From positions 1 to 64,000 of the forward strand of contig JAHISP010000052.1 in the NCBI GenBank assembly GCA_018818165.1: a DNA stretch of 64,000 nt, in the 5' to 3' direction. A model generated the notes under the pieces. It saw only the letters and a list, made by a program, of their open reading frames with translations. It was not told the DNA's origin and made no database searches. Below are positions 1-64,000 of the stretch, in pieces; the first letter of the stretch is position 1, and each line of letters opens with the position of its first letter. A program made the translations under genes and the position numbers. This DNA comes from Bacteroidota bacterium. GTDB lineage: Bacteria; Bacteroidota; Ignavibacteria; Ignavibacteriales; Melioribacteraceae.

Positions 1-1597
1 CTGTATATAAAAAGGAAAGTGCTTCTGTCTCTAATACTGTAGTATCAGGTAAGGTATTTACAAAATAAGGAGCTTTATTCTCAGCTATAACTGTAATATT
101 CGTTGTATCGTAAACAACTGCTTTGCCATCAGTTAAGCTAAGTACAATATTATGTACTCCTATTTGGCTATCATTTGGAGTCCAACTAAAGTTTCCACTT
201 CCATCCAATGTTGCTCCTGCAATGCTAGAAACAAGAGCAAACACCAAAGGGTCTGAATCAGGATCAGTTCCAGTACATAAAAATGCTAGTTCTTGATTTT
301 CAAATATTGTTGTATCTGGTAAAGTAATTACAAAATATGGGGCTTTGTTAGCAGCTGTAACAGTAATTTTAGTAGTATCAAAAACAATGTCCTTACCATC
401 TGTTAACGATGCAATTATATTATATTCCCCTGCTGTTGCGAGTGCAGGTGTCCAATTAAAATTACCTGATAGATCCAAAGTAGCTCCAGTAGGACCTGAA
501 ATAAGTGAATATTCTAATTCATCTCCATCTGTATCAGTTCCTGTATACAAATATTCAAGGGTTTGCATTTCAACAATTGTGGTATCAGGTAATGTTAACA
601 CAAATATTGGCATGTTATTTTTAATTGAAACTACTATATTCGTTGTATGATAAATATTTACAATACCGTCAGATAAACTAAAGATTAATTGATATGATCC
701 TGATTGACCCAAAAAAGGTGTCCAACTAAAATTTCCAGTATTTGTAATAGCCGCACCAGTAGGTCCATTAAGTAATGCAAATTCAAGTACATCGTTATCT
801 GGGTCGCCTCCAGTAAATAAATAAGTTAATGTTTGAGTTTCAGAGATAGTAGTATCTGGTAAAGAATTTAAATAAGTAGGCTCTCTATTTACATTATTAA
901 CTATTACTTGAGTTGTATCATATACTGTAACTTGTCCATCGGATAAGCCAACTATTACAGAATAGGTTCCAGCTTGTTCATAAGTCGGAGTCCAACTGAA
1001 ATTTCCATCAGTAGTAATAGCTGCCCCTGTTGGTCCAGAGATAATTGAAAAATTAAGTGGATCAGCATCTAAATCGCTACCAATATATAAATATGTTTTT
1101 GTTTCCGTTTCATTAATAGTAGAATTTGGCATTGTATCTATGAATATTGGTGCTTTATTATTGCTAGCCGAAATACTACCATCATCTTGTGCAATAGTAT
1201 ATGGCACAGACCTATCATTTGTTATTTCGATGAAATTAAATTCAATTGGGCTAGAACCCCCTATATAATTAAATTTTAAATCAAATAACTTACCATTTAA
1301 ATTTATTCCAGGACTACCAAACCAAGAAACAGTAACTATTGTATCACCCTTTGTGCCAGTACTGAAAAAACCGCCTGAGAATGATTTATTTAGGACTTCT
1401 CCTGTATAAGTCATAACTCCTTTTTTAAATTTGATATTTAACGTAATTGAACCGATAGTGTTTAGCTTTGTTAAATTTACTGGAACTAATACTTCTGTAC
1501 CAGCAATTCCAATAATATCTGTAGTAGAGATGGTAGCATCTTGTGCCATTAAACTACTAAATAAAAATAGTAGATTGATAAATATTGTTTTTTTCAT
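1..1597 (-). CDS. Secreted cohesin-like/Ig-repeat protein, C-terminus off the left edge
   Basis: Open reading frame entering from the left edge; 532 codons are visible and no stop is reached, so the C-terminus is missing. It starts at ATG 1597, preceded by AAAGG, with a signal peptide (MKKTIFINLLFLFSSLMAQ). Residues about 20-135 resemble a cohesin fold (GTEVLVPVNL, then LFDLKFNYIGGSSPIEF), like the modules of the two downstream-numbered neighbours. From about residue 145 there are at least four or five tandem Ig-like (He_PIG/cadherin-like) repeats of about 90 residues. Each carries the motifs LPDTTI, YLYTGTDPDxD, SGPTGA and FSWTP. By analogy with its neighbours it probably ends in a T9SS sorting domain beyond the window; that is inference. 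Likely role: outer surface or extracellular binding protein. No enzymatic domain is visible. Confidence 0.8.
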   Translation of the reverse strand, partial: MKKTIFINLLFLFSSLMAQDATISTTDIIGIAGTEVLVPVNLTKLNTIGSITLNIKFKKGVMTYTGEVLNKSFSGGFFSTGTKGDTIVTVSWFGSPGINLNGKLFDLKFNYIGGSSPIEFNFIEITNDRSVPYTIAQDDGSISASNNKAPIFIDTMPNSTINETETKTYLYIGSDLDADPLNFSIISGPTGAAITTDGNFSWTPTYEQAGTYSVIVGLSDGQVTVYDTTQVIVNNVNREPTYLNSLPDTTISETQTLTYLFTGGDPDNDVLEFALLNGPTGAAITNTGNFSWTPFLGQSGSYQLIFSLSDGIVNIYHTTNIVVSIKNNMPIFVLTLPDTTIVEMQTLEYLYTGTDTDGDELEYSLISGPTGATLDLSGNFNWTPALATAGEYNIIASLTDGKDIVFDTTKITVTAANKAPYFVITLPDTTIFENQELAFLCTGTDPDSDPLVFALVSSIAGATLDGSGNFSWTPNDSQIGVHNIVLSLTDGKAVVYDTTNITVIAENKAPYFVNTLPDTTVLETEALSFLYT

Positions 1598-1933
1598 TTT
1601 AAGACCTTTATTTATTGTATTTTTTCATATAATCACGACTAGCAAATATCCCATTACCCAATTATTACTGTTTTAATATTTATACTATTTTAACAAAAAT
1701 ATTTATCACACAATTGTTTTAATAAGATATTAAACATTGTTCCAGCTATTTTGCTATTTTTAACGTTTTAACTCATTTTCAACAAATAACTAGTTTCAAA
1801 TATTTTACTATAATTCTATTTAAATATCAACAAATAGTTTTAAGCTAATTATAAGTAAATAATATTTAGAGGTAATATACAAAAAGAGCCACTTAAAAGT
1901 GGCTCTTTTTGTTGTAAATATTATATATGTGAT
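1598..1933. other. Intergenic, AT-rich, one terminator
   Basis: 336 bases between two minus-strand surface-protein genes. Apart from the hairpin at 1881-1910 the sequence is very AT-rich with no credible reading frame. A promoter for the gene starting at 1597 should lie here, but I see no clear consensus. Confidence 0.6.
1881..1910. terminator. Rho-independent, bidirectional terminator
   Basis: Perfect inverted repeat: AAAAAGAGCCACT, loop TAAA, AGTGGCTCTTTTT (13-bp stem flanked by A and T runs). It lies 24 bases past the stop of the minus-strand gene ending at 1934. Confidence 0.9.
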
Positions 1934-4900
1934 TTATTTCACAAGCATCATTTTCTTAACAATTTGGAAATTCTTACTTCCATCAATTGATTCAGCTTGA
2001 ATACTATAGAAATAAACACCAGAAGATAAGTTAGAAGCATTAAATTGTACTTGATGATATCCAGCAGTAATATCTGAATCCACCAATTTAGTAACTAACT
2101 GACCTAATGTGTTATATACATTAATCTTTACATTACTTTGAGCAGGTAATGCATATTCTATTGTTGTAGAAGGGTTAAATGGATTTGGATAGTTCTGCGT
2201 AATATTATATTCTGTAGGAATACCAGAAAGGTCTTCAACAGATGTCGTATAATCAGTAAAAAGAGCAGCTCTACCAAGATCAAATGCATTTGCCGCATTA
2301 GCACGTATATCGTGTAAATCATCAGCAGCAACAAATGCAAACATCACTTTTGCAGTTGAACCATCAGGTATACTATTAAGATTTGAGCCAATCCACATTC
2401 TTTGGTCACCAGTAACAGGTTTATCATTCTCATCAAATGTCGTAATAAATCCATATCCAGCAACACGCAAAGCGTTTGCATCAGCTGCATTAGTTGAGGT
2501 AACCTTTGCGCCACTAATTTTATCAATAGCAACTACACCAAAATATGGTCCACCAGTTCCAGCAGCATACACATATACTAATTCCTCAGCTTTAGAATAA
2601 CCACCATTATTTGAACCATATGTAACGCCTCCAGCTTCAACATCTAAATCCATAAAGATACCAGCTGAGAAACCATCAATAGCTGCACCTGTATTATTAG
2701 CGAATGTATACTCAAGATAAACTACATCTTCGCCAGTTTTAGAATATGATTTCTGAGTTATATCTAAACCATAAGGATTAGCAGCTAAACCGTCAGTGAA
2801 AATAGCATCTGCTACCTGATCAAATTCAACAGTTCCAGCAGTCTCAGTATAAAATCCAGAAGTAAAATCCGAATTAACATTTGTTAAATCAAAGAAATTT
2901 GCAGGATCATTATTATTAGCTTGACCATTAACAGAACCTCGAGCAGCGGTACCAAATACAGGACCACCTCTCCAGAAACCATTATTTCCTTTCCACTGAA
3001 AGCCAGAACCATAATTAATGCCATCAAATTTGTTAGCACCAATAGTTCCATTATTAAAAACAGAAACAACTAAATTACCTGTATTATGATCTAAAGCTAT
3101 AACATTTTCTTGTGGAGCACCATGATCAACAACGTCAGATGAATCACGATATAGAATTCTATAAGAACCATAAGCGTAATCAACAACACCAGTTATATCA
3201 TAGATGTTACCAAGAACAAATGCATAAGCACCTTTTAACAAATCATCAGTAAGTATTTCGCCTGTTCCATCATTAAATTTTGCTTCGCCATAATTGCTAT
3301 TTTCTTCTGTGTTTTCAGCGTTTGCAATTGTAACTAAAACACCTTCATATTGTTCATCATTAACAGCACCAGTTGATAATGCAACAGGCATAGGTAAAGC
3401 TTTACCAGAAGCATTTTTAGTTAAACCATTAACATTTATAAGTTCTGTTTTGCCATTGTATTCAGCAACCTTACCTTCAAATGTAATAGAATCACCAACT
3501 GCTACCATTTGTTTAGAATAAACTAAAATACCATTATAAGCACCATAGCCATTTTGAACATAAAATTGTTTTGCGGACCCATCAGAGTTGAATTGCGCTG
3601 CAGTTACCACACCAGTAGTAATAACATTTAATCCAACATATGGTGAAACACCAAGAGTATCTCCTTCATTAGGAGTTTGTATTTCAGCAATTGTATATTC
3701 TAACTTTTTGTTTTCTTCAACTTTGAAATTGTCAAATGTAACAACACCATTTGCAGTTGTATAAACAAATATACCAGGCATACCTTCTGTTAAGAAAGCA
3801 TCTGCACCAGTAACCGCAATTGGACAACCAGATAGTAATTTATTATCCATATAAGCATAAAGTTTTTCACCATCAATGGTTATTTTGAAATTATGCCATC
3901 CAGTACTTAATTGGCTAATTTCAGTACCAACGTTCCATGATTTAGAAATATGCCATGCAGCACCATCATAACCTTGCAATTTCAATTGACCCATGTCAGT
4001 TGAACTATTTCTATAAATGAATCTATAATATTTCAATTCATCCTTTGCAGATTTTATAGCTAAACCAGTATACAATGGGAAAGTAGCAGAAACTGCACCT
4101 TCTAAATATATATCTGATGAAACTGTATAGCTTTCAGTAAATACTTTATTAATTAAAGCTAAACCAGTATAAGCTGCGTCTGTATATCGAACAGCATGAC
4201 TTCCCCACGCACTTGCAGTTGAATCAACAACTTCCAATGTACCAACACCACCAAGAGCATTAAATGTCCAAGGTTGATCTAAAGTACCATCAGTCGCAGC
4301 TTCAATTACAGGATATTCAGCAATAATTTGTCCTGTAACGGTAACTATTGCACTATCTATCACTAATGTAACACCATCACTTAAACCAGCAACGATGTCA
4401 TAAACCCCATCTTGACCATTAACTGGAGTCCAGCTAAAAGCACCAGAAGTAGCGTCTATTACAGCACCATCAGGACCTGAAACTAGTGAAAATGTTAATG
4501 CAGCACTACTTGGGTGAGTACCTGTATAAACATATGTTAATGTGGAACCTACTTCAATTGATGTATCAGGTAACGTATTAACAAAAGATGGTAACATAAG
4601 TTCAGAAACAGAACCATCAACAAATGTAAGTGTAACAGGATTAAAACTTAAATCAATAATATTTGCTGAAGCTACATCGAAAGTAACTGCAGATGAACCG
4701 CCAGAATAATTGAATACTAAATCCGCAAGCTTACCATCTGTAATATTTAAACCATCAGAATTAAAATAACCTAAAGAAAGTACTCCATTAACTGCATTAG
4801 CAACTAATGAACCACTAACAACATTATCGACTCTAACAAATTCTAATTTAGATGCATCAAATAATACATCTATATTAAACGAGCCAATATTACTAATTTT

Positions 4901-5794
4901 TAATGCAGATAAAGGTACAGAAACTTCTGAACCAGCAACAGCATTTACATCTCCTAAAATAAAAGATGTATTAATTACTACTTCACCAATAGAGCCAGAA
5001 GTATAAACCATGGCAATATTATTAAAACTAACATCTTGCACAAAACTTGAAGCATCAAAATCTATATCTGTATTTCCAGCAATAATAACAAATCGAAATG
5101 TTGCTATAACACCAGCAGCATGATTAAACCCATCAGCATTAAACATACCAAGGTTAATTCTATCAGCAACACCATTTGCTACAAAGCCAGCTAAATTAAT
5201 GTCGCTCATTCCTAAGAAAGTTGCTTTTGAATCATCATAATTTAAATAAAGATTCATTGCACCTATGTTCTCTAGGTTAACAGCAGACATTTCAACATCA
5301 ACTGTGTCTCCTGGAAGACCAGTTACATCATTAAGTTTTAATGATGTTGGATCTGGAGCAACTGGCCCAACCGAACCATTAGTAAATGTAGCACTAATTG
5401 GGTTTGCTAAACCATTAGCTATTTGATTAGTTCCAACGAAACTAACTGCACTTGTCCCACCATTGTAAACAAACTTTAAATCCAATATCTTTGCGACAAT
5501 ATTAACAGGTGATTCACTAAACCAAGCAATACTTAATGTATCACCATGAGGGTTTACTACAAAAACACCACCAGTTAAACTATTATTTGCAACTTCAACA
5601 AATGTTAATACGTCTTTATCATACTTTAGATTAAGATTAACACTTCCTACGTCGTTTACGGTAGCATTGATTGGAACCAATACTTCAACACCAGTAGAAG
5701 AAGAAGTTACATTAGATACTGAAACTACAGTTTGACCCAATAGTGAATAAGTGAGTAGAACGAGAAAACTTAATATTGGGATAATTTTATTCAT
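1934..5794 (-). CDS. T9SS-secreted multimodular protein with three cohesin-like domains
   Basis: 1286 residues. A signal peptide (about 1-20, ending LLGQ) is followed by three consecutive cohesin-like modules at about 22-145, 150-270 and 275-400. Each has the pattern VPINA/VPLSA..., a strand with xLKYDxxxLxF, and ADLVFNYSGGSSAVTF. Next come one Ig-like (He_PIG) repeat (about 405-490), a laminin-G/concanavalin-like module (about 495-700), an OB-fold-like module (about 705-905) and a beta-rich module of unknown type. The C-terminal T9SS type A sorting domain (about 1205-1286) has [17 protein letters not shown] and SSGVYFYS. The sorting domain is a known signal for export across the outer membrane and surface attachment or release. 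Cohesin folds bind dockerins or other partners. No catalytic motif was recognised. The start has AGAGG nine bases upstream. Only 82 bases separate it from the upstream gene, with a terminator between. Confidence 0.88.
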   Translation of the reverse strand: MNKIIPILSFLVLLTYSLLGQTVVSVSNVTSSSTGVEVLVPINATVNDVGSVNLNLKYDKDVLTFVEVANNSLTGGVFVVNPHGDTLSIAWFSESPVNIVAKILDLKFVYNGGTSAVSFVGTNQIANGLANPISATFTNGSVGPVAPDPTSLKLNDVTGLPGDTVDVEMSAVNLENIGAMNLYLNYDDSKATFLGMSDINLAGFVANGVADRINLGMFNADGFNHAAGVIATFRFVIIAGNTDIDFDASSFVQDVSFNNIAMVYTSGSIGEVVINTSFILGDVNAVAGSEVSVPLSALKISNIGSFNIDVLFDASKLEFVRVDNVVSGSLVANAVNGVLSLGYFNSDGLNITDGKLADLVFNYSGGSSAVTFDVASANIIDLSFNPVTLTFVDGSVSELMLPSFVNTLPDTSIEVGSTLTYVYTGTHPSSAALTFSLVSGPDGAVIDATSGAFSWTPVNGQDGVYDIVAGLSDGVTLVIDSAIVTVTGQIIAEYPVIEAATDGTLDQPWTFNALGGVGTLEVVDSTASAWGSHAVRYTDAAYTGLALINKVFTESYTVSSDIYLEGAVSATFPLYTGLAIKSAKDELKYYRFIYRNSSTDMGQLKLQGYDGAAWHISKSWNVGTEISQLSTGWHNFKITIDGEKLYAYMDNKLLSGCPIAVTGADAFLTEGMPGIFVYTTANGVVTFDNFKVEENKKLEYTIAEIQTPNEGDTLGVSPYVGLNVITTGVVTAAQFNSDGSAKQFYVQNGYGAYNGILVYSKQMVAVGDSITFEGKVAEYNGKTELINVNGLTKNASGKALPMPVALSTGAVNDEQYEGVLVTIANAENTEENSNYGEAKFNDGTGEILTDDLLKGAYAFVLGNIYDITGVVDYAYGSYRILYRDSSDVVDHGAPQENVIALDHNTGNLVVSVFNNGTIGANKFDGINYGSGFQWKGNNGFWRGGPVFGTAARGSVNGQANNNDPANFFDLTNVNSDFTSGFYTETAGTVEFDQVADAIFTDGLAANPYGLDITQKSYSKTGEDVVYLEYTFANNTGAAIDGFSAGIFMDLDVEAGGVTYGSNNGGYSKAEELVYVYAAGTGGPYFGVVAIDKISGAKVTSTNAADANALRVAGYGFITTFDENDKPVTGDQRMWIGSNLNSIPDGSTAKVMFAFVAADDLHDIRANAANAFDLGRAALFTDYTTSVEDLSGIPTEYNITQNYPNPFNPSTTIEYALPAQSNVKINVYNTLGQLVTKLVDSDITAGYHQVQFNASNLSSGVYFYSIQAESIDGSKNFQIVKKMMLVK

Positions 5795-5835
5795 TGATAA
5801 TACCTCTTAATTAAAAATATGGTAGTTACTAATTA

Positions 5836-5864
5836 AAAGAAGACCTACAAAGTAGGTCTTCTTT
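5836..5864. terminator. Rho-independent terminator
   Basis: Perfect 13-bp stem AAAGAAGACCTAC / GTAGGTCTTCTTT with loop AAA, 12 bases beyond the stop of the 2595-residue gene and upstream of the next minus-strand gene. Confidence 0.9.
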
Positions 5865-5875
5865 ATAATTATAAA

Positions 5876-8800
5876 TTACTTCATCAGAATCATTTTCTTA
5901 GTCATAACAAAGTTTTTTGTACCTTCAACAGTAACTCTGTAAAGATAAACACCACTTGATAAGTTAGAAGCATTGAATTTAACATCGTATGCTCCAGCAA
6001 CTTGTTTTGTATTTACAAGTGTTCCAACTGTTTGACCTAATGAATTGTAGATAGTTAAAGTAACTTTACCATCTTCTGGTAAATCATACTGAATAGTTGT
6101 AGATGGGTTGAATGGGTTAGGATAATTTTGTCTTAATGCAAATACATCAGGAATACCGATAGCAACTACAGGTATGTTTATGTTTGCACTAATGTTTTTA
6201 GCTAAACCATTTGTTAATTCCGCACCATCTAACAATTCTAGACTAACTTCGTCAGTTTTACTAAATTGTTCAGTAGCTTTAAATTTAAGTGTTGCTAAAG
6301 CAGCACCTTCATTAACTTTAACTTCTTTCGAATCTGTATTCATCCATGCAATAGAAATAACACCATCAACTGCATTAGAAACAAACATACCACCATTACT
6401 TGTTGATGCTCCTAAGAACTCAACTTTGTCACTAGCATATTTTAATTTCATTGTATAAGAACCAACTTCTGATAATTCAGAGATTGAAATTGGCAAACTA
6501 AATTCAGATTCTTTTTTGATATTTAATACTTCTTCACTGTTAACAGCAATGCTGCTAACTTTTGCTAATGAAGCATTAGGATTATAATCACCACGAGCAT
6601 CGCCAGCAGCAATACCCATTAGATTTTGTGAAACATTTTTTGTACCAACAACAATTGCTTTAGATTCTAATAACCAATCAGCAACTTGGAATGTATTAAT
6701 ACCAACTGATCTGTTAAGAATTGAAAGAGCATCAGAAGAAGTGATAGTACCAACTCCTGTTACATCAGCAGCAAGTTTTAGTAAATCAGTAGCTAAGAAA
6801 CCACCAGCTGGGTTAACAACATAAAGTTGTGTTTCAAGAGCGTCAGACGCTAATGCACCACCCCATTGGGTTGTTTTTGTTGCTGTAAGTGAATAACTAC
6901 CACTTTTAATATCTGCAAATGAATAAGCACCATTAGCAGCAGTTACCATTGTAACTGGTGTAGTACCATCAGTAAGAGTAACTGTAACACCAGATAAAGG
7001 TAATAATGCATTACCATTGTATGTTACAACACCACTTACGGTTACTGTTACAACTTGAACTGTAACTTCAGCTTGTGTAGTAATAGTAGCAATACCATCA
7101 GTAGCTTTAACTTTTACTAAACTAATGAAATCGTTTTCTGTTTGTGGATCCCATACTAATATACCATCAGCAGATAAATTGGCTCTTGCATCAGCAGGAC
7201 CATTCCAGCTATAAGTAATTGCATCACCATCTAAATCATTTGCTAAATAAGTAAAGTTTAATGTATCACCTACAAAAATAGTAGTATCTGGTAATTCACC
7301 ACCAACAGCCCATGTAGGAGCAGCATTTGCGTTAGTAACAGTTACAGTAACTTTTGAAGAATCAACCAACATAGGAGTACCGTTGTCTTTAACAATTGCA
7401 CTAAATGTATAAACACCAGCTTGAGTATATGTAGGAGTCCATGCAAAAAGACCTGTTAAAGAATCAATTGTTGCACCAGCAGGAGCATCAGCACTTAGAG
7501 AATACTTTAAAGCATCAGCATCCAAATCAGTTGCTACATATGTAAACGCTAAACTAACGTTTTCACTAACAGAAGTATCAGGCATTACAGTAGTAAATGT
7601 TGGCGCTCTGTTTAAATCAACTACAGTAAATACACTTAAAGTATCATCTGTACCACCTTTACTGTCTGTAACTCTAACTGTTAAATTAAAGACATCACCT
7701 TGTTGACCATATTTTGGAATTACTACTAAAGCACCTGTAGCAGCATTAAGAGAAATACTATCAGGAGCAGTACCTGTTAAGGAAAGAATTGAATAAGTAA
7801 ACGAAGTATTATCAGCATCTTTATCGGTAGCAGTATATGTAAAACCATACTCTAAGCCTTCACTTACGTTTACAGCACCACCAGGACCAACGATACTTGG
7901 AAGTTGGTTAACATCTGTAACATTTATTGTATCAGTTACAATAGTTGTATCAGTACCATCAGTAGAACCTATAGAAACATAATGTGGACCAGGAGCAGTA
8001 GTGTTATCAGGGGTCCAACTAAATGCACCAGTAGTTGCATTAAATACTGCACTATCTGGTTTTGAAACTAAGAACATAGTAGAAGTTTGATTTAAATCAG
8101 GATCTTCTGAAACATATGTTCCTGTTAAAGCAACACCTTCAGTTGCTGCAACTGGACCACCAATTTTTGCACCAGGAATAGTTGGATTAGCAACATTGGC
8201 TAAAGTAGATTTAAAATAAGGAGCTTTGTTCAATTGACTATAAGTAAATCTAGAACCTTGAGTTGTAATACCACCCTTTGCGTTTATTACTTTACCAACA
8301 GGCCAAGTAGCATTAATTGTTGAGTTATCATAATTTCCGTCTAACCCTTGTAATATCCAGTTGTTAGCAACATTACCAGAGTCTCTTCTAATAATTCTCA
8401 AATCTTCAATTCCATCTGTAATATAATCAGCATAACCTTCAGCTTGGAACTCAACATCATATTCATATGATGGAGCTAGAGCTTGGTCAGATTTTACATA
8501 CCAGAAGAAATCTGGATAATTTGTTATTTTTTTGTCTCCACTTGTTATTGGAAAACCATTTGATCCCTCGGGACTTTGTTCATCATGGTTAACTGTTAAG
8601 TTTAATGCACTTTGTGGAGCAGTTTTAAAGAAAAATGAAGCTGGTCTATAATTTCCTGGAGATGCAGCAGCTGTACCAACAGGGAATGTAACTTCTGTTC
8701 TATCAATTGAAGTACCAGTAGAATTGTTTACATATTTTCTTACATTACCAACTACATGTGAATATTTGTTATTTGCAATATCAACACCTGTTCTATCAAA

Positions 8801-11800
8801 ACCTTGATCTGGTTGATTAGTTACAGTTGCTGCTTGCCATAAGGTTAAAATAAAAGCATTAGTTGTTGTTAAGTTACCATTAATAAATCTTACAATATTA
8901 AGATTTGTTGCAGGAGTAACATTTTGCATTGATAAATTACCACCAGCAAGATGAACACCATCTGTTGAAGTATTATTAAGTACAAATTCAACTGCTCCAG
9001 CAGCAACACCAACTGTACTAGGGAATATTAATCCACCAGCAGGAACTGTTAATGTTTGCTTTGCAGCACCATTGAATGTGAACTTTGCTGTAGCACCAGA
9101 GTTAGCAATATCACCACTAGTAATAGTTACGTTACCTGCAGTAGTTAAATTAAAGCCAGCTAAATTTAACTGAGTTGCTGTAGTAGCACCATTTAGAACT
9201 AAATTACCTGACATTGTTACTGCAGTACCTAATGAAACGTTAGAACCACCAGTAGGAATAATTGTCATGTTTGCTACTTTAGAACCAATTAATTCATTTC
9301 CTGAAACAATATTTGCAGTATTTGAATAAATTAAATTATAAGAAGTTGCTTGTGGCGCAGTAGTAATTGTTCCACCACTTCTATTTATAGTAGCTCCATC
9401 AGCAATAGTAACATCTTTTGCTGCTAATTCTGATAATGCACCACCCATAAGGTAAAGAGTTCCATTTACAGTAAGATTTGCGTTTGCAACAGTATTTACT
9501 TGTATTTGCAAATCATTTAATACTGTGTTAGCTGTTGGCATTTCTTTAGCAGTACCACCAGCAGTTGTTACATACCATACGTCTACAGATGCACCAAAAG
9601 TAGGAACGTTTGCTAAGGATGAATTAAAAGCATCTCTTTTAACAATTGCGCCATTACCAAGAGCTAGTAAACCATCTTTAGCTGTAGCACCATTTTTTGT
9701 ACTTAAAACACCATTTGTTAAGCTTAAAATACCTGTAACAGTAAATATTTCGTTATCATCTGTGATAACTTCTGTTCCAGAAGCTGTTGTATTATTAATT
9801 ACTAGGTTAGGAACTGACCATCCTGCACCTGGATCAAATGTTTGATCTGCAGTACCTGCAAAACTTAAAACACCTGAAGTTGCACTCCAATCACCAGTTG
9901 TACGATCAAATGCAGCACCAGCACCAGTTAATAAAATATTATTTCCTTTTATTGCAACATTACCAGCAGTTTGTTTTAATTGACCAGTAATAGTATAATT
10001 TCTCCAAGTTGGAGCAGAATCTTCATCACTTGAAGATAAAGTTGCTGTTCCTGTTGAATTAATTGTTAAGTTAGATATTGTTGGATTACCAGAAGCAACT
10101 ACTTCTGTACCAGCAAGTATCAATTGACCAGCGCCAATGAATACATTACCACCAATAGTTGTCATTAATGTTTCAATAGTAACATCAGCACCATTGTTTG
10201 TAATACTTCCACCAGTTTTAATATCTAATTCTTTAGTTACAGTTACGTCATCTGTAGCAGCACCTAAAGCAATCGCTTTTTTAATATCCCAATAAGGAAT
10301 AGAAGCGTTGTTCATTGTATAAGTTGCAGCAAAATCTGAAACTAAAGCACCACCTGTTGAAGCATAAACTGCACTAACAGCAGCAGCTCTGTTAAATATA
10401 CCAGCTGTAGTTAATGTTAAATTATTTGCTCCAAAATCAACAGTACCTAAGTTATGAGTAACACCAGCTTGTGCTTCTACAGCACTTGTTAATGTAAAGC
10501 TAGTACCACCTAATGTTATTAAACCAACTACTGTACCATTACCATCAGCGTTATCAACTGGACTAGCAGTAGATATTTGAGTTAAGCCAAGAGATAATGT
10601 AGATGTAGCACCAGTAGTAACTGCACCATTAATTGCATGAATTTGAGAAACTGTAGCTGATTTAGCAGCACCAACAGTTAAGTTTGCAATTTCTGATTGA
10701 TTTGCAGTTGCACTTGCAGCTTGTCCATTAATTATAACTCCTGTACCATTAACTGTAAGAATATTTGCAGCAGTAATAGCACCGAGAATAGAGTGAGTTT
10801 GACCATTACCAGCTAATGAAATAACGTTAGCAGCATTACCACCAATTATTGTTGCAGAAGAACTAACGGTTAAACCACCAGAAAGTGTTAGATCTGCAGC
10901 AGCTAACGAAAGAACAGAATTTTGTCCTACATTAATATTTCCAGCAACAGTTAAATTACCTGTATCACCAAATAATCTTGCTGCACTTGCAGCAGTTGCG
11001 TTACCAGTAATAACTAAATTACCTTTAATTGATCTAACGACATTACCTGCAAGTTGTACATTAAAGCTACCACCAGCAGCAGATTGAGTAAGATCAACTA
11101 CGTTATCAGCATCCCATTCAACAGCTGTTGTTGTGTTTATTGTTTTATTAGCTGTTAAAGTACCAACATATGTTAAATTATAGTCAACGGCAGCTGCGTT
11201 AAAAGTACCGCCTGCTAATGTAATACCATTTACAGAACCAGCAGCAGTAGATATATCTCTTTTTATACTAGCGCCTGTTCCAGAAGGAGCAAAGTCAACA
11301 GCAGCTGTATTATTTAAGTCACCAGTATATAGATATAATTCTTTTGTCCAACGAATATTACCAGCAGAACCTGTAGTAATTACATCATTTGGTAATGCAC
11401 CAACATCAATTATAATATTTGAAAAAAGCGCAGAACTTGAAGCATTTAATACCATACCATCAACGTTATTACCAGCAGAAACAAAATTAGCACCACCAAA
11501 AATAACAGCACCATTTGAGTTACCTGTTGTTTGAATAGTACCATTGTTAACCATTTTACCAGTAGCAGCATTAAATACCAAGTTAAAGTTTCCTAATTCA
11601 ACAGTAGCAGCAGCACTTACAGTAATAGTTCCTATTGCTCTTACTGTATTTGCAATAGTTACTAAACCACCTGTATTACTAACTGTCATGTCAGATAATT
11701 GGAAACTAGGACCGCCATTCATATTTTGAGCTGCAGTACCAGAAAGTAGCAATTCTGATGCTAAACCAGCAGTAAATGTACCAGCAGTTCTATTAAAATT

Positions 11801-13663
11801 ACCATTTACATCTAAATCAGAAGCAGCATTTGCAGCTAGTGTTACAACACCACTTGATTGTGTAAAATCATTTGTTGTTAAAGCAAAGTTGCCAATATTT
11901 ACTGTACCACCATCAACCAAAGTTGCACCTGAAGCAGTAGTAGCAACACCAATTGCTAAAACACCATCAGAAACGGTTAAATTAGTTACGTTTACAGCAG
12001 CACCAGCAAAAGTTGTTGTTGCACCATCACTAATAAGTACATTAGATAATGTACCACCATTAAATGAATTAGCGCCTGCAGCATCTTTAACATCAAGACC
12101 ACCAACTGAAGCAGTAATTTGACCACCATTTGTTAGGTGAGCAACACTACCTGTTAAAGTTAATGTATTTACACTTAATGCCATATAACCAGTATTTGCT
12201 CCAGTACTATTACCCGCATTAGTTAAAATACCAGCAACTGAAGTTGCACCAGTAATATTAACTTTACCGTTAGCAACAGCATTTGTTAAAGCATCACCAA
12301 TAGTACCAGATACATTTAATGTACCAGTGCTTAAGTTAACTGCATTACTTCTAATAGCACCATTAACTGTGGTTGTACCAGCATTATTGTTAGTTACATT
12401 TAGGATACCATAACCATCGCCAGCAGTTCCCTGTGCATTTGTGGAAACTGTACCAACATCTAGAGTACCATCGTTATCATTATTATAGAATGTAAAAGTA
12501 TAGTCAGCACTTGCATTTGTGCCAGTTTTATTATTATTTGTTAAAGTAACGCCGTTTAATGTAACATTACCATTAGCTAGATTAATTGCGTAATTTGCAA
12601 GAAAATCTCTATCAGCAGTAACAGCTTCAGTCCATTCAGTAGCACCATTTACTGTGAAATTACCACCACCTGTTACATTTAATTGACCTAAGTCAGTAGC
12701 AGCAGCACCATCAATTACATTGAAGTTTAAAGTACCGCTAATTGCAACAGCACCTGTACCACCATGATTGAAATCAAAGTTTTTCATATTAAGGTTAGTG
12801 AAATTAACTGCTCCACCATTACCAACTGTAACATCTGCATTAACTGTAACAGCAGCTTGGAAAGTAGCACCACCTTTAGCAATATTTATTGCACCAACAC
12901 CTGTAATTGCAGTAGCAGGGAAAGTCACTACATCAGTGTTGTTAGTTTTGTTTACTGTAATTGTACCTGTACCAAAAGCACCATATTGTGCTTCTTTACC
13001 TGCAGATTGACTACCAGTACCAAGATAACTAATAACTGGGTTACTAGTTTTAGGAGCTTCACCTGTAAATGCAGAAACGTCATTGATATTTAAAGTAGCA
13101 CCTGCAGTAGCTGTTATATTACCACCACCACCATTTAAAGTACCAATATTTAAATATGAACTTCTTGTTGCAATAGTACCTAAATTCATTGTTACTGTAC
13201 CAGTTAGGTTCATATATTCTGTTCCACTGGCTGAAACAATGTTCAATGTTCCGCCCTTTACATCAAATGTAAATGCTTGACCAGGATCTGTATCAGAAAC
13301 TAGAATTACATCGTTACCATTAAGTTGTTCTAAGCGAATTGTAATAACAGCATTATCATCCCAAGCTGGTTGGGTTTTTCCATCAATAACTTGGCTTTTT
13401 CTGATAATAATATCATCGTTAGTTGAAGCTAGACCAGCACCAGTATAAGTACCAGCCTTTAAGACTAGCGTTCCTCCGCTTTTGTCCATTGCACTTAAAC
13501 CTTTTGCTATAGAAGCATAAGGTGCTACTGCAGTACCACTACCAGTAACGTCATTACCGTTAGTAGCATCTACATACACCTGTGCAAAGGATGTGGCACT
13601 TACAAAAGTAAGTAGCAGAAGAATAAGAAAGCTAGCTTTCTTGAATTGTTTGAGTATTTTCAT
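5876..13663 (-). CDS. Giant T9SS-secreted adhesin-like protein (2595 aa)
   Basis: A signal peptide (about 1-28, ending SFAQ) leads into a segment typical of right-handed beta-helix proteins (VYVDATNGNDVTGSG, then LVLKAGTYTG). About 1,600 residues of Gly/Asn/Thr/Ala-rich, short irregular repeats follow (patterns like LTVNGT, NISGT, GNLVI), as in filamentous adhesins. I see no cysteine. Residues about 1817-2200 hold four Ig-like repeats (LPDTSV, YVATDLDAD, FSWTP). After them come a carboxypeptidase-regulatory-like module (about 2207-2260), a dockerin-like segment (AADVTGVGTITSSDALSIL), a cohesin-like module (about 2370-2490) and a T9SS type A sorting domain ([17 protein letters not shown]) at the C-terminus. 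Start ATG 13663 has GGAG seven bases upstream. Likely a surface adhesin or matrix protein; ligand unknown. Confidence 0.88.
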   Translation of the reverse strand: MKILKQFKKASFLILLLLTFVSATSFAQVYVDATNGNDVTGSGTAVAPYASIAKGLSAMDKSGGTLVLKAGTYTGAGLASTNDDIIIRKSQVIDGKTQPAWDDNAVITIRLEQLNGNDVILVSDTDPGQAFTFDVKGGTLNIVSASGTEYMNLTGTVTMNLGTIATRSSYLNIGTLNGGGGNITATAGATLNINDVSAFTGEAPKTSNPVISYLGTGSQSAGKEAQYGAFGTGTITVNKTNNTDVVTFPATAITGVGAINIAKGGATFQAAVTVNADVTVGNGGAVNFTNLNMKNFDFNHGGTGAVAISGTLNFNVIDGAAATDLGQLNVTGGGNFTVNGATEWTEAVTADRDFLANYAINLANGNVTLNGVTLTNNNKTGTNASADYTFTFYNNDNDGTLDVGTVSTNAQGTAGDGYGILNVTNNNAGTTTVNGAIRSNAVNLSTGTLNVSGTIGDALTNAVANGKVNITGATSVAGILTNAGNSTGANTGYMALSVNTLTLTGSVAHLTNGGQITASVGGLDVKDAAGANSFNGGTLSNVLISDGATTTFAGAAVNVTNLTVSDGVLAIGVATTASGATLVDGGTVNIGNFALTTNDFTQSSGVVTLAANAASDLDVNGNFNRTAGTFTAGLASELLLSGTAAQNMNGGPSFQLSDMTVSNTGGLVTIANTVRAIGTITVSAAATVELGNFNLVFNAATGKMVNNGTIQTTGNSNGAVIFGGANFVSAGNNVDGMVLNASSSALFSNIIIDVGALPNDVITTGSAGNIRWTKELYLYTGDLNNTAAVDFAPSGTGASIKRDISTAAGSVNGITLAGGTFNAAAVDYNLTYVGTLTANKTINTTTAVEWDADNVVDLTQSAAGGSFNVQLAGNVVRSIKGNLVITGNATAASAARLFGDTGNLTVAGNINVGQNSVLSLAAADLTLSGGLTVSSSATIIGGNAANVISLAGNGQTHSILGAITAANILTVNGTGVIINGQAASATANQSEIANLTVGAAKSATVSQIHAINGAVTTGATSTLSLGLTQISTASPVDNADGNGTVVGLITLGGTSFTLTSAVEAQAGVTHNLGTVDFGANNLTLTTAGIFNRAAAVSAVYASTGGALVSDFAATYTMNNASIPYWDIKKAIALGAATDDVTVTKELDIKTGGSITNNGADVTIETLMTTIGGNVFIGAGQLILAGTEVVASGNPTISNLTINSTGTATLSSSDEDSAPTWRNYTITGQLKQTAGNVAIKGNNILLTGAGAAFDRTTGDWSATSGVLSFAGTADQTFDPGAGWSVPNLVINNTTASGTEVITDDNEIFTVTGILSLTNGVLSTKNGATAKDGLLALGNGAIVKRDAFNSSLANVPTFGASVDVWYVTTAGGTAKEMPTANTVLNDLQIQVNTVANANLTVNGTLYLMGGALSELAAKDVTIADGATINRSGGTITTAPQATSYNLIYSNTANIVSGNELIGSKVANMTIIPTGGSNVSLGTAVTMSGNLVLNGATTATQLNLAGFNLTTAGNVTITSGDIANSGATAKFTFNGAAKQTLTVPAGGLIFPSTVGVAAGAVEFVLNNTSTDGVHLAGGNLSMQNVTPATNLNIVRFINGNLTTTNAFILTLWQAATVTNQPDQGFDRTGVDIANNKYSHVVGNVRKYVNNSTGTSIDRTEVTFPVGTAAASPGNYRPASFFFKTAPQSALNLTVNHDEQSPEGSNGFPITSGDKKITNYPDFFWYVKSDQALAPSYEYDVEFQAEGYADYITDGIEDLRIIRRDSGNVANNWILQGLDGNYDNSTINATWPVGKVINAKGGITTQGSRFTYSQLNKAPYFKSTLANVANPTIPGAKIGGPVAATEGVALTGTYVSEDPDLNQTSTMFLVSKPDSAVFNATTGAFSWTPDNTTAPGPHYVSIGSTDGTDTTIVTDTINVTDVNQLPSIVGPGGAVNVSEGLEYGFTYTATDKDADNTSFTYSILSLTGTAPDSISLNAATGALVVIPKYGQQGDVFNLTVRVTDSKGGTDDTLSVFTVVDLNRAPTFTTVMPDTSVSENVSLAFTYVATDLDADALKYSLSADAPAGATIDSLTGLFAWTPTYTQAGVYTFSAIVKDNGTPMLVDSSKVTVTVTNANAAPTWAVGGELPDTTIFVGDTLNFTYLANDLDGDAITYSWNGPADARANLSADGILVWDPQTENDFISLVKVKATDGIATITTQAEVTVQVVTVTVSGVVTYNGNALLPLSGVTVTLTDGTTPVTMVTAANGAYSFADIKSGSYSLTATKTTQWGGALASDALETQLYVVNPAGGFLATDLLKLAADVTGVGTITSSDALSILNRSVGINTFQVADWLLESKAIVVGTKNVSQNLMGIAAGDARGDYNPNASLAKVSSIAVNSEEVLNIKKESEFSLPISISELSEVGSYTMKLKYASDKVEFLGASTSNGGMFVSNAVDGVISIAWMNTDSKEVKVNEGAALATLKFKATEQFSKTDEVSLELLDGAELTNGLAKNISANINIPVVAIGIPDVFALRQNYPNPFNPSTTIQYDLPEDGKVTLTIYNSLGQTVGTLVNTKQVAGAYDVKFNASNLSSGVYLYRVTVEGTKNFVMTKKMILMK

Positions 13664-13729
13664 TTTTCATCTCCAAATGATCGAAAATAAGTTAATTAAA
13701 AGGTTGTAATAATTTGATTGATCCCTTTA

Positions 13730-13753
13730 TTAAGGTGGTAAACATTTTAGCAT
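13730..13753 (-). promoter_or_regulatory. Candidate 7-codon leader ORF in the 5' UTR of the giant gene
   Basis: On the minus strand, AAGGAG is followed eight bases later by ATG CTA AAA TGT TTA CCA CCT TAA, i.e. M-L-K-C-L-P-P-stop. It lies about 67 bases upstream of the giant gene's start and downstream of the candidate promoter. The ribosome-binding site is stronger than most in this window. Pro-Pro immediately before a stop is a known slow-termination context. A regulatory role is inference; it could be chance. Confidence 0.3.
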
Positions 13754-13904
13754 ATTTAAATCTCCTTCTTTATTAAAAAATAATTAGTGATTTCGCTTTC
13801 CTATAAAGTTAATTATTATCAATAAATTTTATTTGCTTTATGCACTGACTCTTTTTAATAATAGAAATAAAAGTTTTTAGCCAGGCTCTCCTATTACAAG
13901 TTTA

Positions 13905-13932
13905 AATATAATATATAAAGCAACAATGTCAA
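13905..13932 (-). promoter_or_regulatory. Candidate sigma-70-type promoter for the giant surface protein
   Basis: Minus strand: TTGACA (13927-13932), 16-base spacer, TATATT (13905-13910). This would give a transcript with a roughly 230-base leader. The -35 is a perfect consensus and sits next to a T tract. Caveat: some Bacteroidota housekeeping promoters use a different consensus, and AT-rich DNA yields such matches by chance. Confidence 0.4.
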
Positions 13933-14826
13933 AAAAAAAAAAACCTATTTAACAATCTATTTTTAATTTAAAATAATTTTAATTTATTACTTAGTATAAT
14001 AATAATTTATAAAACAATCTAATAATTCACACCTTAAAAATTCTACTATATTAAAATATTATTTGTTCGTTGAAATTTGATAAAAAAAAAGTTAACATGC
14101 AATAAAACCACAAAATATAAATTCCATTAAATGTAAATTATAGTACTTTTCTTTAACTGTCTTTGTAAGACCGAAAGAGCAAAATTGCCAATATTTTTGC
14201 TCCAGAATAGTGTTAAACTTAATAATTCCCTTTTCTAATGTCAATGTTTTATATCACAATCTTTGGGTATAAATTTATGACAATATATTCTCTATTAGCA
14301 TTATTATATCTGTTTTACTAAAGTATTACTATTATATTTTTATGACTTACAATTAAAACAGATAAGATTGCTTGTTTATATTTTGATTCTATGATCTGCT
14401 GCATAGTTAGAGTACACCAAGAAAAGCTAGTATATTAGTGATAATGACCATGCACTTAGGCCAAAGAAGAAGAGTTGATACAAATGAATTTAAGGACAAA
14501 GTTATTCCTAGTTGATAGCATGATTATTTTAATTATGTTCACAAAAAGAAGCCAGTGATAAACTTCGAGAAATATTTATTGTGTAACTAAAAGAATTTAA
14601 GTAATAATTATATCCTCAAAAATCCGTATTTGCTAGTTGAGTAAATCAAAGTTTATTTCTCTTTTCAAAATATCAAATATTACTGTTGTGATAAAAAGTA
14701 TTGTTGTTAGGATTATAAATAATAGTTTTCGAGATATAGCATACTGAATACAAGTTCAAATAGAAGAATATTTACTGGTTTAATTTTTGTAATTCACACA
14801 AATTGACTAGTTTTAAAGGAAAATAA

Positions 14827-15051
14827 ATGACTTACAAAATATTAGGAATCCTAATTTTATTAATTTGGGTTCCATTATTCGCGCAATTAACTCCCCAAGT
14901 CACCATAGGTTAATTGATTAGCGGGATAAACATTTGTAACACAATGGAAAATGGAATGCATGTACCAATCAAAGAATATTATTTTGATGATTATAACAGT
15001 ACCTGCTTTCAAAGCATGCAAGTATTTTTAGAAATTGAAAATGAAAAATAA
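14827..15051 (+). pseudogene. Remnant of a small secreted-protein gene with an in-frame stop
   Basis: ATG 14827 begins a convincing signal peptide (MTYKILGILILLIWVPLFAQ) preceded by AAAGGAAAA. The frame meets TAA at 14911-14913 after 28 codons. The same frame then stays open to TAA 15049-15051, with an acidic/aromatic stretch (KEYYFDDYNSTCFQ) and MQVFLEIENEK. The pattern suggests a 70-odd-residue exported protein, or the fragment of a larger one, that has acquired a nonsense mutation. Product not recognised. It lies just upstream of the broken glycosidase gene, so the whole 14.8-16.9 kb segment may be decaying together. Confidence 0.45.
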
Positions 15052-15116
15052 GTTTGAAATTATATATTAGCATTTGAAATCTTTAGAGTTTAAAGCATAA
15101 AATATTGGAGTAATTG

Positions 15117-16897
15117 ATGAAAATTATAATAGCGTTTTTATTTTGTTTGAGCATAACTTTAAATGCACAAACTATGATTAATGTTGACAGTAGAAATACA
15201 ACAAGCCTTAATGGAAAATGGAATATAATCATTGATCCTTATGAAAACGGTTATTACAATTATAGGTATGAACCAAATGCAAATGGTTATTTCAAAAACA
15301 CAGAACAAACTAACCCATCACAACTAATAGAATATAATTTTGATACGGATGAAATGTTGTATGTACCCGGAGATTGGAATTCACAAAAGGAAAAACTTCT
15401 TTTTTATGAAGGTACCATTTGGTATAAAAAATCATTTAATTATAATTTGAATAAAGGTAAAAGACTTTTCCTTTATTTTGGGGCTATAAACTATGATGCA
15501 AAAGTTTATTTAAATGGAGAAAAATTAGGCGAACATGTTGGTGGATTTACTCCCTTTCAATTTGAAATTACTAACCAAGTTAAAGCAAAAGATAATTTTG
15601 TAGTTGTTAAAGTTGATAATAAACGATACCTAGATGCAGTTCCCACTGTTAATACTGATTGGTATAATTATGGTGGAATTACGCGAAAAGTTATTTTAAT
15701 TGAAACTAACGAATCATTTATTAGTGACTATTTTATTCAGCTTAAAAAAGGTGAATTAAATAAAATTGATGGTTGGGTTAAAATAGATGGGACAAATAAA
15801 ACCCAAAAAATAATAGTTGAATACCAGAAATTAGTCTAAGTAAGGAAGTAATTACCGACAAAACTGGTTTTGGTAAATTTGAAATTGAAAAAGAACTTAT
15901 TCTCTGGTCACCTGAAAACCCAAAATTATACGAAGTGAAAATTTCAAGTGATTTGGAAATAATAAATGATTTAATAGGTTTTAGAACTATCGAGACCAAA
16001 GGAAGTGAAATTCTATTAAATGGAAAACCTATATATCTTAAAGGTATTTCAATTCATGAAGAAGCACCATACGAGAATGGTTCACGCGCTTTTTCAGATG
16101 ATCATGCAAAAATATTGTTGGGCTGGGCAAAAGATATGTCGTGTAATTACGTCCGCTTAGCACATTACACACATAATGAAGCAATGGTAAAAATGGCAGA
16201 CAAAATGGGATTATTGGTTTGGGCAGAAATACCTGTTTACTGGACCATTTCTTGGGAAAATGAATCAACATATAAAAACGCAGAAAATCAATTAACCTCC
16301 ATGATTACACGTGATAAAAACCGTGCTGCAATAATCTTGTGGTCAATGGCAAATGAAACTCCGCTATCTGAACCAAGATATAAATTTCTTTCACATTTAG
16401 TATCGAAAGCTAGAGAACTTGATTCAACAAGATTAATAACCGCGGCTATGGAAAGACATTATACAGATGACAACACACTAATGATTGATGATGCTTTTGG
16501 TAAAATTGTGGATGTGCTTGGTTGTAATGTTTACATTGGCTGGTACGACGGTTTACCCGAAAAGTGCAGAACCATTGAATGGAAAACAATTTACGATAAA
16601 CCTGTAATTATAAGTGAGTTTGGCGGTGGTGCAATGTTTGGAAATCATGGAGATAAAATAACTAGATGGACTGAAGAATTTCAGGAAAGTGTTTACAAAG
16701 AAAATATTGAAATGTTTAAAAAGGTCAATTTTATAAAAGGCATGAGTCCATGGATACTTAAGGATTTCAAATCACCAAGAAGACATCAACCAAGAATACA
16801 AGGTTTTTGGAACGTAAAAGGATTGATTACGGATCAGGGGGATAAGAAAAAAGCTTATTATATTTTGAAAGAGTTCTATAATTTAGAAAATAAGTAG
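15117..16897 (+). pseudogene. Glycoside hydrolase family 2 (beta-glucuronidase/galactosidase-like), frameshifted
   Basis: Two frames together encode one GH2 enzyme of about 594 residues. The first runs from ATG 15117 (GGAG six bases upstream; signal peptide ending LNAQ) to TAA 15837-15839. It carries the sugar-binding jelly roll (GKWNIIIDPY, VYLNGEKLGEHVGGFTPFQF). The second frame resumes around 15830 and runs to TAG 16897. It carries the rest of the Ig-like domain (LILWSPENPKLYEV, IGFRTIE) and the TIM barrel, with acid/base Glu in SMANETP and nucleophile Glu in IISEFGGGA. Joining them needs a -1 shift (one base missing) in the A-rich run at about 15828-15832. All catalytic residues survive, so the break may be recent, a sequencing error, or programmed slippage. 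The substrate is probably a beta-glucuronide or beta-galactoside; family resemblance only. Confidence 0.82.
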
Positions 16898-17489
16898 CAT
16901 GACAATAAGTTAATTATTGTTCTACAAAGCTTAAAATATTTTATTCACTCACGTTACGCAAAATCTTGAAAACAGCCTATCATTCCCGATATGGATTAAA
17001 TTATAATAGAAAAACGAATTTGATTTGTAAATCAATCCCTTAGGGATTGCATTTGGGTTTATTTGGAGAAGAAAAAATTGAACCCGAAAACAGGTTCTTG
17101 TTTTTTCGGTTTTGCAAATTTCTATTAAAATTGAACTCCTAGCGGAGTTATTTTTATGAAATATATTTTGCTTTGTTTACAGTTTTGTATTTGACAAATC
17201 ACATTCATGATTATAATTAATGTGGAATAATCCCGCTAGGGTTTATATTTAATTAGGAAAAGAAATGCAACTTCTTGAATAATTCCAATAAGGATTGCAT
17301 TATAATTGAACATTATCCTCAATCTGTCGATAGGCATAAATTTAAAATGACGGATTTAGGATTAATATTCAATTTATAGCTCAAACTTCCACCAATGTAC
17401 ATTTGGCTAATAATAACCACAATTAATATTCCAACATTTTTAAAGATTTGAATTTCGAAAAAAAACAAAGAATGTTTAGCAAAATATTA
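16898..17489. other. Intergenic region with REP-like elements
   Basis: About 590 bases between the broken glycosidase and the flagellar run. It contains no credible gene. Its main content is the cluster of short palindromes listed separately (17030-17305) and a weak hairpin near 17080-17105 (GAACC/GGTTC). Confidence 0.6.
17030..17305. repeat. Cluster of four short REP-like palindromic units
   Basis: Four related imperfect palindromes spaced 50-100 bases apart: TCCCTTAGGGA (about 17036), CTCCTAGCGGAG (about 17138), TCCCGCTAGGG (about 17231) and TTCCAATAAGGA (about 17284). Each is followed by a similar T-rich tail; two share GGATTGCATT. They resemble degenerate copies of one extragenic palindromic element. 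Copy number elsewhere in the genome cannot be judged here. Confidence 0.5.
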
Positions 17490-17505
17490 TGGTATAGTCT
17501 TTGCT
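17490..17505 (+). promoter_or_regulatory. Candidate sigma-54 (RpoN) promoter of the plus-strand motility run
   Basis: TGGTATAGTCTTTGCT matches the -24/-12 pattern TGG-N8-TTGC[AT], with exactly ten bases between GG and GC. It lies 28 bases upstream of ATG 17533, which has its own GAGG. Sigma-54 control of mid-class flagellar genes is well established in other phyla. A start site around 17516 would exclude the in-frame ATG at 17509. A similar site sits upstream of flgB. Confidence 0.55.
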
Positions 17506-17532
17506 TAAATGGTTCAAAAATCGAGGAAACAA

Positions 17533-17757
17533 ATGAACAAAATAGTAATGAATGTAGGAATGTTGTTTTTCTTTCTATCTATAATATTCTTTAGTCAGAT
17601 GAATTTATCGTTAACAGATATTCTCGTCCGTTCTTTTGCAATATTTATTTTTCTTACAAGCATGCTAGGAATCATTGCTCTTGTATTTATCCGCTCGATA
17701 AATAAAAAATCCTTTGATAAGGGAAACGAATTCTCAGAAAATTTAAGCGGGAAGTAA
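17533..17757 (+). CDS. Small two-helix membrane protein at the head of the motility run
   Basis: 74 residues with two hydrophobic helices (about 4-22 and 33-53) and a short charged tail (SINKKSFDKGNEF). I prefer ATG 17533 over the in-frame ATG 17509 because GAGG lies six bases before it and the candidate promoter would start transcription after 17509. It is separated from fliA by 3 bases, so it is probably co-transcribed and translationally linked. I do not recognise the family. Possible roles include a membrane accessory of flagellar assembly or nothing specific. Confidence 0.6.
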   Translation: MNKIVMNVGMLFFFLSIIFFSQMNLSLTDILVRSFAIFIFLTSMLGIIALVFIRSINKKSFDKGNEFSENLSGK

Positions 17758-17760
17758 GAA

Positions 17761-18390
17761 ATGGAGACCACACAACTTTGGACACAATACCAAATTAACC
17801 CGACTGATGTGCTAAAAAAACAATTGATATTGTGTTACACAAATTTAGTTCACTATGTAATTCATCATTCCAGATTTGTTAATCTTAATATTTTTGATAC
17901 TAGAGATTATTTTCAATTTGGAATTGAAGGTTTAAACGAAGCAGTTGATCGTTTTGACCCCGAGTATGGAACGAAGTTCGAAACATACGCAATTCAAAGA
18001 ATTAGAGGCAAAATTATTGACGAATTGAGAAAAGCTCAAATTAAACCAAGATTTTCTCCATTTGACGAACCTGGCGATCCATATTTTTCAAATATTTCAA
18101 TGGATAAACCAACTGGTAGCGATGAAACAGGAACATTGCACGAAGTAATTCCATCCGACTCTCAAGAACCAGAACAGATTGCTGAAAGAAATGAAGCAAA
18201 AGAGCGTTTAATGGAATGCATTAGTGAATTAAACGAAAGAGATAGACTAATTATTACCCTGTATTATTTTGAAAGTTTAAATTATAGAGAAATTTCTGAG
18301 GTATTAAATATTACTGTATCTCGAATTTCTCAAATACATTCAAGAATACTAGAATCCTTAAAAGAAAAACTAGAAGAAGTAAACGTCTAA
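17761..18390 (+). CDS. fliA: RNA polymerase sigma factor FliA/WhiG family (sigma-28)
   Basis: 209 residues. Region 2 is at about 15-85 (LILCYTNLVHYVIHH, FGIEGLNEAVDRFDPEYGTKFETYAIQRIRGKIIDELR), where the last stretch is the typical FliA/WhiG signature. Region 4 is at about 145-205 with a helix-turn-helix (YREISEVLNITVSRISQIHS). In flagellar systems this sigma directs late genes such as flagellin and is held off by FlgM until the hook is finished. No flgM homologue is recognisable in the window. It leads the flagellar run and is followed two bases later by the first HDOD gene. Confidence 0.93.
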   Translation: METTQLWTQYQINPTDVLKKQLILCYTNLVHYVIHHSRFVNLNIFDTRDYFQFGIEGLNEAVDRFDPEYGTKFETYAIQRIRGKIIDELRKAQIKPRFSPFDEPGDPYFSNISMDKPTGSDETGTLHEVIPSDSQEPEQIAERNEAKERLMECISELNERDRLIITLYYFESLNYREISEVLNITVSRISQIHSRILESLKEKLEEVNV

Positions 18391-18391
18391 A

Positions 18392-19258
18392 ATGAACGAA
18401 ATTAAAGAAAAAGAAAATCGTAGAAGAAATTACTTGTTGAGTATTAGAAATTTACCATCTATTCCGGCAATTACTAAAAATGTTTTGGATTTGTTAGATG
18501 ATCCAATGACTAGCACTGCCGATATAAGTAATTCTATTAATAAAGATCAAGCTCTTGTAGCCAGAATTTTAACTGTTGCTAATTCACCTCTTTATGGTTT
18601 GCCTCGTAAAGTTCCTAGTATTGAATTTGCAATTTTAATTCTTGGCTTTAACCAAGTTAGACAAATTGTTTTGGCTCTTTCAATGTTTGATTCATTCAAA
18701 GATGCCGATTCAAAATATTGGGATAGACGACGATTTTGGGAACATTCCTTTATGACAGCCATGGCTGCAAAAGCTATTGCTGACGATTTAGGTTATGCAA
18801 AAACAAGCGAAGCTTTTACTGCTGGTTTGCTTCATGATTTGGGTGTTGTTGTAATTCAAAAATACTTTAATAAAGATTTTATCCAAATAAGTGAATTAGT
18901 AGAAAATGACGCCTACAAATTTGAAGATGCTGAAATGGAAGTAATGAATTTAACACATCATGAAATTGGAAAAATTTTGTGTGACAGATGGCATCTTCCT
19001 AAAAATTTAGGTGAAGCAATATTTTTTCATCACAATCCTGCTCAAAATGAAGATAATGTTCTTTTATCCGCTATTATTCATCTTGCAGATTTTACAACAA
19101 ACACATTAGGATGTGGTTCATTTAGCTGGGATTCTGATTTAGAGCTTGATGAAGGAATAATAGATATACTTGGTCTTGGAAGCAGAGAATACGTTGATAG
19201 TTTTATTCAAAGTTATAAAGAACATCTTGAACAACAATTGGAAACTTTACCATTTTAA
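18392..19258 (+). CDS. HDOD-domain protein (copy 1)
   Basis: 288 residues, essentially all one HDOD domain (about 15-210). Visible: LPSIPAITKNVLDLLDD, a helix with ARILTVANSPLYGL, the degenerate HD-type segment (AFTAGLLHDLGVVVIQ) and LTHHEIGKILCDRWHLP. HDOD proteins are catalytically inactive HD relatives often linked to signalling and motility, usually as scaffolds; the partner here is unknown. It is a paralogue of the next gene, alike in length and layout, so the pair looks like an old tandem duplication. Located immediately after fliA. Confidence 0.9.
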   Translation: MNEIKEKENRRRNYLLSIRNLPSIPAITKNVLDLLDDPMTSTADISNSINKDQALVARILTVANSPLYGLPRKVPSIEFAILILGFNQVRQIVLALSMFDSFKDADSKYWDRRRFWEHSFMTAMAAKAIADDLGYAKTSEAFTAGLLHDLGVVVIQKYFNKDFIQISELVENDAYKFEDAEMEVMNLTHHEIGKILCDRWHLPKNLGEAIFFHHNPAQNEDNVLLSAIIHLADFTTNTLGCGSFSWDSDLELDEGIIDILGLGSREYVDSFIQSYKEHLEQQLETLPF

Positions 19259-19269
19259 TAACTAGACAG

Positions 19270-20136
19270 ATGAACATTGTGAAAGACAAAAACAACATAG
19301 CGACAATTTTACAGAGAATTCAAAACCTTCCTGCACTTCCTACAATTGCAGATGAAGCTCTTAGGATATTAAACGATAAAAACAGCAGTAAAAATGACGT
19401 GGTAAATATTATTTCTAAAGAGCAAAGCTTTATTGCTAAAATTTTAGCAATTGCAAATTCTCCAATTTATGGATTGCGTAAAGAGGTTTCAACATTAAGT
19501 TTTGCAGTATTTATTCTTGGATTAAAAGAAATAAAAAAAGTTGTTTTAGCATTAGCATTTATGGAATCTTTCAAAATGGTGAAAGATAGTCATTTCAATC
19601 CAGAAGAATTTTGGCTTCATTCATTTATAGTTGCAAATCTTTCCCGAAAAATTGCAATGGATTTGAATGTAAACAATACAGGCGAAGCTTTTGTTGGTGG
19701 ATTTTTGCATGATTTTTCAGTTGCAATAATACACCACAATTTTGCAGAAGAATATGTCCAAATTTTTAATTTAGTATCTCAAAACGTACCTATCGAATCT
19801 GCCGAAATGCAAGTGCTTGGTTTAACTCATTACCATATATCAAAAATTGTTCTAAACAATTGGGAATTTCCCGAAATTTTAACTGATGCGGTTGCCAATC
19901 ACCACAAACCATCTATTGCTGAAATTGATAAAAAATTAACTTCTGTTATTCATCTAGCTGATTATATGACTACCTATCTAAAAATTGCAACATGTAAGTG
20001 GGATAGAGACTTTGAGCTGGATGAATCCATATTAGACACTCTGCAGTTTTCCAATTTAACTAGCTTAAATGATTTTATGGAATCTTATAGAGGATTTATT
20101 AATACACAAACTAATTCTATACGGAACTTCTTGTGA
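19270..20136 (+). CDS. HDOD-domain protein (copy 2)
   Basis: 288 residues, paralogous to the preceding gene along its whole length (LPALPTIADEALRILND, KILAIANSPIYGLRKE, GGFLHDFSVAIIHH, LTHYHISKIVLNNWEFP). The HDL of copy 1 is HDF here, so the metal-site residues are further degraded. Its stop TGA (20134-20136) overlaps the GTG start of the next gene, which suggests translational coupling with the kinase-like protein. The two copies may heterodimerise; that is inference. Confidence 0.9.
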   Translation: MNIVKDKNNIATILQRIQNLPALPTIADEALRILNDKNSSKNDVVNIISKEQSFIAKILAIANSPIYGLRKEVSTLSFAVFILGLKEIKKVVLALAFMESFKMVKDSHFNPEEFWLHSFIVANLSRKIAMDLNVNNTGEAFVGGFLHDFSVAIIHHNFAEEYVQIFNLVSQNVPIESAEMQVLGLTHYHISKIVLNNWEFPEILTDAVANHHKPSIAEIDKKLTSVIHLADYMTTYLKIATCKWDRDFELDESILDTLQFSNLTSLNDFMESYRGFINTQTNSIRNFL

Positions 20137-21431
20137 AAGTAATTAAAGATAACGCAATGGCATATAGCACTTTATATGAAACATTAGAGAATGAGTCTAT
20201 TCAAAAAGTAAATGAAACTGGTTTACGTTTCATTAATACTTCTGCAGCCTCAAACAAAAATAAGTATGAAACTTTTTTTACTACAATTAATAATGTAAAT
20301 ACTCAAATTAGAAACCTTAATGACATTCAACTAATAATAAATCTTCTTGTTAAAAATTTAAGATTTTTCTTTACTGTTGAAGATGCACATCTATTTTTAT
20401 ATAAAGACACAGAATTTGATTTGCTTCCAGTATCGGATAAATGTGATAGAGGAATAAGATTTACTGTTGAAACTGCGCTAAAAAATGGGATTATTGGCTG
20501 GATTTTTGAAAACAAAAAAACTGTTATTCTCCCAAATTTATCCAAAAACACTAAAAACTCTCCACGCTTAAATTATTTGGTAATTCCTATAATTGAAAGA
20601 AAACAAAAAATGGGAATTCTTGTAATTCAAACTCCATTAAGCGAATTAAAAGATGATTCGTTTGAAATGAAAGCGGTTAATTTATTAACTGGTTTAATTT
20701 ATCCAAAAATTTTAATGATTACTAATCAAGGAAAAGTAAACGAAGCAATTAATGAATCGCTTACTTATAAAAGCAAATTATCAAATGATTCAAAACTTGC
20801 AGCAGTTGGCGAGCTAACAAATGGAATTATTGAAGATATTATGAAACCAACTCAAGTAATTATGAGCTGCTCAGACTTTTTGAAAACAGAACATCCAGAT
20901 GTTGATGCAAACCTTTTAGAAACAATTAGCAATCAAGTTAAAAAGATTGAAACTGTTATGTTACGTTTAGCAAAATTTGCAAATTCTAACAGTAACTCTA
21001 CAGTTACAACATCTTGCAATATAAATGATGAAATTTCAGAATATGTCGATTTATTGATGTCGTCAATAAAAAATGACAATTACGAATGTATTCTTGATTT
21101 AGGCGAAAATATTCCTCCAATTCTTAGCAATTCAAATATGCTTAATCAAATTTTTTCGAACCTTTTTAGTTTAATAAAAATGGGATTTACAGAAACTGGC
21201 GGTATTTTAATTCAAACCAAATTTCAAAGTGGAACTATTCTTGTAAATATTTACACAACCGATTGTTTACAAGAATTAACTGGCAAAAACAAAGATTCGT
21301 TCGATCTTACTTACTCAATGATTAATAACTTAATGAATAAACATGAAGGGAATGTAATTTATAATAGCAAAGCCGAAAATGGAACTTCTATTTCTCTTCA
21401 ATTCCCTTTTAAAAGGAAATTAAAAAAATGA
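20133..21431 (+). CDS. GAF-domain histidine-kinase-like protein with degenerate catalytic core
   Basis: 432 residues. A GAF sensor domain (about 45-195) is followed by a DHp-like two-helix segment and an ATPase-like C-terminus (about 325-428). Where active kinases have the phospho-acceptor His (G-x-x-H-E-I-x-N-P), this protein has GIIEDIMKP, with Glu234 in the His position. The N-box equivalent (QIFSNLFSLIKMG) lacks the second Asn. No DxGxG motif follows. It is therefore probably a pseudokinase that binds partners rather than phosphorylating. GTG 20133 overlaps the preceding stop; ATG 20157 is an alternative start. Sitting between HDOD genes and rod genes, it may be part of a sensory scaffold. 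Confidence 0.82.
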   Translation: MKVIKDNAMAYSTLYETLENESIQKVNETGLRFINTSAASNKNKYETFFTTINNVNTQIRNLNDIQLIINLLVKNLRFFFTVEDAHLFLYKDTEFDLLPVSDKCDRGIRFTVETALKNGIIGWIFENKKTVILPNLSKNTKNSPRLNYLVIPIIERKQKMGILVIQTPLSELKDDSFEMKAVNLLTGLIYPKILMITNQGKVNEAINESLTYKSKLSNDSKLAAVGELTNGIIEDIMKPTQVIMSCSDFLKTEHPDVDANLLETISNQVKKIETVMLRLAKFANSNSNSTVTTSCNINDEISEYVDLLMSSIKNDNYECILDLGENIPPILSNSNMLNQIFSNLFSLIKMGFTETGGILIQTKFQSGTILVNIYTTDCLQELTGKNKDSFDLTYSMINNLMNKHEGNVIYNSKAENGTSISLQFPFKRKLKK

Positions 21432-21952
21432 CGAAGAATTTATTAAAAATATTGTTTCTTTTAATTGCCCTATTAAGTGTAAACGTTATTGCACAAAATA
21501 GTGACAATGTAGATTTAAGAGCAAAAGTGAAACAGCAAATGTTAAAAGCTCAAGGTAACTTGCCAATGGTGGAAAAAAATTCTACATCAGCAAATAGCAA
21601 TTACTTAAGTTTTCCTAATATTTCAACTACTGTTTTTAGAATATTGATTCTACTATTAAGCTCAATTATTGCGTTATCATTGGTTTTTTTACGCAGAGTT
21701 AAAATTCAACACAAGCAAATTTCAAAACAATTTAAAGAAAACATTAGATTAATTCGTGAAGAAAGTTATAAACAACCAATTGATTATTCCTTAACTCCAG
21801 TTAGAAAAAGTCTTTTAGATAAAATTGAAAATTGTTTAGAAGAAAATACCATTTCATATTTAGCTAAAAAGCTAAAAATTGCAAAAGGTGAAATTCATTT
21901 AGTAAATAGTATAAAAAGCTATGCTTCAGGCACAAATATAGCGAGAGGTTAA
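21428..21952 (+). CDS. Membrane protein of the flagellar run, FliO-like layout
   Basis: 174 residues: signal peptide (1-22, ending VIAQ), a periplasmic stretch of about 45 residues, one membrane helix (about 68-86) and a basic cytoplasmic tail. The tail ends in a helical segment LAKKLKIAKGEIHLVNSIK, which looks like a small helix-turn-helix. Its start overlaps the preceding stop by four bases (ATGA). Size and topology recall FliO, the export-gate assembly factor, but I see no sequence signature and its neighbours are rod genes rather than fliP/Q. Leave as unknown. Confidence 0.65.
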   Translation: MTKNLLKILFLLIALLSVNVIAQNSDNVDLRAKVKQQMLKAQGNLPMVEKNSTSANSNYLSFPNISTTVFRILILLLSSIIALSLVFLRRVKIQHKQISKQFKENIRLIREESYKQPIDYSLTPVRKSLLDKIENCLEENTISYLAKKLKIAKGEIHLVNSIKSYASGTNIARG

Positions 21953-21954
21953 TT

Positions 21955-22665
21955 ATGATAAAGGGAATATTTCAAGCAGGAAGAAACTTACAAGTTGGTG
22001 AAAAACAAATTAGTGTTATTTCAAACAATCTTGCCAATATGGGAACTTCTGGATACAAAAAAGAGCTTCCATTTTATCAAATATTATCGGAAAATGGTAA
22101 AACCACAACCAATCAAGTAACCGATCTTTCCGCTGGTGAGCGAATTTTTACTGGAAATCCATTGGACTTGGCAATAAAAGGAAATGCATATTTTACAGTT
22201 GAAACTGATTCTGGCGAAAGATTAACCCGTGATGGTAAATTTACTATTTCGCAAGAAGGTTTTCTTACAAATAGAGCTGGTGATAAGATTGTTGGTGAGG
22301 GTGGAGGTATTAACTTAAAAGATATTATGACAAGAGATAATGCCCAAATAACTATTACTAATGAAGGCATGGTTATGGTTGGTGATAAAGTTGTAGATAA
22401 ATTAATGATTATGAAAGAACGTGATGGAACGAAACTGCTTAAAGATTATGGAGTCTATTTCCAAGCTGAAAATGATGGTTTTATTCAATTAGAACCTGAA
22501 GATTATCAAGTGGATCAAGGATTTTTAGAGAACTCAAATGTAAACCCAATGGATGAAATGGAAAACATGATTTCATTATCTAAAAACTATGAATCAGCAA
22601 AAAACATTTTAACTTATCTCGATGAATCATTAGAGAAAGCTAATCAAATTGGAAAAGTATTTTAA
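21955..22665 (+). CDS. flgF: Flagellar proximal rod protein FlgF
   Basis: 236 residues of the FlgE/F/G rod-hook family. The N-terminal motif (GEKQISVISNNLANMGTSGYKK) and the C-terminal coiled-coil segment (NVNPMDEMENMISLSKNYESAKNIL) form the D0 core. The central part has LAIKGNAYFTVETDSGERLTRDG. It directly precedes flgG and is shorter than it, the usual flgF-flgG order. Exported by the flagellar type III apparatus to build the rod in the periplasm. Confidence 0.88.
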   Translation: MIKGIFQAGRNLQVGEKQISVISNNLANMGTSGYKKELPFYQILSENGKTTTNQVTDLSAGERIFTGNPLDLAIKGNAYFTVETDSGERLTRDGKFTISQEGFLTNRAGDKIVGEGGGINLKDIMTRDNAQITITNEGMVMVGDKVVDKLMIMKERDGTKLLKDYGVYFQAENDGFIQLEPEDYQVDQGFLENSNVNPMDEMENMISLSKNYESAKNILTYLDESLEKANQIGKVF

Positions 22666-22677
22666 GGAGAAGAATAA

Positions 22678-23475
22678 ATGTCAACTAGAGCGTTAAGAAC
22701 AGCCGCATCTGGAATGCTAGCACAACAATACAATATTGAAGTTATTTCAAACAATATTGCCAACATGAATACAACTGCTTTCAAAAGAAATAAAGCTGAG
22801 TTTTCCGATTTGATGTATCAGGAAGTTCCAACAAATTCAATTGCTTCTTCTGGTGGAACCAATAGTCAATCAAATGAAAGCAAAATTCAAATTGGAAATG
22901 GTGTTCAGCCTGTTTCAACCCAAAAAATATTCAAACAAGGCGATATTCAACCAACTTATAACCAATTTGATTTAGCAATCAATGGTGAAGGATTTTTCCA
23001 AGTGAAAAAAGCAGATGGAAGTTTTGTTTATACTCGCGATGGTTCTTTTAAAGTTAATGCCGATGGACAAGTTGTGACTTCTTTGGGATATTCTCTTGAT
23101 CCAGAAATTCAACTTAATGAAGATACAATTGGAATAAATATTACTAGAGATGGCAGAATTGATGTAACTGCATCCGATGGACAAACCGAAACATTAGGTG
23201 AAGTTCAATTAATTAGATTTATGAATCCAGGCGGATTAAAAGCACTTGGCGACAATTTATTTGCCGAAACTGATGCTTCAGGAGTTCCAATTTTTGGAAC
23301 TGGTGGTCAAAATGGATTTGGTGAAGTTCATCAGGGTTTCTTAGAATCCTCAAATGTGGATATTGTTGAAGAAATGATTTCTATGATTAGTGCACAACGC
23401 GCGTATGAATTAAATTCAAAAACAGTTAAAACCGTTGAAGAAATGATGACAATGGCTAATAATATTAAGAGATAA
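22678..23475 (+). CDS. flgG: Flagellar distal rod protein FlgG
   Basis: 265 residues, the family's normal length. The start MSTRALRTAASGMLAQQ, the rod motif (VISNNIANMNTTAFKRN), LAINGEGFFQVKKADGSFVYTRDGSF and the C-terminal LESSNVDIVEEMISMISAQ are all typical of FlgG. The RBS AAGGAGAAG precedes the ATG. It forms the distal rod crossed by the P and L rings, whose genes follow. Confidence 0.95.
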   Translation: MSTRALRTAASGMLAQQYNIEVISNNIANMNTTAFKRNKAEFSDLMYQEVPTNSIASSGGTNSQSNESKIQIGNGVQPVSTQKIFKQGDIQPTYNQFDLAINGEGFFQVKKADGSFVYTRDGSFKVNADGQVVTSLGYSLDPEIQLNEDTIGINITRDGRIDVTASDGQTETLGEVQLIRFMNPGGLKALGDNLFAETDASGVPIFGTGGQNGFGEVHQGFLESSNVDIVEEMISMISAQRAYELNSKTVKTVEEMMTMANNIKR

Positions 23476-23479
23476 TAAA

Positions 23480-24127
23480 ATGTTAATGTTTTTCTTTTAC
23501 ATATTGTCTGTAATTACCTCTTTTGAATCTCTACCAATTGAGATTAAAGATAAACTACAATCCGAATTTAGCTCGCATAAAAAAGTTGAATTTGAAATTG
23601 TTAATGCGCCAAAAGAATACAAAGATATTTTCATAAAAAAAGGTGAAGATATTAATGTAATTGGCAGCATTGCTTACGTTCCAGTTAGTGTAATTGACAA
23701 AAGAGGAAGTGAAAAAAGAACAACAATTAGTGTTAAAGTAAAAATTTACGAAGATGTTTTTGTTTCAATGAAAGATGTTGATAAAAGAGAACAGCTTTTA
23801 ACTAACAATTTTCAATTAGTTGAAAAAGAAATAACATCAATCCGTGGTGAAATTGTTAGTTCACTTGGAGAAATAGTTGGTTCGCGAGCAAGCAGATTTA
23901 TTAGCAAAGGTGATATTCTTACACGAGAGTCAATGGAAAATTTACCTGCAATATACAACGGCGATAAAATATCCGCAGCATCAATAATAGGTAATGTAAA
24001 AGTATCGTTTAGCGCAATTGCCAAACAAGAAGGATGTGTTGGCGATATAATTAGAATAAGAACAAATACGAATGAGATTTTCAAAGCAGAAATTATTGAT
24101 TACAAAAATGTGTTAATAGTTGAGTGA
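23480..24127 (+). CDS. flgA: P-ring assembly chaperone FlgA
   Basis: 215 residues with a hydrophobic N-terminal signal (MLMFFFYILSVITSFES) and a C-terminal SAF-type domain (RFISKGDILTRESMENLP, ISFSAIAKQEGCVGDIIRIRTN-like pattern) ending KNVLIVE. This is the layout of FlgA, the periplasmic chaperone for FlgI. It lies between flgG and flgH, four bases after flgG. Confidence 0.88.
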   Translation: MLMFFFYILSVITSFESLPIEIKDKLQSEFSSHKKVEFEIVNAPKEYKDIFIKKGEDINVIGSIAYVPVSVIDKRGSEKRTTISVKVKIYEDVFVSMKDVDKREQLLTNNFQLVEKEITSIRGEIVSSLGEIVGSRASRFISKGDILTRESMENLPAIYNGDKISAASIIGNVKVSFSAIAKQEGCVGDIIRIRTNTNEIFKAEIIDYKNVLIVE

Positions 24128-24131
24128 AAAA

Positions 24132-24737
24132 ATGGAAAAAAGATTATTAAATAAAGATTATAAGAATATGAAAAAAACAGTGCTTTTTTTATTTGCATTT
24201 ATAACAATTCTATCAGCTCAAGATATGAGAAAAAACTCCTTTAATTCACTTTTTTCAGATCAAAAAGCAAATCGCATTGGCGATGCAATAACAATAGTTG
24301 TTGTTGAATCATCACAGGCTACTAACGACGCAAGAACATCAGCATCTCGCGAAAGTGCTATTGGTGCTAGTATGTCTGGTAGTTTTGACGGCACAAACTT
24401 ACCAACTGGTGGTCTTGATTTAGGAACTTCAAATGATTTTGCTGGAAGTGGAGCTACATCTAGCAGTGGAATGTTCAAAACAAAAATTAGTGCTACAATT
24501 GATACCGTTTTTGCAAATGGAAATATGAGAATTATAGGAAAAAGAAGAATTTCAATAAATGGTGAAGAACAACTTATTACAATAAGTGGAATTGTAAGAG
24601 CATCGGATATACAAGCAGATAACTCAGTTCTATCGCACAATATTTCAGAAGCTGAAATTGTGTTAGAAGGCAGCGGAATGATTGATAGAGCACAATCACC
24701 AGGTTTAATTACTAAAATTTTCCATTGGTTATTCTAG
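24132..24737 (+). CDS. flgH: Flagellar L-ring protein FlgH
   Basis: About 201 residues from ATG 24132. A second ATG at 24168 gives a cleaner signal peptide (MKKTVLFLFAFITILSAQ) and may be the true start. The family core is visible: SLFSDQKANRIGDAITIVVVESSQA, then NGNMRIIGKRRISINGEEQ and ISGIVRASDIQADNSV. FlgH is the outer-membrane L ring and is normally a lipoprotein. This one has no cysteine anywhere, so it cannot be lipidated in the standard way. It overlaps or abuts flgA and is followed by flgI. Confidence 0.9.
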   Translation: MEKRLLNKDYKNMKKTVLFLFAFITILSAQDMRKNSFNSLFSDQKANRIGDAITIVVVESSQATNDARTSASRESAIGASMSGSFDGTNLPTGGLDLGTSNDFAGSGATSSSGMFKTKISATIDTVFANGNMRIIGKRRISINGEEQLITISGIVRASDIQADNSVLSHNISEAEIVLEGSGMIDRAQSPGLITKIFHWLF

Positions 24738-24762
24738 GTTTGAAATATAAGGTTATGAACAA

Positions 24763-25863
24763 ATGAAAAAGATAATTCTAAACATATTGATGATGATACT
24801 TTTCTTGCAAATGTCTTTATCGGCTCAAAGGATTAAAGATATAGCATATCTTTCTGGAAGTGAAGTTGAACAAGTTATTGGTTATGGTTTAGTTGTTGGT
24901 TTAGCAGGCACTGGTGATAGTCAACGTTCTGCATTTACAGTTCAATCAGTAACAAGTATGCTTAAACGGTTTGGAATTACTGTACCACAAGACCAATTAA
25001 AGACCAAAAATGTTGCTGCTGTAATGATAACTGCTACATTAAATTCATTTCTAAAATCGGGTTCAAAATTTGATATAAATGTTGCGTCAATGGGCGATTC
25101 AAAAAGTTTGATGGGTGGAACATTGTTAATGACTCCACTATCTGGATTGGATGGAGAAGTTTATGCTTTTGCTCAAGGACCTCTTTCAGTTGGCGGATAT
25201 GATGTGCAAACTTCATCAGGTGGCAGAGCAAGCAAAAATCATACTTCCGCGGGAAGAGTTCCTCGTGGTGGAGTTTTGAAAAGAGATATAAATCCTATGG
25301 TGGATTATTCATCTGGTTTAAGTGTATTACTAAAAAATCCAGATTTAACAACAGCAAGTAATGTTAGCGATATAATCAATTCTACCTTTGGAACTGGTAC
25401 TGCAAAAGCAAATGATGCATCCGAAATAGCAGTAACAATTCCTGCTGATAAACAGCAGAATATAATTCAATTTTTATCCGAATTAGAATCTCTTGAAGTA
25501 ACCACAGACTACATTGCAAAAGTTGTACTTAACGAAAGAACTGGAACCGTTGTTGCTGGCTCTCATGTTAAAATTATGCCAGTAAGCATTACACACGGAA
25601 ATTTAAATATTGATGTAAAATCAAATCCAGTAGCTTCACAACCTGGCGATTTTTCAAGAGGTGGAAGAACCGTATTTTTTAACAATTTAACTCCAAATGT
25701 TAGTGAAGATACCGCAAGAACTATAGCAATAAATGGCGCATCAAATGTTCAAGAAGTTGCAGCGGCATTAAATTCGTTAAAAGTTTCTCCACAAGATATT
25801 ATTTCAATTTTCCAAGCATTAAAAGAATCTGGCGCATTAGTAGCAGAATTAGTGATAATATAA
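24763..25863 (+). CDS. flgI: Flagellar P-ring protein FlgI
   Basis: 366 residues, usual length. A signal peptide (about 1-21, ending SLSAQ) precedes RIKDIAYLSGSEVEQVIGYGLVVGLAGTGDS. The conserved segments NVAAVMITA, DINVASMGDSKSLMGGTLLMTPL and the C-terminal ALKESGALVAELVII are FlgI hallmarks. Periplasmic ring around the distal rod. Its stop TAA overlaps the start of flgJ (TAATG). Confidence 0.95.
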   Translation: MKKIILNILMMILFLQMSLSAQRIKDIAYLSGSEVEQVIGYGLVVGLAGTGDSQRSAFTVQSVTSMLKRFGITVPQDQLKTKNVAAVMITATLNSFLKSGSKFDINVASMGDSKSLMGGTLLMTPLSGLDGEVYAFAQGPLSVGGYDVQTSSGGRASKNHTSAGRVPRGGVLKRDINPMVDYSSGLSVLLKNPDLTTASNVSDIINSTFGTGTAKANDASEIAVTIPADKQQNIIQFLSELESLEVTTDYIAKVVLNERTGTVVAGSHVKIMPVSITHGNLNIDVKSNPVASQPGDFSRGGRTVFFNNLTPNVSEDTARTIAINGASNVQEVAAALNSLKVSPQDIISIFQALKESGALVAELVII

Positions 25864-26699
25864 TGAGTGATATTGGATTAAAAATAACGAACAATAGCAA
25901 GCACATTGCACAACCTCAAACTTTTGAGAGTACTAAAACTCCAAAAGAAAAAGCAAAACTTGCAAAAGCTGCTCAAGATTTTGAGAGTATGCTTACTTCT
26001 ATGATGTTAAAAAGTATGAACCAAACTACTGGTGGAATGTTTGGAGAAGGAAGTTTTGGTGGTGATTATTTTGATACAATATTTGAAACAAAAATAGCTT
26101 CATTTATAAGTGAAAAAAAATCTCTAGGATTAGCCGATATGATTTACAAAAAAGTTATTGGTGAAGACTTGGATATGAATAAAATTAAACAAGAAATGCA
26201 ATCCGAGAATACAAAAAGCATAAAAATTGAAGCTTCAAAAGCCATAAAAAATGAAGCCATAAATGATTCAGTTTCTATTTCGCCAAGTAAAGGCTCCGTT
26301 GATAGATTAAGTAAATTTGATGACATTATTACAAAAGCTTCAGAATCATATAACATTGATAAAAACTTAATCCGCTCAGTTATACTTACAGAATCAGCCG
26401 CAAATCCTAAAGCACTTTCAAAAGCAAATGCCAAAGGTTTAATGCAATTAATAGATTCAACTGCTTCAGATATGAATGTTAAAAATGTTTGGAATCCGGA
26501 AGATAATATTTTTGGTGGATCAAAATATCTTTCCAAAATGCTGGAGAAATATGATGGTGATATAGAAAAATCACTTGCAGCCTATAATGCTGGTCCGGGA
26601 AATGTCGAAAAATATGATGGTGTTCCACCATTTGAAGAAACAAAAAATTATATAAACAGAGTAAAAGGTTACATGAAATATTGGGAGAATGAATTATGA
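25863..26699 (+). CDS. flgJ: FlgJ-type rod-binding protein fused to a lytic transglycosylase domain
   Basis: 278 residues. The N-terminal rod-binding domain (about 28-98: KAAQDFESMLTSMMLKSMNQT, FGGDYFDTIFE) is the FlgJ scaffold for rod polymerisation. A Lys/Ser-rich linker follows, then an SLT lytic transglycosylase domain (about 150-275). It has the catalytic Glu (ILTESAANPKAL, Glu177), AKGLMQL and SLAAYNAGPGNV. Enterobacterial FlgJ carries a glucosaminidase there instead. The fusion would cut peptidoglycan to let the rod through. TAATG overlap with flgI and ATGA overlap with flgN. Confidence 0.93.
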   Translation: MSDIGLKITNNSKHIAQPQTFESTKTPKEKAKLAKAAQDFESMLTSMMLKSMNQTTGGMFGEGSFGGDYFDTIFETKIASFISEKKSLGLADMIYKKVIGEDLDMNKIKQEMQSENTKSIKIEASKAIKNEAINDSVSISPSKGSVDRLSKFDDIITKASESYNIDKNLIRSVILTESAANPKALSKANAKGLMQLIDSTASDMNVKNVWNPEDNIFGGSKYLSKMLEKYDGDIEKSLAAYNAGPGNVEKYDGVPPFEETKNYINRVKGYMKYWENEL

Positions 26700-27157
26700 T
26701 GGAAACAGAGTTATACGACTTATTGTCGAAGGAAGAAAAAATTATCCGATCATTAATTGCATCGGCTAAATTGAAACAAAGTGTAATAATTCAAAATGAT
26801 TATGAAGCCTTAAACAATGTTAATGTTAATGAATCATCACTGCTTTCAGAATTGGATAATATTAGCAGAAGCCAACAAAAATTGGTTAGTAAACTTTTTG
26901 AAATAAACGCGTTAAAAGAAAATGGAAAACCAAGAATTCTTCCAATTTTGATTAATGAATACAAAGACATATTTAATCCAAATCATTTGAGAAAAATAAA
27001 CGAACTTCGTTTAACAGTTAGAGACCAAGTTAAAATACTAACAGGATTAAATCATCAAAATCGTTTTATGATTGAGCACGCAAGTAGTTTGGTTAAAGAA
27101 ACTATTTCGCTTTTACTTAAATCACGAAAAACTTCACTAATTGATCGGAAAGCATAA
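26696..27157 (+). CDS. flgN: FlgN-type export chaperone
   Basis: 153 residues, predicted almost entirely helical (LYDLLSKEEKIIRSLIASAKLKQSVII, SLLSELDNISRSQQKLV). It lies directly before flgK and flgL. FlgN is the cytoplasmic chaperone for these two hook-filament junction proteins, and the gene order supports the call more than the weakly conserved sequence. Starts are overlapped on both sides (ATGA with flgJ, TAATG with flgK). Confidence 0.82.
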   Translation: MMETELYDLLSKEEKIIRSLIASAKLKQSVIIQNDYEALNNVNVNESSLLSELDNISRSQQKLVSKLFEINALKENGKPRILPILINEYKDIFNPNHLRKINELRLTVRDQVKILTGLNHQNRFMIEHASSLVKETISLLLKSRKTSLIDRKA

Positions 27158-28515
27158 TGGGACTCAGTAGACTATTTGACATATCGAGTAGAAGTATGGC
27201 AACATACCAAAGAACCATGGATGTGGCTTCTAATAATATTGCTAATGCTGCCAACCCTGATTACAGAAGGCAAAGAGCAATTGTTTCCACAGAAAACACT
27301 CAGCAAAGTGCTGGTATAACTTGGGGAAGTGGCATTAAGCTTGATGACATACAACGAGTTCGTAGCTCGTTAACAGAAAATCAGATTATTAACAATAACC
27401 AAAATAAATCCTTTTTTGATAGAAGCTCAGTTTTGCTTGGACAAGTTGAAAATATTTATACTGAACCAACCGAGTTAGGAATTTCTTCTATGCTTGGTCA
27501 GTTTTTTAGTTCTTGGAGTGAGCTTTCTGCTAACCCAACTTCATCTGCATTACGTGGAAATGTTGTCTATTCCGCTCAAAATCTTGCAGCAAAGGTAAAT
27601 GAAATTAATGAAGGATTTCAAATTGTAAAATCATCCATTTTCTATGAATTTCAGGATAAAGTACAGGATATAAATGCCACTTTAAGTAGTCTTCAAAGTA
27701 TTAATCGCCAAATTTCTGAAGCAAAAGCAATTGGGCAAAATGCAAATGATTTGATGGACAAAAGAGATCTTTATGTTGATAATTTAAGTAAACTAGCAGA
27801 TATTACTGTTAATTACGAATCAGATGAAACCGTTAATATTTCAATTGGTGGAGTTTTTGCAGTTAATAAAGGTAGTTATACAACGTTTCAAGTTGAATAT
27901 ACAGAAGATAACCTGGCAATGATTGCACAAAATGGTGGAAAAAGTGTAAACCTTACAAAAGGTGAAATGGGTGCGTTGGCTGATACTTTCAATAATAAAA
28001 TACCAGATTATCAAGCGAAATTAGATTCAGTTATAACCCAATTAGTAAGTTCGGTTAATGAAATTCATAAAACTGGTAATGATTTAGGAAATCCTCCACA
28101 ATTAGGAATCAACTTTTTTGAAGAATATAATGGTAAAGAACTAAAAATTTCTAGTGATATTTTAAATGATTATAATAAAATAGCGGCTTCTAGTGATGGT
28201 ACATCTGGAAACGGAGATATTGCAATTAAAATATTTGAAATTAGTGAAGCCAATGTTTTAGATGGCGCAAAATTAATTGATGTATATTCATCACTAATAA
28301 GTGAAGTGGGTAGCCAAAAGCAAAACGCAGATAGAATGAATGAAGCAGGCGCAATGGTTCTTGCGCAATTAAATAATCAAAAAGATTCATATTCAGCAGT
28401 TTCAATTGACGAAGAAATGTTGAATGTAATGAAATATCAAAAAGCATACGAAGCATCAGCTAAACTAATACAAATGGCTGATGAAATGTTAGATACACTA
28501 ATACATATGGTATAA
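27157..28515 (+). CDS. flgK: Hook-filament junction protein FlgK (HAP1)
   Basis: 452 residues, at the short end for FlgK. The N-terminus has the rod/hook motif (MDVASNNIANAANPDYRRQRAIV). A long helical region follows (QDINATLSSLQSINRQISEAKAIG, then NDLMDKRDLYVDNLSKLADI, a strong FlgK signature). The C-terminus MLNVMKYQKAYEASAKLIQMADEMLDTLI completes the D0/D1 core. The variable outer domain is small. Confidence 0.94.
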   Translation: MGLSRLFDISSRSMATYQRTMDVASNNIANAANPDYRRQRAIVSTENTQQSAGITWGSGIKLDDIQRVRSSLTENQIINNNQNKSFFDRSSVLLGQVENIYTEPTELGISSMLGQFFSSWSELSANPTSSALRGNVVYSAQNLAAKVNEINEGFQIVKSSIFYEFQDKVQDINATLSSLQSINRQISEAKAIGQNANDLMDKRDLYVDNLSKLADITVNYESDETVNISIGGVFAVNKGSYTTFQVEYTEDNLAMIAQNGGKSVNLTKGEMGALADTFNNKIPDYQAKLDSVITQLVSSVNEIHKTGNDLGNPPQLGINFFEEYNGKELKISSDILNDYNKIAASSDGTSGNGDIAIKIFEISEANVLDGAKLIDVYSSLISEVGSQKQNADRMNEAGAMVLAQLNNQKDSYSAVSIDEEMLNVMKYQKAYEASAKLIQMADEMLDTLIHMV

Positions 28516-28517
28516 TT

Positions 28518-29411
28518 ATGAGAGTATCCGATTCAATGTTGCAAAGTAACTTTTTAAGCAACATTAATAATTCGAAAGAAAAAATGCAAAAATTGCAAAC
28601 GCAAGTTGCAAGCAATAATAAGATATCTAATCCATCAGATGCACCTTCTGGCGCTGCAAAAGTTATGCGTTTTAAAGCAAGTGTTTCACAAACTAAAGAT
28701 TTTATAAAAAATGTCGATAATAGCTCAGCGTTTCTTCAAGAAAGTATGCGAGGTTTAGAATACATCTTGGATGAAACAACTAAAATATTGATTGATTTAA
28801 CAAATGTTCAAAATCCGCAGAATGATGGTAATTTAAAATCGTTTGCGGAGCAGATTGATGCTTCGTTAAATATAATTTTAGAATCGGCTAATACCGAATT
28901 TAATGGACAATTTGTTTTTGGTGGAACTGATGATTCAACGTCTCCATATGGTTTTACTGCTGATAAATCGGCAATTGAATTAAAAGTGAGCGATGTTTCT
29001 GGAGATAGAAAAGTTAAAATCTCAAAAAATATTACTCAAAAGTTAAATGTTACTGGTTCAGATTTATTTGGAAATATAGATGGAACCGATATTTTTAATA
29101 AGCTTATTGAAATTAGAGACAACTTAAAAAATGGAATTAAACCAACAGATGATGATATTAAAACAATTGAGGATTTTTCAACCTCAGTTCGTAATCATCT
29201 TTCTGAAGCTGGAAACGTTGCTAATAAGCTTGATGCTTCAAAAGAAATATTGGGAAACCAAGTACTAACTTTAGAAGATTTAATTTCAAAAGAAAGTGAA
29301 ATTGATTTAGCAGCAGCAACAATAGAGTTGCAAAATTATGATTACAGTTTGCAGCTCTCTTATAAAATGTCATCTATGTTCCTTTCTAAATCTATTTTGG
29401 ATTATATATGA
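28518..29411 (+). CDS. flgL: Hook-filament junction protein FlgL (HAP3)
   Basis: 297 residues with flagellin-like ends. N-terminus: MRVSDSMLQSNFLSNINNSKEKMQKLQTQ, with KISNPSDAPSGAAKVMRFK. Middle: FNGQFVFGGTDDSTSPYG, a FlgL signature. C-terminus: IDLAAATIELQNYDYSLQLSYKMSSMFLSKSILDYI. Adjoins flgK; its stop overlaps motA (ATGA). Confidence 0.94.
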   Translation: MRVSDSMLQSNFLSNINNSKEKMQKLQTQVASNNKISNPSDAPSGAAKVMRFKASVSQTKDFIKNVDNSSAFLQESMRGLEYILDETTKILIDLTNVQNPQNDGNLKSFAEQIDASLNIILESANTEFNGQFVFGGTDDSTSPYGFTADKSAIELKVSDVSGDRKVKISKNITQKLNVTGSDLFGNIDGTDIFNKLIEIRDNLKNGIKPTDDDIKTIEDFSTSVRNHLSEAGNVANKLDASKEILGNQVLTLEDLISKESEIDLAAATIELQNYDYSLQLSYKMSSMFLSKSILDYI

Positions 29412-30187
29412 TAAAAAGGTTCGGCGCTTTTATTGGATTGTTTTTAGGAATTGGAGTGATATTTGGTTCTTTCCTTCTTGAAGGAGGCTCCATGCATGCG
29501 CTCTTTTTAATTGCTCCTATACTTATTGTTTTTGGTGGAACTTTTGCAGCTGTGATAATTGGTTTCGGGATGGAAGAATTTTTAATGATTTTTGAACTTG
29601 CAAAAAAAGCTTACTTTCCCCAAAAATATGATAACAGTAAATTGATTTCAATTTATTATGATTTTGCAGTTAAAGTTAGGAAAGAAGGTTTACTTTCAAT
29701 TGAACAGGAAATGCCGAGACTTGAATATTTATTTCCGAAAAAATTAATTAGATTTCTAATTGATGGTGCTACCGAAGAGACAATTGAAAATATTTCTCTT
29801 CTTGAAATGAAAATTATGAGAGAAAGACATTTTAGTAATGCCTTTATTTTTTCCAAAATGGGTGGTTACGCACCAACAATGGGAATACTCGGTACAGTAA
29901 TGGCTCTGATTTTAACTTTGGCTAATGTGGGTTCCGACCCAAATGTACTTATAAGAAATATTGCAACAGCGTTTATTGCTACCTTGTGGGGTGTATTAAG
30001 CGCAAATTTAATTTGGTTACCAATAAGTGATAGATTAAAAAAATGCCACATGGAAGAAAAACATATGATGGACTTGGCTCTGGAAGGAACCCTCGGGCTG
30101 ATGAGCGGGGAGGTTCCTCTAGTGGTGAAAACAAGATTGATAAGCTTATTACCTCAACAAGAGCAAAAGCAAATGCTAAATTTATAG
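29408..30187 (+). CDS. motA: Flagellar stator subunit MotA (first set)
   Basis: 259 residues, the short PomA-like MotA class. Four membrane helices: about 5-25, 30-52, 150-172 and 185-205. Cytoplasmic loop with RKEGLLSIEQEMPRL. The third helix region has GYAPTMGILGTVMALILTLANVG, the fourth IATAFIATLWGVLSANLIWLPI. It pairs with MotB to form the ion channel that turns the motor. The last 145 bases overlap the only available start of the following motB. A second motA lies at 32223-33074. Confidence 0.93.
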   Translation: MIKRFGAFIGLFLGIGVIFGSFLLEGGSMHALFLIAPILIVFGGTFAAVIIGFGMEEFLMIFELAKKAYFPQKYDNSKLISIYYDFAVKVRKEGLLSIEQEMPRLEYLFPKKLIRFLIDGATEETIENISLLEMKIMRERHFSNAFIFSKMGGYAPTMGILGTVMALILTLANVGSDPNVLIRNIATAFIATLWGVLSANLIWLPISDRLKKCHMEEKHMMDLALEGTLGLMSGEVPLVVKTRLISLLPQQEQKQMLNL

Positions 30188-30870
30188 ATGATGCACATGA
30201 GGAGGAATCTGGTGCTGATAGATATTTAATTACTTATGCTGATTTGATAACACTTTTATTAGGTTTGTTTATTATATTATATGCAATTTCTAATATTGAT
30301 GTGGCAAAATATGAAAAAGTAATGTCGGCAATGGGAAATGTTTTTGGAAGTGAAAAATTTAGAATAGATTCTAGTCTTCCAACACCATTCACTATAAAAA
30401 ATGACGTTTCAGTAAATCCGATGGATTTATTAAAGCAAGAATTAAATGATATTATAAATGTAAATGATTTAACAAACTCAGTAACTATTGAAAATAATCC
30501 ACGAGGAGTTACAATAAGAATATTAGATGATATTCTTTTTTCTTCTGGAGATGCTGAGTTAAGTAGTAAAGCGCAAGAGGTGTTAAAATTGGTTTCAGGA
30601 ATTATTAAAGAACTACCAAACGATATTAGGGTCGAGGGGCATACTGATAATATTATTATTAATTCACCCCAATACCCATCCAATTGGCATTTATCAATTG
30701 CGCGTGCTTTAAATACAGCTTATTACCTAATTCAAACTGAAGGTATTGATCCTGATAAAGTTTCTGTTGTTGGCTATTCTGAATATAACCCAATAGCAGA
30801 TAATTCAACACCAGAAGGAAGATCAAAAAATAGAAGAGTAGATATTATAGTCATAAATAATGCAGAGTAA
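30043..30870 (+). CDS. motB: Flagellar stator subunit MotB (first set)
   Basis: 275 residues. The membrane helix carries the ion-binding Asp (ITYADLITLLLGLFIILYA, Asp67). The C-terminal OmpA-like peptidoglycan-binding domain (about 155-272) has EGHTDNIIINS and GRSKNRRVDIIV. The start is odd. Between ATG 30043, inside motA in another frame, and the helix there is no in-frame ATG, GTG or TTG. Either the protein has a 60-residue Gly/Ser/charged N-terminal extension with 145 dual-coding bases, or translation uses a non-standard start after AGGAGG at 30199-30204. The core identity is secure. Confidence 0.9.
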   Translation: MPHGRKTYDGLGSGRNPRADERGGSSSGENKIDKLITSTRAKANAKFIDDAHEEESGADRYLITYADLITLLLGLFIILYAISNIDVAKYEKVMSAMGNVFGSEKFRIDSSLPTPFTIKNDVSVNPMDLLKQELNDIINVNDLTNSVTIENNPRGVTIRILDDILFSSGDAELSSKAQEVLKLVSGIIKELPNDIRVEGHTDNIIINSPQYPSNWHLSIARALNTAYYLIQTEGIDPDKVSVVGYSEYNPIADNSTPEGRSKNRRVDIIVINNAE

Positions 30871-30871
30871 A

Positions 30872-31252
30872 ATGAAACTAAAAACAGAACAATTTGGCGA
30901 AATAGAATACGCAAATGAAAATGTAATTCGTATCGCAAAAGGTCTTTTCGGATTTGAAAATCTCGAAGAATATCTTTTAATAAAAACCGATAATACACTT
31001 TTTTATTGGTTAAACTCAATTGAAGAGCCATCAGTTGCATTCCCAATGGTTGGGATTAATGTCTTAGATGACACTTATCCTCAGGTAGATGGTACCGAAC
31101 CATTTGGTATTGTAACCTTGGATAAAGACCCACTTAAAATTACGGTTAATATGAAAGCCCCACTATATATAAACCAAGATATTAAGACTGGAAAGCAAAA
31201 AATATTAGATAGAGAAAAGTATTTAGTAAATTATAAACTTTTTGTAGAATAG
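30872..31252 (+). CDS. fliW: Flagellar assembly factor FliW
   Basis: 126 residues from ATG 30872 (AGAG upstream); an in-frame ATG at 30860 overlapping motB adds four residues. The motif GEIEYANENVIRIAKGLFGFENLEEYLLI and FWLNSIEEPSVAFPMV-type core are FliW signatures. FliW binds CsrA as an antagonist and is itself titrated by flagellin. The csrA gene follows nine bases later, the arrangement known from Bacillus and Campylobacter relatives. Confidence 0.95.
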   Translation: MKLKTEQFGEIEYANENVIRIAKGLFGFENLEEYLLIKTDNTLFYWLNSIEEPSVAFPMVGINVLDDTYPQVDGTEPFGIVTLDKDPLKITVNMKAPLYINQDIKTGKQKILDREKYLVNYKLFVE

Positions 31253-31261
31253 GGGGATAAT

Positions 31262-31498
31262 GTGCTAGTACTTAAAAGAAAAATGAATGAAGAAATAATC
31301 ATCAATTCTAATATTGTTGTAAAAATTCTATCAGTCACAGATGGTCAAGTAAAAATTGGCATTGAAGCTCCAACAGAAATTGAAATATTTAGAGGTGAGG
31401 TTTTTGAAAAAGTAAAAGCAAATTTAATTTCTGCTGCTGAAAAGAGCAAAGAAAAGGTTGCTGGTATTACTGAATTTAAAATAAATAAATTGTTATAA
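31262..31498 (+). CDS. csrA: Carbon storage/translation regulator CsrA
   Basis: 78 residues starting at GTG 31262 (AGGGGG upstream), which reproduces the canonical MLVLKRKMNEEIIIN N-terminus. VKILSVTDGQVKIGIEAP and EIFRGEVFEKVKAN complete the family core. It binds GGA-containing hairpins in mRNA leaders. Pairing with FliW next door indicates control of flagellar gene translation. Compare the GGA-containing leader hairpin upstream of flgE. Confidence 0.96.
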   Translation: MLVLKRKMNEEIIINSNIVVKILSVTDGQVKIGIEAPTEIEIFRGEVFEKVKANLISAAEKSKEKVAGITEFKINKLL

Positions 31499-31518
31499 AT
31501 TAAATCTAGGAAAATTAG

Positions 31519-32211
31519 ATGCATAAAACCGTTCTAATTGTTGATGATTCGGAAATTACAAGACATGCGTTGCAAAGTTTTTTTCTTGACTGCAACTTAA
31601 ATGTAATTACTTGCAACGATGGACTTGAAGGAGTTCAAAAAGCTTTAGAATATAAACCTATTATTATATTCCTTGATTTAATGATGCCAAATCTTAATGG
31701 CGTTAAGATGCTTCAAGTTATAAAAGTAATGGATGATTTAAAACATATACCTGTTGTAGTAATTAGCGGTAATACAAACAAAAGGAATGTATTGGCTGCT
31801 ATAGAAGCAGGTGCTGAACGTGTAATTTCCAAACCCTTAAAAAAGGAAATTATTATTCAAGTTGTTAATGAAATTTTAGGTAAAGATTTTCTTGTTAAGA
31901 ACAGAGGTGAAACCAAATTTACTTACAAAGAAAACGATGAACTTACTAAACAACTTCGTAATTTTTTCTTAAATAGCTTCCCTGAAAAAGAGAGAGGTAT
32001 TTTGGAATCATTTAAGACAAAAAATATTGAGCTTCTTAAAATGATTACTCACGAAATTAAAGGAACTGGTGGTGCAATCGGTTATCCAGAAATTACAATT
32101 CTTGCTGGTGAAATTTATGGAAGGCTGATGGAACCCAAAACCAATTGGGAAATTATTGAGCTTAAATATGATGATATTTTTGCAATTATAAAAAAGATGA
32201 AAAATTCATAA
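31519..32211 (+). CDS. Response regulator with receiver plus HPt domain
   Basis: 230 residues. The receiver domain (about 1-120) has the phospho-acceptor Asp53 in IIIFLDLMMPNLNG, acidic pair VDDS and Lys105. The C-terminal HPt domain (about 140-228) carries His178 in THEIKGTGGAIGYPEI. This is a two-site phosphorelay intermediate with no DNA-binding output. It sits between csrA and the second stator pair, so it may relay signals to motor or chemotaxis proteins. Upstream kinase unknown; the PAS kinase at 35797-37629 is a candidate by proximity. Confidence 0.9.
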   Translation: MHKTVLIVDDSEITRHALQSFFLDCNLNVITCNDGLEGVQKALEYKPIIIFLDLMMPNLNGVKMLQVIKVMDDLKHIPVVVISGNTNKRNVLAAIEAGAERVISKPLKKEIIIQVVNEILGKDFLVKNRGETKFTYKENDELTKQLRNFFLNSFPEKERGILESFKTKNIELLKMITHEIKGTGGAIGYPEITILAGEIYGRLMEPKTNWEIIELKYDDIFAIIKKMKNS

Positions 32212-32222
32212 AGGAATAGGAT

Positions 32223-33074
32223 ATGTTATTCGTTGGTATATTGGTCGTTCTTGGTGCTGTAATTTCTGGATTTGTGCTTTCTGGTGGTGATGTGCACTTA
32301 TTATTGCAGCCATATGAAGTTCTTGTAATAGTTGGTGCAGCAATTGGAAGCGTACTAATAAGTACTCCAATGCCAATGATAAAAAAATTAGTTGCTGGAG
32401 TATCAGCATCAATTAAGGGCTTTCATGTTTCTAAACAAGATTATTTAGAACTGTTAAAATCCTTTAATGAACTATTTTTGGTTGCCCAAAGAGACGGACT
32501 TTTGTCAATTGAATCTCATATTGAAAATCCTAAAGAAAGTACTATCTTATCTCAAAACAAAAAATTTATTAATGATAATTTTATTGTTGATTTTTTCTGT
32601 GATTCAATGAAAGTGATGTTAACTGGTTCCGTTCCTCCACACGATTTGGAAGAATTAATGGATTCTGAAATTGAAACTTTTGAAATTGAAAGTGAACCAA
32701 TTGCAGGCACTATTGCTACAATGGGCGATGCATTTCCTGCACTTGGAATTGTGGCTGCAGTATTAGGTATTATTATTACAATGGGTTCAATAAACGAAGG
32801 TCCAGAAGTTGTAGGTCACCACGTTGCAGCCGCACTTGTAGGCACATTTCTTGGCGTACTTTTAGCCTATGGTATTGTTGGTCCAATTTCTGTAAAAATG
32901 CATCATGATATTGCAGATAAGAAACGACATTTGGAAACAATTAAAACTGCTGTACTTGCTTATGCAAAAGGAAATCCTCCAATAATTGCTCTTGAAATTG
33001 CTAGACGTACTATTTTTAGTGAAAACAGACCAACTTTTAATGAACTTGAAAACTACCTAAGAGGAAAGAGCTAG
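32223..33074 (+). CDS. motA: Flagellar stator subunit MotA (second set)
   Basis: 283 residues, the longer E. coli-like MotA class. The N-terminal helices (FVGILVVLGAVISGFVLSGGD) are followed by the cytoplasmic loop (LFLVAQRDGLLSIESHIENPKES). The later helices have MGDAFPALGIVAAVLGIIITMGSI and VAAALVGTFLGVLLAYGIVGPI. It differs clearly from the first MotA (29408-30187), so the two are separate lineages and not a recent duplication. Followed four bases later by its motB. Confidence 0.94.
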   Translation: MLFVGILVVLGAVISGFVLSGGDVHLLLQPYEVLVIVGAAIGSVLISTPMPMIKKLVAGVSASIKGFHVSKQDYLELLKSFNELFLVAQRDGLLSIESHIENPKESTILSQNKKFINDNFIVDFFCDSMKVMLTGSVPPHDLEELMDSEIETFEIESEPIAGTIATMGDAFPALGIVAAVLGIIITMGSINEGPEVVGHHVAAALVGTFLGVLLAYGIVGPISVKMHHDIADKKRHLETIKTAVLAYAKGNPPIIALEIARRTIFSENRPTFNELENYLRGKS

Positions 33075-33078
33075 TAAA

Positions 33079-33849
33079 ATGGCTGATAATAAACAACCAA
33101 TTATAATAAAAAAAATCACCAAAAAAGGTGGCGGTCATCATGGTGGTGCTTGGAAGGTTGCATATGCAGATTTTGTTACTGCTATGATGGCTCTATTTAT
33201 TGTTCTTTGGATTTTGGGTCAAGATCAGGAAGTTAAAGATGCAGTTTCTGGTTATTTTAGAGACCCGGTTGGTTATTCGTTAAAAAGTAGAGCCATGATT
33301 GATAACGCAAATATAAGTCCACAAATAACGTCAATGAATCAGAGAGATTTAGATCAGATAAACAAAGAAGAGGAAGAAAGACGCTTTGAGGAAATGAAGG
33401 ATGATTTAACATCGGAGCTTAGTGAAGATGCAAATTTTATTCCTTTGCTTGATCAAATGACAATTGAAATGACAACTGATGGTATGCGAATTGAAATGTT
33501 GGAATCTGAAAATGATGTTTTCTTTGAATTAGGCAGCTCGGAGTTAAGTCCAAAAGCTAAGAAATTTTTAGAAATTGTAGGTGCAAAACTTGCTGAGTTT
33601 CCTAATAAAATTGCAATTGAAGGACATACAGATGCAAGACCTCTAAACAGTAGTGGTAGCTACACAAATTTTGAACTAAGCACAGATAGAGCAAATAGTG
33701 CAAGAAGAACATTAGTAAATGGTGGCGTTCCGGCAAAGCAAATTGATGAAATTATAGGTTTCGCCGATAAAAGATTAAAGGATAAAAATGATCCGAATAG
33801 TGTGGTTAATAGAAGGATTAGTATTATTTTAAAATATATTGATAGATAA
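33079..33849 (+). CDS. motB: Flagellar stator subunit MotB (second set)
   Basis: 256 residues. The N-terminus is Lys/His/Gly-rich (KKITKKGGGHHGGAWKVAYADF), typical of proteobacterial MotB, with the ion-binding Asp31 at the start of the helix (ADFVTAMMALFIVLWILG). The C-terminal OmpA-like domain has IEGHTDARPL and NRRISIILKY. Unlike the first MotB its start is unambiguous. The last gene before a short gap containing a perfect palindrome. Confidence 0.94.
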   Translation: MADNKQPIIIKKITKKGGGHHGGAWKVAYADFVTAMMALFIVLWILGQDQEVKDAVSGYFRDPVGYSLKSRAMIDNANISPQITSMNQRDLDQINKEEEERRFEEMKDDLTSELSEDANFIPLLDQMTIEMTTDGMRIEMLESENDVFFELGSSELSPKAKKFLEIVGAKLAEFPNKIAIEGHTDARPLNSSGSYTNFELSTDRANSARRTLVNGGVPAKQIDEIIGFADKRLKDKNDPNSVVNRRISIILKYIDR

Positions 33850-33873
33850 AATATGCTCTTGCTATAGGTTAGA

Positions 33874-33899
33874 TTATTTTTTGTTATAACAAAAAATAA
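33874..33899. promoter_or_regulatory. Perfect 26-bp palindrome between motB and a receiver gene
   Basis: TTATTTTTTGTTA followed directly by its reverse complement TAACAAAAAATAA, with no loop. It lies in an 86-base gap, 37 bases before the start of the receiver gene at 33936. The lack of GC pairs and of a loop argues against an ordinary terminator, though it is close enough to the motB stop to serve as a weak one. A binding site for a dimeric protein is possible. Confidence 0.45.
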
Positions 33900-33935
33900 A
33901 TGATTGTATGCTAATTTAGATGATGATATAAATAG

Positions 33936-34337
33936 ATGAAAAAGAAAATAATTATAATGGAAGATGACCCTTTCTTAAAGGAGTTTTATTCATTCATATT
34001 TAATAAAATTGGATATGATGCTGATATTCTTGAAGATGGTGATGTTTTTTTCGCAAAATTAAACTGTGCGAAATATAATCTGATTTTAATGGATTTGAGT
34101 TTGAAAAACACATATTTTAATAATAACAAAGTTGATGGAGTTACACTTTCACGGCTTGTGAAGGAAAACATTATATTTAAGACTATTCCCATTATTATTG
34201 TAACAGCTCACTCTGTTGATTATCATTCCAAACATTTATTTGAGGAAAGTCTTGCTGATGCGTATATTATTAAACCAATTAGTGATGTTCATCAATTTAT
34301 TAATAAAATAGACCTTGTTATGGAAAAGTACAATTAA
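33936..34337 (+). CDS. Single-domain response regulator
   Basis: 133 residues, receiver domain only. Acidic residues MEDDPF near the N-terminus, phospho-acceptor Asp53 in LILMDLSLKN, Thr/Ser in VTAHS, and Lys in IIKPIS. An insertion (KNTYFNNNKVDG) lengthens the loop after the Asp. No output domain. First gene after the break that follows the second stator pair; together with the next three genes it forms a signalling cassette. Confidence 0.88.
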   Translation: MKKKIIIMEDDPFLKEFYSFIFNKIGYDADILEDGDVFFAKLNCAKYNLILMDLSLKNTYFNNNKVDGVTLSRLVKENIIFKTIPIIIVTAHSVDYHSKHLFEESLADAYIIKPISDVHQFINKIDLVMEKYN

Positions 34338-34352
34338 ATTTGAAAGTGAAAA

Positions 34353-35015
34353 ATGGAAGAGATTAGAGAAAAAGTTCTTATTGTTGAAGATGAACCTGAT
34401 ACAAGATTTATTCTTAGTAAGTTACTTGAAAAAGAAAATTATGATGTTGCTTCTGTAGCTAATGGAATTGAGGCTCTTAAAAAACTAGAGACTTTTTTAC
34501 CAAAAGTTATCATTGCCGATTGGACAATGCCACAAATGGATGGACTTGAACTTTGTGATAGAATTAAGAAAAAAGAAAAACTTAAATCTATATATTATAT
34601 TATTTTAACTGCTCGCTCAGCCGTAAAGGATAGAGTTAAAGGTTTGGATGTTGGTGCTGATGATTTTCTATTAAAACCGACTGAAAACCAAGAACTTCTT
34701 GCGCGCATTAGATCGGGAATTAGAATTTACAATCTGCAAACGGAACTTAAACATTCCGAACATGAAAAAGCGCTTTTGGAAATGGCAGCAACAATAGGAC
34801 ATAATTTAAATAATCCACTTGGAAGTTTAAAATTGTTTGTATCTGATCTAGAATCACAGCTTAAAGAAAATAATTTGAATAATTTCTCGGAAGATTTTAG
34901 TTTAATCAATCAATCAATAGATAGAATTAGTGCTTTAGTAAAAGACTTGGCAAAATTAAAAGACCCAAAATCAGAGACCTATATCTCTGATACAAAGATG
35001 ATTAAATTAAACTAA
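34353..35015 (+). CDS. Receiver domain fused to a DHp domain lacking an ATPase
   Basis: 220 residues. A complete receiver domain (about 6-125; Asp56 in VIIADWTMPQMDG, Lys109) is joined to a HisKA-like two-helix segment. That segment has a good H-box, MAATIGHNLNNPLGSLKL, with His150. The protein ends about 55 residues later, where a kinase would continue with its ATP-binding domain. No ATPase remnant follows in any frame before the next gene. It may act as a phosphotransfer protein resembling Spo0B or as a partner for another kinase's catalytic domain; inference. Confidence 0.85.
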   Translation: MEEIREKVLIVEDEPDTRFILSKLLEKENYDVASVANGIEALKKLETFLPKVIIADWTMPQMDGLELCDRIKKKEKLKSIYYIILTARSAVKDRVKGLDVGADDFLLKPTENQELLARIRSGIRIYNLQTELKHSEHEKALLEMAATIGHNLNNPLGSLKLFVSDLESQLKENNLNNFSEDFSLINQSIDRISALVKDLAKLKDPKSETYISDTKMIKLN

Positions 35016-35081
35016 AGATTTTATGTTTTTAGCTCATTCAATTATTTATATTTTTATAATAGTAAATTAATTGGTTTAATT

Positions 35082-35726
35082 ATGTTAGAACGCATTGGTA
35101 ACGTATCGTTAGAAGTGGATTTTAATAAATCCAAAAAAGGAAAATATTCTCATTCAAAAGGTGGCATTTATGAGAATGCTTCTTTTAATATTAATGATTC
35201 TATTTCATTTTCTCCGGCTTCCAAATATTTGTCCAGAGCAAATTGGTTACTTAAAGAGTTTCAACATTCTTCCGAAGATAAAGTAATTGTTGAGTTTATT
35301 TATGGGGGATTTTATTTTGAAGTTCATTTAGATCTAAAATCAATCAATTCATTAGAAACAATTAGTTATACTATTAGAAAAGATGACTCCATTAGGGTTG
35401 AAATTAACCCAATAATTGCAAGCTTAAAAATCGTAATTGGAACTGCAAATGAATCAATGCCATTACAAAAGGAATTAAAAGGATTAGGTCAACTGTTCAA
35501 TAGGTTTACTTCTCTTGATTTAAAAAATGAATTAAATATTTATAATTACGAGTTAATTGACACGCTTTTGGACGGAATTTATTCATCACTTCAAAGCGAT
35601 TTTACATATTTGAATAATATTTTGTTTAATTTTCTGGAAAAACAAACCAATAGAAAATTAAATGTTATGTTAAATAAAAACAAAAATGCAACGGAGTTAA
35701 ACCTAATTAAAATTAGGCCATTTTAA
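35082..35726 (+). CDS. Protein of unknown function in the signalling cassette
   Basis: 214 residues, no signal peptide or membrane helix. The first half is predicted mixed and beta (VIVEFIYGGFYFEVHLDLKSI), the second half helical (YNYELIDTLLDGIYSSLQSDFTYLNNILFNFLEKQ). No motif recognised. Flanked by a receiver-DHp protein and a PAS histidine kinase in the same direction, so a signalling or motility role is plausible from context only. Confidence 0.65.
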   Translation: MLERIGNVSLEVDFNKSKKGKYSHSKGGIYENASFNINDSISFSPASKYLSRANWLLKEFQHSSEDKVIVEFIYGGFYFEVHLDLKSINSLETISYTIRKDDSIRVEINPIIASLKIVIGTANESMPLQKELKGLGQLFNRFTSLDLKNELNIYNYELIDTLLDGIYSSLQSDFTYLNNILFNFLEKQTNRKLNVMLNKNKNATELNLIKIRPF

Positions 35727-35796
35727 TTTAATAAAATACGAAGAAGTAAATTAATTTATTGCTCAAACTCCCATTTGGATAAGCTGAAAAGAAAAT

Positions 35797-37629
35797 ATGA
35801 ATAGCAAATTAAACTTAAATGAAACAAATAATTTTGAAATATTAGCCCATAAATCATGGTTAATTGTTGATTCTTCTGGAAATATAAAGTTTTCGAATGA
35901 AACTTTTAAGCATTTATTTTTGCTTGAAGATGACAAAAATATTAAGCAATTAAATTTTGAGCCAAATATACATGGAATTATTTCCAAATTAGCAGAAAAG
36001 GATATTAATAGTTTCGACAATATTTTTATTTACGAAGAAAACAATAAAATTTATAACTATAAAATAGAAATTGAAAAAATTTTACTTTTAAATTCAAATT
36101 TTTACATTCTTGTTTTTAGTCGTTTAGATGAACAAAATAATATTGAAGATAAAATAAGTAATCTCCATTTTGCATTAGAATATGGAAAAGTTCCTGTAAT
36201 GATTTTTGATAATAATGGAATGATTTCTTTTGCTACCAATACTTTTGAGAGAATTCTTGATTTTGAATTAGATGAAATTTATAATAATCATATTTCAACA
36301 ATTCTTTCAAAGCACTTGTCCCACGAAAAGTTACAAAAACTTGAAGAATCAATCAAAAATGGTCGTCAGTGGAATGAAACAGTTTCTTTATCACTTGTTA
36401 ATGAAACTAAATTTTATTTTGAATTAAAGCTTAATCCAATACTTAATGAAAGTGGTTCAATTTTAAATTTTGTACTTACTGCTCACGATATAACATATTA
36501 TATATCAAAAAATGAATTAACTCAAAAATCCGAAAACCGCTTAAAATCTATAATTAACAATATTTCAGATTTACTTATAATTCTGAAACAATCAAACGAT
36601 TTCATTTATTTCGAAAATGGAAATAATACATTTCTAAAAACATTTAATTTAGAAAAAGAATCAATTCTGCATAAAATATTTGAAGACGTTATTCCTGGCA
36701 AATTAGCTTCTAAAATAAAAAGTGAAATAACCTTACTAAAAAAGAATGAAGAACTTAGTTGTAAATTTAATTTTGATATTGATGACAGAGCATATGCAGG
36801 ACGAATTATAATAATTGAAGATGTTGATTCTAATGAAAATTTGTATGTTATAAGTCTTAAAGATATAACCGATGAACGGGATAAAAGGAAACAACTTAAC
36901 GAACTTTATAGAAAAGAATTGCAAGTTAACAGACTAAAAACAACATTTCTTCAAAATATGTCACACGAAATTAGAACTCCTTTTACAGCAATTATGGGTT
37001 ATTCTGATATTATGGTAGAAAGTATTGAGGAAAAGGATTATGACACTGTTATTGAAATAACCGATTCTCTTAAAAGTGTATTAAATAGAGTAATGAATTT
37101 ATTTGAAAGTATTCTCGAAGTTTCCGAAATTCAATCTGGTGAAGTAGTTTTAGAAAATGTTTTAATGAATTGTAATCAAATTCTAAAATCAGTTTGCGCT
37201 AAAAAGAACCCAGAAGCGAAATTAAAGGGAATTGAAATAGAACTGGACCTGGATAGTCAAGATTATTTATGTGAAATTGATTGGTTAAAATTTGAACGTC
37301 TAATACTAAATTTAGTTGATAATGCTATTAAATATACCGATTTTGGAAAAATTAAAGTATCATCCAGAAAAACTAAAGAATATGTAACAATAACAATATC
37401 TGATACTGGTTTGGGCATTAATGAAACAGTTATTTCACAACTTCTTAAACCATTTATTCAAGAAGAGCTTGATGGACATTCCAGAAACTATGAGGGTGCT
37501 GGTTTGGGTTTAACAATTGCATATGAATATACTAAGTTAATGAATGGCGAAATGCATATTAAAAGCAAAAAAAATGTTGGGACCGAAATTTTTCTAAACT
37601 TTCCAACTCAGTTTGATACAATAAATTAA
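35797..37629 (+). CDS. PAS-domain sensor histidine kinase
   Basis: 610 residues, no membrane helix, so cytoplasmic. Three PAS-like segments at about 15-110, 125-235 (VPVMIFDNNGMISFATNTFERIL) and 250-355. DHp domain with phospho-acceptor His390 in MSHEIRTPFTAIMGYS. Complete ATPase domain: N-box LILNLVDNAIKYTD, G1 DTGLGI, G2 GAGLGLTIAYEY. Unlike the kinase-like proteins nearby, all catalytic motifs are present. It is thus the best candidate donor for the receiver and HPt proteins of this block. Followed 13 bases later by a bacteriohemerythrin gene, which suggests an oxygen-related input. Confidence 0.92.
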   Translation: MNSKLNLNETNNFEILAHKSWLIVDSSGNIKFSNETFKHLFLLEDDKNIKQLNFEPNIHGIISKLAEKDINSFDNIFIYEENNKIYNYKIEIEKILLLNSNFYILVFSRLDEQNNIEDKISNLHFALEYGKVPVMIFDNNGMISFATNTFERILDFELDEIYNNHISTILSKHLSHEKLQKLEESIKNGRQWNETVSLSLVNETKFYFELKLNPILNESGSILNFVLTAHDITYYISKNELTQKSENRLKSIINNISDLLIILKQSNDFIYFENGNNTFLKTFNLEKESILHKIFEDVIPGKLASKIKSEITLLKKNEELSCKFNFDIDDRAYAGRIIIIEDVDSNENLYVISLKDITDERDKRKQLNELYRKELQVNRLKTTFLQNMSHEIRTPFTAIMGYSDIMVESIEEKDYDTVIEITDSLKSVLNRVMNLFESILEVSEIQSGEVVLENVLMNCNQILKSVCAKKNPEAKLKGIEIELDLDSQDYLCEIDWLKFERLILNLVDNAIKYTDFGKIKVSSRKTKEYVTITISDTGLGINETVISQLLKPFIQEELDGHSRNYEGAGLGLTIAYEYTKLMNGEMHIKSKKNVGTEIFLNFPTQFDTIN

Positions 37630-37642
37630 TAGTGAGAAATAA

Positions 37643-38050
37643 ATGCCACTTATAGTTTGGGATGAAAGTTATAGCGTAAATGTTCATTTAATAGATGGAC
37701 AACATAAAAAGCTTTTTGACTTGGCAAATGAATATCAAACTGCTTTAACCAATGGAAAATCTCACGATGCACTTAAGCAGCTTCTTGATGGTTTACTAAA
37801 TTATGCAGCTATCCATTTTGGAACAGAAGAGCGGTATTTTACGCAATTTGGCTATGATGATATGGAAGCCCATAAAAGAGAACACAAAATTTTTAATGCT
37901 AAAGTTTCTGACATTATAAAAAAAAGAAAAATTGGGGAAGAAGTTGGTCAAAACGAAGTTACTAAATTTCTAAAAATTTGGTTAGAGGGACACATAAAAG
38001 GAACCGATCATAAATACATAGAACTTTTCAATAAAAATGGATTAAGATAA
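37643..38050 (+). CDS. Bacteriohemerythrin
   Basis: 135 residues, the normal single-domain length. All seven diiron ligands are visible: His21 (DGQHKKLF), His58 and Glu62 (HFGTEE), His77 and His81 (HKREH), His117 and Asp122 (HIKGTD). It starts with MPLIVWDESYSV, a standard opening. Hemerythrins bind O2 reversibly and may deliver or sense oxygen. It ends the plus-strand motility and signalling run. Confidence 0.95.
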   Translation: MPLIVWDESYSVNVHLIDGQHKKLFDLANEYQTALTNGKSHDALKQLLDGLLNYAAIHFGTEERYFTQFGYDDMEAHKREHKIFNAKVSDIIKKRKIGEEVGQNEVTKFLKIWLEGHIKGTDHKYIELFNKNGLR

Positions 38051-38059
38051 TCTATTTTC

Positions 38060-39094
38060 TTACCTTTTTTTATTTACTTGCTCATTTCTTAAAGCTCCAA
38101 ATAAAATTGTTTCACCAGTAGGTACAAACGTTCCTTCTTTTTTCTCTTTAGTAATTCGGAACATTTCAATTTCATCTTTCATTACAAAAGGGATTTCTGA
38201 AATTCGCATATACTTTTTATCTGGGCGTATTTCAAAAGTACCCAAAGAAAATGTACCACTTTTTGAAACAAGCCATAATTGGAATGTCATATCTGCATCC
38301 AAATGAGGCATATTTTGTAATTGCAATAATCCTTCGCCAGAACCAAATGCAGTAAATAGTTTTCCACTTTCTTTCGAATTTGGATTGGTGCTTTTTAGAG
38401 CTATTATATCTATGGATGGATTGTTGAAAAATTCTACAAATTCCATATTTTGATTTACAAAATCATCAGTTCGCAACAAATCTGTTCTAAGCTTTACAAG
38501 TTTATTGGTTAAGTCTAAGTTTTTTTCATCAAGTATAGAAATTCTATCTAACAAAGTATAAGAAATAAAAGCCAATGCAATTAATAATATTCCAGAAAAT
38601 ACCCAAAGTAAAATGATATTTAAATTTGAAGACTTTTTAACTGGAATTGTGGTTGTATTTAAACGAGTTATTTTCTCATTTTTTTTAGGAAGTGTTTTTA
38701 ATTCAGATTGTTTTGGCTTTTCTACATTAATCGAATTATGATTCCCTTCCATACGTTTTTCATTTACATCAAATATCTTTGTTGTAGAATTTCTTTGTAC
38801 AAAATCTGTAGCTCCTACAATTCTTGTTTCACGTCTGTTTTCAATAACATTATTCTTTAGATCTTTCTGAATTTGAATTAGCCTTTTACCAAGTTCATTT
38901 TTCAACTCCTCATTAGGAGTATCAATATTTAGAATTGTAGGAATTAATGAAATAATATTTTGCAAATCGCCAAGTTCACCTGCTGGCAACTTACCATTAT
39001 TTTCAAAATAACTTCTAAATTGTTTGAAATTGGTCTTATCCATACAGCCAAGAGCAAACGCACTTATCATTTCTTTTATTGCATCATCAGCCAT
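38060..39094 (-). CDS. Membrane anti-sigma factor (RskA-like)
   Basis: 344 residues. The N-terminal cytoplasmic part (about 1-80) is an anti-sigma-like helical domain (ALGCMDKTNFKQFRSYFENN). A charged linker precedes one membrane helix (about 158-182). The extracytoplasmic C-terminus (about 235-340) matches the RskA/anti-sigma-K domain (MTFQLWLVSKSGTFSLGTFEIRPDKKY, VPTGETILFGAL). It is two bases downstream of the ECF sigma gene that it presumably holds inactive. Its end is ten bases from the convergent hemerythrin gene, with no obvious terminator between. Confidence 0.85.
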   Translation of the reverse strand: MADDAIKEMISAFALGCMDKTNFKQFRSYFENNGKLPAGELGDLQNIISLIPTILNIDTPNEELKNELGKRLIQIQKDLKNNVIENRRETRIVGATDFVQRNSTTKIFDVNEKRMEGNHNSINVEKPKQSELKTLPKKNEKITRLNTTTIPVKKSSNLNIILLWVFSGILLIALAFISYTLLDRISILDEKNLDLTNKLVKLRTDLLRTDDFVNQNMEFVEFFNNPSIDIIALKSTNPNSKESGKLFTAFGSGEGLLQLQNMPHLDADMTFQLWLVSKSGTFSLGTFEIRPDKKYMRISEIPFVMKDEIEMFRITKEKKEGTFVPTGETILFGALRNEQVNKKR

Positions 39095-39096
39095 TG

Positions 39097-39663
39097 TTAA
39101 CCACCTAGTAAATTCTCTCTAAGTTTATCTAATGCCAAAGTAATTTTTGACCTAACAGTTGGTACAGGAATGTTCAATTTTTCAGCTATTTGATCCAAGG
39201 TCAATCCTTCATAGAAAGATAAAAGTAAAACATACTTTTGAGCATCTGTTAAATTATCTAGTGCTTCCGAAATCTCTGGTTTTACTTTCATTGCAGAATT
39301 TAGCGATAGCGAATCAATGGTATTATCTAGAATTGGAATAACGTAAAAATCCTCATATATATCGTCTTCTTTAGCCAACTCACCCTTATTTCGTAAATAT
39401 TCAACCGCTTTGTTTCTAGTAAGCATTATCATCCACGTATAAACATTACCTGTTTTAAAACTGAAAAGATCTATTTTTTTCCAAACAACTGTAAAAACAT
39501 CCAATAATATTTGTTCGGAAACTTTTTCGTCACTTACAATTTTTTTTATTAGGGAATAAAGTATAGGAGAATATCTAAGATAAAGTTCTTCTAAGGCTTT
39601 AGAATCGTACTTTACTATATGTTCAAAAATCTCTATGTCTGAAATGTCTTTGTAACTTGTCAA
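39097..39663 (-). CDS. ECF-family RNA polymerase sigma factor
   Basis: 188 residues. Region 2 at about 20-90 (LEELYLRYSPILYSLIKKIV, VFTVVWKKIDLF, VYTWMIMLTRNKAVEYLR). Region 4 at about 130-185 (LTDAQKYVLLLSFYEGLTLDQIAEKLNIPVPTVRSKI). Layout matches SigK-type ECF factors, consistent with the RskA-like partner. The start is TTG 39663; no in-frame ATG lies close upstream or before region 2. Confidence 0.92.
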   Translation of the reverse strand: MTSYKDISDIEIFEHIVKYDSKALEELYLRYSPILYSLIKKIVSDEKVSEQILLDVFTVVWKKIDLFSFKTGNVYTWMIMLTRNKAVEYLRNKGELAKEDDIYEDFYVIPILDNTIDSLSLNSAMKVKPEISEALDNLTDAQKYVLLLSFYEGLTLDQIAEKLNIPVPTVRSKITLALDKLRENLLGG

Positions 39664-39913
39664 CTTATCAACATTATATTATTTTCAATGATAATAAATG
39701 TAACAAACTTCCATGATTAATAAAAGAATATGAAAAGTTAATAACAAAGGTTTTTGTATTTATACTGATTTTAATCATATAAATTAAGTTAAAATACCAT
39801 TGAAATTGAATAATCCTTGTATCTATCCGAATTCCTTTCTAAATATGAGAGCATATATATATTTTAATAGTTCAAATATTTCAAGAAAAGAATTTAATTT
39901 TTACGGGTTTATA

Positions 39914-40846
39914 ATGAAGAAGTTTCTAAATAAAACAGAATTTAAGGAATATGTTGCAATAACAATTGGCGCCATAATAATGTCACTAGGAATTGGTGTC
40001 TTTCTTGTTGACGCAAAAGTAGTTCCAGGCGGTGTAAGTGGAATTGGAATGGCAATTTATTATTTAACTGATGGGTTGGTTTCAGTTGGTCTCTCCGTTT
40101 GGATACTTAACGTACCTCTTTATATTTGGGGCGTAAAAGTTTTAGGTAAACGATTTGGAATACGAACATTTTATGGGTTTTCAGTAAATGCTATTTTTAT
40201 AGATTTTTTCAGAGGAGACATTCCAGGCTTTGGGTTCATCCGTTTACAAGATTCTCAAACTATTCATAATCTTTTACAGAACGATTTTCTTTTTTTAATA
40301 ATAATTGGTGGCGCACTTCTTGGTATTGGATTAGGAATTGTCTTCAAAAATCAAGGTACAACTGGTGGAACTGATATTATTGCAGCCATTATTCACAAAA
40401 AGTATCATACTAAACAAGGTATGACAATTTTAGTTCTTGACGTGGTTGTTATTTTAATTGCTGGAATGGCAATTGAGTATAAATCGCTTCCAATGGATAA
40501 ACCAACATTATTATTAATGCTCTATGCCCTTTTCCTTGGAGTGGTTTCATCGCGAATAATTGATATTATTATTGATGGATTTGATTATGCACGCCAGGCT
40601 TATATTGTTTCCGATAAAAGCAGTGAAATTGCCGAAAGAATTATTACTGATTTAAGTAGAGGCGCTACTGCAATTAAAACTCGCGGACTTTATAAAAACA
40701 TTGATAGAGAAATGATTACTACAATTGTTACTTTAAAAGAATTAGGTAAACTTACCGAAATAATTAAAGAAATTGATCCTAATGCATTTGTGGTAATTAA
40801 TAATGTTCACGAAGTTTTAGGTGAAGGATTTAGAAGAAGGATTTAA
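39914..40846 (+). CDS. YitT-family membrane protein
   Basis: 310 residues from ATG 39914; an upstream TTG frame from 39800 is open but lacks membrane-protein character. Five or six membrane helices (about 8-30, 40-62, 75-95, 118-140, 165-185), with GGVSGIGMAIYYL and NQGTTGGTDIIAAII, are typical of the DUF161/YitT family. The C-terminal cytoplasmic DUF2179 domain (about 220-305) has RGATAIKTRGLYKN and VHEVLGEGFRRRI. Substrate and role are unknown for most members. Divergent from the ECF sigma gene. Confidence 0.9.
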   Translation: MKKFLNKTEFKEYVAITIGAIIMSLGIGVFLVDAKVVPGGVSGIGMAIYYLTDGLVSVGLSVWILNVPLYIWGVKVLGKRFGIRTFYGFSVNAIFIDFFRGDIPGFGFIRLQDSQTIHNLLQNDFLFLIIIGGALLGIGLGIVFKNQGTTGGTDIIAAIIHKKYHTKQGMTILVLDVVVILIAGMAIEYKSLPMDKPTLLLMLYALFLGVVSSRIIDIIIDGFDYARQAYIVSDKSSEIAERIITDLSRGATAIKTRGLYKNIDREMITTIVTLKELGKLTEIIKEIDPNAFVVINNVHEVLGEGFRRRI

Positions 40847-40927
40847 TTAAGAGACAAAATAAAAGAATCGAGATGCAAGACAAAAGACCAGAGACAAAAG
40901 ATTAAAGATACGCGTAAGCCAATTCTT

Positions 40928-41077
40928 TTGCAAAAAGAAGCCCAACTTCTTGAGTTACATTTACTGTGAACTCGCTTTCAGAAGTTGGGCTTCTTTAATA
41001 TCTTAAAATAAAACTTATAGTATAAAATATATCCTAGACTTAGTTTATCTAAAATCTATTTTACTATTTCCAATAAT
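40928..41077. repeat. Tandem 150-bp duplication, copy 1
   Basis: This unit is repeated almost exactly from 41078. It holds a long hairpin terminator and, at its right end (41057-41077), a copy of the last codons and stop of the FKBP gene. Copies differ by a few substitutions and a 5-base insertion in copy 2, pointing to a recent event. Confidence 0.92.
40934..40996. terminator. Bidirectional long-stem terminator, copy 1
   Basis: 17-bp perfect stem (AAAGAAGCCCAACTTCT with AGAAGTTGGGCTTCTTT) around a 29-base loop that itself can pair (GAGTT/AACTC). It lies between the convergent yitT-like and FKBP genes. Confidence 0.8.
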
Positions 41078-41232
41078 TTGCAAAAAGAAGCCCAACTTCT
41101 TGAGTTACATTTACTTTGAACTCGCTTTCAGAAGTTGGGCCTCTTTAATATCTTAAAATAAAACTTATAGCATAATATAAAATATATACATGACTTAGTT
41201 TATCTAAAATCTATTTTACTATTTCCAATAAT
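41078..41232. repeat. Tandem 150-bp duplication, copy 2
   Basis: Second copy of the unit at 40928-41077, 155 bases long because of a 5-base insertion near 41171-41190. Its right end is the genuine 3' end of the FKBP gene. Confidence 0.92.
41084..41146. terminator. Bidirectional long-stem terminator, copy 2
   Basis: Same hairpin as at 40934-40996, with one change in the right arm (GGGCCTC for GGGCTTC) that introduces a single mismatch. It is the copy nearest the FKBP stop. Confidence 0.8.
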
Positions 41233-41897
41233 TCAACTTCAAAAATTAATGTTTGGTTTGGGCCTATTGTTTGTGGAGCTCTTTGACCATAAGCCAATTC
41301 TGAAGGAATATAGAATTCATATTTTGAACCAACTGGCATAAGCTGCAAGCCTTCTGTCCAACCAGGAATTACATTTGCAAGAGGAAATTCTGCCGGTGTA
41401 CCACGTTTGTATGAAGAATCAAATTCAGTTCCATCAAGCAAGGTTCCTTTATAATGAACTTTAACATTATCAGTTGCAAGTGGTTTTGCGCCAGTTCCAG
41501 GAGTAATTACTTTGTATTGTAATCCACTTGCTGTTACCATAACACCTTCTTTTGCTTTGTTAGCAGCTAAAAATTCTTCGCCTTTTTTCATGTTTTCAGC
41601 TAAAGCTACATTTTCTTCAGCTTGTTTTTTTTCCATCATAACTTGTTGGTATCTTGTAAGTACTGCAAGTGCAACTTCTTCTGAAATTTTAACCTCGCCT
41701 TTTGTTGCAACTGTCATAAAACCGCTAGTAAAAGCATCGTTATTAATGTTCATTTTTTGAGCTTCAAAATTACGCGCAATATCAGCACCAATAGCATAAC
41801 TAACACTATCATCAAAAGTTTTTAGTTCAACATTTTGTCCATTTTGTGCACATGCAACAGTAAAGAAAGCCATTAATAGAACAATTAGATATCTCAT
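41211..41897 (-). CDS. FKBP-type peptidyl-prolyl isomerase, lipoprotein
   Basis: 228 residues from ATG 41897, chosen because AGGAG lies five bases upstream and a lipoprotein signal follows ([18 protein letters not shown], Cys17). An upstream in-frame extension to 41975 has no such support. The N-terminal helical dimerisation domain ([21 protein letters not shown]) is of the FkpA/Mip type. The C-terminal FKBP domain (about 125-228) has [36 protein letters not shown] and [10 protein letters not shown]. Likely a periplasmic or surface folding catalyst. Confidence 0.94.
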
Positions 41898-42290
41898 TAT
41901 TTCTCCTAAGTAAATTAAAAATTGAAGCGTAAATATATAGCTATTTATTAAAAGAAATAAATGTAAAAATATCAATCTGTTTTGGGGGAAGTGTCTTTCA
42001 TTCCAGTTTTAGATAAAATATTACAAATGTGCAATCCAAGTTAGATTAATTTACAGCTATAATCTTTCTTCGTGTTTTTTTTATAATTTCATAAAAAGGC
42101 TTAAATTAGTTTAATTTGTAAAGAAAAATCAAAATAAAAGATTGTCACGCATTAAATTGTCTGTATTTAGAATAAAAGATAATATGAGCAAATATAGAAT
42201 CAAAGACAATTGGTTTCTGATAAAAAAAGCAAGATAGATTCGCTATTTTAATTTTTATAGTGTGAACAGCAAACTTGTAAATCGCAAGCT

Positions 42291-42339
42291 CTCGAATCAG
42301 CGATTCGAGCTACAATGTAGTGCGATTCGCCGAATCGCA
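42291..42339. repeat. Pair of REP-like palindromes
   Basis: CTCGAATC-AGC-GATTCGAG (42291-42309) and TGCGATTCG-C-CGAATCGCA (42321-42339), sharing the CGAATC core in alternating orientation. This is the layout of extragenic palindromic elements. Confidence 0.6.
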
Positions 42340-42440
42340 TGACAAATACGAACTAAGTTATAAAATTATATTAAAAACCAGCTAAATTATAATAATGGTC
42401 TTAAAAAAGTTGTGGTTTCCCAATTCGGGAAATAGGAAAA

Positions 42441-42470
42441 AAGCCAATCCCGATAAATCGAGATTGGCTT
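42441..42470. terminator. Terminator-like hairpin past the T9SS pseudogene
   Basis: AAGCCAATC / GATTGGCTT with a further CGAT/ATCG pairing inside, about 50 bases beyond the stop of the minus-strand gene ending at 42521. Confidence 0.75.
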
Positions 42471-42520
42471 TAGTAGTGAAACTAAAAATTATTTTTTAAT
42501 TCTTTCCTTTTATAAGAATA

Positions 42521-43693
42521 CTATTTTGTTAGCAACATCTTTTTTACATCACTAAATTCACCTGCTTGTATTTTATAAAGATAAACTCCACTTGGTAAAT
42601 TTGCAGCATTAAACTTAACTGAGTATTTTCCGCTTGATTGATTTTGGTTTACCAACTCTGCTACTTTTTGTCCTAATGAATTATAAACAACCAAATTTAC
42701 AAAGCCATTTTCCGGAATTTGATAGCTTATTTGTGTTGTTGGATTAAACGGATTTGGATAATTTGACATTAGCTCGTAATTTATAACTTTAGAATCACTA
42801 TCCAAATCATATTCTTCATCATTTGGTTTTAATAACATACCTGAAATTGAAACTTGGTTACTATATCCGGAAATATTATTATTATTATCCACAGCCTTTA
42901 CTCTGTAGTAAAACATGTTCATTGGAACAATCACCATCGAATTATCGGTGTAAGAATTGGTAGTGGTCGTCGCTAAATAAGACATACTACCACTATCAAT
43001 CTGTCTATAAACATTATATTGTTTTAAATCAGTTTCTGAATTAGCAGACCATGAAAGAACTGCATGGTTATAACTCGTACTCATTGAAAGATTTTGTGGT
43101 GCTGAAGGAGGTGTAGTATCTGGAATAGGTTCTAATGTAATCATTATATAAACCATGTATACATCAAATTGCAAATCTGATCATGATTTTACACCAACCT
43201 TAACAATACCACCTTGATTACTAAAATAATTAGTAATATCTACAGACGAACTTGACGAACTTCCCATAGTTGTCCCAGCATTTATCCTTCCCCATACATA
43301 ATCTGCAGTACTTGAACTAGAAATATTAGTAGTTCTTGTAGCTGTAAAATTATGAGTTCTACTACCAGAACATAGTTGTGTAGGAACGGTTCTTTGAAGA
43401 ATAAAATTCATTGATGCAATTCTGTAACCATCTTCAACATCTATATCAAACTCATAATAAGTTCTATATTCGGTAAATTCTACACCATTAATATTTGCAT
43501 AAAGTCGCCCACCTCTATGTATGCCATACGGTTGCCAATCATATGTTGTTTCATATCCTTTAGAATTTTCGTTATATGCGTATGTCTGCTGTACACGTTT
43601 TATAGTAACAGGTTCAAAGGCAGTTGTTTGACTTAAAATTGTTATATGCAATAAACTAGATATTAACATAATTAAAAAGATTACTTGTTTCAT
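42521..43693 (-). pseudogene. T9SS-secreted fibronectin-III protein interrupted by an in-frame TGA
   Basis: Start ATG 43693 has GGAGG and a signal peptide (MKQVIFLIMLISSLLHITIL). An N-terminal beta-rich domain of about 140 residues ends at TGA 43181-43183. The same frame continues without a gap through a fibronectin type III domain ([37 protein letters not shown]) and a T9SS type A sorting domain ([18 protein letters not shown]). Reading TGA as Trp would give [15 protein letters not shown], a natural strand, so a TGG-to-TGA change is the simplest history. Without readthrough the product lacks its sorting domain. Full length would be 390 residues. Confidence 0.85.
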
Positions 43694-43828
43694 ATAAACC
43701 TCCATTTTTGTTTTATAATTGAATTTTGAATTTTGCTTAATAATTTGTTTGAGGTTATATAAAACCAACATAGTAACAATATTTTAAATTATAAATTCCG
43801 CTTACTCGTACCATTTCAACCCTCTTTT

Positions 43829-43856
43829 TAAGGGAACACCTTTTGGTGTTCCCTTA
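43829..43856. terminator. Rho-independent terminator after flgE
   Basis: Perfect 12-bp stem TAAGGGAACACC / GGTGTTCCCTTA with loop TTTT, flanked by T- and A-rich tracts. It is 7 bases from the flgE stop and closes the minus-strand motility block. Confidence 0.92.
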
Positions 43857-43862
43857 TTTTTA

Positions 43863-45539
43863 TTATCTAATTAAGTTTGTTATTTCTTGTAATAATGCAT
43901 CGGCAGTTGTAACAACACGAGCATTAGCTTGGAAACCACGTTGTGATATAATCATTTTTGTAAATTCTTCTGATAAATCAACATTTGATTGCTCCAATCC
44001 ACCAGATTGAATAGTGGTTGTGGTAGATTCTCCAGGTTCTCCTATTCTTGGATCACCAGCATTTGCTGCAACTTGATACATATTATCTCCAATACTAGTT
44101 AAACCATTTAAGTTTGCGAATGTAGCTACCATAACTTGAGCTAGTGATTGTGAAACTCCATTTGAAAAAATACCAACTATGTTACCAAAATTATCAATAT
44201 TCAAATTGGATAAAGATGATGCAGCTGAACCATCTGATAATGCCGCAACTTGAGAACTAAGAGCCGTTTGTGTAAATTTAGTTGTTCCGAAACCAAAATC
44301 AAGTTTAATATCCATATTACCAGCACCACTTCCAGGTTCAAAATTAATGCTTGGTAAATCAGGAAGACTTACTAAGTTGCCAGCTTGAGAAATGGATTCT
44401 ATTGATCCATTACTTTTAAATTTAATTACACCATTTGCACCAGGAGCTAACTGTCCCGTGCTTGGTGAATCAACATTCCATGCCCATGTATTTTCATCAA
44501 TATGAGTATATTCAATTGTAAGAGAGTGAGCGTTACCTAAAGTATCATATATCGTAACAGTTCCTGTAACATCTTCAACTGTTTCACCTTTATCAATAAC
44601 TGAACTTACTGAAGTTGCAGAATCAGTACTTGTTAAATCGTTAAAACTTAATTCGAAATCAATGTTTCCACCATCACCAGTAATATTGAGAGCTGATGTT
44701 GTGTTATTTGATGTTATTGCATCAAATGTTAAAGCTTGTGAGCCTGATTGATCTATTACAACTGGATTTCCATCAACATCATTAACTGTGTAGTTAACAG
44801 TATAAGCTGCCTCTGTTGGAGGTGTAGTTGTACCATCATAAGCAGTATTTTGATAATCTACTATTAATTCATACTCTGTACCATCAATGCCATAAATAGT
44901 ATATGGTTGTTGATCTGTACCAGCAGGGTTAGCAGTTGCATCTGATTTATAATTACCACTCATTTCAACAATATCAGTTCTTTTTGTTGGAGAACCACTT
45001 TCAAGGTTTCCACCCCATGATACATTTTGTGTTGCAATTGCAGGCAATCTTAAATTTTTATCAATTATAATATCTTGAATTGCGTTACCTGCTGGAATTT
45101 CACCTAAACCGTTAGCTACTTTTCCTTGAACAATTGCACCATTTTGTGGATTTACCAGTTTACCGTCAGCATCAAACATAAAAGCACCAGCTCTTGAATA
45201 TTGCTGTATTCCATTATTATTTAGAATGAACATTCCTGGACCTTGTAATGCTAAATCTGTTGTAATTCCAGTTCTTTCAACAGTGCCTTGATTCCAGTTT
45301 CTGTCAATTGAGTTTACTTTCATACCAAGACCAACCTGCATACTGTTAGTACCACCAGTGCCATCCGTTGGGTTTGTGCCAGATTTAATTAGTTGATTGA
45401 ATGTATCACTAAAAGTAATTCGTGAACCTTTATAGCCAATAGTATTAACGTTGGCAATATTGTTACCAATTACGTCCATCATTGCTTGATGATTTCTCAA
45501 TCCGGAAACACCGGAGAATAGTGAGTTAAGAAGTGCCAT
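43863..45539 (-). CDS. flgE: Flagellar hook protein FlgE
   Basis: 558 residues, longer than enterobacterial FlgE (about 400), with the extra in the outer domains. N-terminal D0: MALLNSLFSGVSGLRNHQAMMDVIGNNIANVNTIGYK. FlgE/F/G motif: LALQGPGMFILNNNGIQQYSRAG. A FlgE D2-type segment: VTIYDTLGNAHSLTIEYTH. C-terminal D0: LEQSNVDLSEEFTKMIISQRGFQANARVV. RBS AGGAGG. The 114-base leader before it holds a hairpin, and a strong terminator follows. Confidence 0.96.
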   Translation of the reverse strand: MALLNSLFSGVSGLRNHQAMMDVIGNNIANVNTIGYKGSRITFSDTFNQLIKSGTNPTDGTGGTNSMQVGLGMKVNSIDRNWNQGTVERTGITTDLALQGPGMFILNNNGIQQYSRAGAFMFDADGKLVNPQNGAIVQGKVANGLGEIPAGNAIQDIIIDKNLRLPAIATQNVSWGGNLESGSPTKRTDIVEMSGNYKSDATANPAGTDQQPYTIYGIDGTEYELIVDYQNTAYDGTTTPPTEAAYTVNYTVNDVDGNPVVIDQSGSQALTFDAITSNNTTSALNITGDGGNIDFELSFNDLTSTDSATSVSSVIDKGETVEDVTGTVTIYDTLGNAHSLTIEYTHIDENTWAWNVDSPSTGQLAPGANGVIKFKSNGSIESISQAGNLVSLPDLPSINFEPGSGAGNMDIKLDFGFGTTKFTQTALSSQVAALSDGSAASSLSNLNIDNFGNIVGIFSNGVSQSLAQVMVATFANLNGLTSIGDNMYQVAANAGDPRIGEPGESTTTTIQSGGLEQSNVDLSEEFTKMIISQRGFQANARVVTTADALLQEITNLIR

Positions 45540-45601
45540 TATAACCTCCTAAGGTTAGTTTTAAGTTTGTCGATTCAGCATCAGTCAGTCAGCCAAATCA
45601 A

Positions 45602-45625
45602 GAGCGTCCTTAAAAGGTCCCGCTC
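45602..45625 (-). promoter_or_regulatory. Leader hairpin of flgE with GGA motifs, candidate CsrA target
   Basis: Read on the minus strand: GAGCG, GGA, CCTT-TT-AAGG, A, CGCTC, i.e. a two-step hairpin containing GGGA and AGGA. The flgE Shine-Dalgarno AGGAGG, about 60 bases downstream, supplies another GGA. CsrA binds GGA in leader hairpins, and fliW/csrA are in this window. Binding here is inference; the hairpin could simply be an mRNA stabiliser. Confidence 0.4.
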
Positions 45626-45653
45626 GTGTTGTTGTTAGTTAATTAAGTTTTTA

Positions 45654-46028
45654 TTAAGCGAATACTACGCTATCAATATTTGTAAAAACATTTTCGTTAG
45701 CATTTAACAAACTCATTGCTGTAATTACAGTCTTGTTTGGAATGTTAACAAGAAACGCTGTGTTATTCATCATTACTAGTGAATCTTTTGAACCTTTTGC
45801 TTCAGCTTTTTGAACTGCGTCATTAATTTTATCCATTTCATTTTCGGATAGAACTATATCGCGCGATTCTAAACGCTGCATAGCATGTTTTGAAAGTTTT
45901 ACTTTCGAAATCTCTCTTGAGAATATTTCATCAAAGTGAGATTTCACTCCCTGATTGTTCGCCTGCTGAAACCCGCTCTCCTTAACTAGGGGTATAAAGG
46001 GAACGCTTATTCCATTAATCATTGCCAT
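45654..46028 (-). CDS. TIGR02530-type flagellar operon protein
   Basis: 124 residues. The core FDEIFSREISKVKLSKHAMQRLESRDIVLSENEM followed by LVMMNNTAFLVNIPNKTVITAM is the pattern of the small conserved protein usually found between flgD and flgE. Its exact role is not settled; it is thought to be linked to hook assembly. It overlaps flgD by one base and is followed by the flgE leader. Confidence 0.88.
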   Translation of the reverse strand: MAMINGISVPFIPLVKESGFQQANNQGVKSHFDEIFSREISKVKLSKHAMQRLESRDIVLSENEMDKINDAVQKAEAKGSKDSLVMMNNTAFLVNIPNKTVITAMSLLNANENVFTNIDSVVFA

Positions 46029-46717
46029 TATTTTCCGCCTCCTTGCGACGTATTATTTAATATTTCCATTACATCTGCCAAGCTATATTCAACTCCATCA
46101 ACCAGAAGAGCAGTACCACTTTCAGAGAACCTAACACCGTCAATTGTTCCTAATCCGAATGTTGAAATTGCCAAATCTTCACCTTTTGCATCTGTTGCTG
46201 TTACCTTAAATGTATATTTACCATTTGGAACTTTTGTACCATTATTATCGGAAAAATCCCAAGAAAGTTTATGCTCACCAGCAGAATTATTTTCTTGCTC
46301 AATAGTTTTAATAAGTGCACCACTTTCATTGTAAATTTTAATAGTAACTGTCTTTACATCTACTGGAAGTTTATAACCAAATGAAATATCATCTTGCCCA
46401 ATGTTCTGCAATGTTGTAGATGTAAGTTTCACATCCTTTCCAATTAAAGTTGCAGTCATTGTGTTATTAATGGATTGTGTTAAGTAGTAATTAGCATCAA
46501 TACTTGCATCCATAGAATCATTTAAGTTTGTTAATTGCTCCAACGATGTAAATTGAGCAAGTTGGGCTGCATATTCAGTTCCATCCATTGGATTCATTGG
46601 GTCTTGATTTTGTAACTGTGCAATCATCAATTCCAAAAATGCTTCTTTATCCATTGCTTTGCCACCTTGTGCTGTAGCGGTATAAGTGTTTACTTGATTT
46701 TGAACTGAACTAACCAT
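46028..46717 (-). CDS. flgD: Hook-capping/scaffolding protein FlgD
   Basis: 229 residues. N-terminal motif MDKEAFLELMIAQLQNQDPMNPMDGTEYAAQLAQFTSLEQL is diagnostic. The C-terminal half has a tudor-like and FlgD Ig-like domain (VKIYNESGALIKTIEQ, HKLSWDFSDNNGTKVPNGKYTF). It caps the growing hook so FlgE can polymerise. Lies between fliK and the TIGR02530 gene. Confidence 0.95.
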   Translation of the reverse strand: MVSSVQNQVNTYTATAQGGKAMDKEAFLELMIAQLQNQDPMNPMDGTEYAAQLAQFTSLEQLTNLNDSMDASIDANYYLTQSINNTMTATLIGKDVKLTSTTLQNIGQDDISFGYKLPVDVKTVTIKIYNESGALIKTIEQENNSAGEHKLSWDFSDNNGTKVPNGKYTFKVTATDAKGEDLAISTFGLGTIDGVRFSESGTALLVDGVEYSLADVMEILNNTSQGGGK

Positions 46718-46726
46718 AATATTCTC

Positions 46727-49700
46727 CTATGCTATAAAATCGTAATTGTTATAGCCTAAATTTTTGTGAGCAAATTTGTCTTCCAATCCATTGATTTTTA
46801 CATTCATTGGGTTATTGCCTTTTCTCTTCTGTTTGAAGTATCTATTGTTTTTATCTTCCGAGTTTGATAGAGAAACACTAAGCGAACTAAGCTGAACCCC
46901 TTGTTGTGTTAAACTAGTTTTAAGTCCTTCCAAGCTATTTTGAACAGCTTGTTGTGTAGTTTCACTTTCAACCTTAATGGAGGCTGAAACAATTTTATTA
47001 ACAATTTCCAATTTGATATTCATTTTGCCAAGATTTTCTGGATTAAGCTGAAACTCAACTGATTTTTTTTCGCCTTTTTGGATTAAGCTCGAAATTTCTT
47101 CTTTAATATTTTTCAAATCCAGTTGTTTAACAGTTGCTTTTTGAATCACTCTCATATCATGGTTTCTAATTTGGTTTTCAACAAAAGCAGTTTTAGGCAT
47201 AGTAGTTTCACTATTTTTTACTTCGTTTGTTTTTGCCTCACCAACCGATTCCTTTTTGGAAATTTCCGTTTTTGTATTAACTTCTTTAGAATTTTCTGAA
47301 ACATTTTTTGCAAAATTCTTATCCGAAAAATCAGCTTTGCTAAAATCAGAATTGATAACGTTGCTTTGACTAAAATTAGCGCTATTCTTGGAACTATCAC
47401 TTTCTGAAAATGATTTTTTCAAATTATCGTTAACATTACTTACTTTCTGTTCCGTATTTACTTTTTTGAAACTCAATCGTTTGAAATCATCATCAGTTGA
47501 TTTTAATTCCATTTTTCTAGCAACGTCTTCATTTATTGGAATTACTTTCACCTTTGTAAGTTCAATACTTTCTTTACTAGTGTATATCGATTTTTTTAAT
47601 AATTCAGGCGACTTAGTTTCAACTTTTACAATTTTATCAAATGCTAAACTGTCTGCACTTTTTTCATTTTTCAAAGTAAATATGTAATCTGATTTTTCAT
47701 TTTTTATTTCTGGCTTTTCAGTTGAAACATTTAAGTTATTTTTAATTTCAGAGTTGTCTTTTTCAACTATTTTAGGTTTTACTTCAAATGATTCTTTACT
47801 GGAAAATATTTCTTTATTAATCGATTCTTGATTTTTTCCCAAATCACTTTTGGAATCAAGATTTATTGAGTCAATCTTATTTAAAAGTGACTTCAACTCT
47901 TTACTATTTGGATTGCTAATAATTTCTGCTTTTATTGATTTTTTTAATTCATTCAAGTCTAATTTTTCAATTTCTAAATCACCAACCAACTTACTTTCTG
48001 ATGATGTTAAATTCAATTCTTTTGCTATTTCTGGAAGTGTGATTTTTTCAGAAACTGAACTTGGTTTTGCAATCGCTTCATTTGATAAATAATTCTCCAA
48101 TTTTAACGCAATTGATTTCAATTCTGGAGCCGCGTTTGGTTTTATTATTTCCGCTTTTAATTCTCTGCTCAATTCTGAAAGTGATATTTTTTCAGTTGCA
48201 ATACTTTTTACCAATTCTACTTCTTTTGGATTTAATTTCAATTCCTTTGCTATTTCTGGAAGTGTGATTTTTTCAGAAACTGAACTTGGTTTTGCAATCG
48301 CTTCATTTGATAAATAATTTTCCAATTTTATTGCAATTGATTTCAATTCTGGAGCTGCGTTTGGTTTTATTACTTCTGCTTTTAATTCTTTGCTCAATTC
48401 TGGAAGTGATATCTTTTCAGATGTTACACTTTTTACAAATGCTACTTCTTTAGGATTTAAATTTAATTCCTTTGCTACTTCTGGAAGTGTGATTTTTTCA
48501 GCAGTAGAACTTGGTTTTGCAATCGCTTCATTTGATAAATAATTTTCCAATTTTATTGCGACTGATTTCAATTCCGGAACTGCATTTGGTTTTATTACTT
48601 CCGCTTTTAATTCTTTGCTCAATTCTGGAAGTGATATCTTTTCAGTTGTTACACTTTTTATCAATTCTACTTCTTTTGGATTTAAATTTAATTGCTTTGC
48701 TATTTCTGGAAGTGTGATTTTTTCAGAAACTGAACTTGGTTTTGCAATCGCTTCATTTGATAAATAATTTTCCAATTTTATTGCAATTGATTTCAATTCT
48801 GGAGCTGCATTTGGTTTTATTGCTTCCGCTTTTAATTCTTTGCTCAATTCTGGAAGTGATATCTTTTCTGATGTTACACTTTTTACTAATTCTACTTCTT
48901 TTGGACTTAAATTCAATTCCTTTGCTATTTCTGGAAGAGTAATTTTTTCAGCAGTTAAACTTGGTTTTGCAATTGCTTCGTTTGATAAATAATTTTCCAA
49001 TTTTAATGCAATTGATTTCAATTCTGGAACTGCGTTTGGTTTTATTGCTTCTGCTTTTAATTCTTTGCTCAATTCTGGAAGTGATATTTTTTCAGATGTT
49101 ACACTTTTTATAAATGCTGCTTCTTTAGGACTTAAGTTTAATTCCTTTGCTACTTCTGGAAGTGTAAATTTTTCAGCAGTAGCATTTTCCTTTGGCTGGG
49201 AGGAATTATTTTTCAAAAAATTATTAATTTTATTTAATATTGGTTTTAATTCTGAAATATTACTTGATTCAGATAATAGCAATTCTATTTTTTCTTTTAA
49301 CTCAGTTGGGCTAACCACAGCAATATTAAAACTCTTAATTAGCTCTTCTTCATTTGGATTAAGATTTAACCCTTTTAAAATACTCGTTGATGAACCCGCA
49401 TCCATCTTGGCATCTGAGGAGTTTGCCTCTTTAACACTATTGCCTGATTTTTCATTTATAACTTTTGCAAATTGCGCAACAATTACTTTTTTAAGTTCAC
49501 TGCTTGCTGCGCTATCTAAATTAAATTCATTTTCAATATTGGCAATTAAATTTGAAAGAATATTTTTTTGAGGTTGAAATGTTTCATCTTTAAGCGGAAC
49601 AAGTTTTGAAAAACTAGTTTCAATTTTTGCAATAATATCTTTAACTTTTTTATCACTCATCTCAAATTTTTCTGTGCTAAAACCATTATTTAACGCAGCA

Positions 49701-50281
49701 GATATATCAGCAATAACTCTTTTAATATCTACATCTGTTAATTGAATTCCGCTTTGAGTTGTGCTTCCAAGTTTTATTCCTTTATTTGAATTTTCACTAT
49801 TTAAATTTTTATCATATTTTTGAATTTCAACAAAGGCAATTTTCCCATTATTATTTAATGGAATTGAGACCTTTTCACCATTATTTAACAACTCTATTAT
49901 TTGAGTAATTTGCTCAGGAATAACTGTTGCTTCTAATTCGGAATTGTTTTTTTCAGTAGTTCCAACATTTTCTTTGCTAGCATTAATTTTTTCATACACT
50001 TTTGCTAGAAATACATTCAAATTTTCGTTATCCGAAACAAATTGATTTGTGTTTGCATCAGCTTTTGTATTTAAAGGAAAGTTGCTACTCTTAAGATTTG
50101 CAAAAAGAGCTTTGTTCTTTTCATCAATTTCAATATTAGGCTCTGTTAGCGAAAGCTTTTCTTTAGATACATTAATGATATCTGCAAAGAGATAATTACT
50201 ATTTGTGAACTTATTTTCTTTAGTACCGTCAGCAATATTACCAGTACTAGCATTCGAAATAAATAAAGGATTAAAAAACAT
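46727..50281 (-). CDS. fliK: Hook-length control protein FliK, very long with internal repeats
   Basis: 1184 residues, two to three times the usual FliK. The C-terminal export-switch domain (about 1065-1150; VEFQLNPENLGKMNIKLEIVN and LTQQGVQLSSLSVSLS) is a clear Flg_hook domain. The long N-terminal part is Lys/Glu/Ser/Asn-rich. It contains five near-identical 75-residue repeats (core ITLPEIAKELNL, EKISLPELSKELKAE, LENYLSNEAIAKPS) flanked by degenerate units. FliK is exported, measures hook length with its N-terminal part and then switches export specificity. The start overlaps the preceding stop (TAATG). Confidence 0.92.
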   Translation of the reverse strand: MFFNPLFISNASTGNIADGTKENKFTNSNYLFADIINVSKEKLSLTEPNIEIDEKNKALFANLKSSNFPLNTKADANTNQFVSDNENLNVFLAKVYEKINASKENVGTTEKNNSELEATVIPEQITQIIELLNNGEKVSIPLNNNGKIAFVEIQKYDKNLNSENSNKGIKLGSTTQSGIQLTDVDIKRVIADISAALNNGFSTEKFEMSDKKVKDIIAKIETSFSKLVPLKDETFQPQKNILSNLIANIENEFNLDSAASSELKKVIVAQFAKVINEKSGNSVKEANSSDAKMDAGSSTSILKGLNLNPNEEELIKSFNIAVVSPTELKEKIELLLSESSNISELKPILNKINNFLKNNSSQPKENATAEKFTLPEVAKELNLSPKEAAFIKSVTSEKISLPELSKELKAEAIKPNAVPELKSIALKLENYLSNEAIAKPSLTAEKITLPEIAKELNLSPKEVELVKSVTSEKISLPELSKELKAEAIKPNAAPELKSIAIKLENYLSNEAIAKPSSVSEKITLPEIAKQLNLNPKEVELIKSVTTEKISLPELSKELKAEVIKPNAVPELKSVAIKLENYLSNEAIAKPSSTAEKITLPEVAKELNLNPKEVAFVKSVTSEKISLPELSKELKAEVIKPNAAPELKSIAIKLENYLSNEAIAKPSSVSEKITLPEIAKELKLNPKEVELVKSIATEKISLSELSRELKAEIIKPNAAPELKSIALKLENYLSNEAIAKPSSVSEKITLPEIAKELNLTSSESKLVGDLEIEKLDLNELKKSIKAEIISNPNSKELKSLLNKIDSINLDSKSDLGKNQESINKEIFSSKESFEVKPKIVEKDNSEIKNNLNVSTEKPEIKNEKSDYIFTLKNEKSADSLAFDKIVKVETKSPELLKKSIYTSKESIELTKVKVIPINEDVARKMELKSTDDDFKRLSFKKVNTEQKVSNVNDNLKKSFSESDSSKNSANFSQSNVINSDFSKADFSDKNFAKNVSENSKEVNTKTEISKKESVGEAKTNEVKNSETTMPKTAFVENQIRNHDMRVIQKATVKQLDLKNIKEEISSLIQKGEKKSVEFQLNPENLGKMNIKLEIVNKIVSASIKVESETTQQAVQNSLEGLKTSLTQQGVQLSSLSVSLSNSEDKNNRYFKQKRKGNNPMNVKINGLEDKFAHKNLGYNNYDFIA
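48001..49200 (-). repeat. 225-bp tandem repeat array inside fliK
   Basis: The marker CTGGAAG recurs at 48031, 48256, 48481, 48706, 48931 and 49156, an exact 225-base period (75 codons). Near-identical DNA over five units indicates recent expansion; the outer units are diverged. The period is a multiple of three, so copy-number change keeps the reading frame. Confidence 0.95.
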
Positions 50282-50856
50282 TATGGTACTCGCGTTATTC
50301 TTTTTGCTATTTCTGGATTTATTTCCGCAAGTATTTCAGCTGCTTTTTTCTTCTTCATACTGTACAGAATATCCTTAGCAATATTATCGGAATATTTTAG
50401 AATTATTTTAGCTGCTTTTGCAGATTCCATAGATTCATAAAATTTTGATGTGTCTTTTATCCACTTTTGATACTCTTCATTACTCTCTGATTTTTCCTCG
50501 TTTTGAGTATTTGTTGCTTCCAGAGTCGTTTTTTCACGGGATAATTTAAGAATTGTGTTTTGTAATACAGCAATGCTATCTTCCAATAGCAAAACTTTTT
50601 TGTTAGTATTAATTACTGAAGCAGAATCAAAACCAACAACTTTTAATGAATCAAAAACTTGCTGTTCAATTTCTGGTCTTAATGTAGCCTTAAGATCATC
50701 CACTTGTTTTTCGGTGTTATGTTCAACGGCTTCTTGAGTTGGTGTAAAATCAAAAGCGAAAATATTATTGTATCTCAAATTTAGATAAGCAATTGCAACA
50801 GTTACCATTATAAATGATACAATAATTATTATTACCGCTGCTATTTTCTCTGTCAT
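50281..50856 (-). CDS. MotE-like membrane protein (MgtE N-domain type)
   Basis: 191 residues. One N-terminal membrane helix (about 5-25), a coiled-coil region (about 65-120) and a C-terminal helical domain. The last has FYESMESAKAAKIILKYSDNIAKDILYSMKKKKAAEILAEINPE, the MgtE N-terminal/FliG-like fold. Such proteins lie next to fliJ/fliK in many genomes and are called MotE, a chaperone of stator protein MotC in rhizobia. Here the name is by architecture and position only. Confidence 0.8.
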   Translation of the reverse strand: MTEKIAAVIIIIVSFIMVTVAIAYLNLRYNNIFAFDFTPTQEAVEHNTEKQVDDLKATLRPEIEQQVFDSLKVVGFDSASVINTNKKVLLLEDSIAVLQNTILKLSREKTTLEATNTQNEEKSESNEEYQKWIKDTSKFYESMESAKAAKIILKYSDNIAKDILYSMKKKKAAEILAEINPEIAKRITRVP

Positions 50857-50857
50857 T

Positions 50858-51289
50858 TTAATTCCTACTCATTTTTTGTATTGCCAGTTCGTCTAGCATC
50901 TTTAATTCTTCTTTATTTTCGTCACTTTTGTGTTGAATTAGCTTCGTTTCTTTTAGCTTATGGAAAATTTTACTTTCCTTTGTTTTTTCAACTAATACAC
51001 TTTGTTTCATTTTTAACAAATATTTTAATCTTATAATTTCGTTATCAACAGTTTGAATTTTTTTATTTAAGGAGTAAATATGACTTTCAATAAATTGTAA
51101 CTCCGATACTTTCATAGTTTTTTTTTTCGAGTTAAGCTTGCAATCTTTTAACTCAGCTACTAAGTTTTCTTTTTTCAATAATCTCTGCTCAATCTCCTTG
51201 CCTACTTCAGCAACTTCTTTCATAGCTTGCTTTTTAATATTATCCTTAACTTTTAGGATTGCATCAAATTTGTAATTAAATTTTTTCAT
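50858..51289 (-). CDS. fliJ: Flagellar export protein FliJ
   Basis: 143 residues, almost all coiled coil rich in Lys and Glu (KKFNYKFDAILKVKDNIKKQAMKEVAEV at the start). Size, composition and place directly after fliI match FliJ, the stalk that couples the FliI hexamer to the export gate. Sequence conservation in this family is low, so context carries weight. Confidence 0.85.
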   Translation of the reverse strand: MKKFNYKFDAILKVKDNIKKQAMKEVAEVGKEIEQRLLKKENLVAELKDCKLNSKKKTMKVSELQFIESHIYSLNKKIQTVDNEIIRLKYLLKMKQSVLVEKTKESKIFHKLKETKLIQHKSDENKEELKMLDELAIQKMSRN

Positions 51290-51356
51290 TATATTTCAAT
51301 TCAGCTAATAAAATTAGAAAACAATTTCCTGTTTTGTTGCTTCTGCAATTATTCAC

Positions 51357-52694
51357 TTAATCCAGCGACAATGGTTCTTTAATTATTCCATTAAGTCTTT
51401 TAATAGTTTCTTTGTAATCAGATTTTTCATTCATACCTTGTTTCATAAAATGCCTCAAGTGCATTATGTTTTGTAATGCGTGATCAATTTGTGGATTACT
51501 GCCTTTTACGTAAGCTCCAATATTTATTAAATCTTCAGCTTCGCTATAAGTCGAAAGTATTTCGTTGAACATCATTGCACGTTGTCTATGACTTTCAGTA
51601 ACTATATCGGGCATAACTCTACTTACACTTTGAAGCGGATCAATAGCTGGATATTGTCCTTTATTTGCAATTTTTCTAGAAAGGACAATATGACCATCAA
51701 GAATTGATCTAACAGCATCAGCAATTGGTTCATTCATATCGTCACCATCCACAAGCACAGTATAAAAACCAGTTATTGAACCATTGGTTGACGTTCCAGC
51801 ACGCTCAAGTAATTTGGGAAGCAAAGCAAAAACTGAAGGTGTGTAACCTTTTGTAGTAGGAGGTTCACCAACAGTTAATCCAATTTCACGCTGTGCCATT
51901 GCAAATCTTGTAACAGAATCCATCATTAACAGAACATCCTTTCCTTTATCACGAAAATATTCAGCTATTGTAGTTCCTATAAATGCACCTTTTGTTCTAA
52001 TAAGTGCGGGTTTATCGCTTGTTGCAACTATTACTACCGATCTCTTAAGACCTTCTTCGCCTAAATCTTTTTCAATAAATTCACGAACTTCTCTTCCACG
52101 CTCACCAAGAAGTGTTATTACATTTATATCTGCGTCAGTATTTCTAGCCATCATTCCTAAAAGAACACTTTTACCAACACCACTTCCAGCAAAAATACCT
52201 ACTCTTTGACCTTTGCCAACAGTTAATAATCCATCAATTGCTCTAACTCCAGTTTGCAGATTTGAGCTTATTCTGTTTCTTTCTAGTGGATTTGGAGGAT
52301 CTCTATATATTGATCTTCTTTCAGATAAATTTAATGGACCTTTGCCATCTATTGGATTTCCCAATCCATCAAGCACTCTTCCTAATAATTCATCACCAAC
52401 TGGAACAGAAAAACTTCTACCGGTAGCTACAATTTCACATGCAGGTGATATTTCATGAACTTCACCAAGTGCAATGGAAAGTACTTTACCTTCTTTGAAT
52501 CCTACTACTTCAGATGAGCAAACTATATTGCCTGCTCTATCAACAACTTTACATTCTTCACCAATTGAAACATTTGGACCAAAAGATACAATTACCAATC
52601 CAACAACATCCGTAACCTTTCCGTTAACTTTTATTGTTTCAACATCCCTAATTCTTTGGGCAAAAGTGGTTATATAATCTTCAACAAATTTCAT
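51357..52694 (-). CDS. fliI: Flagellum-specific export ATPase FliI
   Basis: 445 residues, normal length. Walker A AGSGVGKS at 169-176, preceded by GVRAIDGLLTVGKGQRVGIF. Walker B DVLLMMDSVTRFAMAQREIGL. Further family hallmarks: GEPPTTKGYTPSVFALLPKLLERAG and GRVLDGLGNPID. It forms the hexameric ATPase of the type III export complex with FliH and FliJ, whose genes flank it. Confidence 0.97.
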   Translation of the reverse strand: MKFVEDYITTFAQRIRDVETIKVNGKVTDVVGLVIVSFGPNVSIGEECKVVDRAGNIVCSSEVVGFKEGKVLSIALGEVHEISPACEIVATGRSFSVPVGDELLGRVLDGLGNPIDGKGPLNLSERRSIYRDPPNPLERNRISSNLQTGVRAIDGLLTVGKGQRVGIFAGSGVGKSVLLGMMARNTDADINVITLLGERGREVREFIEKDLGEEGLKRSVVIVATSDKPALIRTKGAFIGTTIAEYFRDKGKDVLLMMDSVTRFAMAQREIGLTVGEPPTTKGYTPSVFALLPKLLERAGTSTNGSITGFYTVLVDGDDMNEPIADAVRSILDGHIVLSRKIANKGQYPAIDPLQSVSRVMPDIVTESHRQRAMMFNEILSTYSEAEDLINIGAYVKGSNPQIDHALQNIMHLRHFMKQGMNEKSDYKETIKRLNGIIKEPLSLD

Positions 52695-52756
52695 TTATCT
52701 ATTATTTTGGGTTTTGTATTTAATTGATTCGTTTTTCATTTTTATTATGATATTAA

Positions 52757-53380
52757 TTAATTTTCCGAAGTGTGTTCCTGCAATAAAGCCTTTTTTAATT
52801 CGTGCAATTGTGAACTAATCCTTGCATCAACATTTCCTATTTCAGATTCTACTAAACAGCCACCAGCATCAATTCTATCATCAACTTCAAATTTCAAATT
52901 TGAATAGGAGTTATTATCAAAGAAATCGACATCTGTTTCTTGAATTAGTGCTTTGTCGCTTGGGCTTAATCTTAGTACAATATTATTTGCACCAATTATT
53001 TTTCTTATTGCTTCTCTAATTGTTTCTGTAATAATGGGTGAATCAGAAATTGATCTTTGAATTACTTTGCTAGCAATAAGAAAAGTTGAGTCAATTACAA
53101 TTTTATCAAAAGAATCTTTGTATTCAATTAATGTATTTTCTATTGAATTCATTAGATTATCATATTCTAAAAATTTTTTATTCAAGTTCTGGGCATAGTT
53201 GCTTTTTAGTTCTCTAATTGCATCTTCTCTTCCAGCATTAAAAATTTGCTCATGTTTTTCCTCTTCCAACCTTCGCAAAAATTCGCCTTCGGTTTCATTA
53301 TCGTAGCCACCATAATTTGAGTTGTCGCTAACTTTAATATTTATTCTACTACTTCTACCTAATTTGATAACGCTAGACAT
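52757..53380 (-). CDS. fliH: Flagellar export regulator FliH
   Basis: 207 residues from ATG 53380, chosen because GAGGAAG lies just upstream; it overlaps the fliG stop by eight bases. An in-frame start at 53401 has no such site. An acidic helical middle (GREDAIRELKSNYAQNLNKKF) and the C-terminal FliH/HrpE-type domain (ASKVIQRSISDSPIITETIREAI, FEVDDRIDAGGCLVESEIGNVDARI) support the call. It binds and restrains FliI. Confidence 0.9.
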   Translation of the reverse strand: MSSVIKLGRSSRINIKVSDNSNYGGYDNETEGEFLRRLEEEKHEQIFNAGREDAIRELKSNYAQNLNKKFLEYDNLMNSIENTLIEYKDSFDKIVIDSTFLIASKVIQRSISDSPIITETIREAIRKIIGANNIVLRLSPSDKALIQETDVDFFDNNSYSNLKFEVDDRIDAGGCLVESEIGNVDARISSQLHELKKALLQEHTSEN

Positions 53381-54422
53381 AAACTTCCTCAACGCTTCCA
53401 CGTATATTCAACGATATGTCACCGGCTTCTTCTAATTGTTTAACTACATCAATTATTCTGGCTTGCGCTGCTTCCACTTCTTTTAATTTAACCATTCCCA
53501 TATATTGCAGTTCTTCCTTTAAAAGTTCAGTTGCACGCTCTGACATATTTGAGAAAATCTTATTTGTCAATTCTTCATCAGCAGTTTTTAGCGCAAATGT
53601 TAGGTCTTTTCTATCAATTTCTCTAAGTATTTTTTGAATATCCTTATCTTGAAGATTAATCAAATCTTCAAATAGGAACATAAGCCTTTTAATTTCTGCA
53701 GCAACTTCAGGGTCCTTATCCAAAATTTCATCCATTATTTCTTTACTCAAAGAAACTTTTGTCCTATTCAAAATTGTTGCTAAACTTTTTGTTCCACCAA
53801 TTTTACCAACTGATTGACTCATTGTAAGTCCAGCCATATCATCAACAACCTTTTCTATTCTACGAAGTGTTATGTGTGAAACTTTTCCTAAAGTTGCTAT
53901 TCTTAGGGCTACATCTCCCCTAAGTTCTGGAGGAAGTTCTTGTAAAGCATTTGCAGTTTGATCTGGACTTAAGTGTGTTAGAATTAGAGCTATTGTTTGT
54001 GGATGTTCTTTTACCAAGAAGTTAACTAATTGAGTTGAATCGGCTTTTTTAAGAATATCAAATCCTTTAAGAGTTGTAATACTCTTAACTTTTTCAATTA
54101 TTTCATTTGCTTTATTTATCCCAAATGACTTTTCAAGAATTGATTTTGCATATTCAATTCCACCTTCCATAACATATTCACGTGCTTTAACCATATTATA
54201 AAACTCGTGCATAACACCATCTAGTATTTGGCTAGAAGTATTTTTTACTTGTGAAATTTCTGCAGAAATTGCTTCAACATCTTCGGCATCAATATTTTTA
54301 AGTAGTTCCGCTGAGGAATCTACATCTAGTGCAATTAATAGTAAAGCAGATTTTTGCAACCCAGATAATTTAGCAAATTCTGGATTTGCCGCTACTTTTT
54401 CTAATGCTTCATTAGGATTCAT
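53373..54422 (-). CDS. fliG: Flagellar motor switch protein FliG
   Basis: 349 residues, the usual size. N-terminal domain: LSGLQKSALLLIALDVDSSAELLKNIDAEDVEAIS. Middle: the EHPQT motif (VKEHPQTIALILTHL). C-terminal: FLFEDLINLQDKDIQKILREIDRKDLTFALK, with charged residues for stator contact. Overlaps fliF by 11 bases and fliH by eight. Works in the switch complex with FliM/FliN, which are encoded elsewhere. Confidence 0.97.
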   Translation of the reverse strand: MNPNEALEKVAANPEFAKLSGLQKSALLLIALDVDSSAELLKNIDAEDVEAISAEISQVKNTSSQILDGVMHEFYNMVKAREYVMEGGIEYAKSILEKSFGINKANEIIEKVKSITTLKGFDILKKADSTQLVNFLVKEHPQTIALILTHLSPDQTANALQELPPELRGDVALRIATLGKVSHITLRRIEKVVDDMAGLTMSQSVGKIGGTKSLATILNRTKVSLSKEIMDEILDKDPEVAAEIKRLMFLFEDLINLQDKDIQKILREIDRKDLTFALKTADEELTNKIFSNMSERATELLKEELQYMGMVKLKEVEAAQARIIDVVKQLEEAGDISLNIRGSVEEVYV

Positions 54423-56004
54423 CTTCTTTTAACCATGAGTTTATTAATTTTGCTGCGTCAATTGGGTTTTTTTGAACATAATTTGAAATTTTTTCTGTTT
54501 GGTTTTTCTTCATCAAAGCTTCGTCGGATATTTCATCTTCCAAATCACCTAAAGGATAAAGCTGCTTTCTTTTTTCGGTTGATTGTAAAGATTGATTTTG
54601 GAAATCCTTTAATAATGGCATTGAACTTCCACCTGCCATTGCTAAACCATTATGATTAACTGAGCCAATCATAATTTTTTCGGTTTTCAATCGTTTCATT
54701 AATTTTAGCAATAAAATTAACGATGCAATAATTGCTGTTACAATAAGTATTAAATTTATTAATTTATCCATATTGTCAAATGGTGATTGAGGCTTTGCAT
54801 CTGCTTCATCAAAATTTGTATCTATCGCACCATTATCAAAATATATATTTACAATTGAAAATTCATCACCTCTTACATTATCAACTCCCACAGCATTTCT
54901 AACAATTTGTTCTAATTTTGTTATCTGTTCGTCAGAACGTGGTTCGTGCACCGTTTCAACTGAATTTTCAGTTTTCACCTTTTTAATTTCATCATTAATT
55001 ACAGTGGCAACCGTTAATCGTTTAATATTTCCAGTTCCTTCAACAACCTTCTGAATAGTTTTACTTATTTCATAATTTACAGTTGTATTTTGACTTTGTT
55101 GTGCCGATGTGTCGGCATATGTTGAGCCAATATTTTCGGTCTTAATTGTTTGTTCACTTACAGCCACTTGTCTTTCAGGATCAAAATCCTCCATTGTTCT
55201 TTCAACCTGATCAAAATTTAATTCAGCATTTACTTGAACTATTGCATTTCCATATCCTAAAATATTATCCAAAACACTTTGTGCTTTTTTTACAAGGTAA
55301 TTTTCTATTGATTGTTTTATTTCATACTGTTTGCTAGTAGAAACACCAAATTCGTTTTCCTCTGACTGCTGAGATAATAATCTACCATTTGTATCTAAAA
55401 GAGTAATGCTATTTTTATTTAAACCTTCCACGCTGCTGGCAACTAAATTAACAATTGCATTAATACTTTCTTTTGATAGTGAACTAACTGATAATTTTAG
55501 TACTATTGAAGCAGTGGCTGCATTTTGTTCACTTTTGAAAATTGTTTTTTCTGGAGTAACAATATGAACACGCACAGCTTCAATTCCATCTTGTTGTACT
55601 ATTGTTCTTGATAGTTCACCTTCGAGTGCTCGCTTGTAATTTAATTTTTGCATAAACTCAGACATGCCCATAGTGCTTTTGTCAAAAATTTCATATCCAA
55701 GTATGCCCGAGTTTGGAATTCCTTTACTTGCCAATTCAAGTCTAGTTTCATAAACAATTTCTGATGATACTTTTATTGTAGAACTATTATCTTCAATTTT
55801 ATAAGGAATTTTTTTCGAATTTAAGTGCTCTATAACTTTTGCAGCATCTTCTTCCGCAAGATTTGTATAAATTGTTGAATAACTTGGCTCATTAAGAAAC
55901 GAGACTAAAACTCCAAGCAGAACTACAGTTACAATTGCAATTCCACCAATCATCATTTTCTGTTGTGGGGCAAGTTTATTAAATATTCCAAAAAAATCAT
56001 TCAT
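54412..56004 (-). CDS. fliF: Flagellar MS-ring protein FliF
   Basis: 530 residues. Two membrane helices (about 16-36 and 412-432) enclose a large periplasmic part with the YscJ/FliF ring-building domain (YTNLAEEDAAKVIEHLNSKKIPYKIED) and FliF_C. LELASKGIPNSGILGYEIFDKSTMGMSEF and LSRTIVQQDGIEAVRVHIVTP are diagnostic. The C-terminal tail binds FliG, whose gene overlaps. Confidence 0.96.
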   Translation of the reverse strand: MNDFFGIFNKLAPQQKMMIGGIAIVTVVLLGVLVSFLNEPSYSTIYTNLAEEDAAKVIEHLNSKKIPYKIEDNSSTIKVSSEIVYETRLELASKGIPNSGILGYEIFDKSTMGMSEFMQKLNYKRALEGELSRTIVQQDGIEAVRVHIVTPEKTIFKSEQNAATASIVLKLSVSSLSKESINAIVNLVASSVEGLNKNSITLLDTNGRLLSQQSEENEFGVSTSKQYEIKQSIENYLVKKAQSVLDNILGYGNAIVQVNAELNFDQVERTMEDFDPERQVAVSEQTIKTENIGSTYADTSAQQSQNTTVNYEISKTIQKVVEGTGNIKRLTVATVINDEIKKVKTENSVETVHEPRSDEQITKLEQIVRNAVGVDNVRGDEFSIVNIYFDNGAIDTNFDEADAKPQSPFDNMDKLINLILIVTAIIASLILLLKLMKRLKTEKIMIGSVNHNGLAMAGGSSMPLLKDFQNQSLQSTEKRKQLYPLGDLEDEISDEALMKKNQTEKISNYVQKNPIDAAKLINSWLKEDES

Positions 56005-56021
56005 CTGTTAAATTCCCGTTG

Positions 56022-56312
56022 TCAAATTTGAATTCTTGTTAATTCTTTGTACATATCCATTGATTTATTTCTAATTTCCATTAGTAGTTGCAATGAAGTT
56101 TTTGCCTTTTCCCCAGCAATCATTACTTCATGTATTTGTACATCACCGCCTTTAATAAATTGCTCTGTTAAAGTATTAGATTCTGCTTGAGCTTTCATTG
56201 TGCCTTCAATAACACCTTTAAATAAATTTTCAAATTGGCTGTCACCACTTTTTTCGGTTATTTTAGTTTTGGGAATTGCATTTGCAATTGATTGAATACT
56301 TCCAATTTCCAT
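56022..56312 (-). CDS. fliE: Flagellar hook-basal body protein FliE
   Basis: 96 residues, normal size. The C-terminal half (KGGDVQIHEVMIAGEKAKTSLQLLMEIRNKSMDMYKEL) is the FliE signature. It links the MS ring to the rod; located before fliF as usual. Confidence 0.94.
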   Translation of the reverse strand: MEIGSIQSIANAIPKTKITEKSGDSQFENLFKGVIEGTMKAQAESNTLTEQFIKGGDVQIHEVMIAGEKAKTSLQLLMEIRNKSMDMYKELTRIQI

Positions 56313-56313
56313 C

Positions 56314-56571
56314 TTATCCTCTCCTATCTAAAAGCGACCCAACTGTAACGCCAGACATAACACCATTTTTTTGATAATAATGATATTGCATTATTTCTGA
56401 TTTTTGTTGTGGATACATTTTTACAAACATTTCTTTTTCTTTTGCTGATATCAATGGTTCAGTTGAACTAACTTGAACAGCTTTTTGAACATTTTCTTTT
56501 CTTGCAACACTAGAAACATTTCGAGTTTGTCGTGCTAAATAATTTCCAATAGAATTAGTATTAACTGTCAT
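56314..56571 (-). CDS. Small protein of unknown function between flgC and fliE
   Basis: 85 residues, charged and soluble, no signal peptide or membrane helix. A segment LISAKEKEMFVKMYPQQKSE may be helical. It is separated by no bases from flgC and by one base from fliE, so it is embedded in the basal-body operon where flgC and fliE are normally adjacent. Not recognised. A lineage-specific rod or export accessory is possible from context only. Confidence 0.7.
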   Translation of the reverse strand: MTVNTNSIGNYLARQTRNVSSVARKENVQKAVQVSSTEPLISAKEKEMFVKMYPQQKSEIMQYHYYQKNGVMSGVTVGSLLDRRG

Positions 56572-57069
56572 TTATATCTCCAACGAATCTTTTGCAATTT
56601 GTTTTGATGTATCAAGCGCTGTTAAATTAGCTTCATAACTTCTTGATGCAGCAATCATTTCAACCATTTCTTGTATTACATTAATATTTGATGATTGTAC
56701 ATAACCATCTTCATTAGCATCTGGGTGATTTGGCATAAAAATTAACTCCCCTTGTGATGTATCTTCATTAACTTGATAATCTAAACCACTATTACTTCCA
56801 CCAGACATTGAGGAACTTGGAGAAACAAAAGGTATATGATCTCCATTTGTAGTTTGCATTTTTAATGTTGATTGTGCTTGACTTAAGCCGTTAGATACCT
56901 TTTCATTTTGTGAAATTGTAATAAATTTTCTTTTAAAAGGTTCACCATTTTCAGTTCTTGTTGTTTCGGCATTTGCAATATTTTCAGCAATTAAATTCAT
57001 GCGAGTTCTTTGAACGCTTAATCCACGAGCACTTATTTTAAACCCAGGATTACTACCATTTATTTCCAT
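56572..57069 (-). CDS. flgC: Flagellar proximal rod protein FlgC
   Basis: 165 residues. N-terminal FKISARGLSVQRTRMNLIAENIANAETTRTENGEPFKRK and C-terminal HPDANEDGYVQSSNINVIQEMVEMIAASRSYEANLTALD are typical. Slightly longer than usual, with a Ser/Gly-rich insertion (PSSSMSGGSNSGLDYQ). Overlaps flgB by one base. Confidence 0.96.
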   Translation of the reverse strand: MEINGSNPGFKISARGLSVQRTRMNLIAENIANAETTRTENGEPFKRKFITISQNEKVSNGLSQAQSTLKMQTTNGDHIPFVSPSSSMSGGSNSGLDYQVNEDTSQGELIFMPNHPDANEDGYVQSSNINVIQEMVEMIAASRSYEANLTALDTSKQIAKDSLEI

Positions 57070-57464
57070 TATACACTACCTCCGCCTTTAATTACTTCTC
57101 TTAATTGTTGAAAATATCCTGCAATTTTTTTGGAGGAAAACTTAAAATTAATTGCATTTTCGGCTAACTCAGCCATTTCAGTTTCAATATCAACATTATT
57201 AATTCCGCCGTTAGGTTCTTTTGTTTTATCTAAAAAGATATTATTGTCAAGACCAATTTCATTACTAGGTGAAAGTTTCATATGCCTATTATTAGTGTTT
57301 TTAATGTTGCTACTCATTTCACCCTCGAGCATATCTTGGAATTTTACATTTTGACGTATATAACCTTCTGTACCTATATTTGCAATATTTTGGCTAATTA
57401 CTTTGTTCTTGGTTGAAAGATGTCCAATATAATTTTCTAAAAGGTTTAAATTTGATACAGCCAT
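57069..57464 (-). CDS. flgB: Flagellar proximal rod protein FlgB
   Basis: 131 residues. Motifs: LSTKNKVISQNIANIGTEGYIRQNVKFQDML at the N-terminus and VDIETEMAELAENAINFKFSSKKIAGYFQQLREVIKGG at the C-terminus. First gene of the basal-body run, with the candidate sigma-54 promoter directly upstream. Confidence 0.95.
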   Translation of the reverse strand: MAVSNLNLLENYIGHLSTKNKVISQNIANIGTEGYIRQNVKFQDMLEGEMSSNIKNTNNRHMKLSPSNEIGLDNNIFLDKTKEPNGGINNVDIETEMAELAENAINFKFSSKKIAGYFQQLREVIKGGGSV

Positions 57465-57494
57465 TACAATTCCTATTTTTTTTAGAATTATAAT

Positions 57495-57510
57495 GGCAAA
57501 ACTAATGCCA
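57495..57510 (-). promoter_or_regulatory. Candidate sigma-54 promoter of the flgB operon
   Basis: Minus strand TGGCATTAGTTTTGCC: TGGCA and TTGC boxes with ten bases between GG and GC, the RpoN spacing. It sits 31 bases before the flgB start in the longest gap of this block. The same bases form an inverted repeat (AATGGCA/TGCCATT), so a repressor or activator site is an alternative reading. Confidence 0.6.
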
Positions 57511-57585
57511 TTTTAAATAGTAGGTTTATTTACAAAATTGAGGAATTAAATTGAAATAGTATGGCTATATTTGAATAGTTGGCTA

Positions 57586-57834
57586 TTATTCTTCAGAATA
57601 ATCAAGTATAAGCGATTTGGTTTGTCCGCATGAGCAAATAAATTTTATTTCTTTTATTTGACCCTGCGCATCTTTTTTCATAATAAATTTTACGCCTTCG
57701 TGGCTTTCTTCTTCAATAGAAATTCTTGTTTTACCAGAAACTTGTACGTTTTTAGATTTAATAACATTGCCTGAGCTAAGGTTACTACTTTTATCAAGTT
57801 CTCTAAAAATTGGTTCTTCAAATGTATCATTCAT
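57586..57834 (-). CDS. Small CxC-motif protein downstream of cheB
   Basis: 82 residues from ATG 57834, which directly follows the cheB stop; an in-frame upstream extension lies inside cheB. Mostly hydrophilic, with a C-terminal beta segment ending in IKFICSCGQTKSLIL. The two cysteines two apart could help bind a metal or form a dimer site. Family not recognised. Position suggests it is translated with cheB. Confidence 0.6.
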   Translation of the reverse strand: MNDTFEEPIFRELDKSSNLSSGNVIKSKNVQVSGKTRISIEEESHEGVKFIMKKDAQGQIKEIKFICSCGQTKSLILDYSEE

Positions 57835-57835
57835 A

Positions 57836-58894
57836 TTAAAATACCGAATTAATTTTATATGCAATTTGTCCAAGTGGTGCAATTGAATCTGCATAGCCAG
57901 CATCCACAACAGCTTTTGGCATTCCGTAAACTACGCAAGTATGTTCATTTTGTGCAAGGCACTTACCACCTAATTTGTTTAATTCTTCAATACCCAGCAA
58001 TCCATCTTTTCCCATTCCAGTCATGATAACGCTAAGTAAATTTTTTCCATAAATAGAAATAGCTGAGTGGAGCATAACATCAACTGAAGGACGGTGTAAG
58101 GATTTTTCTGGTTGATCAGTCAATATTATTTTTACTGTATGCCCTACATTTACAAAATTTATATGTTTTCCACCAGGAGCAATGTAAACAGTATTTTTTG
58201 TTACCAAATCTCCATGTTCAGCTTCTTTAACTGCTAATTTTGACATGTTATTTAATCTATCGGCTAAAGATTTAGTAAACTTTGGAGGCATATGTTGAAC
58301 TATAAATACTGGAACATTCAAATTTTCTGATAATTGGGGAATAACTTTTTGTAACGAAATAGGTCCGCCTGTTGATACACCAATTGCAATAGCGGTGTAT
58401 CCAATTCTAGGAAGCACACCTTTTGAAACGTTTTCAGATATATCTGTGTGTGAATTTAAAGATTTACTAGTCGCAAGAGTAGTTGTTCTTTTATGGTAAA
58501 CAATACTTTTAATTTTACGAATTAACTCATCTTTAATTTTGGTAATATTTACACTAACAAAACTTTGTTCTTTAGAAATAAAATCAACAGCTCCATATTC
58601 AAATGCTTTAATAGTAGATTCCGCTCCCTCAGTAGTAATTGAGCTAACCATAATAACAGATGTTGGGGCATCTTTCATAATTAATTTAAGAGCCGTTAAA
58701 CCATCCATAACGGGCATTTCTACATCAAGCGTAATTAAGTCAGGACGGAGTTCTTTGGCTAGGTCATAACCCTCTTGTCCATTTTTTGCAGTTCCACAAA
58801 TTTCTATATTTGGATCACCAGAAAGCATAATAGACAGTGATTTCCGCATAAAGGCAGAATCATCAACAATAAGCACTTTAATTTTTTTTTTCAT
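57836..58894 (-). CDS. cheB: Chemotaxis glutamate methylesterase CheB
   Basis: 352 residues. The receiver domain (about 5-125) has phospho-acceptor Asp57 in LITLDVEMPVMDG. The C-terminal methylesterase domain (about 165-348) has the Ser of GVSTGGPISLQ, His of VQHMPPKFT and Asp of MTGMGKDG as catalytic triad. It removes methyl groups from chemoreceptors when phosphorylated by CheA. ATGA overlap with a tiny upstream frame. Confidence 0.96.
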   Translation of the reverse strand: MKKKIKVLIVDDSAFMRKSLSIMLSGDPNIEICGTAKNGQEGYDLAKELRPDLITLDVEMPVMDGLTALKLIMKDAPTSVIMVSSITTEGAESTIKAFEYGAVDFISKEQSFVSVNITKIKDELIRKIKSIVYHKRTTTLATSKSLNSHTDISENVSKGVLPRIGYTAIAIGVSTGGPISLQKVIPQLSENLNVPVFIVQHMPPKFTKSLADRLNNMSKLAVKEAEHGDLVTKNTVYIAPGGKHINFVNVGHTVKIILTDQPEKSLHRPSVDVMLHSAISIYGKNLLSVIMTGMGKDGLLGIEELNKLGGKCLAQNEHTCVVYGMPKAVVDAGYADSIAPLGQIAYKINSVF

Positions 58895-58983
58895 CTCTTA
58901 TTATTTAAATATTTTTGCGAGATGCCAACTTTGCCGTCAGACATAATAATCGCATTAAAATCATTTGTTTGCGAGAAAGCCAT
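58891..58983 (-). CDS. Possible 30-residue ORF between cheA and cheB
   Basis: ATG 58983 opens 30 codons ending in a TGA that overlaps the cheB ATG (ATGA), the same coupling seen between real genes here. It starts MAFSQTNDFNAIIMSDGKVG. No good Shine-Dalgarno. Because cheD often stands near cheB, a degraded cheD N-terminus is one possibility, but the similarity is too weak to claim. Confidence 0.3.
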   Translation of the reverse strand: MAFSQTNDFNAIIMSDGKVGISQKYLNNKR

Positions 58984-58987
58984 AATA

Positions 58988-60820
58988 TTAGTTGGCTTTA
59001 ACTTCTCTATTTATCTTTTGTAATAATTCTGCTATATCAAGAATCATTACAACTCGTCCATCACCCATTATGGATGAACCAGCAATTCCTTCAATATTAC
59101 CAAGATAGCTACCAAGAGATTTAATTACAACCTCTTTTTGTCCTATCATTTCATCAACTTTTATTCCAAATACTTTTTCAGCAACTCCAACAATAACAAC
59201 AAATTGAAATACTTTTGCTTTTTCAACTTCCTGATTGTAGAGTAGTTTATCAATTGAAACCAATGGAATAACTCTATTTCTTACTTTTATAACTGCATTA
59301 TTATTTACAGAATAAATGTCATCAGTATGAACACGCAGAACCTCAACAACAGAACTAAGTGGAATTACTAAAATTTCATTCTTACTTCTAACAACCATTC
59401 CAGCAATAATAGCTAAAGTTAATGGAAGTTTTATAATTATTTTTGTTCCACCATCAACTTTTGATTCAATATTAATTATTCCACGAAGCTTGCTTACATT
59501 GGTCCGGACAACATCCATTCCAACACCACGTCCTGAAACATTTGTAACTTTAGCTGCTGTTGAAAATCCTGGAGCAAAAATCAAATTAAATATTTCTGTC
59601 TCTGATAAATCAGCAGCTTTTTCTTTTGTTATTATTCCTTTCTCAATAGCTTTTTCGGTAATTACTTTTGGATTAATACCTTTACCATCATCTTCAATTG
59701 AAATTATAACGTTATTACCTTCGTGTGTAGCTGAAAGGATTAAAGTACCTTTTGGATCTTTTCCTTTTGCAATTCTTTCTGCTGGAGTTTCAATTCCATG
59801 GTCAACAGAATTACGAACTAAATGCACTAGAGGATCATTAATTTCTTCAATTAATGTTTTGTCCAATTCAGTCTCTTCACCTCTAATAACAAGATTTACA
59901 TCTTTCTCCATATCTTTTGATAGGTCGCGAACAACTCTAGGAAATCTGTTAAAAACCTTTCCAATTTTTACCATTCGTGTTTTCATAACAACAAGTTGCA
60001 ATTCGTTTGTCATTAAATCAATTTGTTTGGTAGCAACAGCTAAATCATGAGCAAGTTTGCTTCCTTCGTATTCAAGCGAAGTTTCTGAGTTAACTTGTGC
60101 TAATTGATTTCTCCCCAAAACCAATTCTGAAACAATATTCAGCAATTCGTCTAATCGCTCAATATCAACACGGATACTTGTATCTTCACTTTTTCTTTGA
60201 GGTGCTTTATTTACAGTTTTTTCTTTTGCAACAACTACTTCATTTTGCTGCTCTGTTTCATTTTGTGTTTCTTCTGACGCATCTTCACTTACAAAATCAT
60301 TGATTTCTTCATCTTCAATAACTTGTTCTTCAGCTTCAACTACAATTTCGTCAGCTTCAACTTCAACTTCAGCAACTGGCTTTTCAATAGGAGTATTGTT
60401 TTCAAGGTTTTGTATTGCATTTTCTAAATATGCTACTGTTTTATCAACATCAACATTTTCATTTTTTTCGTTTTCAATTACTATTATAAGTTCTTTAATT
60501 TTATCGTAAGCAACTAAAATTACATCCATTAAATCGCTATTAAGTTTTGCCTCTCCTTTGCGCAGCTTATTTAATATATCTTCACCTCTGTGGGTAACTG
60601 CGGTAAGTTTATCCAAACCTAAAAAACCAGAAGTGCCTTTTATTGTATGAAATGCTCTAAAAATTTTATTTAATAACGCATCATCATCTGCCTTACTTTC
60701 CAACTCAACTAAATCGTGATCCAGCTCTTCCAAAATTTCATTTGTTTCAACAATAAAGCTATCCACAATTTCTAGCATATCTGGATCTGTTAGCATTGCA
60801 TATTTATTGACATCACTCAT
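58988..60820 (-). CDS. cheA: Chemotaxis histidine kinase CheA
   Basis: 610 residues. HPt domain with His58 (FRAFHTIKGTSGFLG). A strongly acidic linker (about 145-205) stands where CheA usually has its CheY/CheB-binding P2 domain, which I cannot see. Dimerisation helices (RLDELLNIVSELVLGRNQL), ATPase domain (HLVRNSVDHGIETP, EDDGKGI, GRGVGMDVV) and a CheW-like regulatory domain (about 475-605) are all present. Core kinase of chemotaxis; CheW and receptors are not in the window. Confidence 0.96.
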   Translation of the reverse strand: MSDVNKYAMLTDPDMLEIVDSFIVETNEILEELDHDLVELESKADDDALLNKIFRAFHTIKGTSGFLGLDKLTAVTHRGEDILNKLRKGEAKLNSDLMDVILVAYDKIKELIIVIENEKNENVDVDKTVAYLENAIQNLENNTPIEKPVAEVEVEADEIVVEAEEQVIEDEEINDFVSEDASEETQNETEQQNEVVVAKEKTVNKAPQRKSEDTSIRVDIERLDELLNIVSELVLGRNQLAQVNSETSLEYEGSKLAHDLAVATKQIDLMTNELQLVVMKTRMVKIGKVFNRFPRVVRDLSKDMEKDVNLVIRGEETELDKTLIEEINDPLVHLVRNSVDHGIETPAERIAKGKDPKGTLILSATHEGNNVIISIEDDGKGINPKVITEKAIEKGIITKEKAADLSETEIFNLIFAPGFSTAAKVTNVSGRGVGMDVVRTNVSKLRGIINIESKVDGGTKIIIKLPLTLAIIAGMVVRSKNEILVIPLSSVVEVLRVHTDDIYSVNNNAVIKVRNRVIPLVSIDKLLYNQEVEKAKVFQFVVIVGVAEKVFGIKVDEMIGQKEVVIKSLGSYLGNIEGIAGSSIMGDGRVVMILDIAELLQKINREVKAN

Positions 60821-60832
60821 AGTATTACCTAA

Positions 60833-61597
60833 TTAACCAAATAATTTATCTATTTCATCTTGAGAAGTGGAACTTTTTATTATTTCATCTACCTCAATTT
60901 GCGAAGATTGTTGTTTAATATAGCTTGCATTCATATCAAAATTAGTATCTGTTGGTACAATAATGTCATGCGAGCTATCAACCTGTGTTATTTGATCTTC
61001 CGATAGTTCAAACATAAGCGAAGCTAATCTTTTTTGTACTGATACAATTAAATGGTTAACAGCTGATAATTGTTGTGTAGTTATATCTTGAACTTGAAGT
61101 GCAATAGCAATATTAGTTGAATCCATCTGAATATTTTCAAGGAATTTATCCGCTTTTTGCTTTAATTCATTAAGAAACATTTTTTCAGATAATTGCTTAA
61201 CTAGTTCAACTCCTTTCGGGTTATCAGAAACTAGTTCCGCTAATTCAGATAAAATATTTTTACTTTCCAACTCATTTTGCACAACTGAATTTAAAACATT
61301 TGATATCTCAGAAGTATTTGCAGAAATAGTATCAGTTAAATCCAATATTTCTGTTGTTGCCATTTCTGTAGCGTTTGTTACATCAGTAATATGATCGGTA
61401 GCTTTAGGAATTTTGGCATTACTTTCTGCTATTGAACTATTTATGTGTACTAACAAAGGCGACATTTCATGTATGAAATCTACTAATTTTTGAATGCCTG
61501 GAACAATCTTTTCACCAATAGAAAATAATGTTTTCAGTTCTTTAAGTTTTGAACCTAATAATTCTAAATCTCTTTTTTCACTAATAACATTTTCCAT
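60833..61597 (-). CDS. cheZ: CheZ-family CheY-P phosphatase
   Basis: 254 residues, largely helical. The segment ALQVQDITTQQLSAV fits the CheZ active site, with Asp171 and Gln175 at the same four-residue spacing as Asp143/Gln147 of E. coli. The C-terminal tail ends SQDEIDKLFG, resembling both the CheY-binding tail of CheZ and the N-terminal CheY-binding peptide of FliM. Position between cheY and cheA supports the call. An acidic linker separates body and tail. Confidence 0.85.
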   Translation of the reverse strand: MENVISEKRDLELLGSKLKELKTLFSIGEKIVPGIQKLVDFIHEMSPLLVHINSSIAESNAKIPKATDHITDVTNATEMATTEILDLTDTISANTSEISNVLNSVVQNELESKNILSELAELVSDNPKGVELVKQLSEKMFLNELKQKADKFLENIQMDSTNIAIALQVQDITTQQLSAVNHLIVSVQKRLASLMFELSEDQITQVDSSHDIIVPTDTNFDMNASYIKQQSSQIEVDEIIKSSTSQDEIDKLFG

Positions 61598-61974
61598 TAT
61601 CGGCTCGCTAAAATTTGTTCAATTTTTTCTTTTAATATTTGGGGTGTAAAAGGCTTAATTACATAATTATTAACCTTTGCATGCAAGGCTTCCATAATAT
61701 CATCCTTAACCCCTCTTGTTGTAACCATTAAAATTGGTATTGTGCTATATTTTGGATGCGCACGGATACTTTTCACCAAATCTAAACCAGAAACATTTGG
61801 CATATTCCAATCGGTAATTACAAAAGTAATAGAATCGTCAGAGTTCAATACGTCTATTGCTTCCTTTCCATCACTAGCCTCCAAAAATTGCGAATAACCC
61901 AAACCCTTTAAGGAATTTACAACAATTCTTCTCATTGTGACCGAGTCGTCAACCACTAAAAATTTTAAATCCAT
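61597..61974 (-). CDS. cheY: CheY response regulator (copy A)
   Basis: 125 residues, receiver domain only. Acidic pair VVDDS, phospho-acceptor Asp55 in FVITDWNMPNVSG, Thr in MVTTRG, Lys in VIKPFT. The TDWNMPN motif is typical of true CheY. Its stop overlaps the cheZ start by one base, linking it to its presumed phosphatase. Confidence 0.93.
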   Translation of the reverse strand: MDLKFLVVDDSVTMRRIVVNSLKGLGYSQFLEASDGKEAIDVLNSDDSITFVITDWNMPNVSGLDLVKSIRAHPKYSTIPILMVTTRGVKDDIMEALHAKVNNYVIKPFTPQILKEKIEQILASR

Positions 61975-61983
61975 TTTATCTCC

Positions 61984-62358
61984 TTAACTTAAATATTTTG
62001 ATACTTCATAATTAATTTTTTTGGGATCAAATGGTTTTACAAGATAGGAATTTGCCCCAATGCTTAATCCCCGTTCAATATCTTTTTCGCTACCCAAAGA
62101 GCTTAAAATAATAATTGGAACTTCATCGTATGCACTATTTTCTCTTACCGACTTAATCAGTTCAAATCCGTCAACATTTGGCATATTCAAATCAGTAATA
62201 ATTAAATCAGCATTAATTGATGGCAATTTTTCTAACGCTTCCATACCATCTGTTGCAGATACAATTTTGAAACCTTTTGCAGCTAACGAAAAAGTTACAA
62301 ATTTTCTAATAGTTGGCGAGTCATCAGCAACTAAAATAACTTTTTTCATCAATTTCAC
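61984..62358 (-). CDS. CheY-like response regulator (copy B)
   Basis: 124 residues. ADDSPTIRKFV, phospho-acceptor Asp56 in LIITDLNMPNVDG, Ser in ILSSLG, Lys in LVKPFD. Related to, but distinct from, the cheY that follows; the TDLNMPN motif is closer to the PilG/PatA-like receivers. Overlaps cheR by four bases. One of the two may act as a phosphate sink; inference. Confidence 0.9.
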   Translation of the reverse strand: MKLMKKVILVADDSPTIRKFVTFSLAAKGFKIVSATDGMEALEKLPSINADLIITDLNMPNVDGFELIKSVRENSAYDEVPIIILSSLGSEKDIERGLSIGANSYLVKPFDPKKINYEVSKYLS

Positions 62359-63281
62359 TCCTTTTTATAACTAATAGTTTTGGGAAAACTTTCAAGCTTA
62401 AATGCTTTTGAAATACCGTGTAAAGTTTCCGCATAGCCAATAAATAAATACCCTCCTCTATTTAAGGAGTTGTAAAGATGCGAAACAACTTTAATTTTTG
62501 ATTTTGTATCAAAGTAAATAAGAACATTTGCACAAAAAACAATATCAAAATATGTCATACTTCGCATTTTAATATCATCATATAAATTTAAGAATGAAAA
62601 CTTGACCATATTTTTTAATTTGGGATCAATTATATAATTCATTCCATCAACAGTAAAATATTTTTTCAAAAAGAATGCTGGAGTATTTCTTATTGCATAT
62701 TCCTTATAAACACCATTTTTAGCTCTTTCTAAAACATCTTCATTAATATCTGTTCCAACAATTTCAAACTCCATATCCGGATATTTAGGTTTAACCATAT
62801 CAGTAATTACCATTGCAACAGAGTAGGCTTCTTCTCCAGAAGAACTTGCAGCGCTCCATATTCTAATCTTTTTTTGCCCAAGTTTTCTTTTAGCTTCAAT
62901 GGTTTCTGAAAATATCTTAGATGTAAGTGCGTCTAATTGGGGTTGATTTCTAAAAAAGAAGGTTTCATTAATTGTAATTGCTTCATATAAATATCTTCTT
63001 TCACTTCTAGCTTGAGGATTAAATTTTAAGAATTTTAAATATTCTTCAAACGAGTTTAATTTTAGATAATTTATTCTTTTTAGCAATCTACTTTCTAATA
63101 AATATTTTTTGTTATCCTGAAAATATATTCCACAAAGTTCATAAATATAGGTTCTCCAAACTTCAAAACTTGCTGTGCTTAATACAATTTTTGAATTTAA
63201 TGAATTTGCCGTGCTTAATGGACTAGAAGCGCTTTTAAGTACAAATGCTTTAGATGGACCGTTATTTGCGAATTCTGACAT
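62355..63281 (-). CDS. cheR: Chemotaxis protein methyltransferase CheR
   Basis: 308 residues. An unconserved N-terminal 35 residues precede the CheR all-helical domain (IYFQDNKKYLLESRLLKRINYLKL, ITINETFFFRNQPQL). The SAM-binding domain has IRIWSAASSSGEEAYSVAMVI, VGTDINEDVLERAKNGVY and FDIVFCANVLIYFD. It methylates glutamates of chemoreceptors. Followed by the first CheY with an ATGA-type overlap. Confidence 0.95.
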   Translation of the reverse strand: MSEFANNGPSKAFVLKSASSPLSTANSLNSKIVLSTASFEVWRTYIYELCGIYFQDNKKYLLESRLLKRINYLKLNSFEEYLKFLKFNPQARSERRYLYEAITINETFFFRNQPQLDALTSKIFSETIEAKRKLGQKKIRIWSAASSSGEEAYSVAMVITDMVKPKYPDMEFEIVGTDINEDVLERAKNGVYKEYAIRNTPAFFLKKYFTVDGMNYIIDPKLKNMVKFSFLNLYDDIKMRSMTYFDIVFCANVLIYFDTKSKIKVVSHLYNSLNRGGYLFIGYAETLHGISKAFKLESFPKTISYKKE

Positions 63282-63284
63282 CTG

Positions 63285-64000
63285 CTATATCCTTGTTTTT
63301 TTATCATCCAGTAATGATAAGGCTCTTTCCCTAACCATTTCATCGGAATCATCAGCTAATTTTTTTAATAAATCAATCGCTTGTGGTTCATTAACTTCAC
63401 TTAATAATTCAATTAGCTTTAATCTGTTCCAAACATTATCATCGTTAATAATTTTGTCTGCAAAAAGCAAAGCATCTTTTGGGTTGATTTGGAATAATAA
63501 CTCTGCTGCTGTCATTCTTACTTCTTCATCTGGGTTATCAATTAATTCGCTTAGTGTATTTAGAAACTCTAACTGATTCGTATCCGATAATGGTTCAAAA
63601 TCAAATTCTTCACTAATTAAACTTATTTCTTTATACAGAATTAGTAATTTCTTTGTGTTTTCACCTTTATTAATAATTCTATCTAAAATTAGATTACGCG
63701 ATATTTGGTATGTTTGAATAAATTTATCTTTTAACATTTCATCTAATTCTTCAAGAGTTCCATATATAGAAACAAATGCTTCTATAATCTCTTTGTTTTC
63801 GTAATTATACAGAAGTTTTACTGCTGATAATACAGTATCCTCGTCATTTTCTTCTAGCGCTTTAAGAATTACGAGTTTTAATTCATCGCTCAATTCAATT
63901 TCAAATCCAAGATTACTTAATAACTGTTCTGATGATTTTACAATGGGACCAACAAGTGATAACTCAGTTTGTTGAAGTTCTTCAAGTAAAAAGCCAAGAG
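63285..64000 (-). CDS. HEAT-repeat protein, N-terminus off the right edge
   Basis: The frame is open from the stop at 63285 to the edge of the window (238 codons visible) with no ATG, so the true start lies beyond 64000. A TTG at 63893 is an unlikely start. Helical repeats of about 30 residues are visible: TVLSAVKLLYNYENKEIIEA, LIDNPDEEVRMTAAELLFQIN, NRLKLIELLSEVNEPQAIDLLKKLADDSDEMVRERALSLL. This is the HEAT/PBS-lyase style of binding scaffold. It is three bases from cheR and so in the chemotaxis operon; partner unknown. Confidence 0.8.
   Translation of the reverse strand, partial: LGFLLEELQQTELSLVGPIVKSSEQLLSNLGFEIELSDELKLVILKALEENDEDTVLSAVKLLYNYENKEIIEAFVSIYGTLEELDEMLKDKFIQTYQISRNLILDRIINKGENTKKLLILYKEISLISEEFDFEPLSDTNQLEFLNTLSELIDNPDEEVRMTAAELLFQINPKDALLFADKIINDDNVWNRLKLIELLSEVNEPQAIDLLKKLADDSDEMVRERALSLLDDKKTRI

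Follow-up and report, generated by a model that had tools for sequence, protein, structure and literature searches.

A phosphorelay gene cassette kept with motAB across an order of flagellated bacteria and its candidate role as a flagellar accessory system

Described phosphorelays and motor-directed receivers

Spo0F/Spo0B and CtrA/ChpT are multistep His-Asp phosphorelays, and in Spo0B and ChpT the DHp domain is followed by a degenerate catalytic-like domain. CheY-like receivers of Caulobacter are said to bind the motor (PMC5677366), and FleSR, FlrBC, and FlgSR are flagellar two-component systems with a sigma-54 activator. The HmrABCX proteins of Caulobacter are presented, in the part of the source available to us, as a putative relay acting on motility (PMC11481889).

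Like the multistep phosphorelays Spo0F/Spo0B, CtrA/ChpT, and HmrABCX, the cassette described here combines a kinase with receivers and histidine phosphotransfer proteins, but it differs from them in its linkage to motAB and in a new protein, here called UNK. Its REC-DHp protein has neither a catalytic domain nor the degenerate one of Spo0B and ChpT. As in split histidine kinases (PMC3591291), the DHp stands apart from the catalytic domain, but in REC-DHp the acidic residue that serves phosphorylation is gone too, and the protein carries its own receiver. Single receivers of the cassette might influence the motor through contact, as in Caulobacter; unlike those receivers they have relay partners, evidence of c-di-GMP is absent from the cassette, and their motor binding is putative. 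A kinase tied to flagella is common to the cassette and FleSR, FlrBC, and FlgSR, whereas the sigma-54 pair is here separate from the cassette, beside a flgM-like gene. Titles and abstract beginnings among the matches listed give no description of the cassette; the portion of the Melioribacter account available to us mentions flagellar motility and neither a histidine kinase nor chemotaxis (PMC3534657).

Composition and conservation of the cassette

The cassette consists of REC-HPt, motA, motB, a stand-alone REC, REC-DHp without ATPase, UNK, a PAS kinase, and a bacteriohemerythrin, all uninterrupted, co-directional ORFs (positions 31519-38050 of the window, the whole 64-kb stretch of DNA analyzed) (Table 1). 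The six proteins named in the preliminary description, from REC-HPt to the bacteriohemerythrin within 6.5 kb, are all confirmed as ORFs at those positions. Intergenic gaps from REC-HPt through the hemerythrin measure 4 to 86 bases, the four terminator-like sites at positions 28000-40000 all lie on the minus strand, and csrA and fliW lie directly upstream. At least six receivers (three in the cassette, CheB, and two CheY) were found among those window ORFs that were scanned, which corrects an earlier count of five.

Table 1. Genes of the stator region and cassette, with supporting matches
Feature	Coordinates	Strand	Support
First stator gene, MotA/MotC-like (259 aa)	29408..30187	+	NCBIfam best: PRK08124 MotA 201 bits, PRK09109 185.9 bits; both below cut-off
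First stator partner, MotD/MotB-like	30043..30870	+	NCBIfam best: PRK09038 MotD 199.8 bits, below cut-off 283; start codon from mechanical listing
FliW	30860..31252	+	Pfam FliW, E 2.3e-21
CsrA	31262..31498	+	Pfam CsrA, E 2.4e-21
REC-HPt (phospho-Asp53, phospho-His178)	31519..32211	+	Pfam REC, E 4.3e-22; orthologue Hpt matches; AlphaFold2 model
MotA, second stator pair	32223..33074	+	TIGR03818, 330.3 bits (cut-off 303.8)
MotB, second stator pair	33079..33849	+	PRK09041, E 2.4e-71, 240.2 bits, below cut-off 277
Stand-alone REC (phospho-Asp53)	33936..34337	+	Pfam Response_reg
REC-DHp (Asp56, His150, non-acidic residue 151, Asn154)	34353..35015	+	Pfam REC and HisKA, no ATPase domain
UNK, N-terminal DSxxxSPA motif	35082..35726	+	Conserved; Pfam/NCBIfam: no family above cut-off
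PAS-HisKA-HATPase kinase, cytoplasmic (His390)	35797..37629	+	Pfam
Bacteriohemerythrin	37643..38050	+	NF033749, 127.2 bits (cut-off 84)

Comparison across the order around Melioribacteraceae/Ignavibacteriales (the name is taken from the nearest named contigs) shows a fixed linkage to motAB, an occurrence of UNK together with MotA almost without exception, phosphoacceptors that hardly vary, and a REC-DHp signature predictive of kinase incompetence. Gene order is nearly fixed in 112 loci, and motAB lies nearly always within the cassette; this set left out L065 (same contig as L104), L068 (identical to L133 in the rows shown), and L069, and the 100-base L150 and L151 were unused. Among 94 loci with MotB and UNK, REC-DHp was detected in 92, REC in 89, REC-HPt in 86, and the PAS kinase in 81, several of the misses being contig ends. 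As judged from this synteny, the cassette is no chance cluster. The linkage of kinase, receivers, and HPt proteins without a DNA-binding output, proposed from the window, is borne out by the order-wide conservation next to motAB, and the scattering in relatives that would have spoken against it is not the case.

Among 164 genomes of the order, 104 contain both UNK and MotA, 3 UNK only, 1 MotA only, and 56 neither, so that 104 of 105 genomes with MotA have UNK, as do 3 of the 59 that gave no MotA match; the four discordant genomes were judged to be contig breaks (L154, L176, L181, and L199). By these counts, the protein family of UNK, which has no name as yet, follows the flagellum almost as closely as MotA does.

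In other families of the class, the slot directly after motB holds a REC-HD_5 gene, presumably of HD-GYP type, in all six loci examined (of the eight genomes outside the order that have MotA, G023 and G039 were left out, as was a second copy in G093). The gene shares with the cassette the place behind motB, and a branch (97/75, outside the starred class) puts its receiver and that of REC-DHp on the same side, but its output domain is HD_5 instead of DHp. These loci outside the order gave no REC-HPt or UNK match. The gene of about 400 aa behind motB there had been considered as a full REC-kinase; Pfam gives REC-HD_5. Two apparent fusions within the order were likewise set aside: the single in-frame MotB-REC ORF of L166 (G273) is most likely a frameshift because MotB ends in the periplasm, and the 434-aa REC-DHp of L140 has an over-extended ORF start that overlaps motB in another frame.

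Phosphoacceptors, kinase, and UNK

Residues were counted in the best ORF per locus above fixed bit scores (REC-HPt, 120; REC, 100; REC-DHp, 200; UNK, 60; kinase, 350), and kinases too divergent to reach the limit, those of L114, L134, and L141 among them, are missing from the kinase tally. The phospho-His of REC-DHp is kept in all 103 rows, and the residue at His+4 is the phosphatase-type Asn in all of them. The residue after His is Lys in 65, Gln in 19, Asn in 17, and Glu in 2, so that an acidic neighbor is absent from 101 of 103, the window copy included. According to the part of the source available, the HisKA proteins studied by Willett and Kirby need the acidic neighbor for kinase activity only and the Thr/Asn for phosphatase activity only (PMC3510030). 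The window's REC-DHp contains no HATPase domain detectable by Pfam and lacks the acidic neighbor of HisKA kinases, which sets it apart from HisKA sensor kinases; it ends after the DHp, and its orthologues, close to it in length, also stop a short way past the DHp. The earlier assignment of REC-DHp as a protein without ATPase stands and can be refined: a kinase-dead phosphatase or phosphotransfer protein is predicted.

The window's REC-HPt alone matches Pfam Hpt at an E value of 0.13, and 17 of 18 REC-HPt orthologues (window included) match it at E ≤ 1 (best, 5.5e-11). Its AlphaFold2 model (pLDDT 86.4) has a C-terminal helical bundle with His178 within a helix; the 50 Foldseek matches listed for the model are all receiver-domain proteins and uninformative on the HPt part. 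Aligned REC-HPt rows retain Asp in 92 of 92 and His in 89 of 92, and the stand-alone REC retains Asp53 and Lys113 in 96 of 96. The parts expected of a His-Asp phosphorelay (a full kinase, a receiver, and an HPt) are thus present, and their phosphoacceptors are conserved. The HPt motif, scored as intact when His and Gly at +4 are present (L104, with Ser for Lys at +3, remains intact), is altered in all three loci with REC-HPt but without REC (two lineages) and in 1 of 86 loci with both, the latter a split ORF. Lineages without REC are few (genera g13, g88, and g133); L166 was tabulated as REC-less in this comparison and is not counted as a real absence, and the two g13 loci keep the HPt His with the Gly alone changed. 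This joint degeneration suggests that REC feeds the HPt.

The kinase shows no membrane-type hydrophobic stretch (maximum KD19, 1.17, versus 2.76 for MotA). Its phospho-His is replaced by Ile, Ile, and Ser in three genomes of g13, and the kinase beside UNK is missing or replaced in G066, G211, G193, G225, and G223 and divergent in G253 (best E value, 6.5e-13). Relocation elsewhere in the first five was considered, and no orthologue was recognized (best E values, 9.8e-20 to 2.4e-13; kinases of G000, G252, G293, G295, G140, and G149 give 1.0e-48 or better). REC and HPt are intact in G066, G211, G193, G225, and G253, so these genomes either rely on a different kinase or can do without this one; in G223, the slots of REC, REC-HPt, and the kinase are empty, and REC-DHp and UNK remain. 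Covariation of the kinase DHp is weak with REC (2.1-fold; one of two enrichment nulls, p 0.064) and with the REC-DHp receiver (2.1-fold) and absent with the REC-HPt receiver (0.9-fold). The REC-DHp helices and REC, an unpredicted pair, gave a p value of 0.009 by mean score, with 1.12-fold enrichment (p 0.30). Strict correction for the seven tests removes the covariation signals.

UNK matches no Pfam or NCBIfam family above cut-off and no PDB sequence at E ≤ 1; MASE10 is matched below threshold in 3 of 19 orthologues (best E value, 0.0048), and five sequences gave an AlphaFold2 model with a pLDDT of 44. UNK could be a degenerate catalytic domain split off REC-DHp. Residues 1 to 64 are weakly similar to the FlgM N terminus (hhalign E value, 2.4e-4; score, 24.4), a likeness seen by eye and tested afterwards; 40 shuffled or reversed controls scored at most 14.4, and 20 halves of other cassette families scored at most 13.2. 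Full-length UNK gives a weaker match (E value, 8.6e-4; probability, 24%), and FlgM (PF04316) is not among the 12 families matched by 19 UNK members at E ≤ 5. A role as a substitute anti-sigma-28 factor is unlikely because separate FlgM-like proteins exist: one adjoins the flagellin genes in the window's genome (19.6 bits; Pfam cut-off, 25), and among 59 genomes of the order, 32 have FlgM-like matches at E ≤ 0.1 (4 above cut-off). A speculative and rather improbable reading makes UNK an export-coupled kinase partner, whose FlgM-like leader of flagellar-secretion type would hold or release the PAS kinase according to the state of the export apparatus, the phosphorelay reporting assembly to the stators. 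UNK would then work as a switch in the manner of FlgM, with a kinase as its target in place of a sigma factor.

Candidate roles of the cassette

The explanation that best accounts for the locus as a whole, to which we give an even chance, is an order-wide flagellar accessory phosphorelay with protein-contact output, its genes vertically kept with motAB. The cassette would probably tune the flagellum without touching DNA. The PAS kinase would autophosphorylate on His390 and donate both to the stand-alone REC and to the REC-DHp receiver; from REC, the phosphoryl group would go to the HPt of REC-HPt, and the receiver within REC-HPt may be the terminal one. REC-DHp, predicted not to autophosphorylate, would drain or shuttle phosphate via His150 and Asn154 and so set the level of the relay. 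UNK, made beside the kinase, may be a flagellum-specific adaptor, and the output may be a contact with the stator, the switch, or an assembly factor. A whole order of flagellated bacteria would then inherit, with its stator genes, a relay with no transcriptional output of its own, including a receiver-DHp protein predicted from its residues to act in dephosphorylation or transfer but not as a kinase. Two-component signals that possibly reach the motor by a route other than CheA-CheY are thereby opened to direct testing.

The position of csrA and fliW upstream, the FlgM-like stretch of UNK, and the REC-DHp of G293 and G295, which adjoins a fliA-type sigma gene (54 to 55% identical to the window's fliA-type gene), would also fit a cassette that governs flagellar assembly or gene expression (FliA/FlgM and CsrA/FliW) instead of torque, with the relay or UNK reporting the assembly state and acting on sigma-28 or CsrA partners. 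We hold this to be possible, if on the unlikely side: motAB is nearly always inside the cassette, the FlgM-like protein and a sigma-54 kinase/regulator pair are separate in the genome (L208), and the FlgM likeness is post hoc and fades over the full length of UNK. It is more doubtful that the genes are co-transcribed with motAB through operon history and serve a general, nonflagellar two-component network. Such a network would agree with G261, where REC-DHp adjoins a shorter kinase in a genome without flagellin, MotA, or UNK, and with G291 and G292, where some 30 kb separate UNK and the kinase from motAB (in G291, their neighbors are SpoIIE/STAS genes), but not with the co-occurrence of UNK and MotA or with G082, G236, G248, and G249, all without MotA, from which REC-DHp orthologues are absent at E ≤ 1e-40. 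In G265, the REC-DHp match is weak (E value, 1.5e-43).

An oxygen-sensing relay, in which the hemerythrin brings O2 to the kinase or gates it for aerotaxis, appears highly improbable. In the window, 13 bases separate the kinase from the hemerythrin gene, which also follows the kinase in G226 and both G227 contigs, but it is present in only 2 of the 94 loci with MotB and UNK (some loci end before its position) and is lacking in G229, of the window's own genus, over the 304 bases that follow the kinase; the window's genome contains five hemerythrin-domain matches. The proposal of O2 as a general cue is unsupported because, among the loci examined, the hemerythrin adjoins the cassette only in the window's genus. 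Under the accessory phosphorelay, it looks like a late local addition in one genus. The protein is a bacteriohemerythrin by its NF033749 score, and its sequence contains H21, H58, E62, H77, H81, H117, and D122, which we take to be the iron ligands.

Composition and gene order of the cassette

The cassette is a real, order-wide flagellar signalling module, the order being that of the window, around Melioribacteraceae and Ignavibacteriales. Its parts are of known kinds, with two unusual members among them: REC-DHp, a receiver joined to a DHp (HisKA) domain without an ATPase domain, and a family-less protein (UNK). All genes listed in the preliminary description were recovered at their positions in the window, in the same direction and with tight spacing, and motA and motB sit between REC-HPt and the stand-alone receiver (REC). 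Upstream of REC-HPt, a further stator pair, which resembles MotC/MotD with scores below cut-offs, precedes fliW and csrA. The window also encodes cheB, cheA, a cheZ-like gene, two cheY genes, and cheR; since cheB and the two cheY genes add to the cassette receivers, the window holds at least six receivers, and the previous count of five was too low. The window REC-HPt taken alone matches Pfam Hpt under threshold (E value, 0.13), but 17 of 18 orthologues match at E values up to 1, and a helical bundle is visible in the structure model of REC-HPt (pLDDT, 86.4).

Positions of the cassette genes and of other features in the window
Feature	Position	Strand
REC-HPt	31519-32211	+
MotA	32223-33074	+
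MotB	33079-33849	+
REC	33936-34337	+
REC-DHp	34353-35015	+
UNK	35082-35726	+
PAS kinase	35797-37629	+
Bacteriohemerythrin	37643-38050	+
ECF-type sigma factor and RskA_C anti-sigma-like protein	38060-39663	-
FlgJ-like protein	25863-26699	
Two HDOD genes	18392-20136	
Glycoside hydrolase family 2, N-terminal and TIM-barrel ORFs	15114-15839, 15935-16897	

Conservation of the cassette beside motAB, the check proposed at the outset, was borne out in 112 loci (L045 to L058 included), where the order FlgL, MotC/MotD-like, FliW, CsrA-sized ORF, REC-HPt, MotA, MotB, REC, REC-DHp, UNK, and PAS kinase recurs. Among 94 loci with both MotB and UNK, REC-HPt was found in 86, MotA in 88, REC in 89, REC-DHp in 92, and the PAS kinase in 81, several of the misses being contig ends. 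With start codons picked mechanically, UNK and the kinase are separated by -101 to 34 bases in all loci with both except two. The claim that the cassette ends in an oxygen-binding protein holds for the window; hemerythrin, present in 2 of the 94 loci, falls outside the conserved unit. It follows the kinase in the window, G226, and both G227 contigs, all from the window's genus; in G229 of that genus none lies within 304 bases after the kinase, and the G228 contig stops inside the kinase. Five hemerythrin-domain matches were found in the genome.

Departures from the order were also recorded. REC is absent in G140 and G149 (genus g13) and in G252 (g88), and in G223 REC, REC-HPt, and the kinase are missing from their cassette places (loci L140 and L149). 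No orthologous kinase was recognisable in G066, G211, G193, G225, or G223, and that of G253 is divergent. REC-DHp is absent from the cassette in G293 and G295 and present elsewhere beside a fliA-type sigma gene. UNK and the kinase lie ~30 kb away from the rest in G291 and G292. In G291 (locus L142), the latter two adjoin three SpoIIE phosphatase genes, a STAS gene, and an anti-sigma-type ATPase gene (Pfam); ORF sizes around them are similar in locus L144. Two G227 contigs (L105 and L106) each carry REC, REC-DHp, UNK, kinase, and hemerythrin; these copies, whose DNA is ~80% identical across 4.1 kb, represent a duplication or a mixed assembly. The ECF-type sigma/RskA_C-like pair, convergent with the cassette in the window, has orthologues at the same place in L065/L104 (one contig) and size- and strand-matched ORFs in L106.

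Distribution across the phylum and the order

The window MotA is 94, 89, and 81% identical to those of the nearest named contigs (Ignavibacteriales and Melioribacteraceae MAGs). Of 148 genomes spread across the phylum, 23 gave a MotA match (E values up to 1e-20) and 15 a UNK match (E values up to 0.01), these 15 all coming from the window's order. Of the 164 genomes screened in that order, 107 matched UNK (profile A2, E values up to 0.001) and 105 matched MotA (E values up to 1e-30); both occurred in 104, UNK only in three (G160, G237, and G290), MotA only in one (G251), and neither in 56. Contig breaks occur at all four discordant genomes (L181, L154, L176, and L199). Of six genomes with no MotA match that were searched for REC-DHp (G082, G236, G248, G249, G261, and G265), one, G261, encodes a REC-DHp orthologue (E value, 1.5e-107), and G265 gave only a weak match. 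The G261 copy adjoins a kinase of 377 aa that has HisKA and HATPase domains and no Pfam match to PAS, and a flagellin search found none in G261, G265, G082, or G236. A weakly GAF-like protein also accompanies REC-DHp and the shorter kinase in G261 (locus L244), where neither MotA nor UNK nor flagellin was found.

Proposed wiring of the relay and predicted role of REC-DHp

Phosphoacceptor residues are nearly invariant in the aligned rows (window copy included): the REC-HPt phospho-Asp in 92/92 and HPt His in 89/92, the REC Asp and Lys each in 96/96, and the kinase His in 88/93, the rest being two Ile, one Ser, and two truncated ORFs. The HPt motif (His plus Gly at +4) is intact in 85 of the 86 loci with both REC and REC-HPt, the exception (L121) being a split ORF, and is altered in all three loci with REC-HPt but without REC: G140 and G149, of one genus, retain the His but have a changed Gly, and G252 has lost the His. 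The HPt His is likewise lost in G251, a congener of G252 whose REC slot lies past the contig end. The kinase His is replaced by Ser in G153, a congener of G140, and is lost in all three g13 genomes seen. Alteration of the HPt motif without REC, together with the g13 losses, points to the kinase, REC, and HPt as one branch; against this, REC and HPt are intact where the kinase is lost in other genomes.

Covariation is weakly consistent with such wiring. Over seven pairs tested, at an effective depth of 19 to 55 sequences, mutual information between the kinase DHp and REC interface columns was enriched 2.1-fold (P = 0.008 with both sides shifted, 0.064 with the receiver only), as it was with the REC-DHp receiver (2.1-fold; P = 0.009, 0.008), and showed no enrichment with the REC-HPt receiver (0.9-fold). 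Taking the REC-DHp helices or HPt as the donor side gave a 1.0- to 1.5-fold enrichment (P of 0.12 or more); REC-DHp helices against REC reached a P value of 0.009 by mean score.

In REC-DHp, Asp56 is kept in 102/103 rows (one gap), and Lys, His150, and Asn154 each in 103/103; residue 151 is Lys in 65, Gln in 19, Asn in 17, and Glu in 2. For CrdS and three other HisKA proteins, Willett and Kirby (PMC3510030) showed that the acidic residue following the His is required for kinase activity alone, and Thr or Asn at +4 for phosphatase activity alone. Because of this rule, which comes from proteins with catalytic domains, and because its own catalytic domain is lacking, REC-DHp should be without autophosphorylation and capable of dephosphorylating or shuttling.

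Outside the order, the slot after motB is occupied by a REC-HD_5 protein, which we take to be of the HD-GYP type, in 6/6 loci examined. In a tree of 47 receivers, those of REC-HD_5 and REC-DHp fall on one side of a branch with support of 97/75, which is below the starred class, with bootstrap unsettled and one very long HD_5 row. This shared position is a hint, not proof, that DHp took the place of an HD-type output.

UNK and the possible output

UNK yielded no family over cut-off in Pfam or NCBIfam and no match in a PDB sequence search; Asp39 and Ser44 are each conserved in 106/107 rows (one gap), and structure prediction from five sequences gave a pLDDT of 44. Three of 19 members gave a MASE10 match below threshold (best E value, 0.0048); as MASE domains serve as membrane sensors and UNK has no membrane stretch, this match is unconvincing. 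Profile comparison of the first 64 residues of UNK with 27 rows of the FlgM-like family from the same genomes gave an E value of 2.4e-4, a probability of 44%, and a score of 24.4, against at most 14.4 for 40 shuffled or reversed controls and at most 13.2 for 20 N- or C-terminal halves from ten other cassette families; full-length UNK gave 8.6e-4 and 24%. FlgM was picked after the likeness was noticed, and the apparent resemblance of the UNK N terminus is therefore treated as a lead. A separate FlgM-like gene exists in the genome, outside the window. We infer the cassette mechanism, whose output may be either motor control or control of assembly or expression.

Several neighbouring genes were also observed. 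In locus L208 (6130-6396 and 3907-6016), just outside the window, the flagellin genes are flanked by genes for a FlgM-like protein and a short HisKA kinase together with one for a sigma-54 activator response regulator. The FlgJ-like protein carries an NDSVSISP stretch between two domains, similar to the DSxxxSPA motif of UNK. The glycoside hydrolase family 2 parts are split over two ORFs, which may reflect a frameshift or a disrupted gene, and the two HDOD genes lie side by side in the flagellar cluster, directly after a fliA-type sigma gene.
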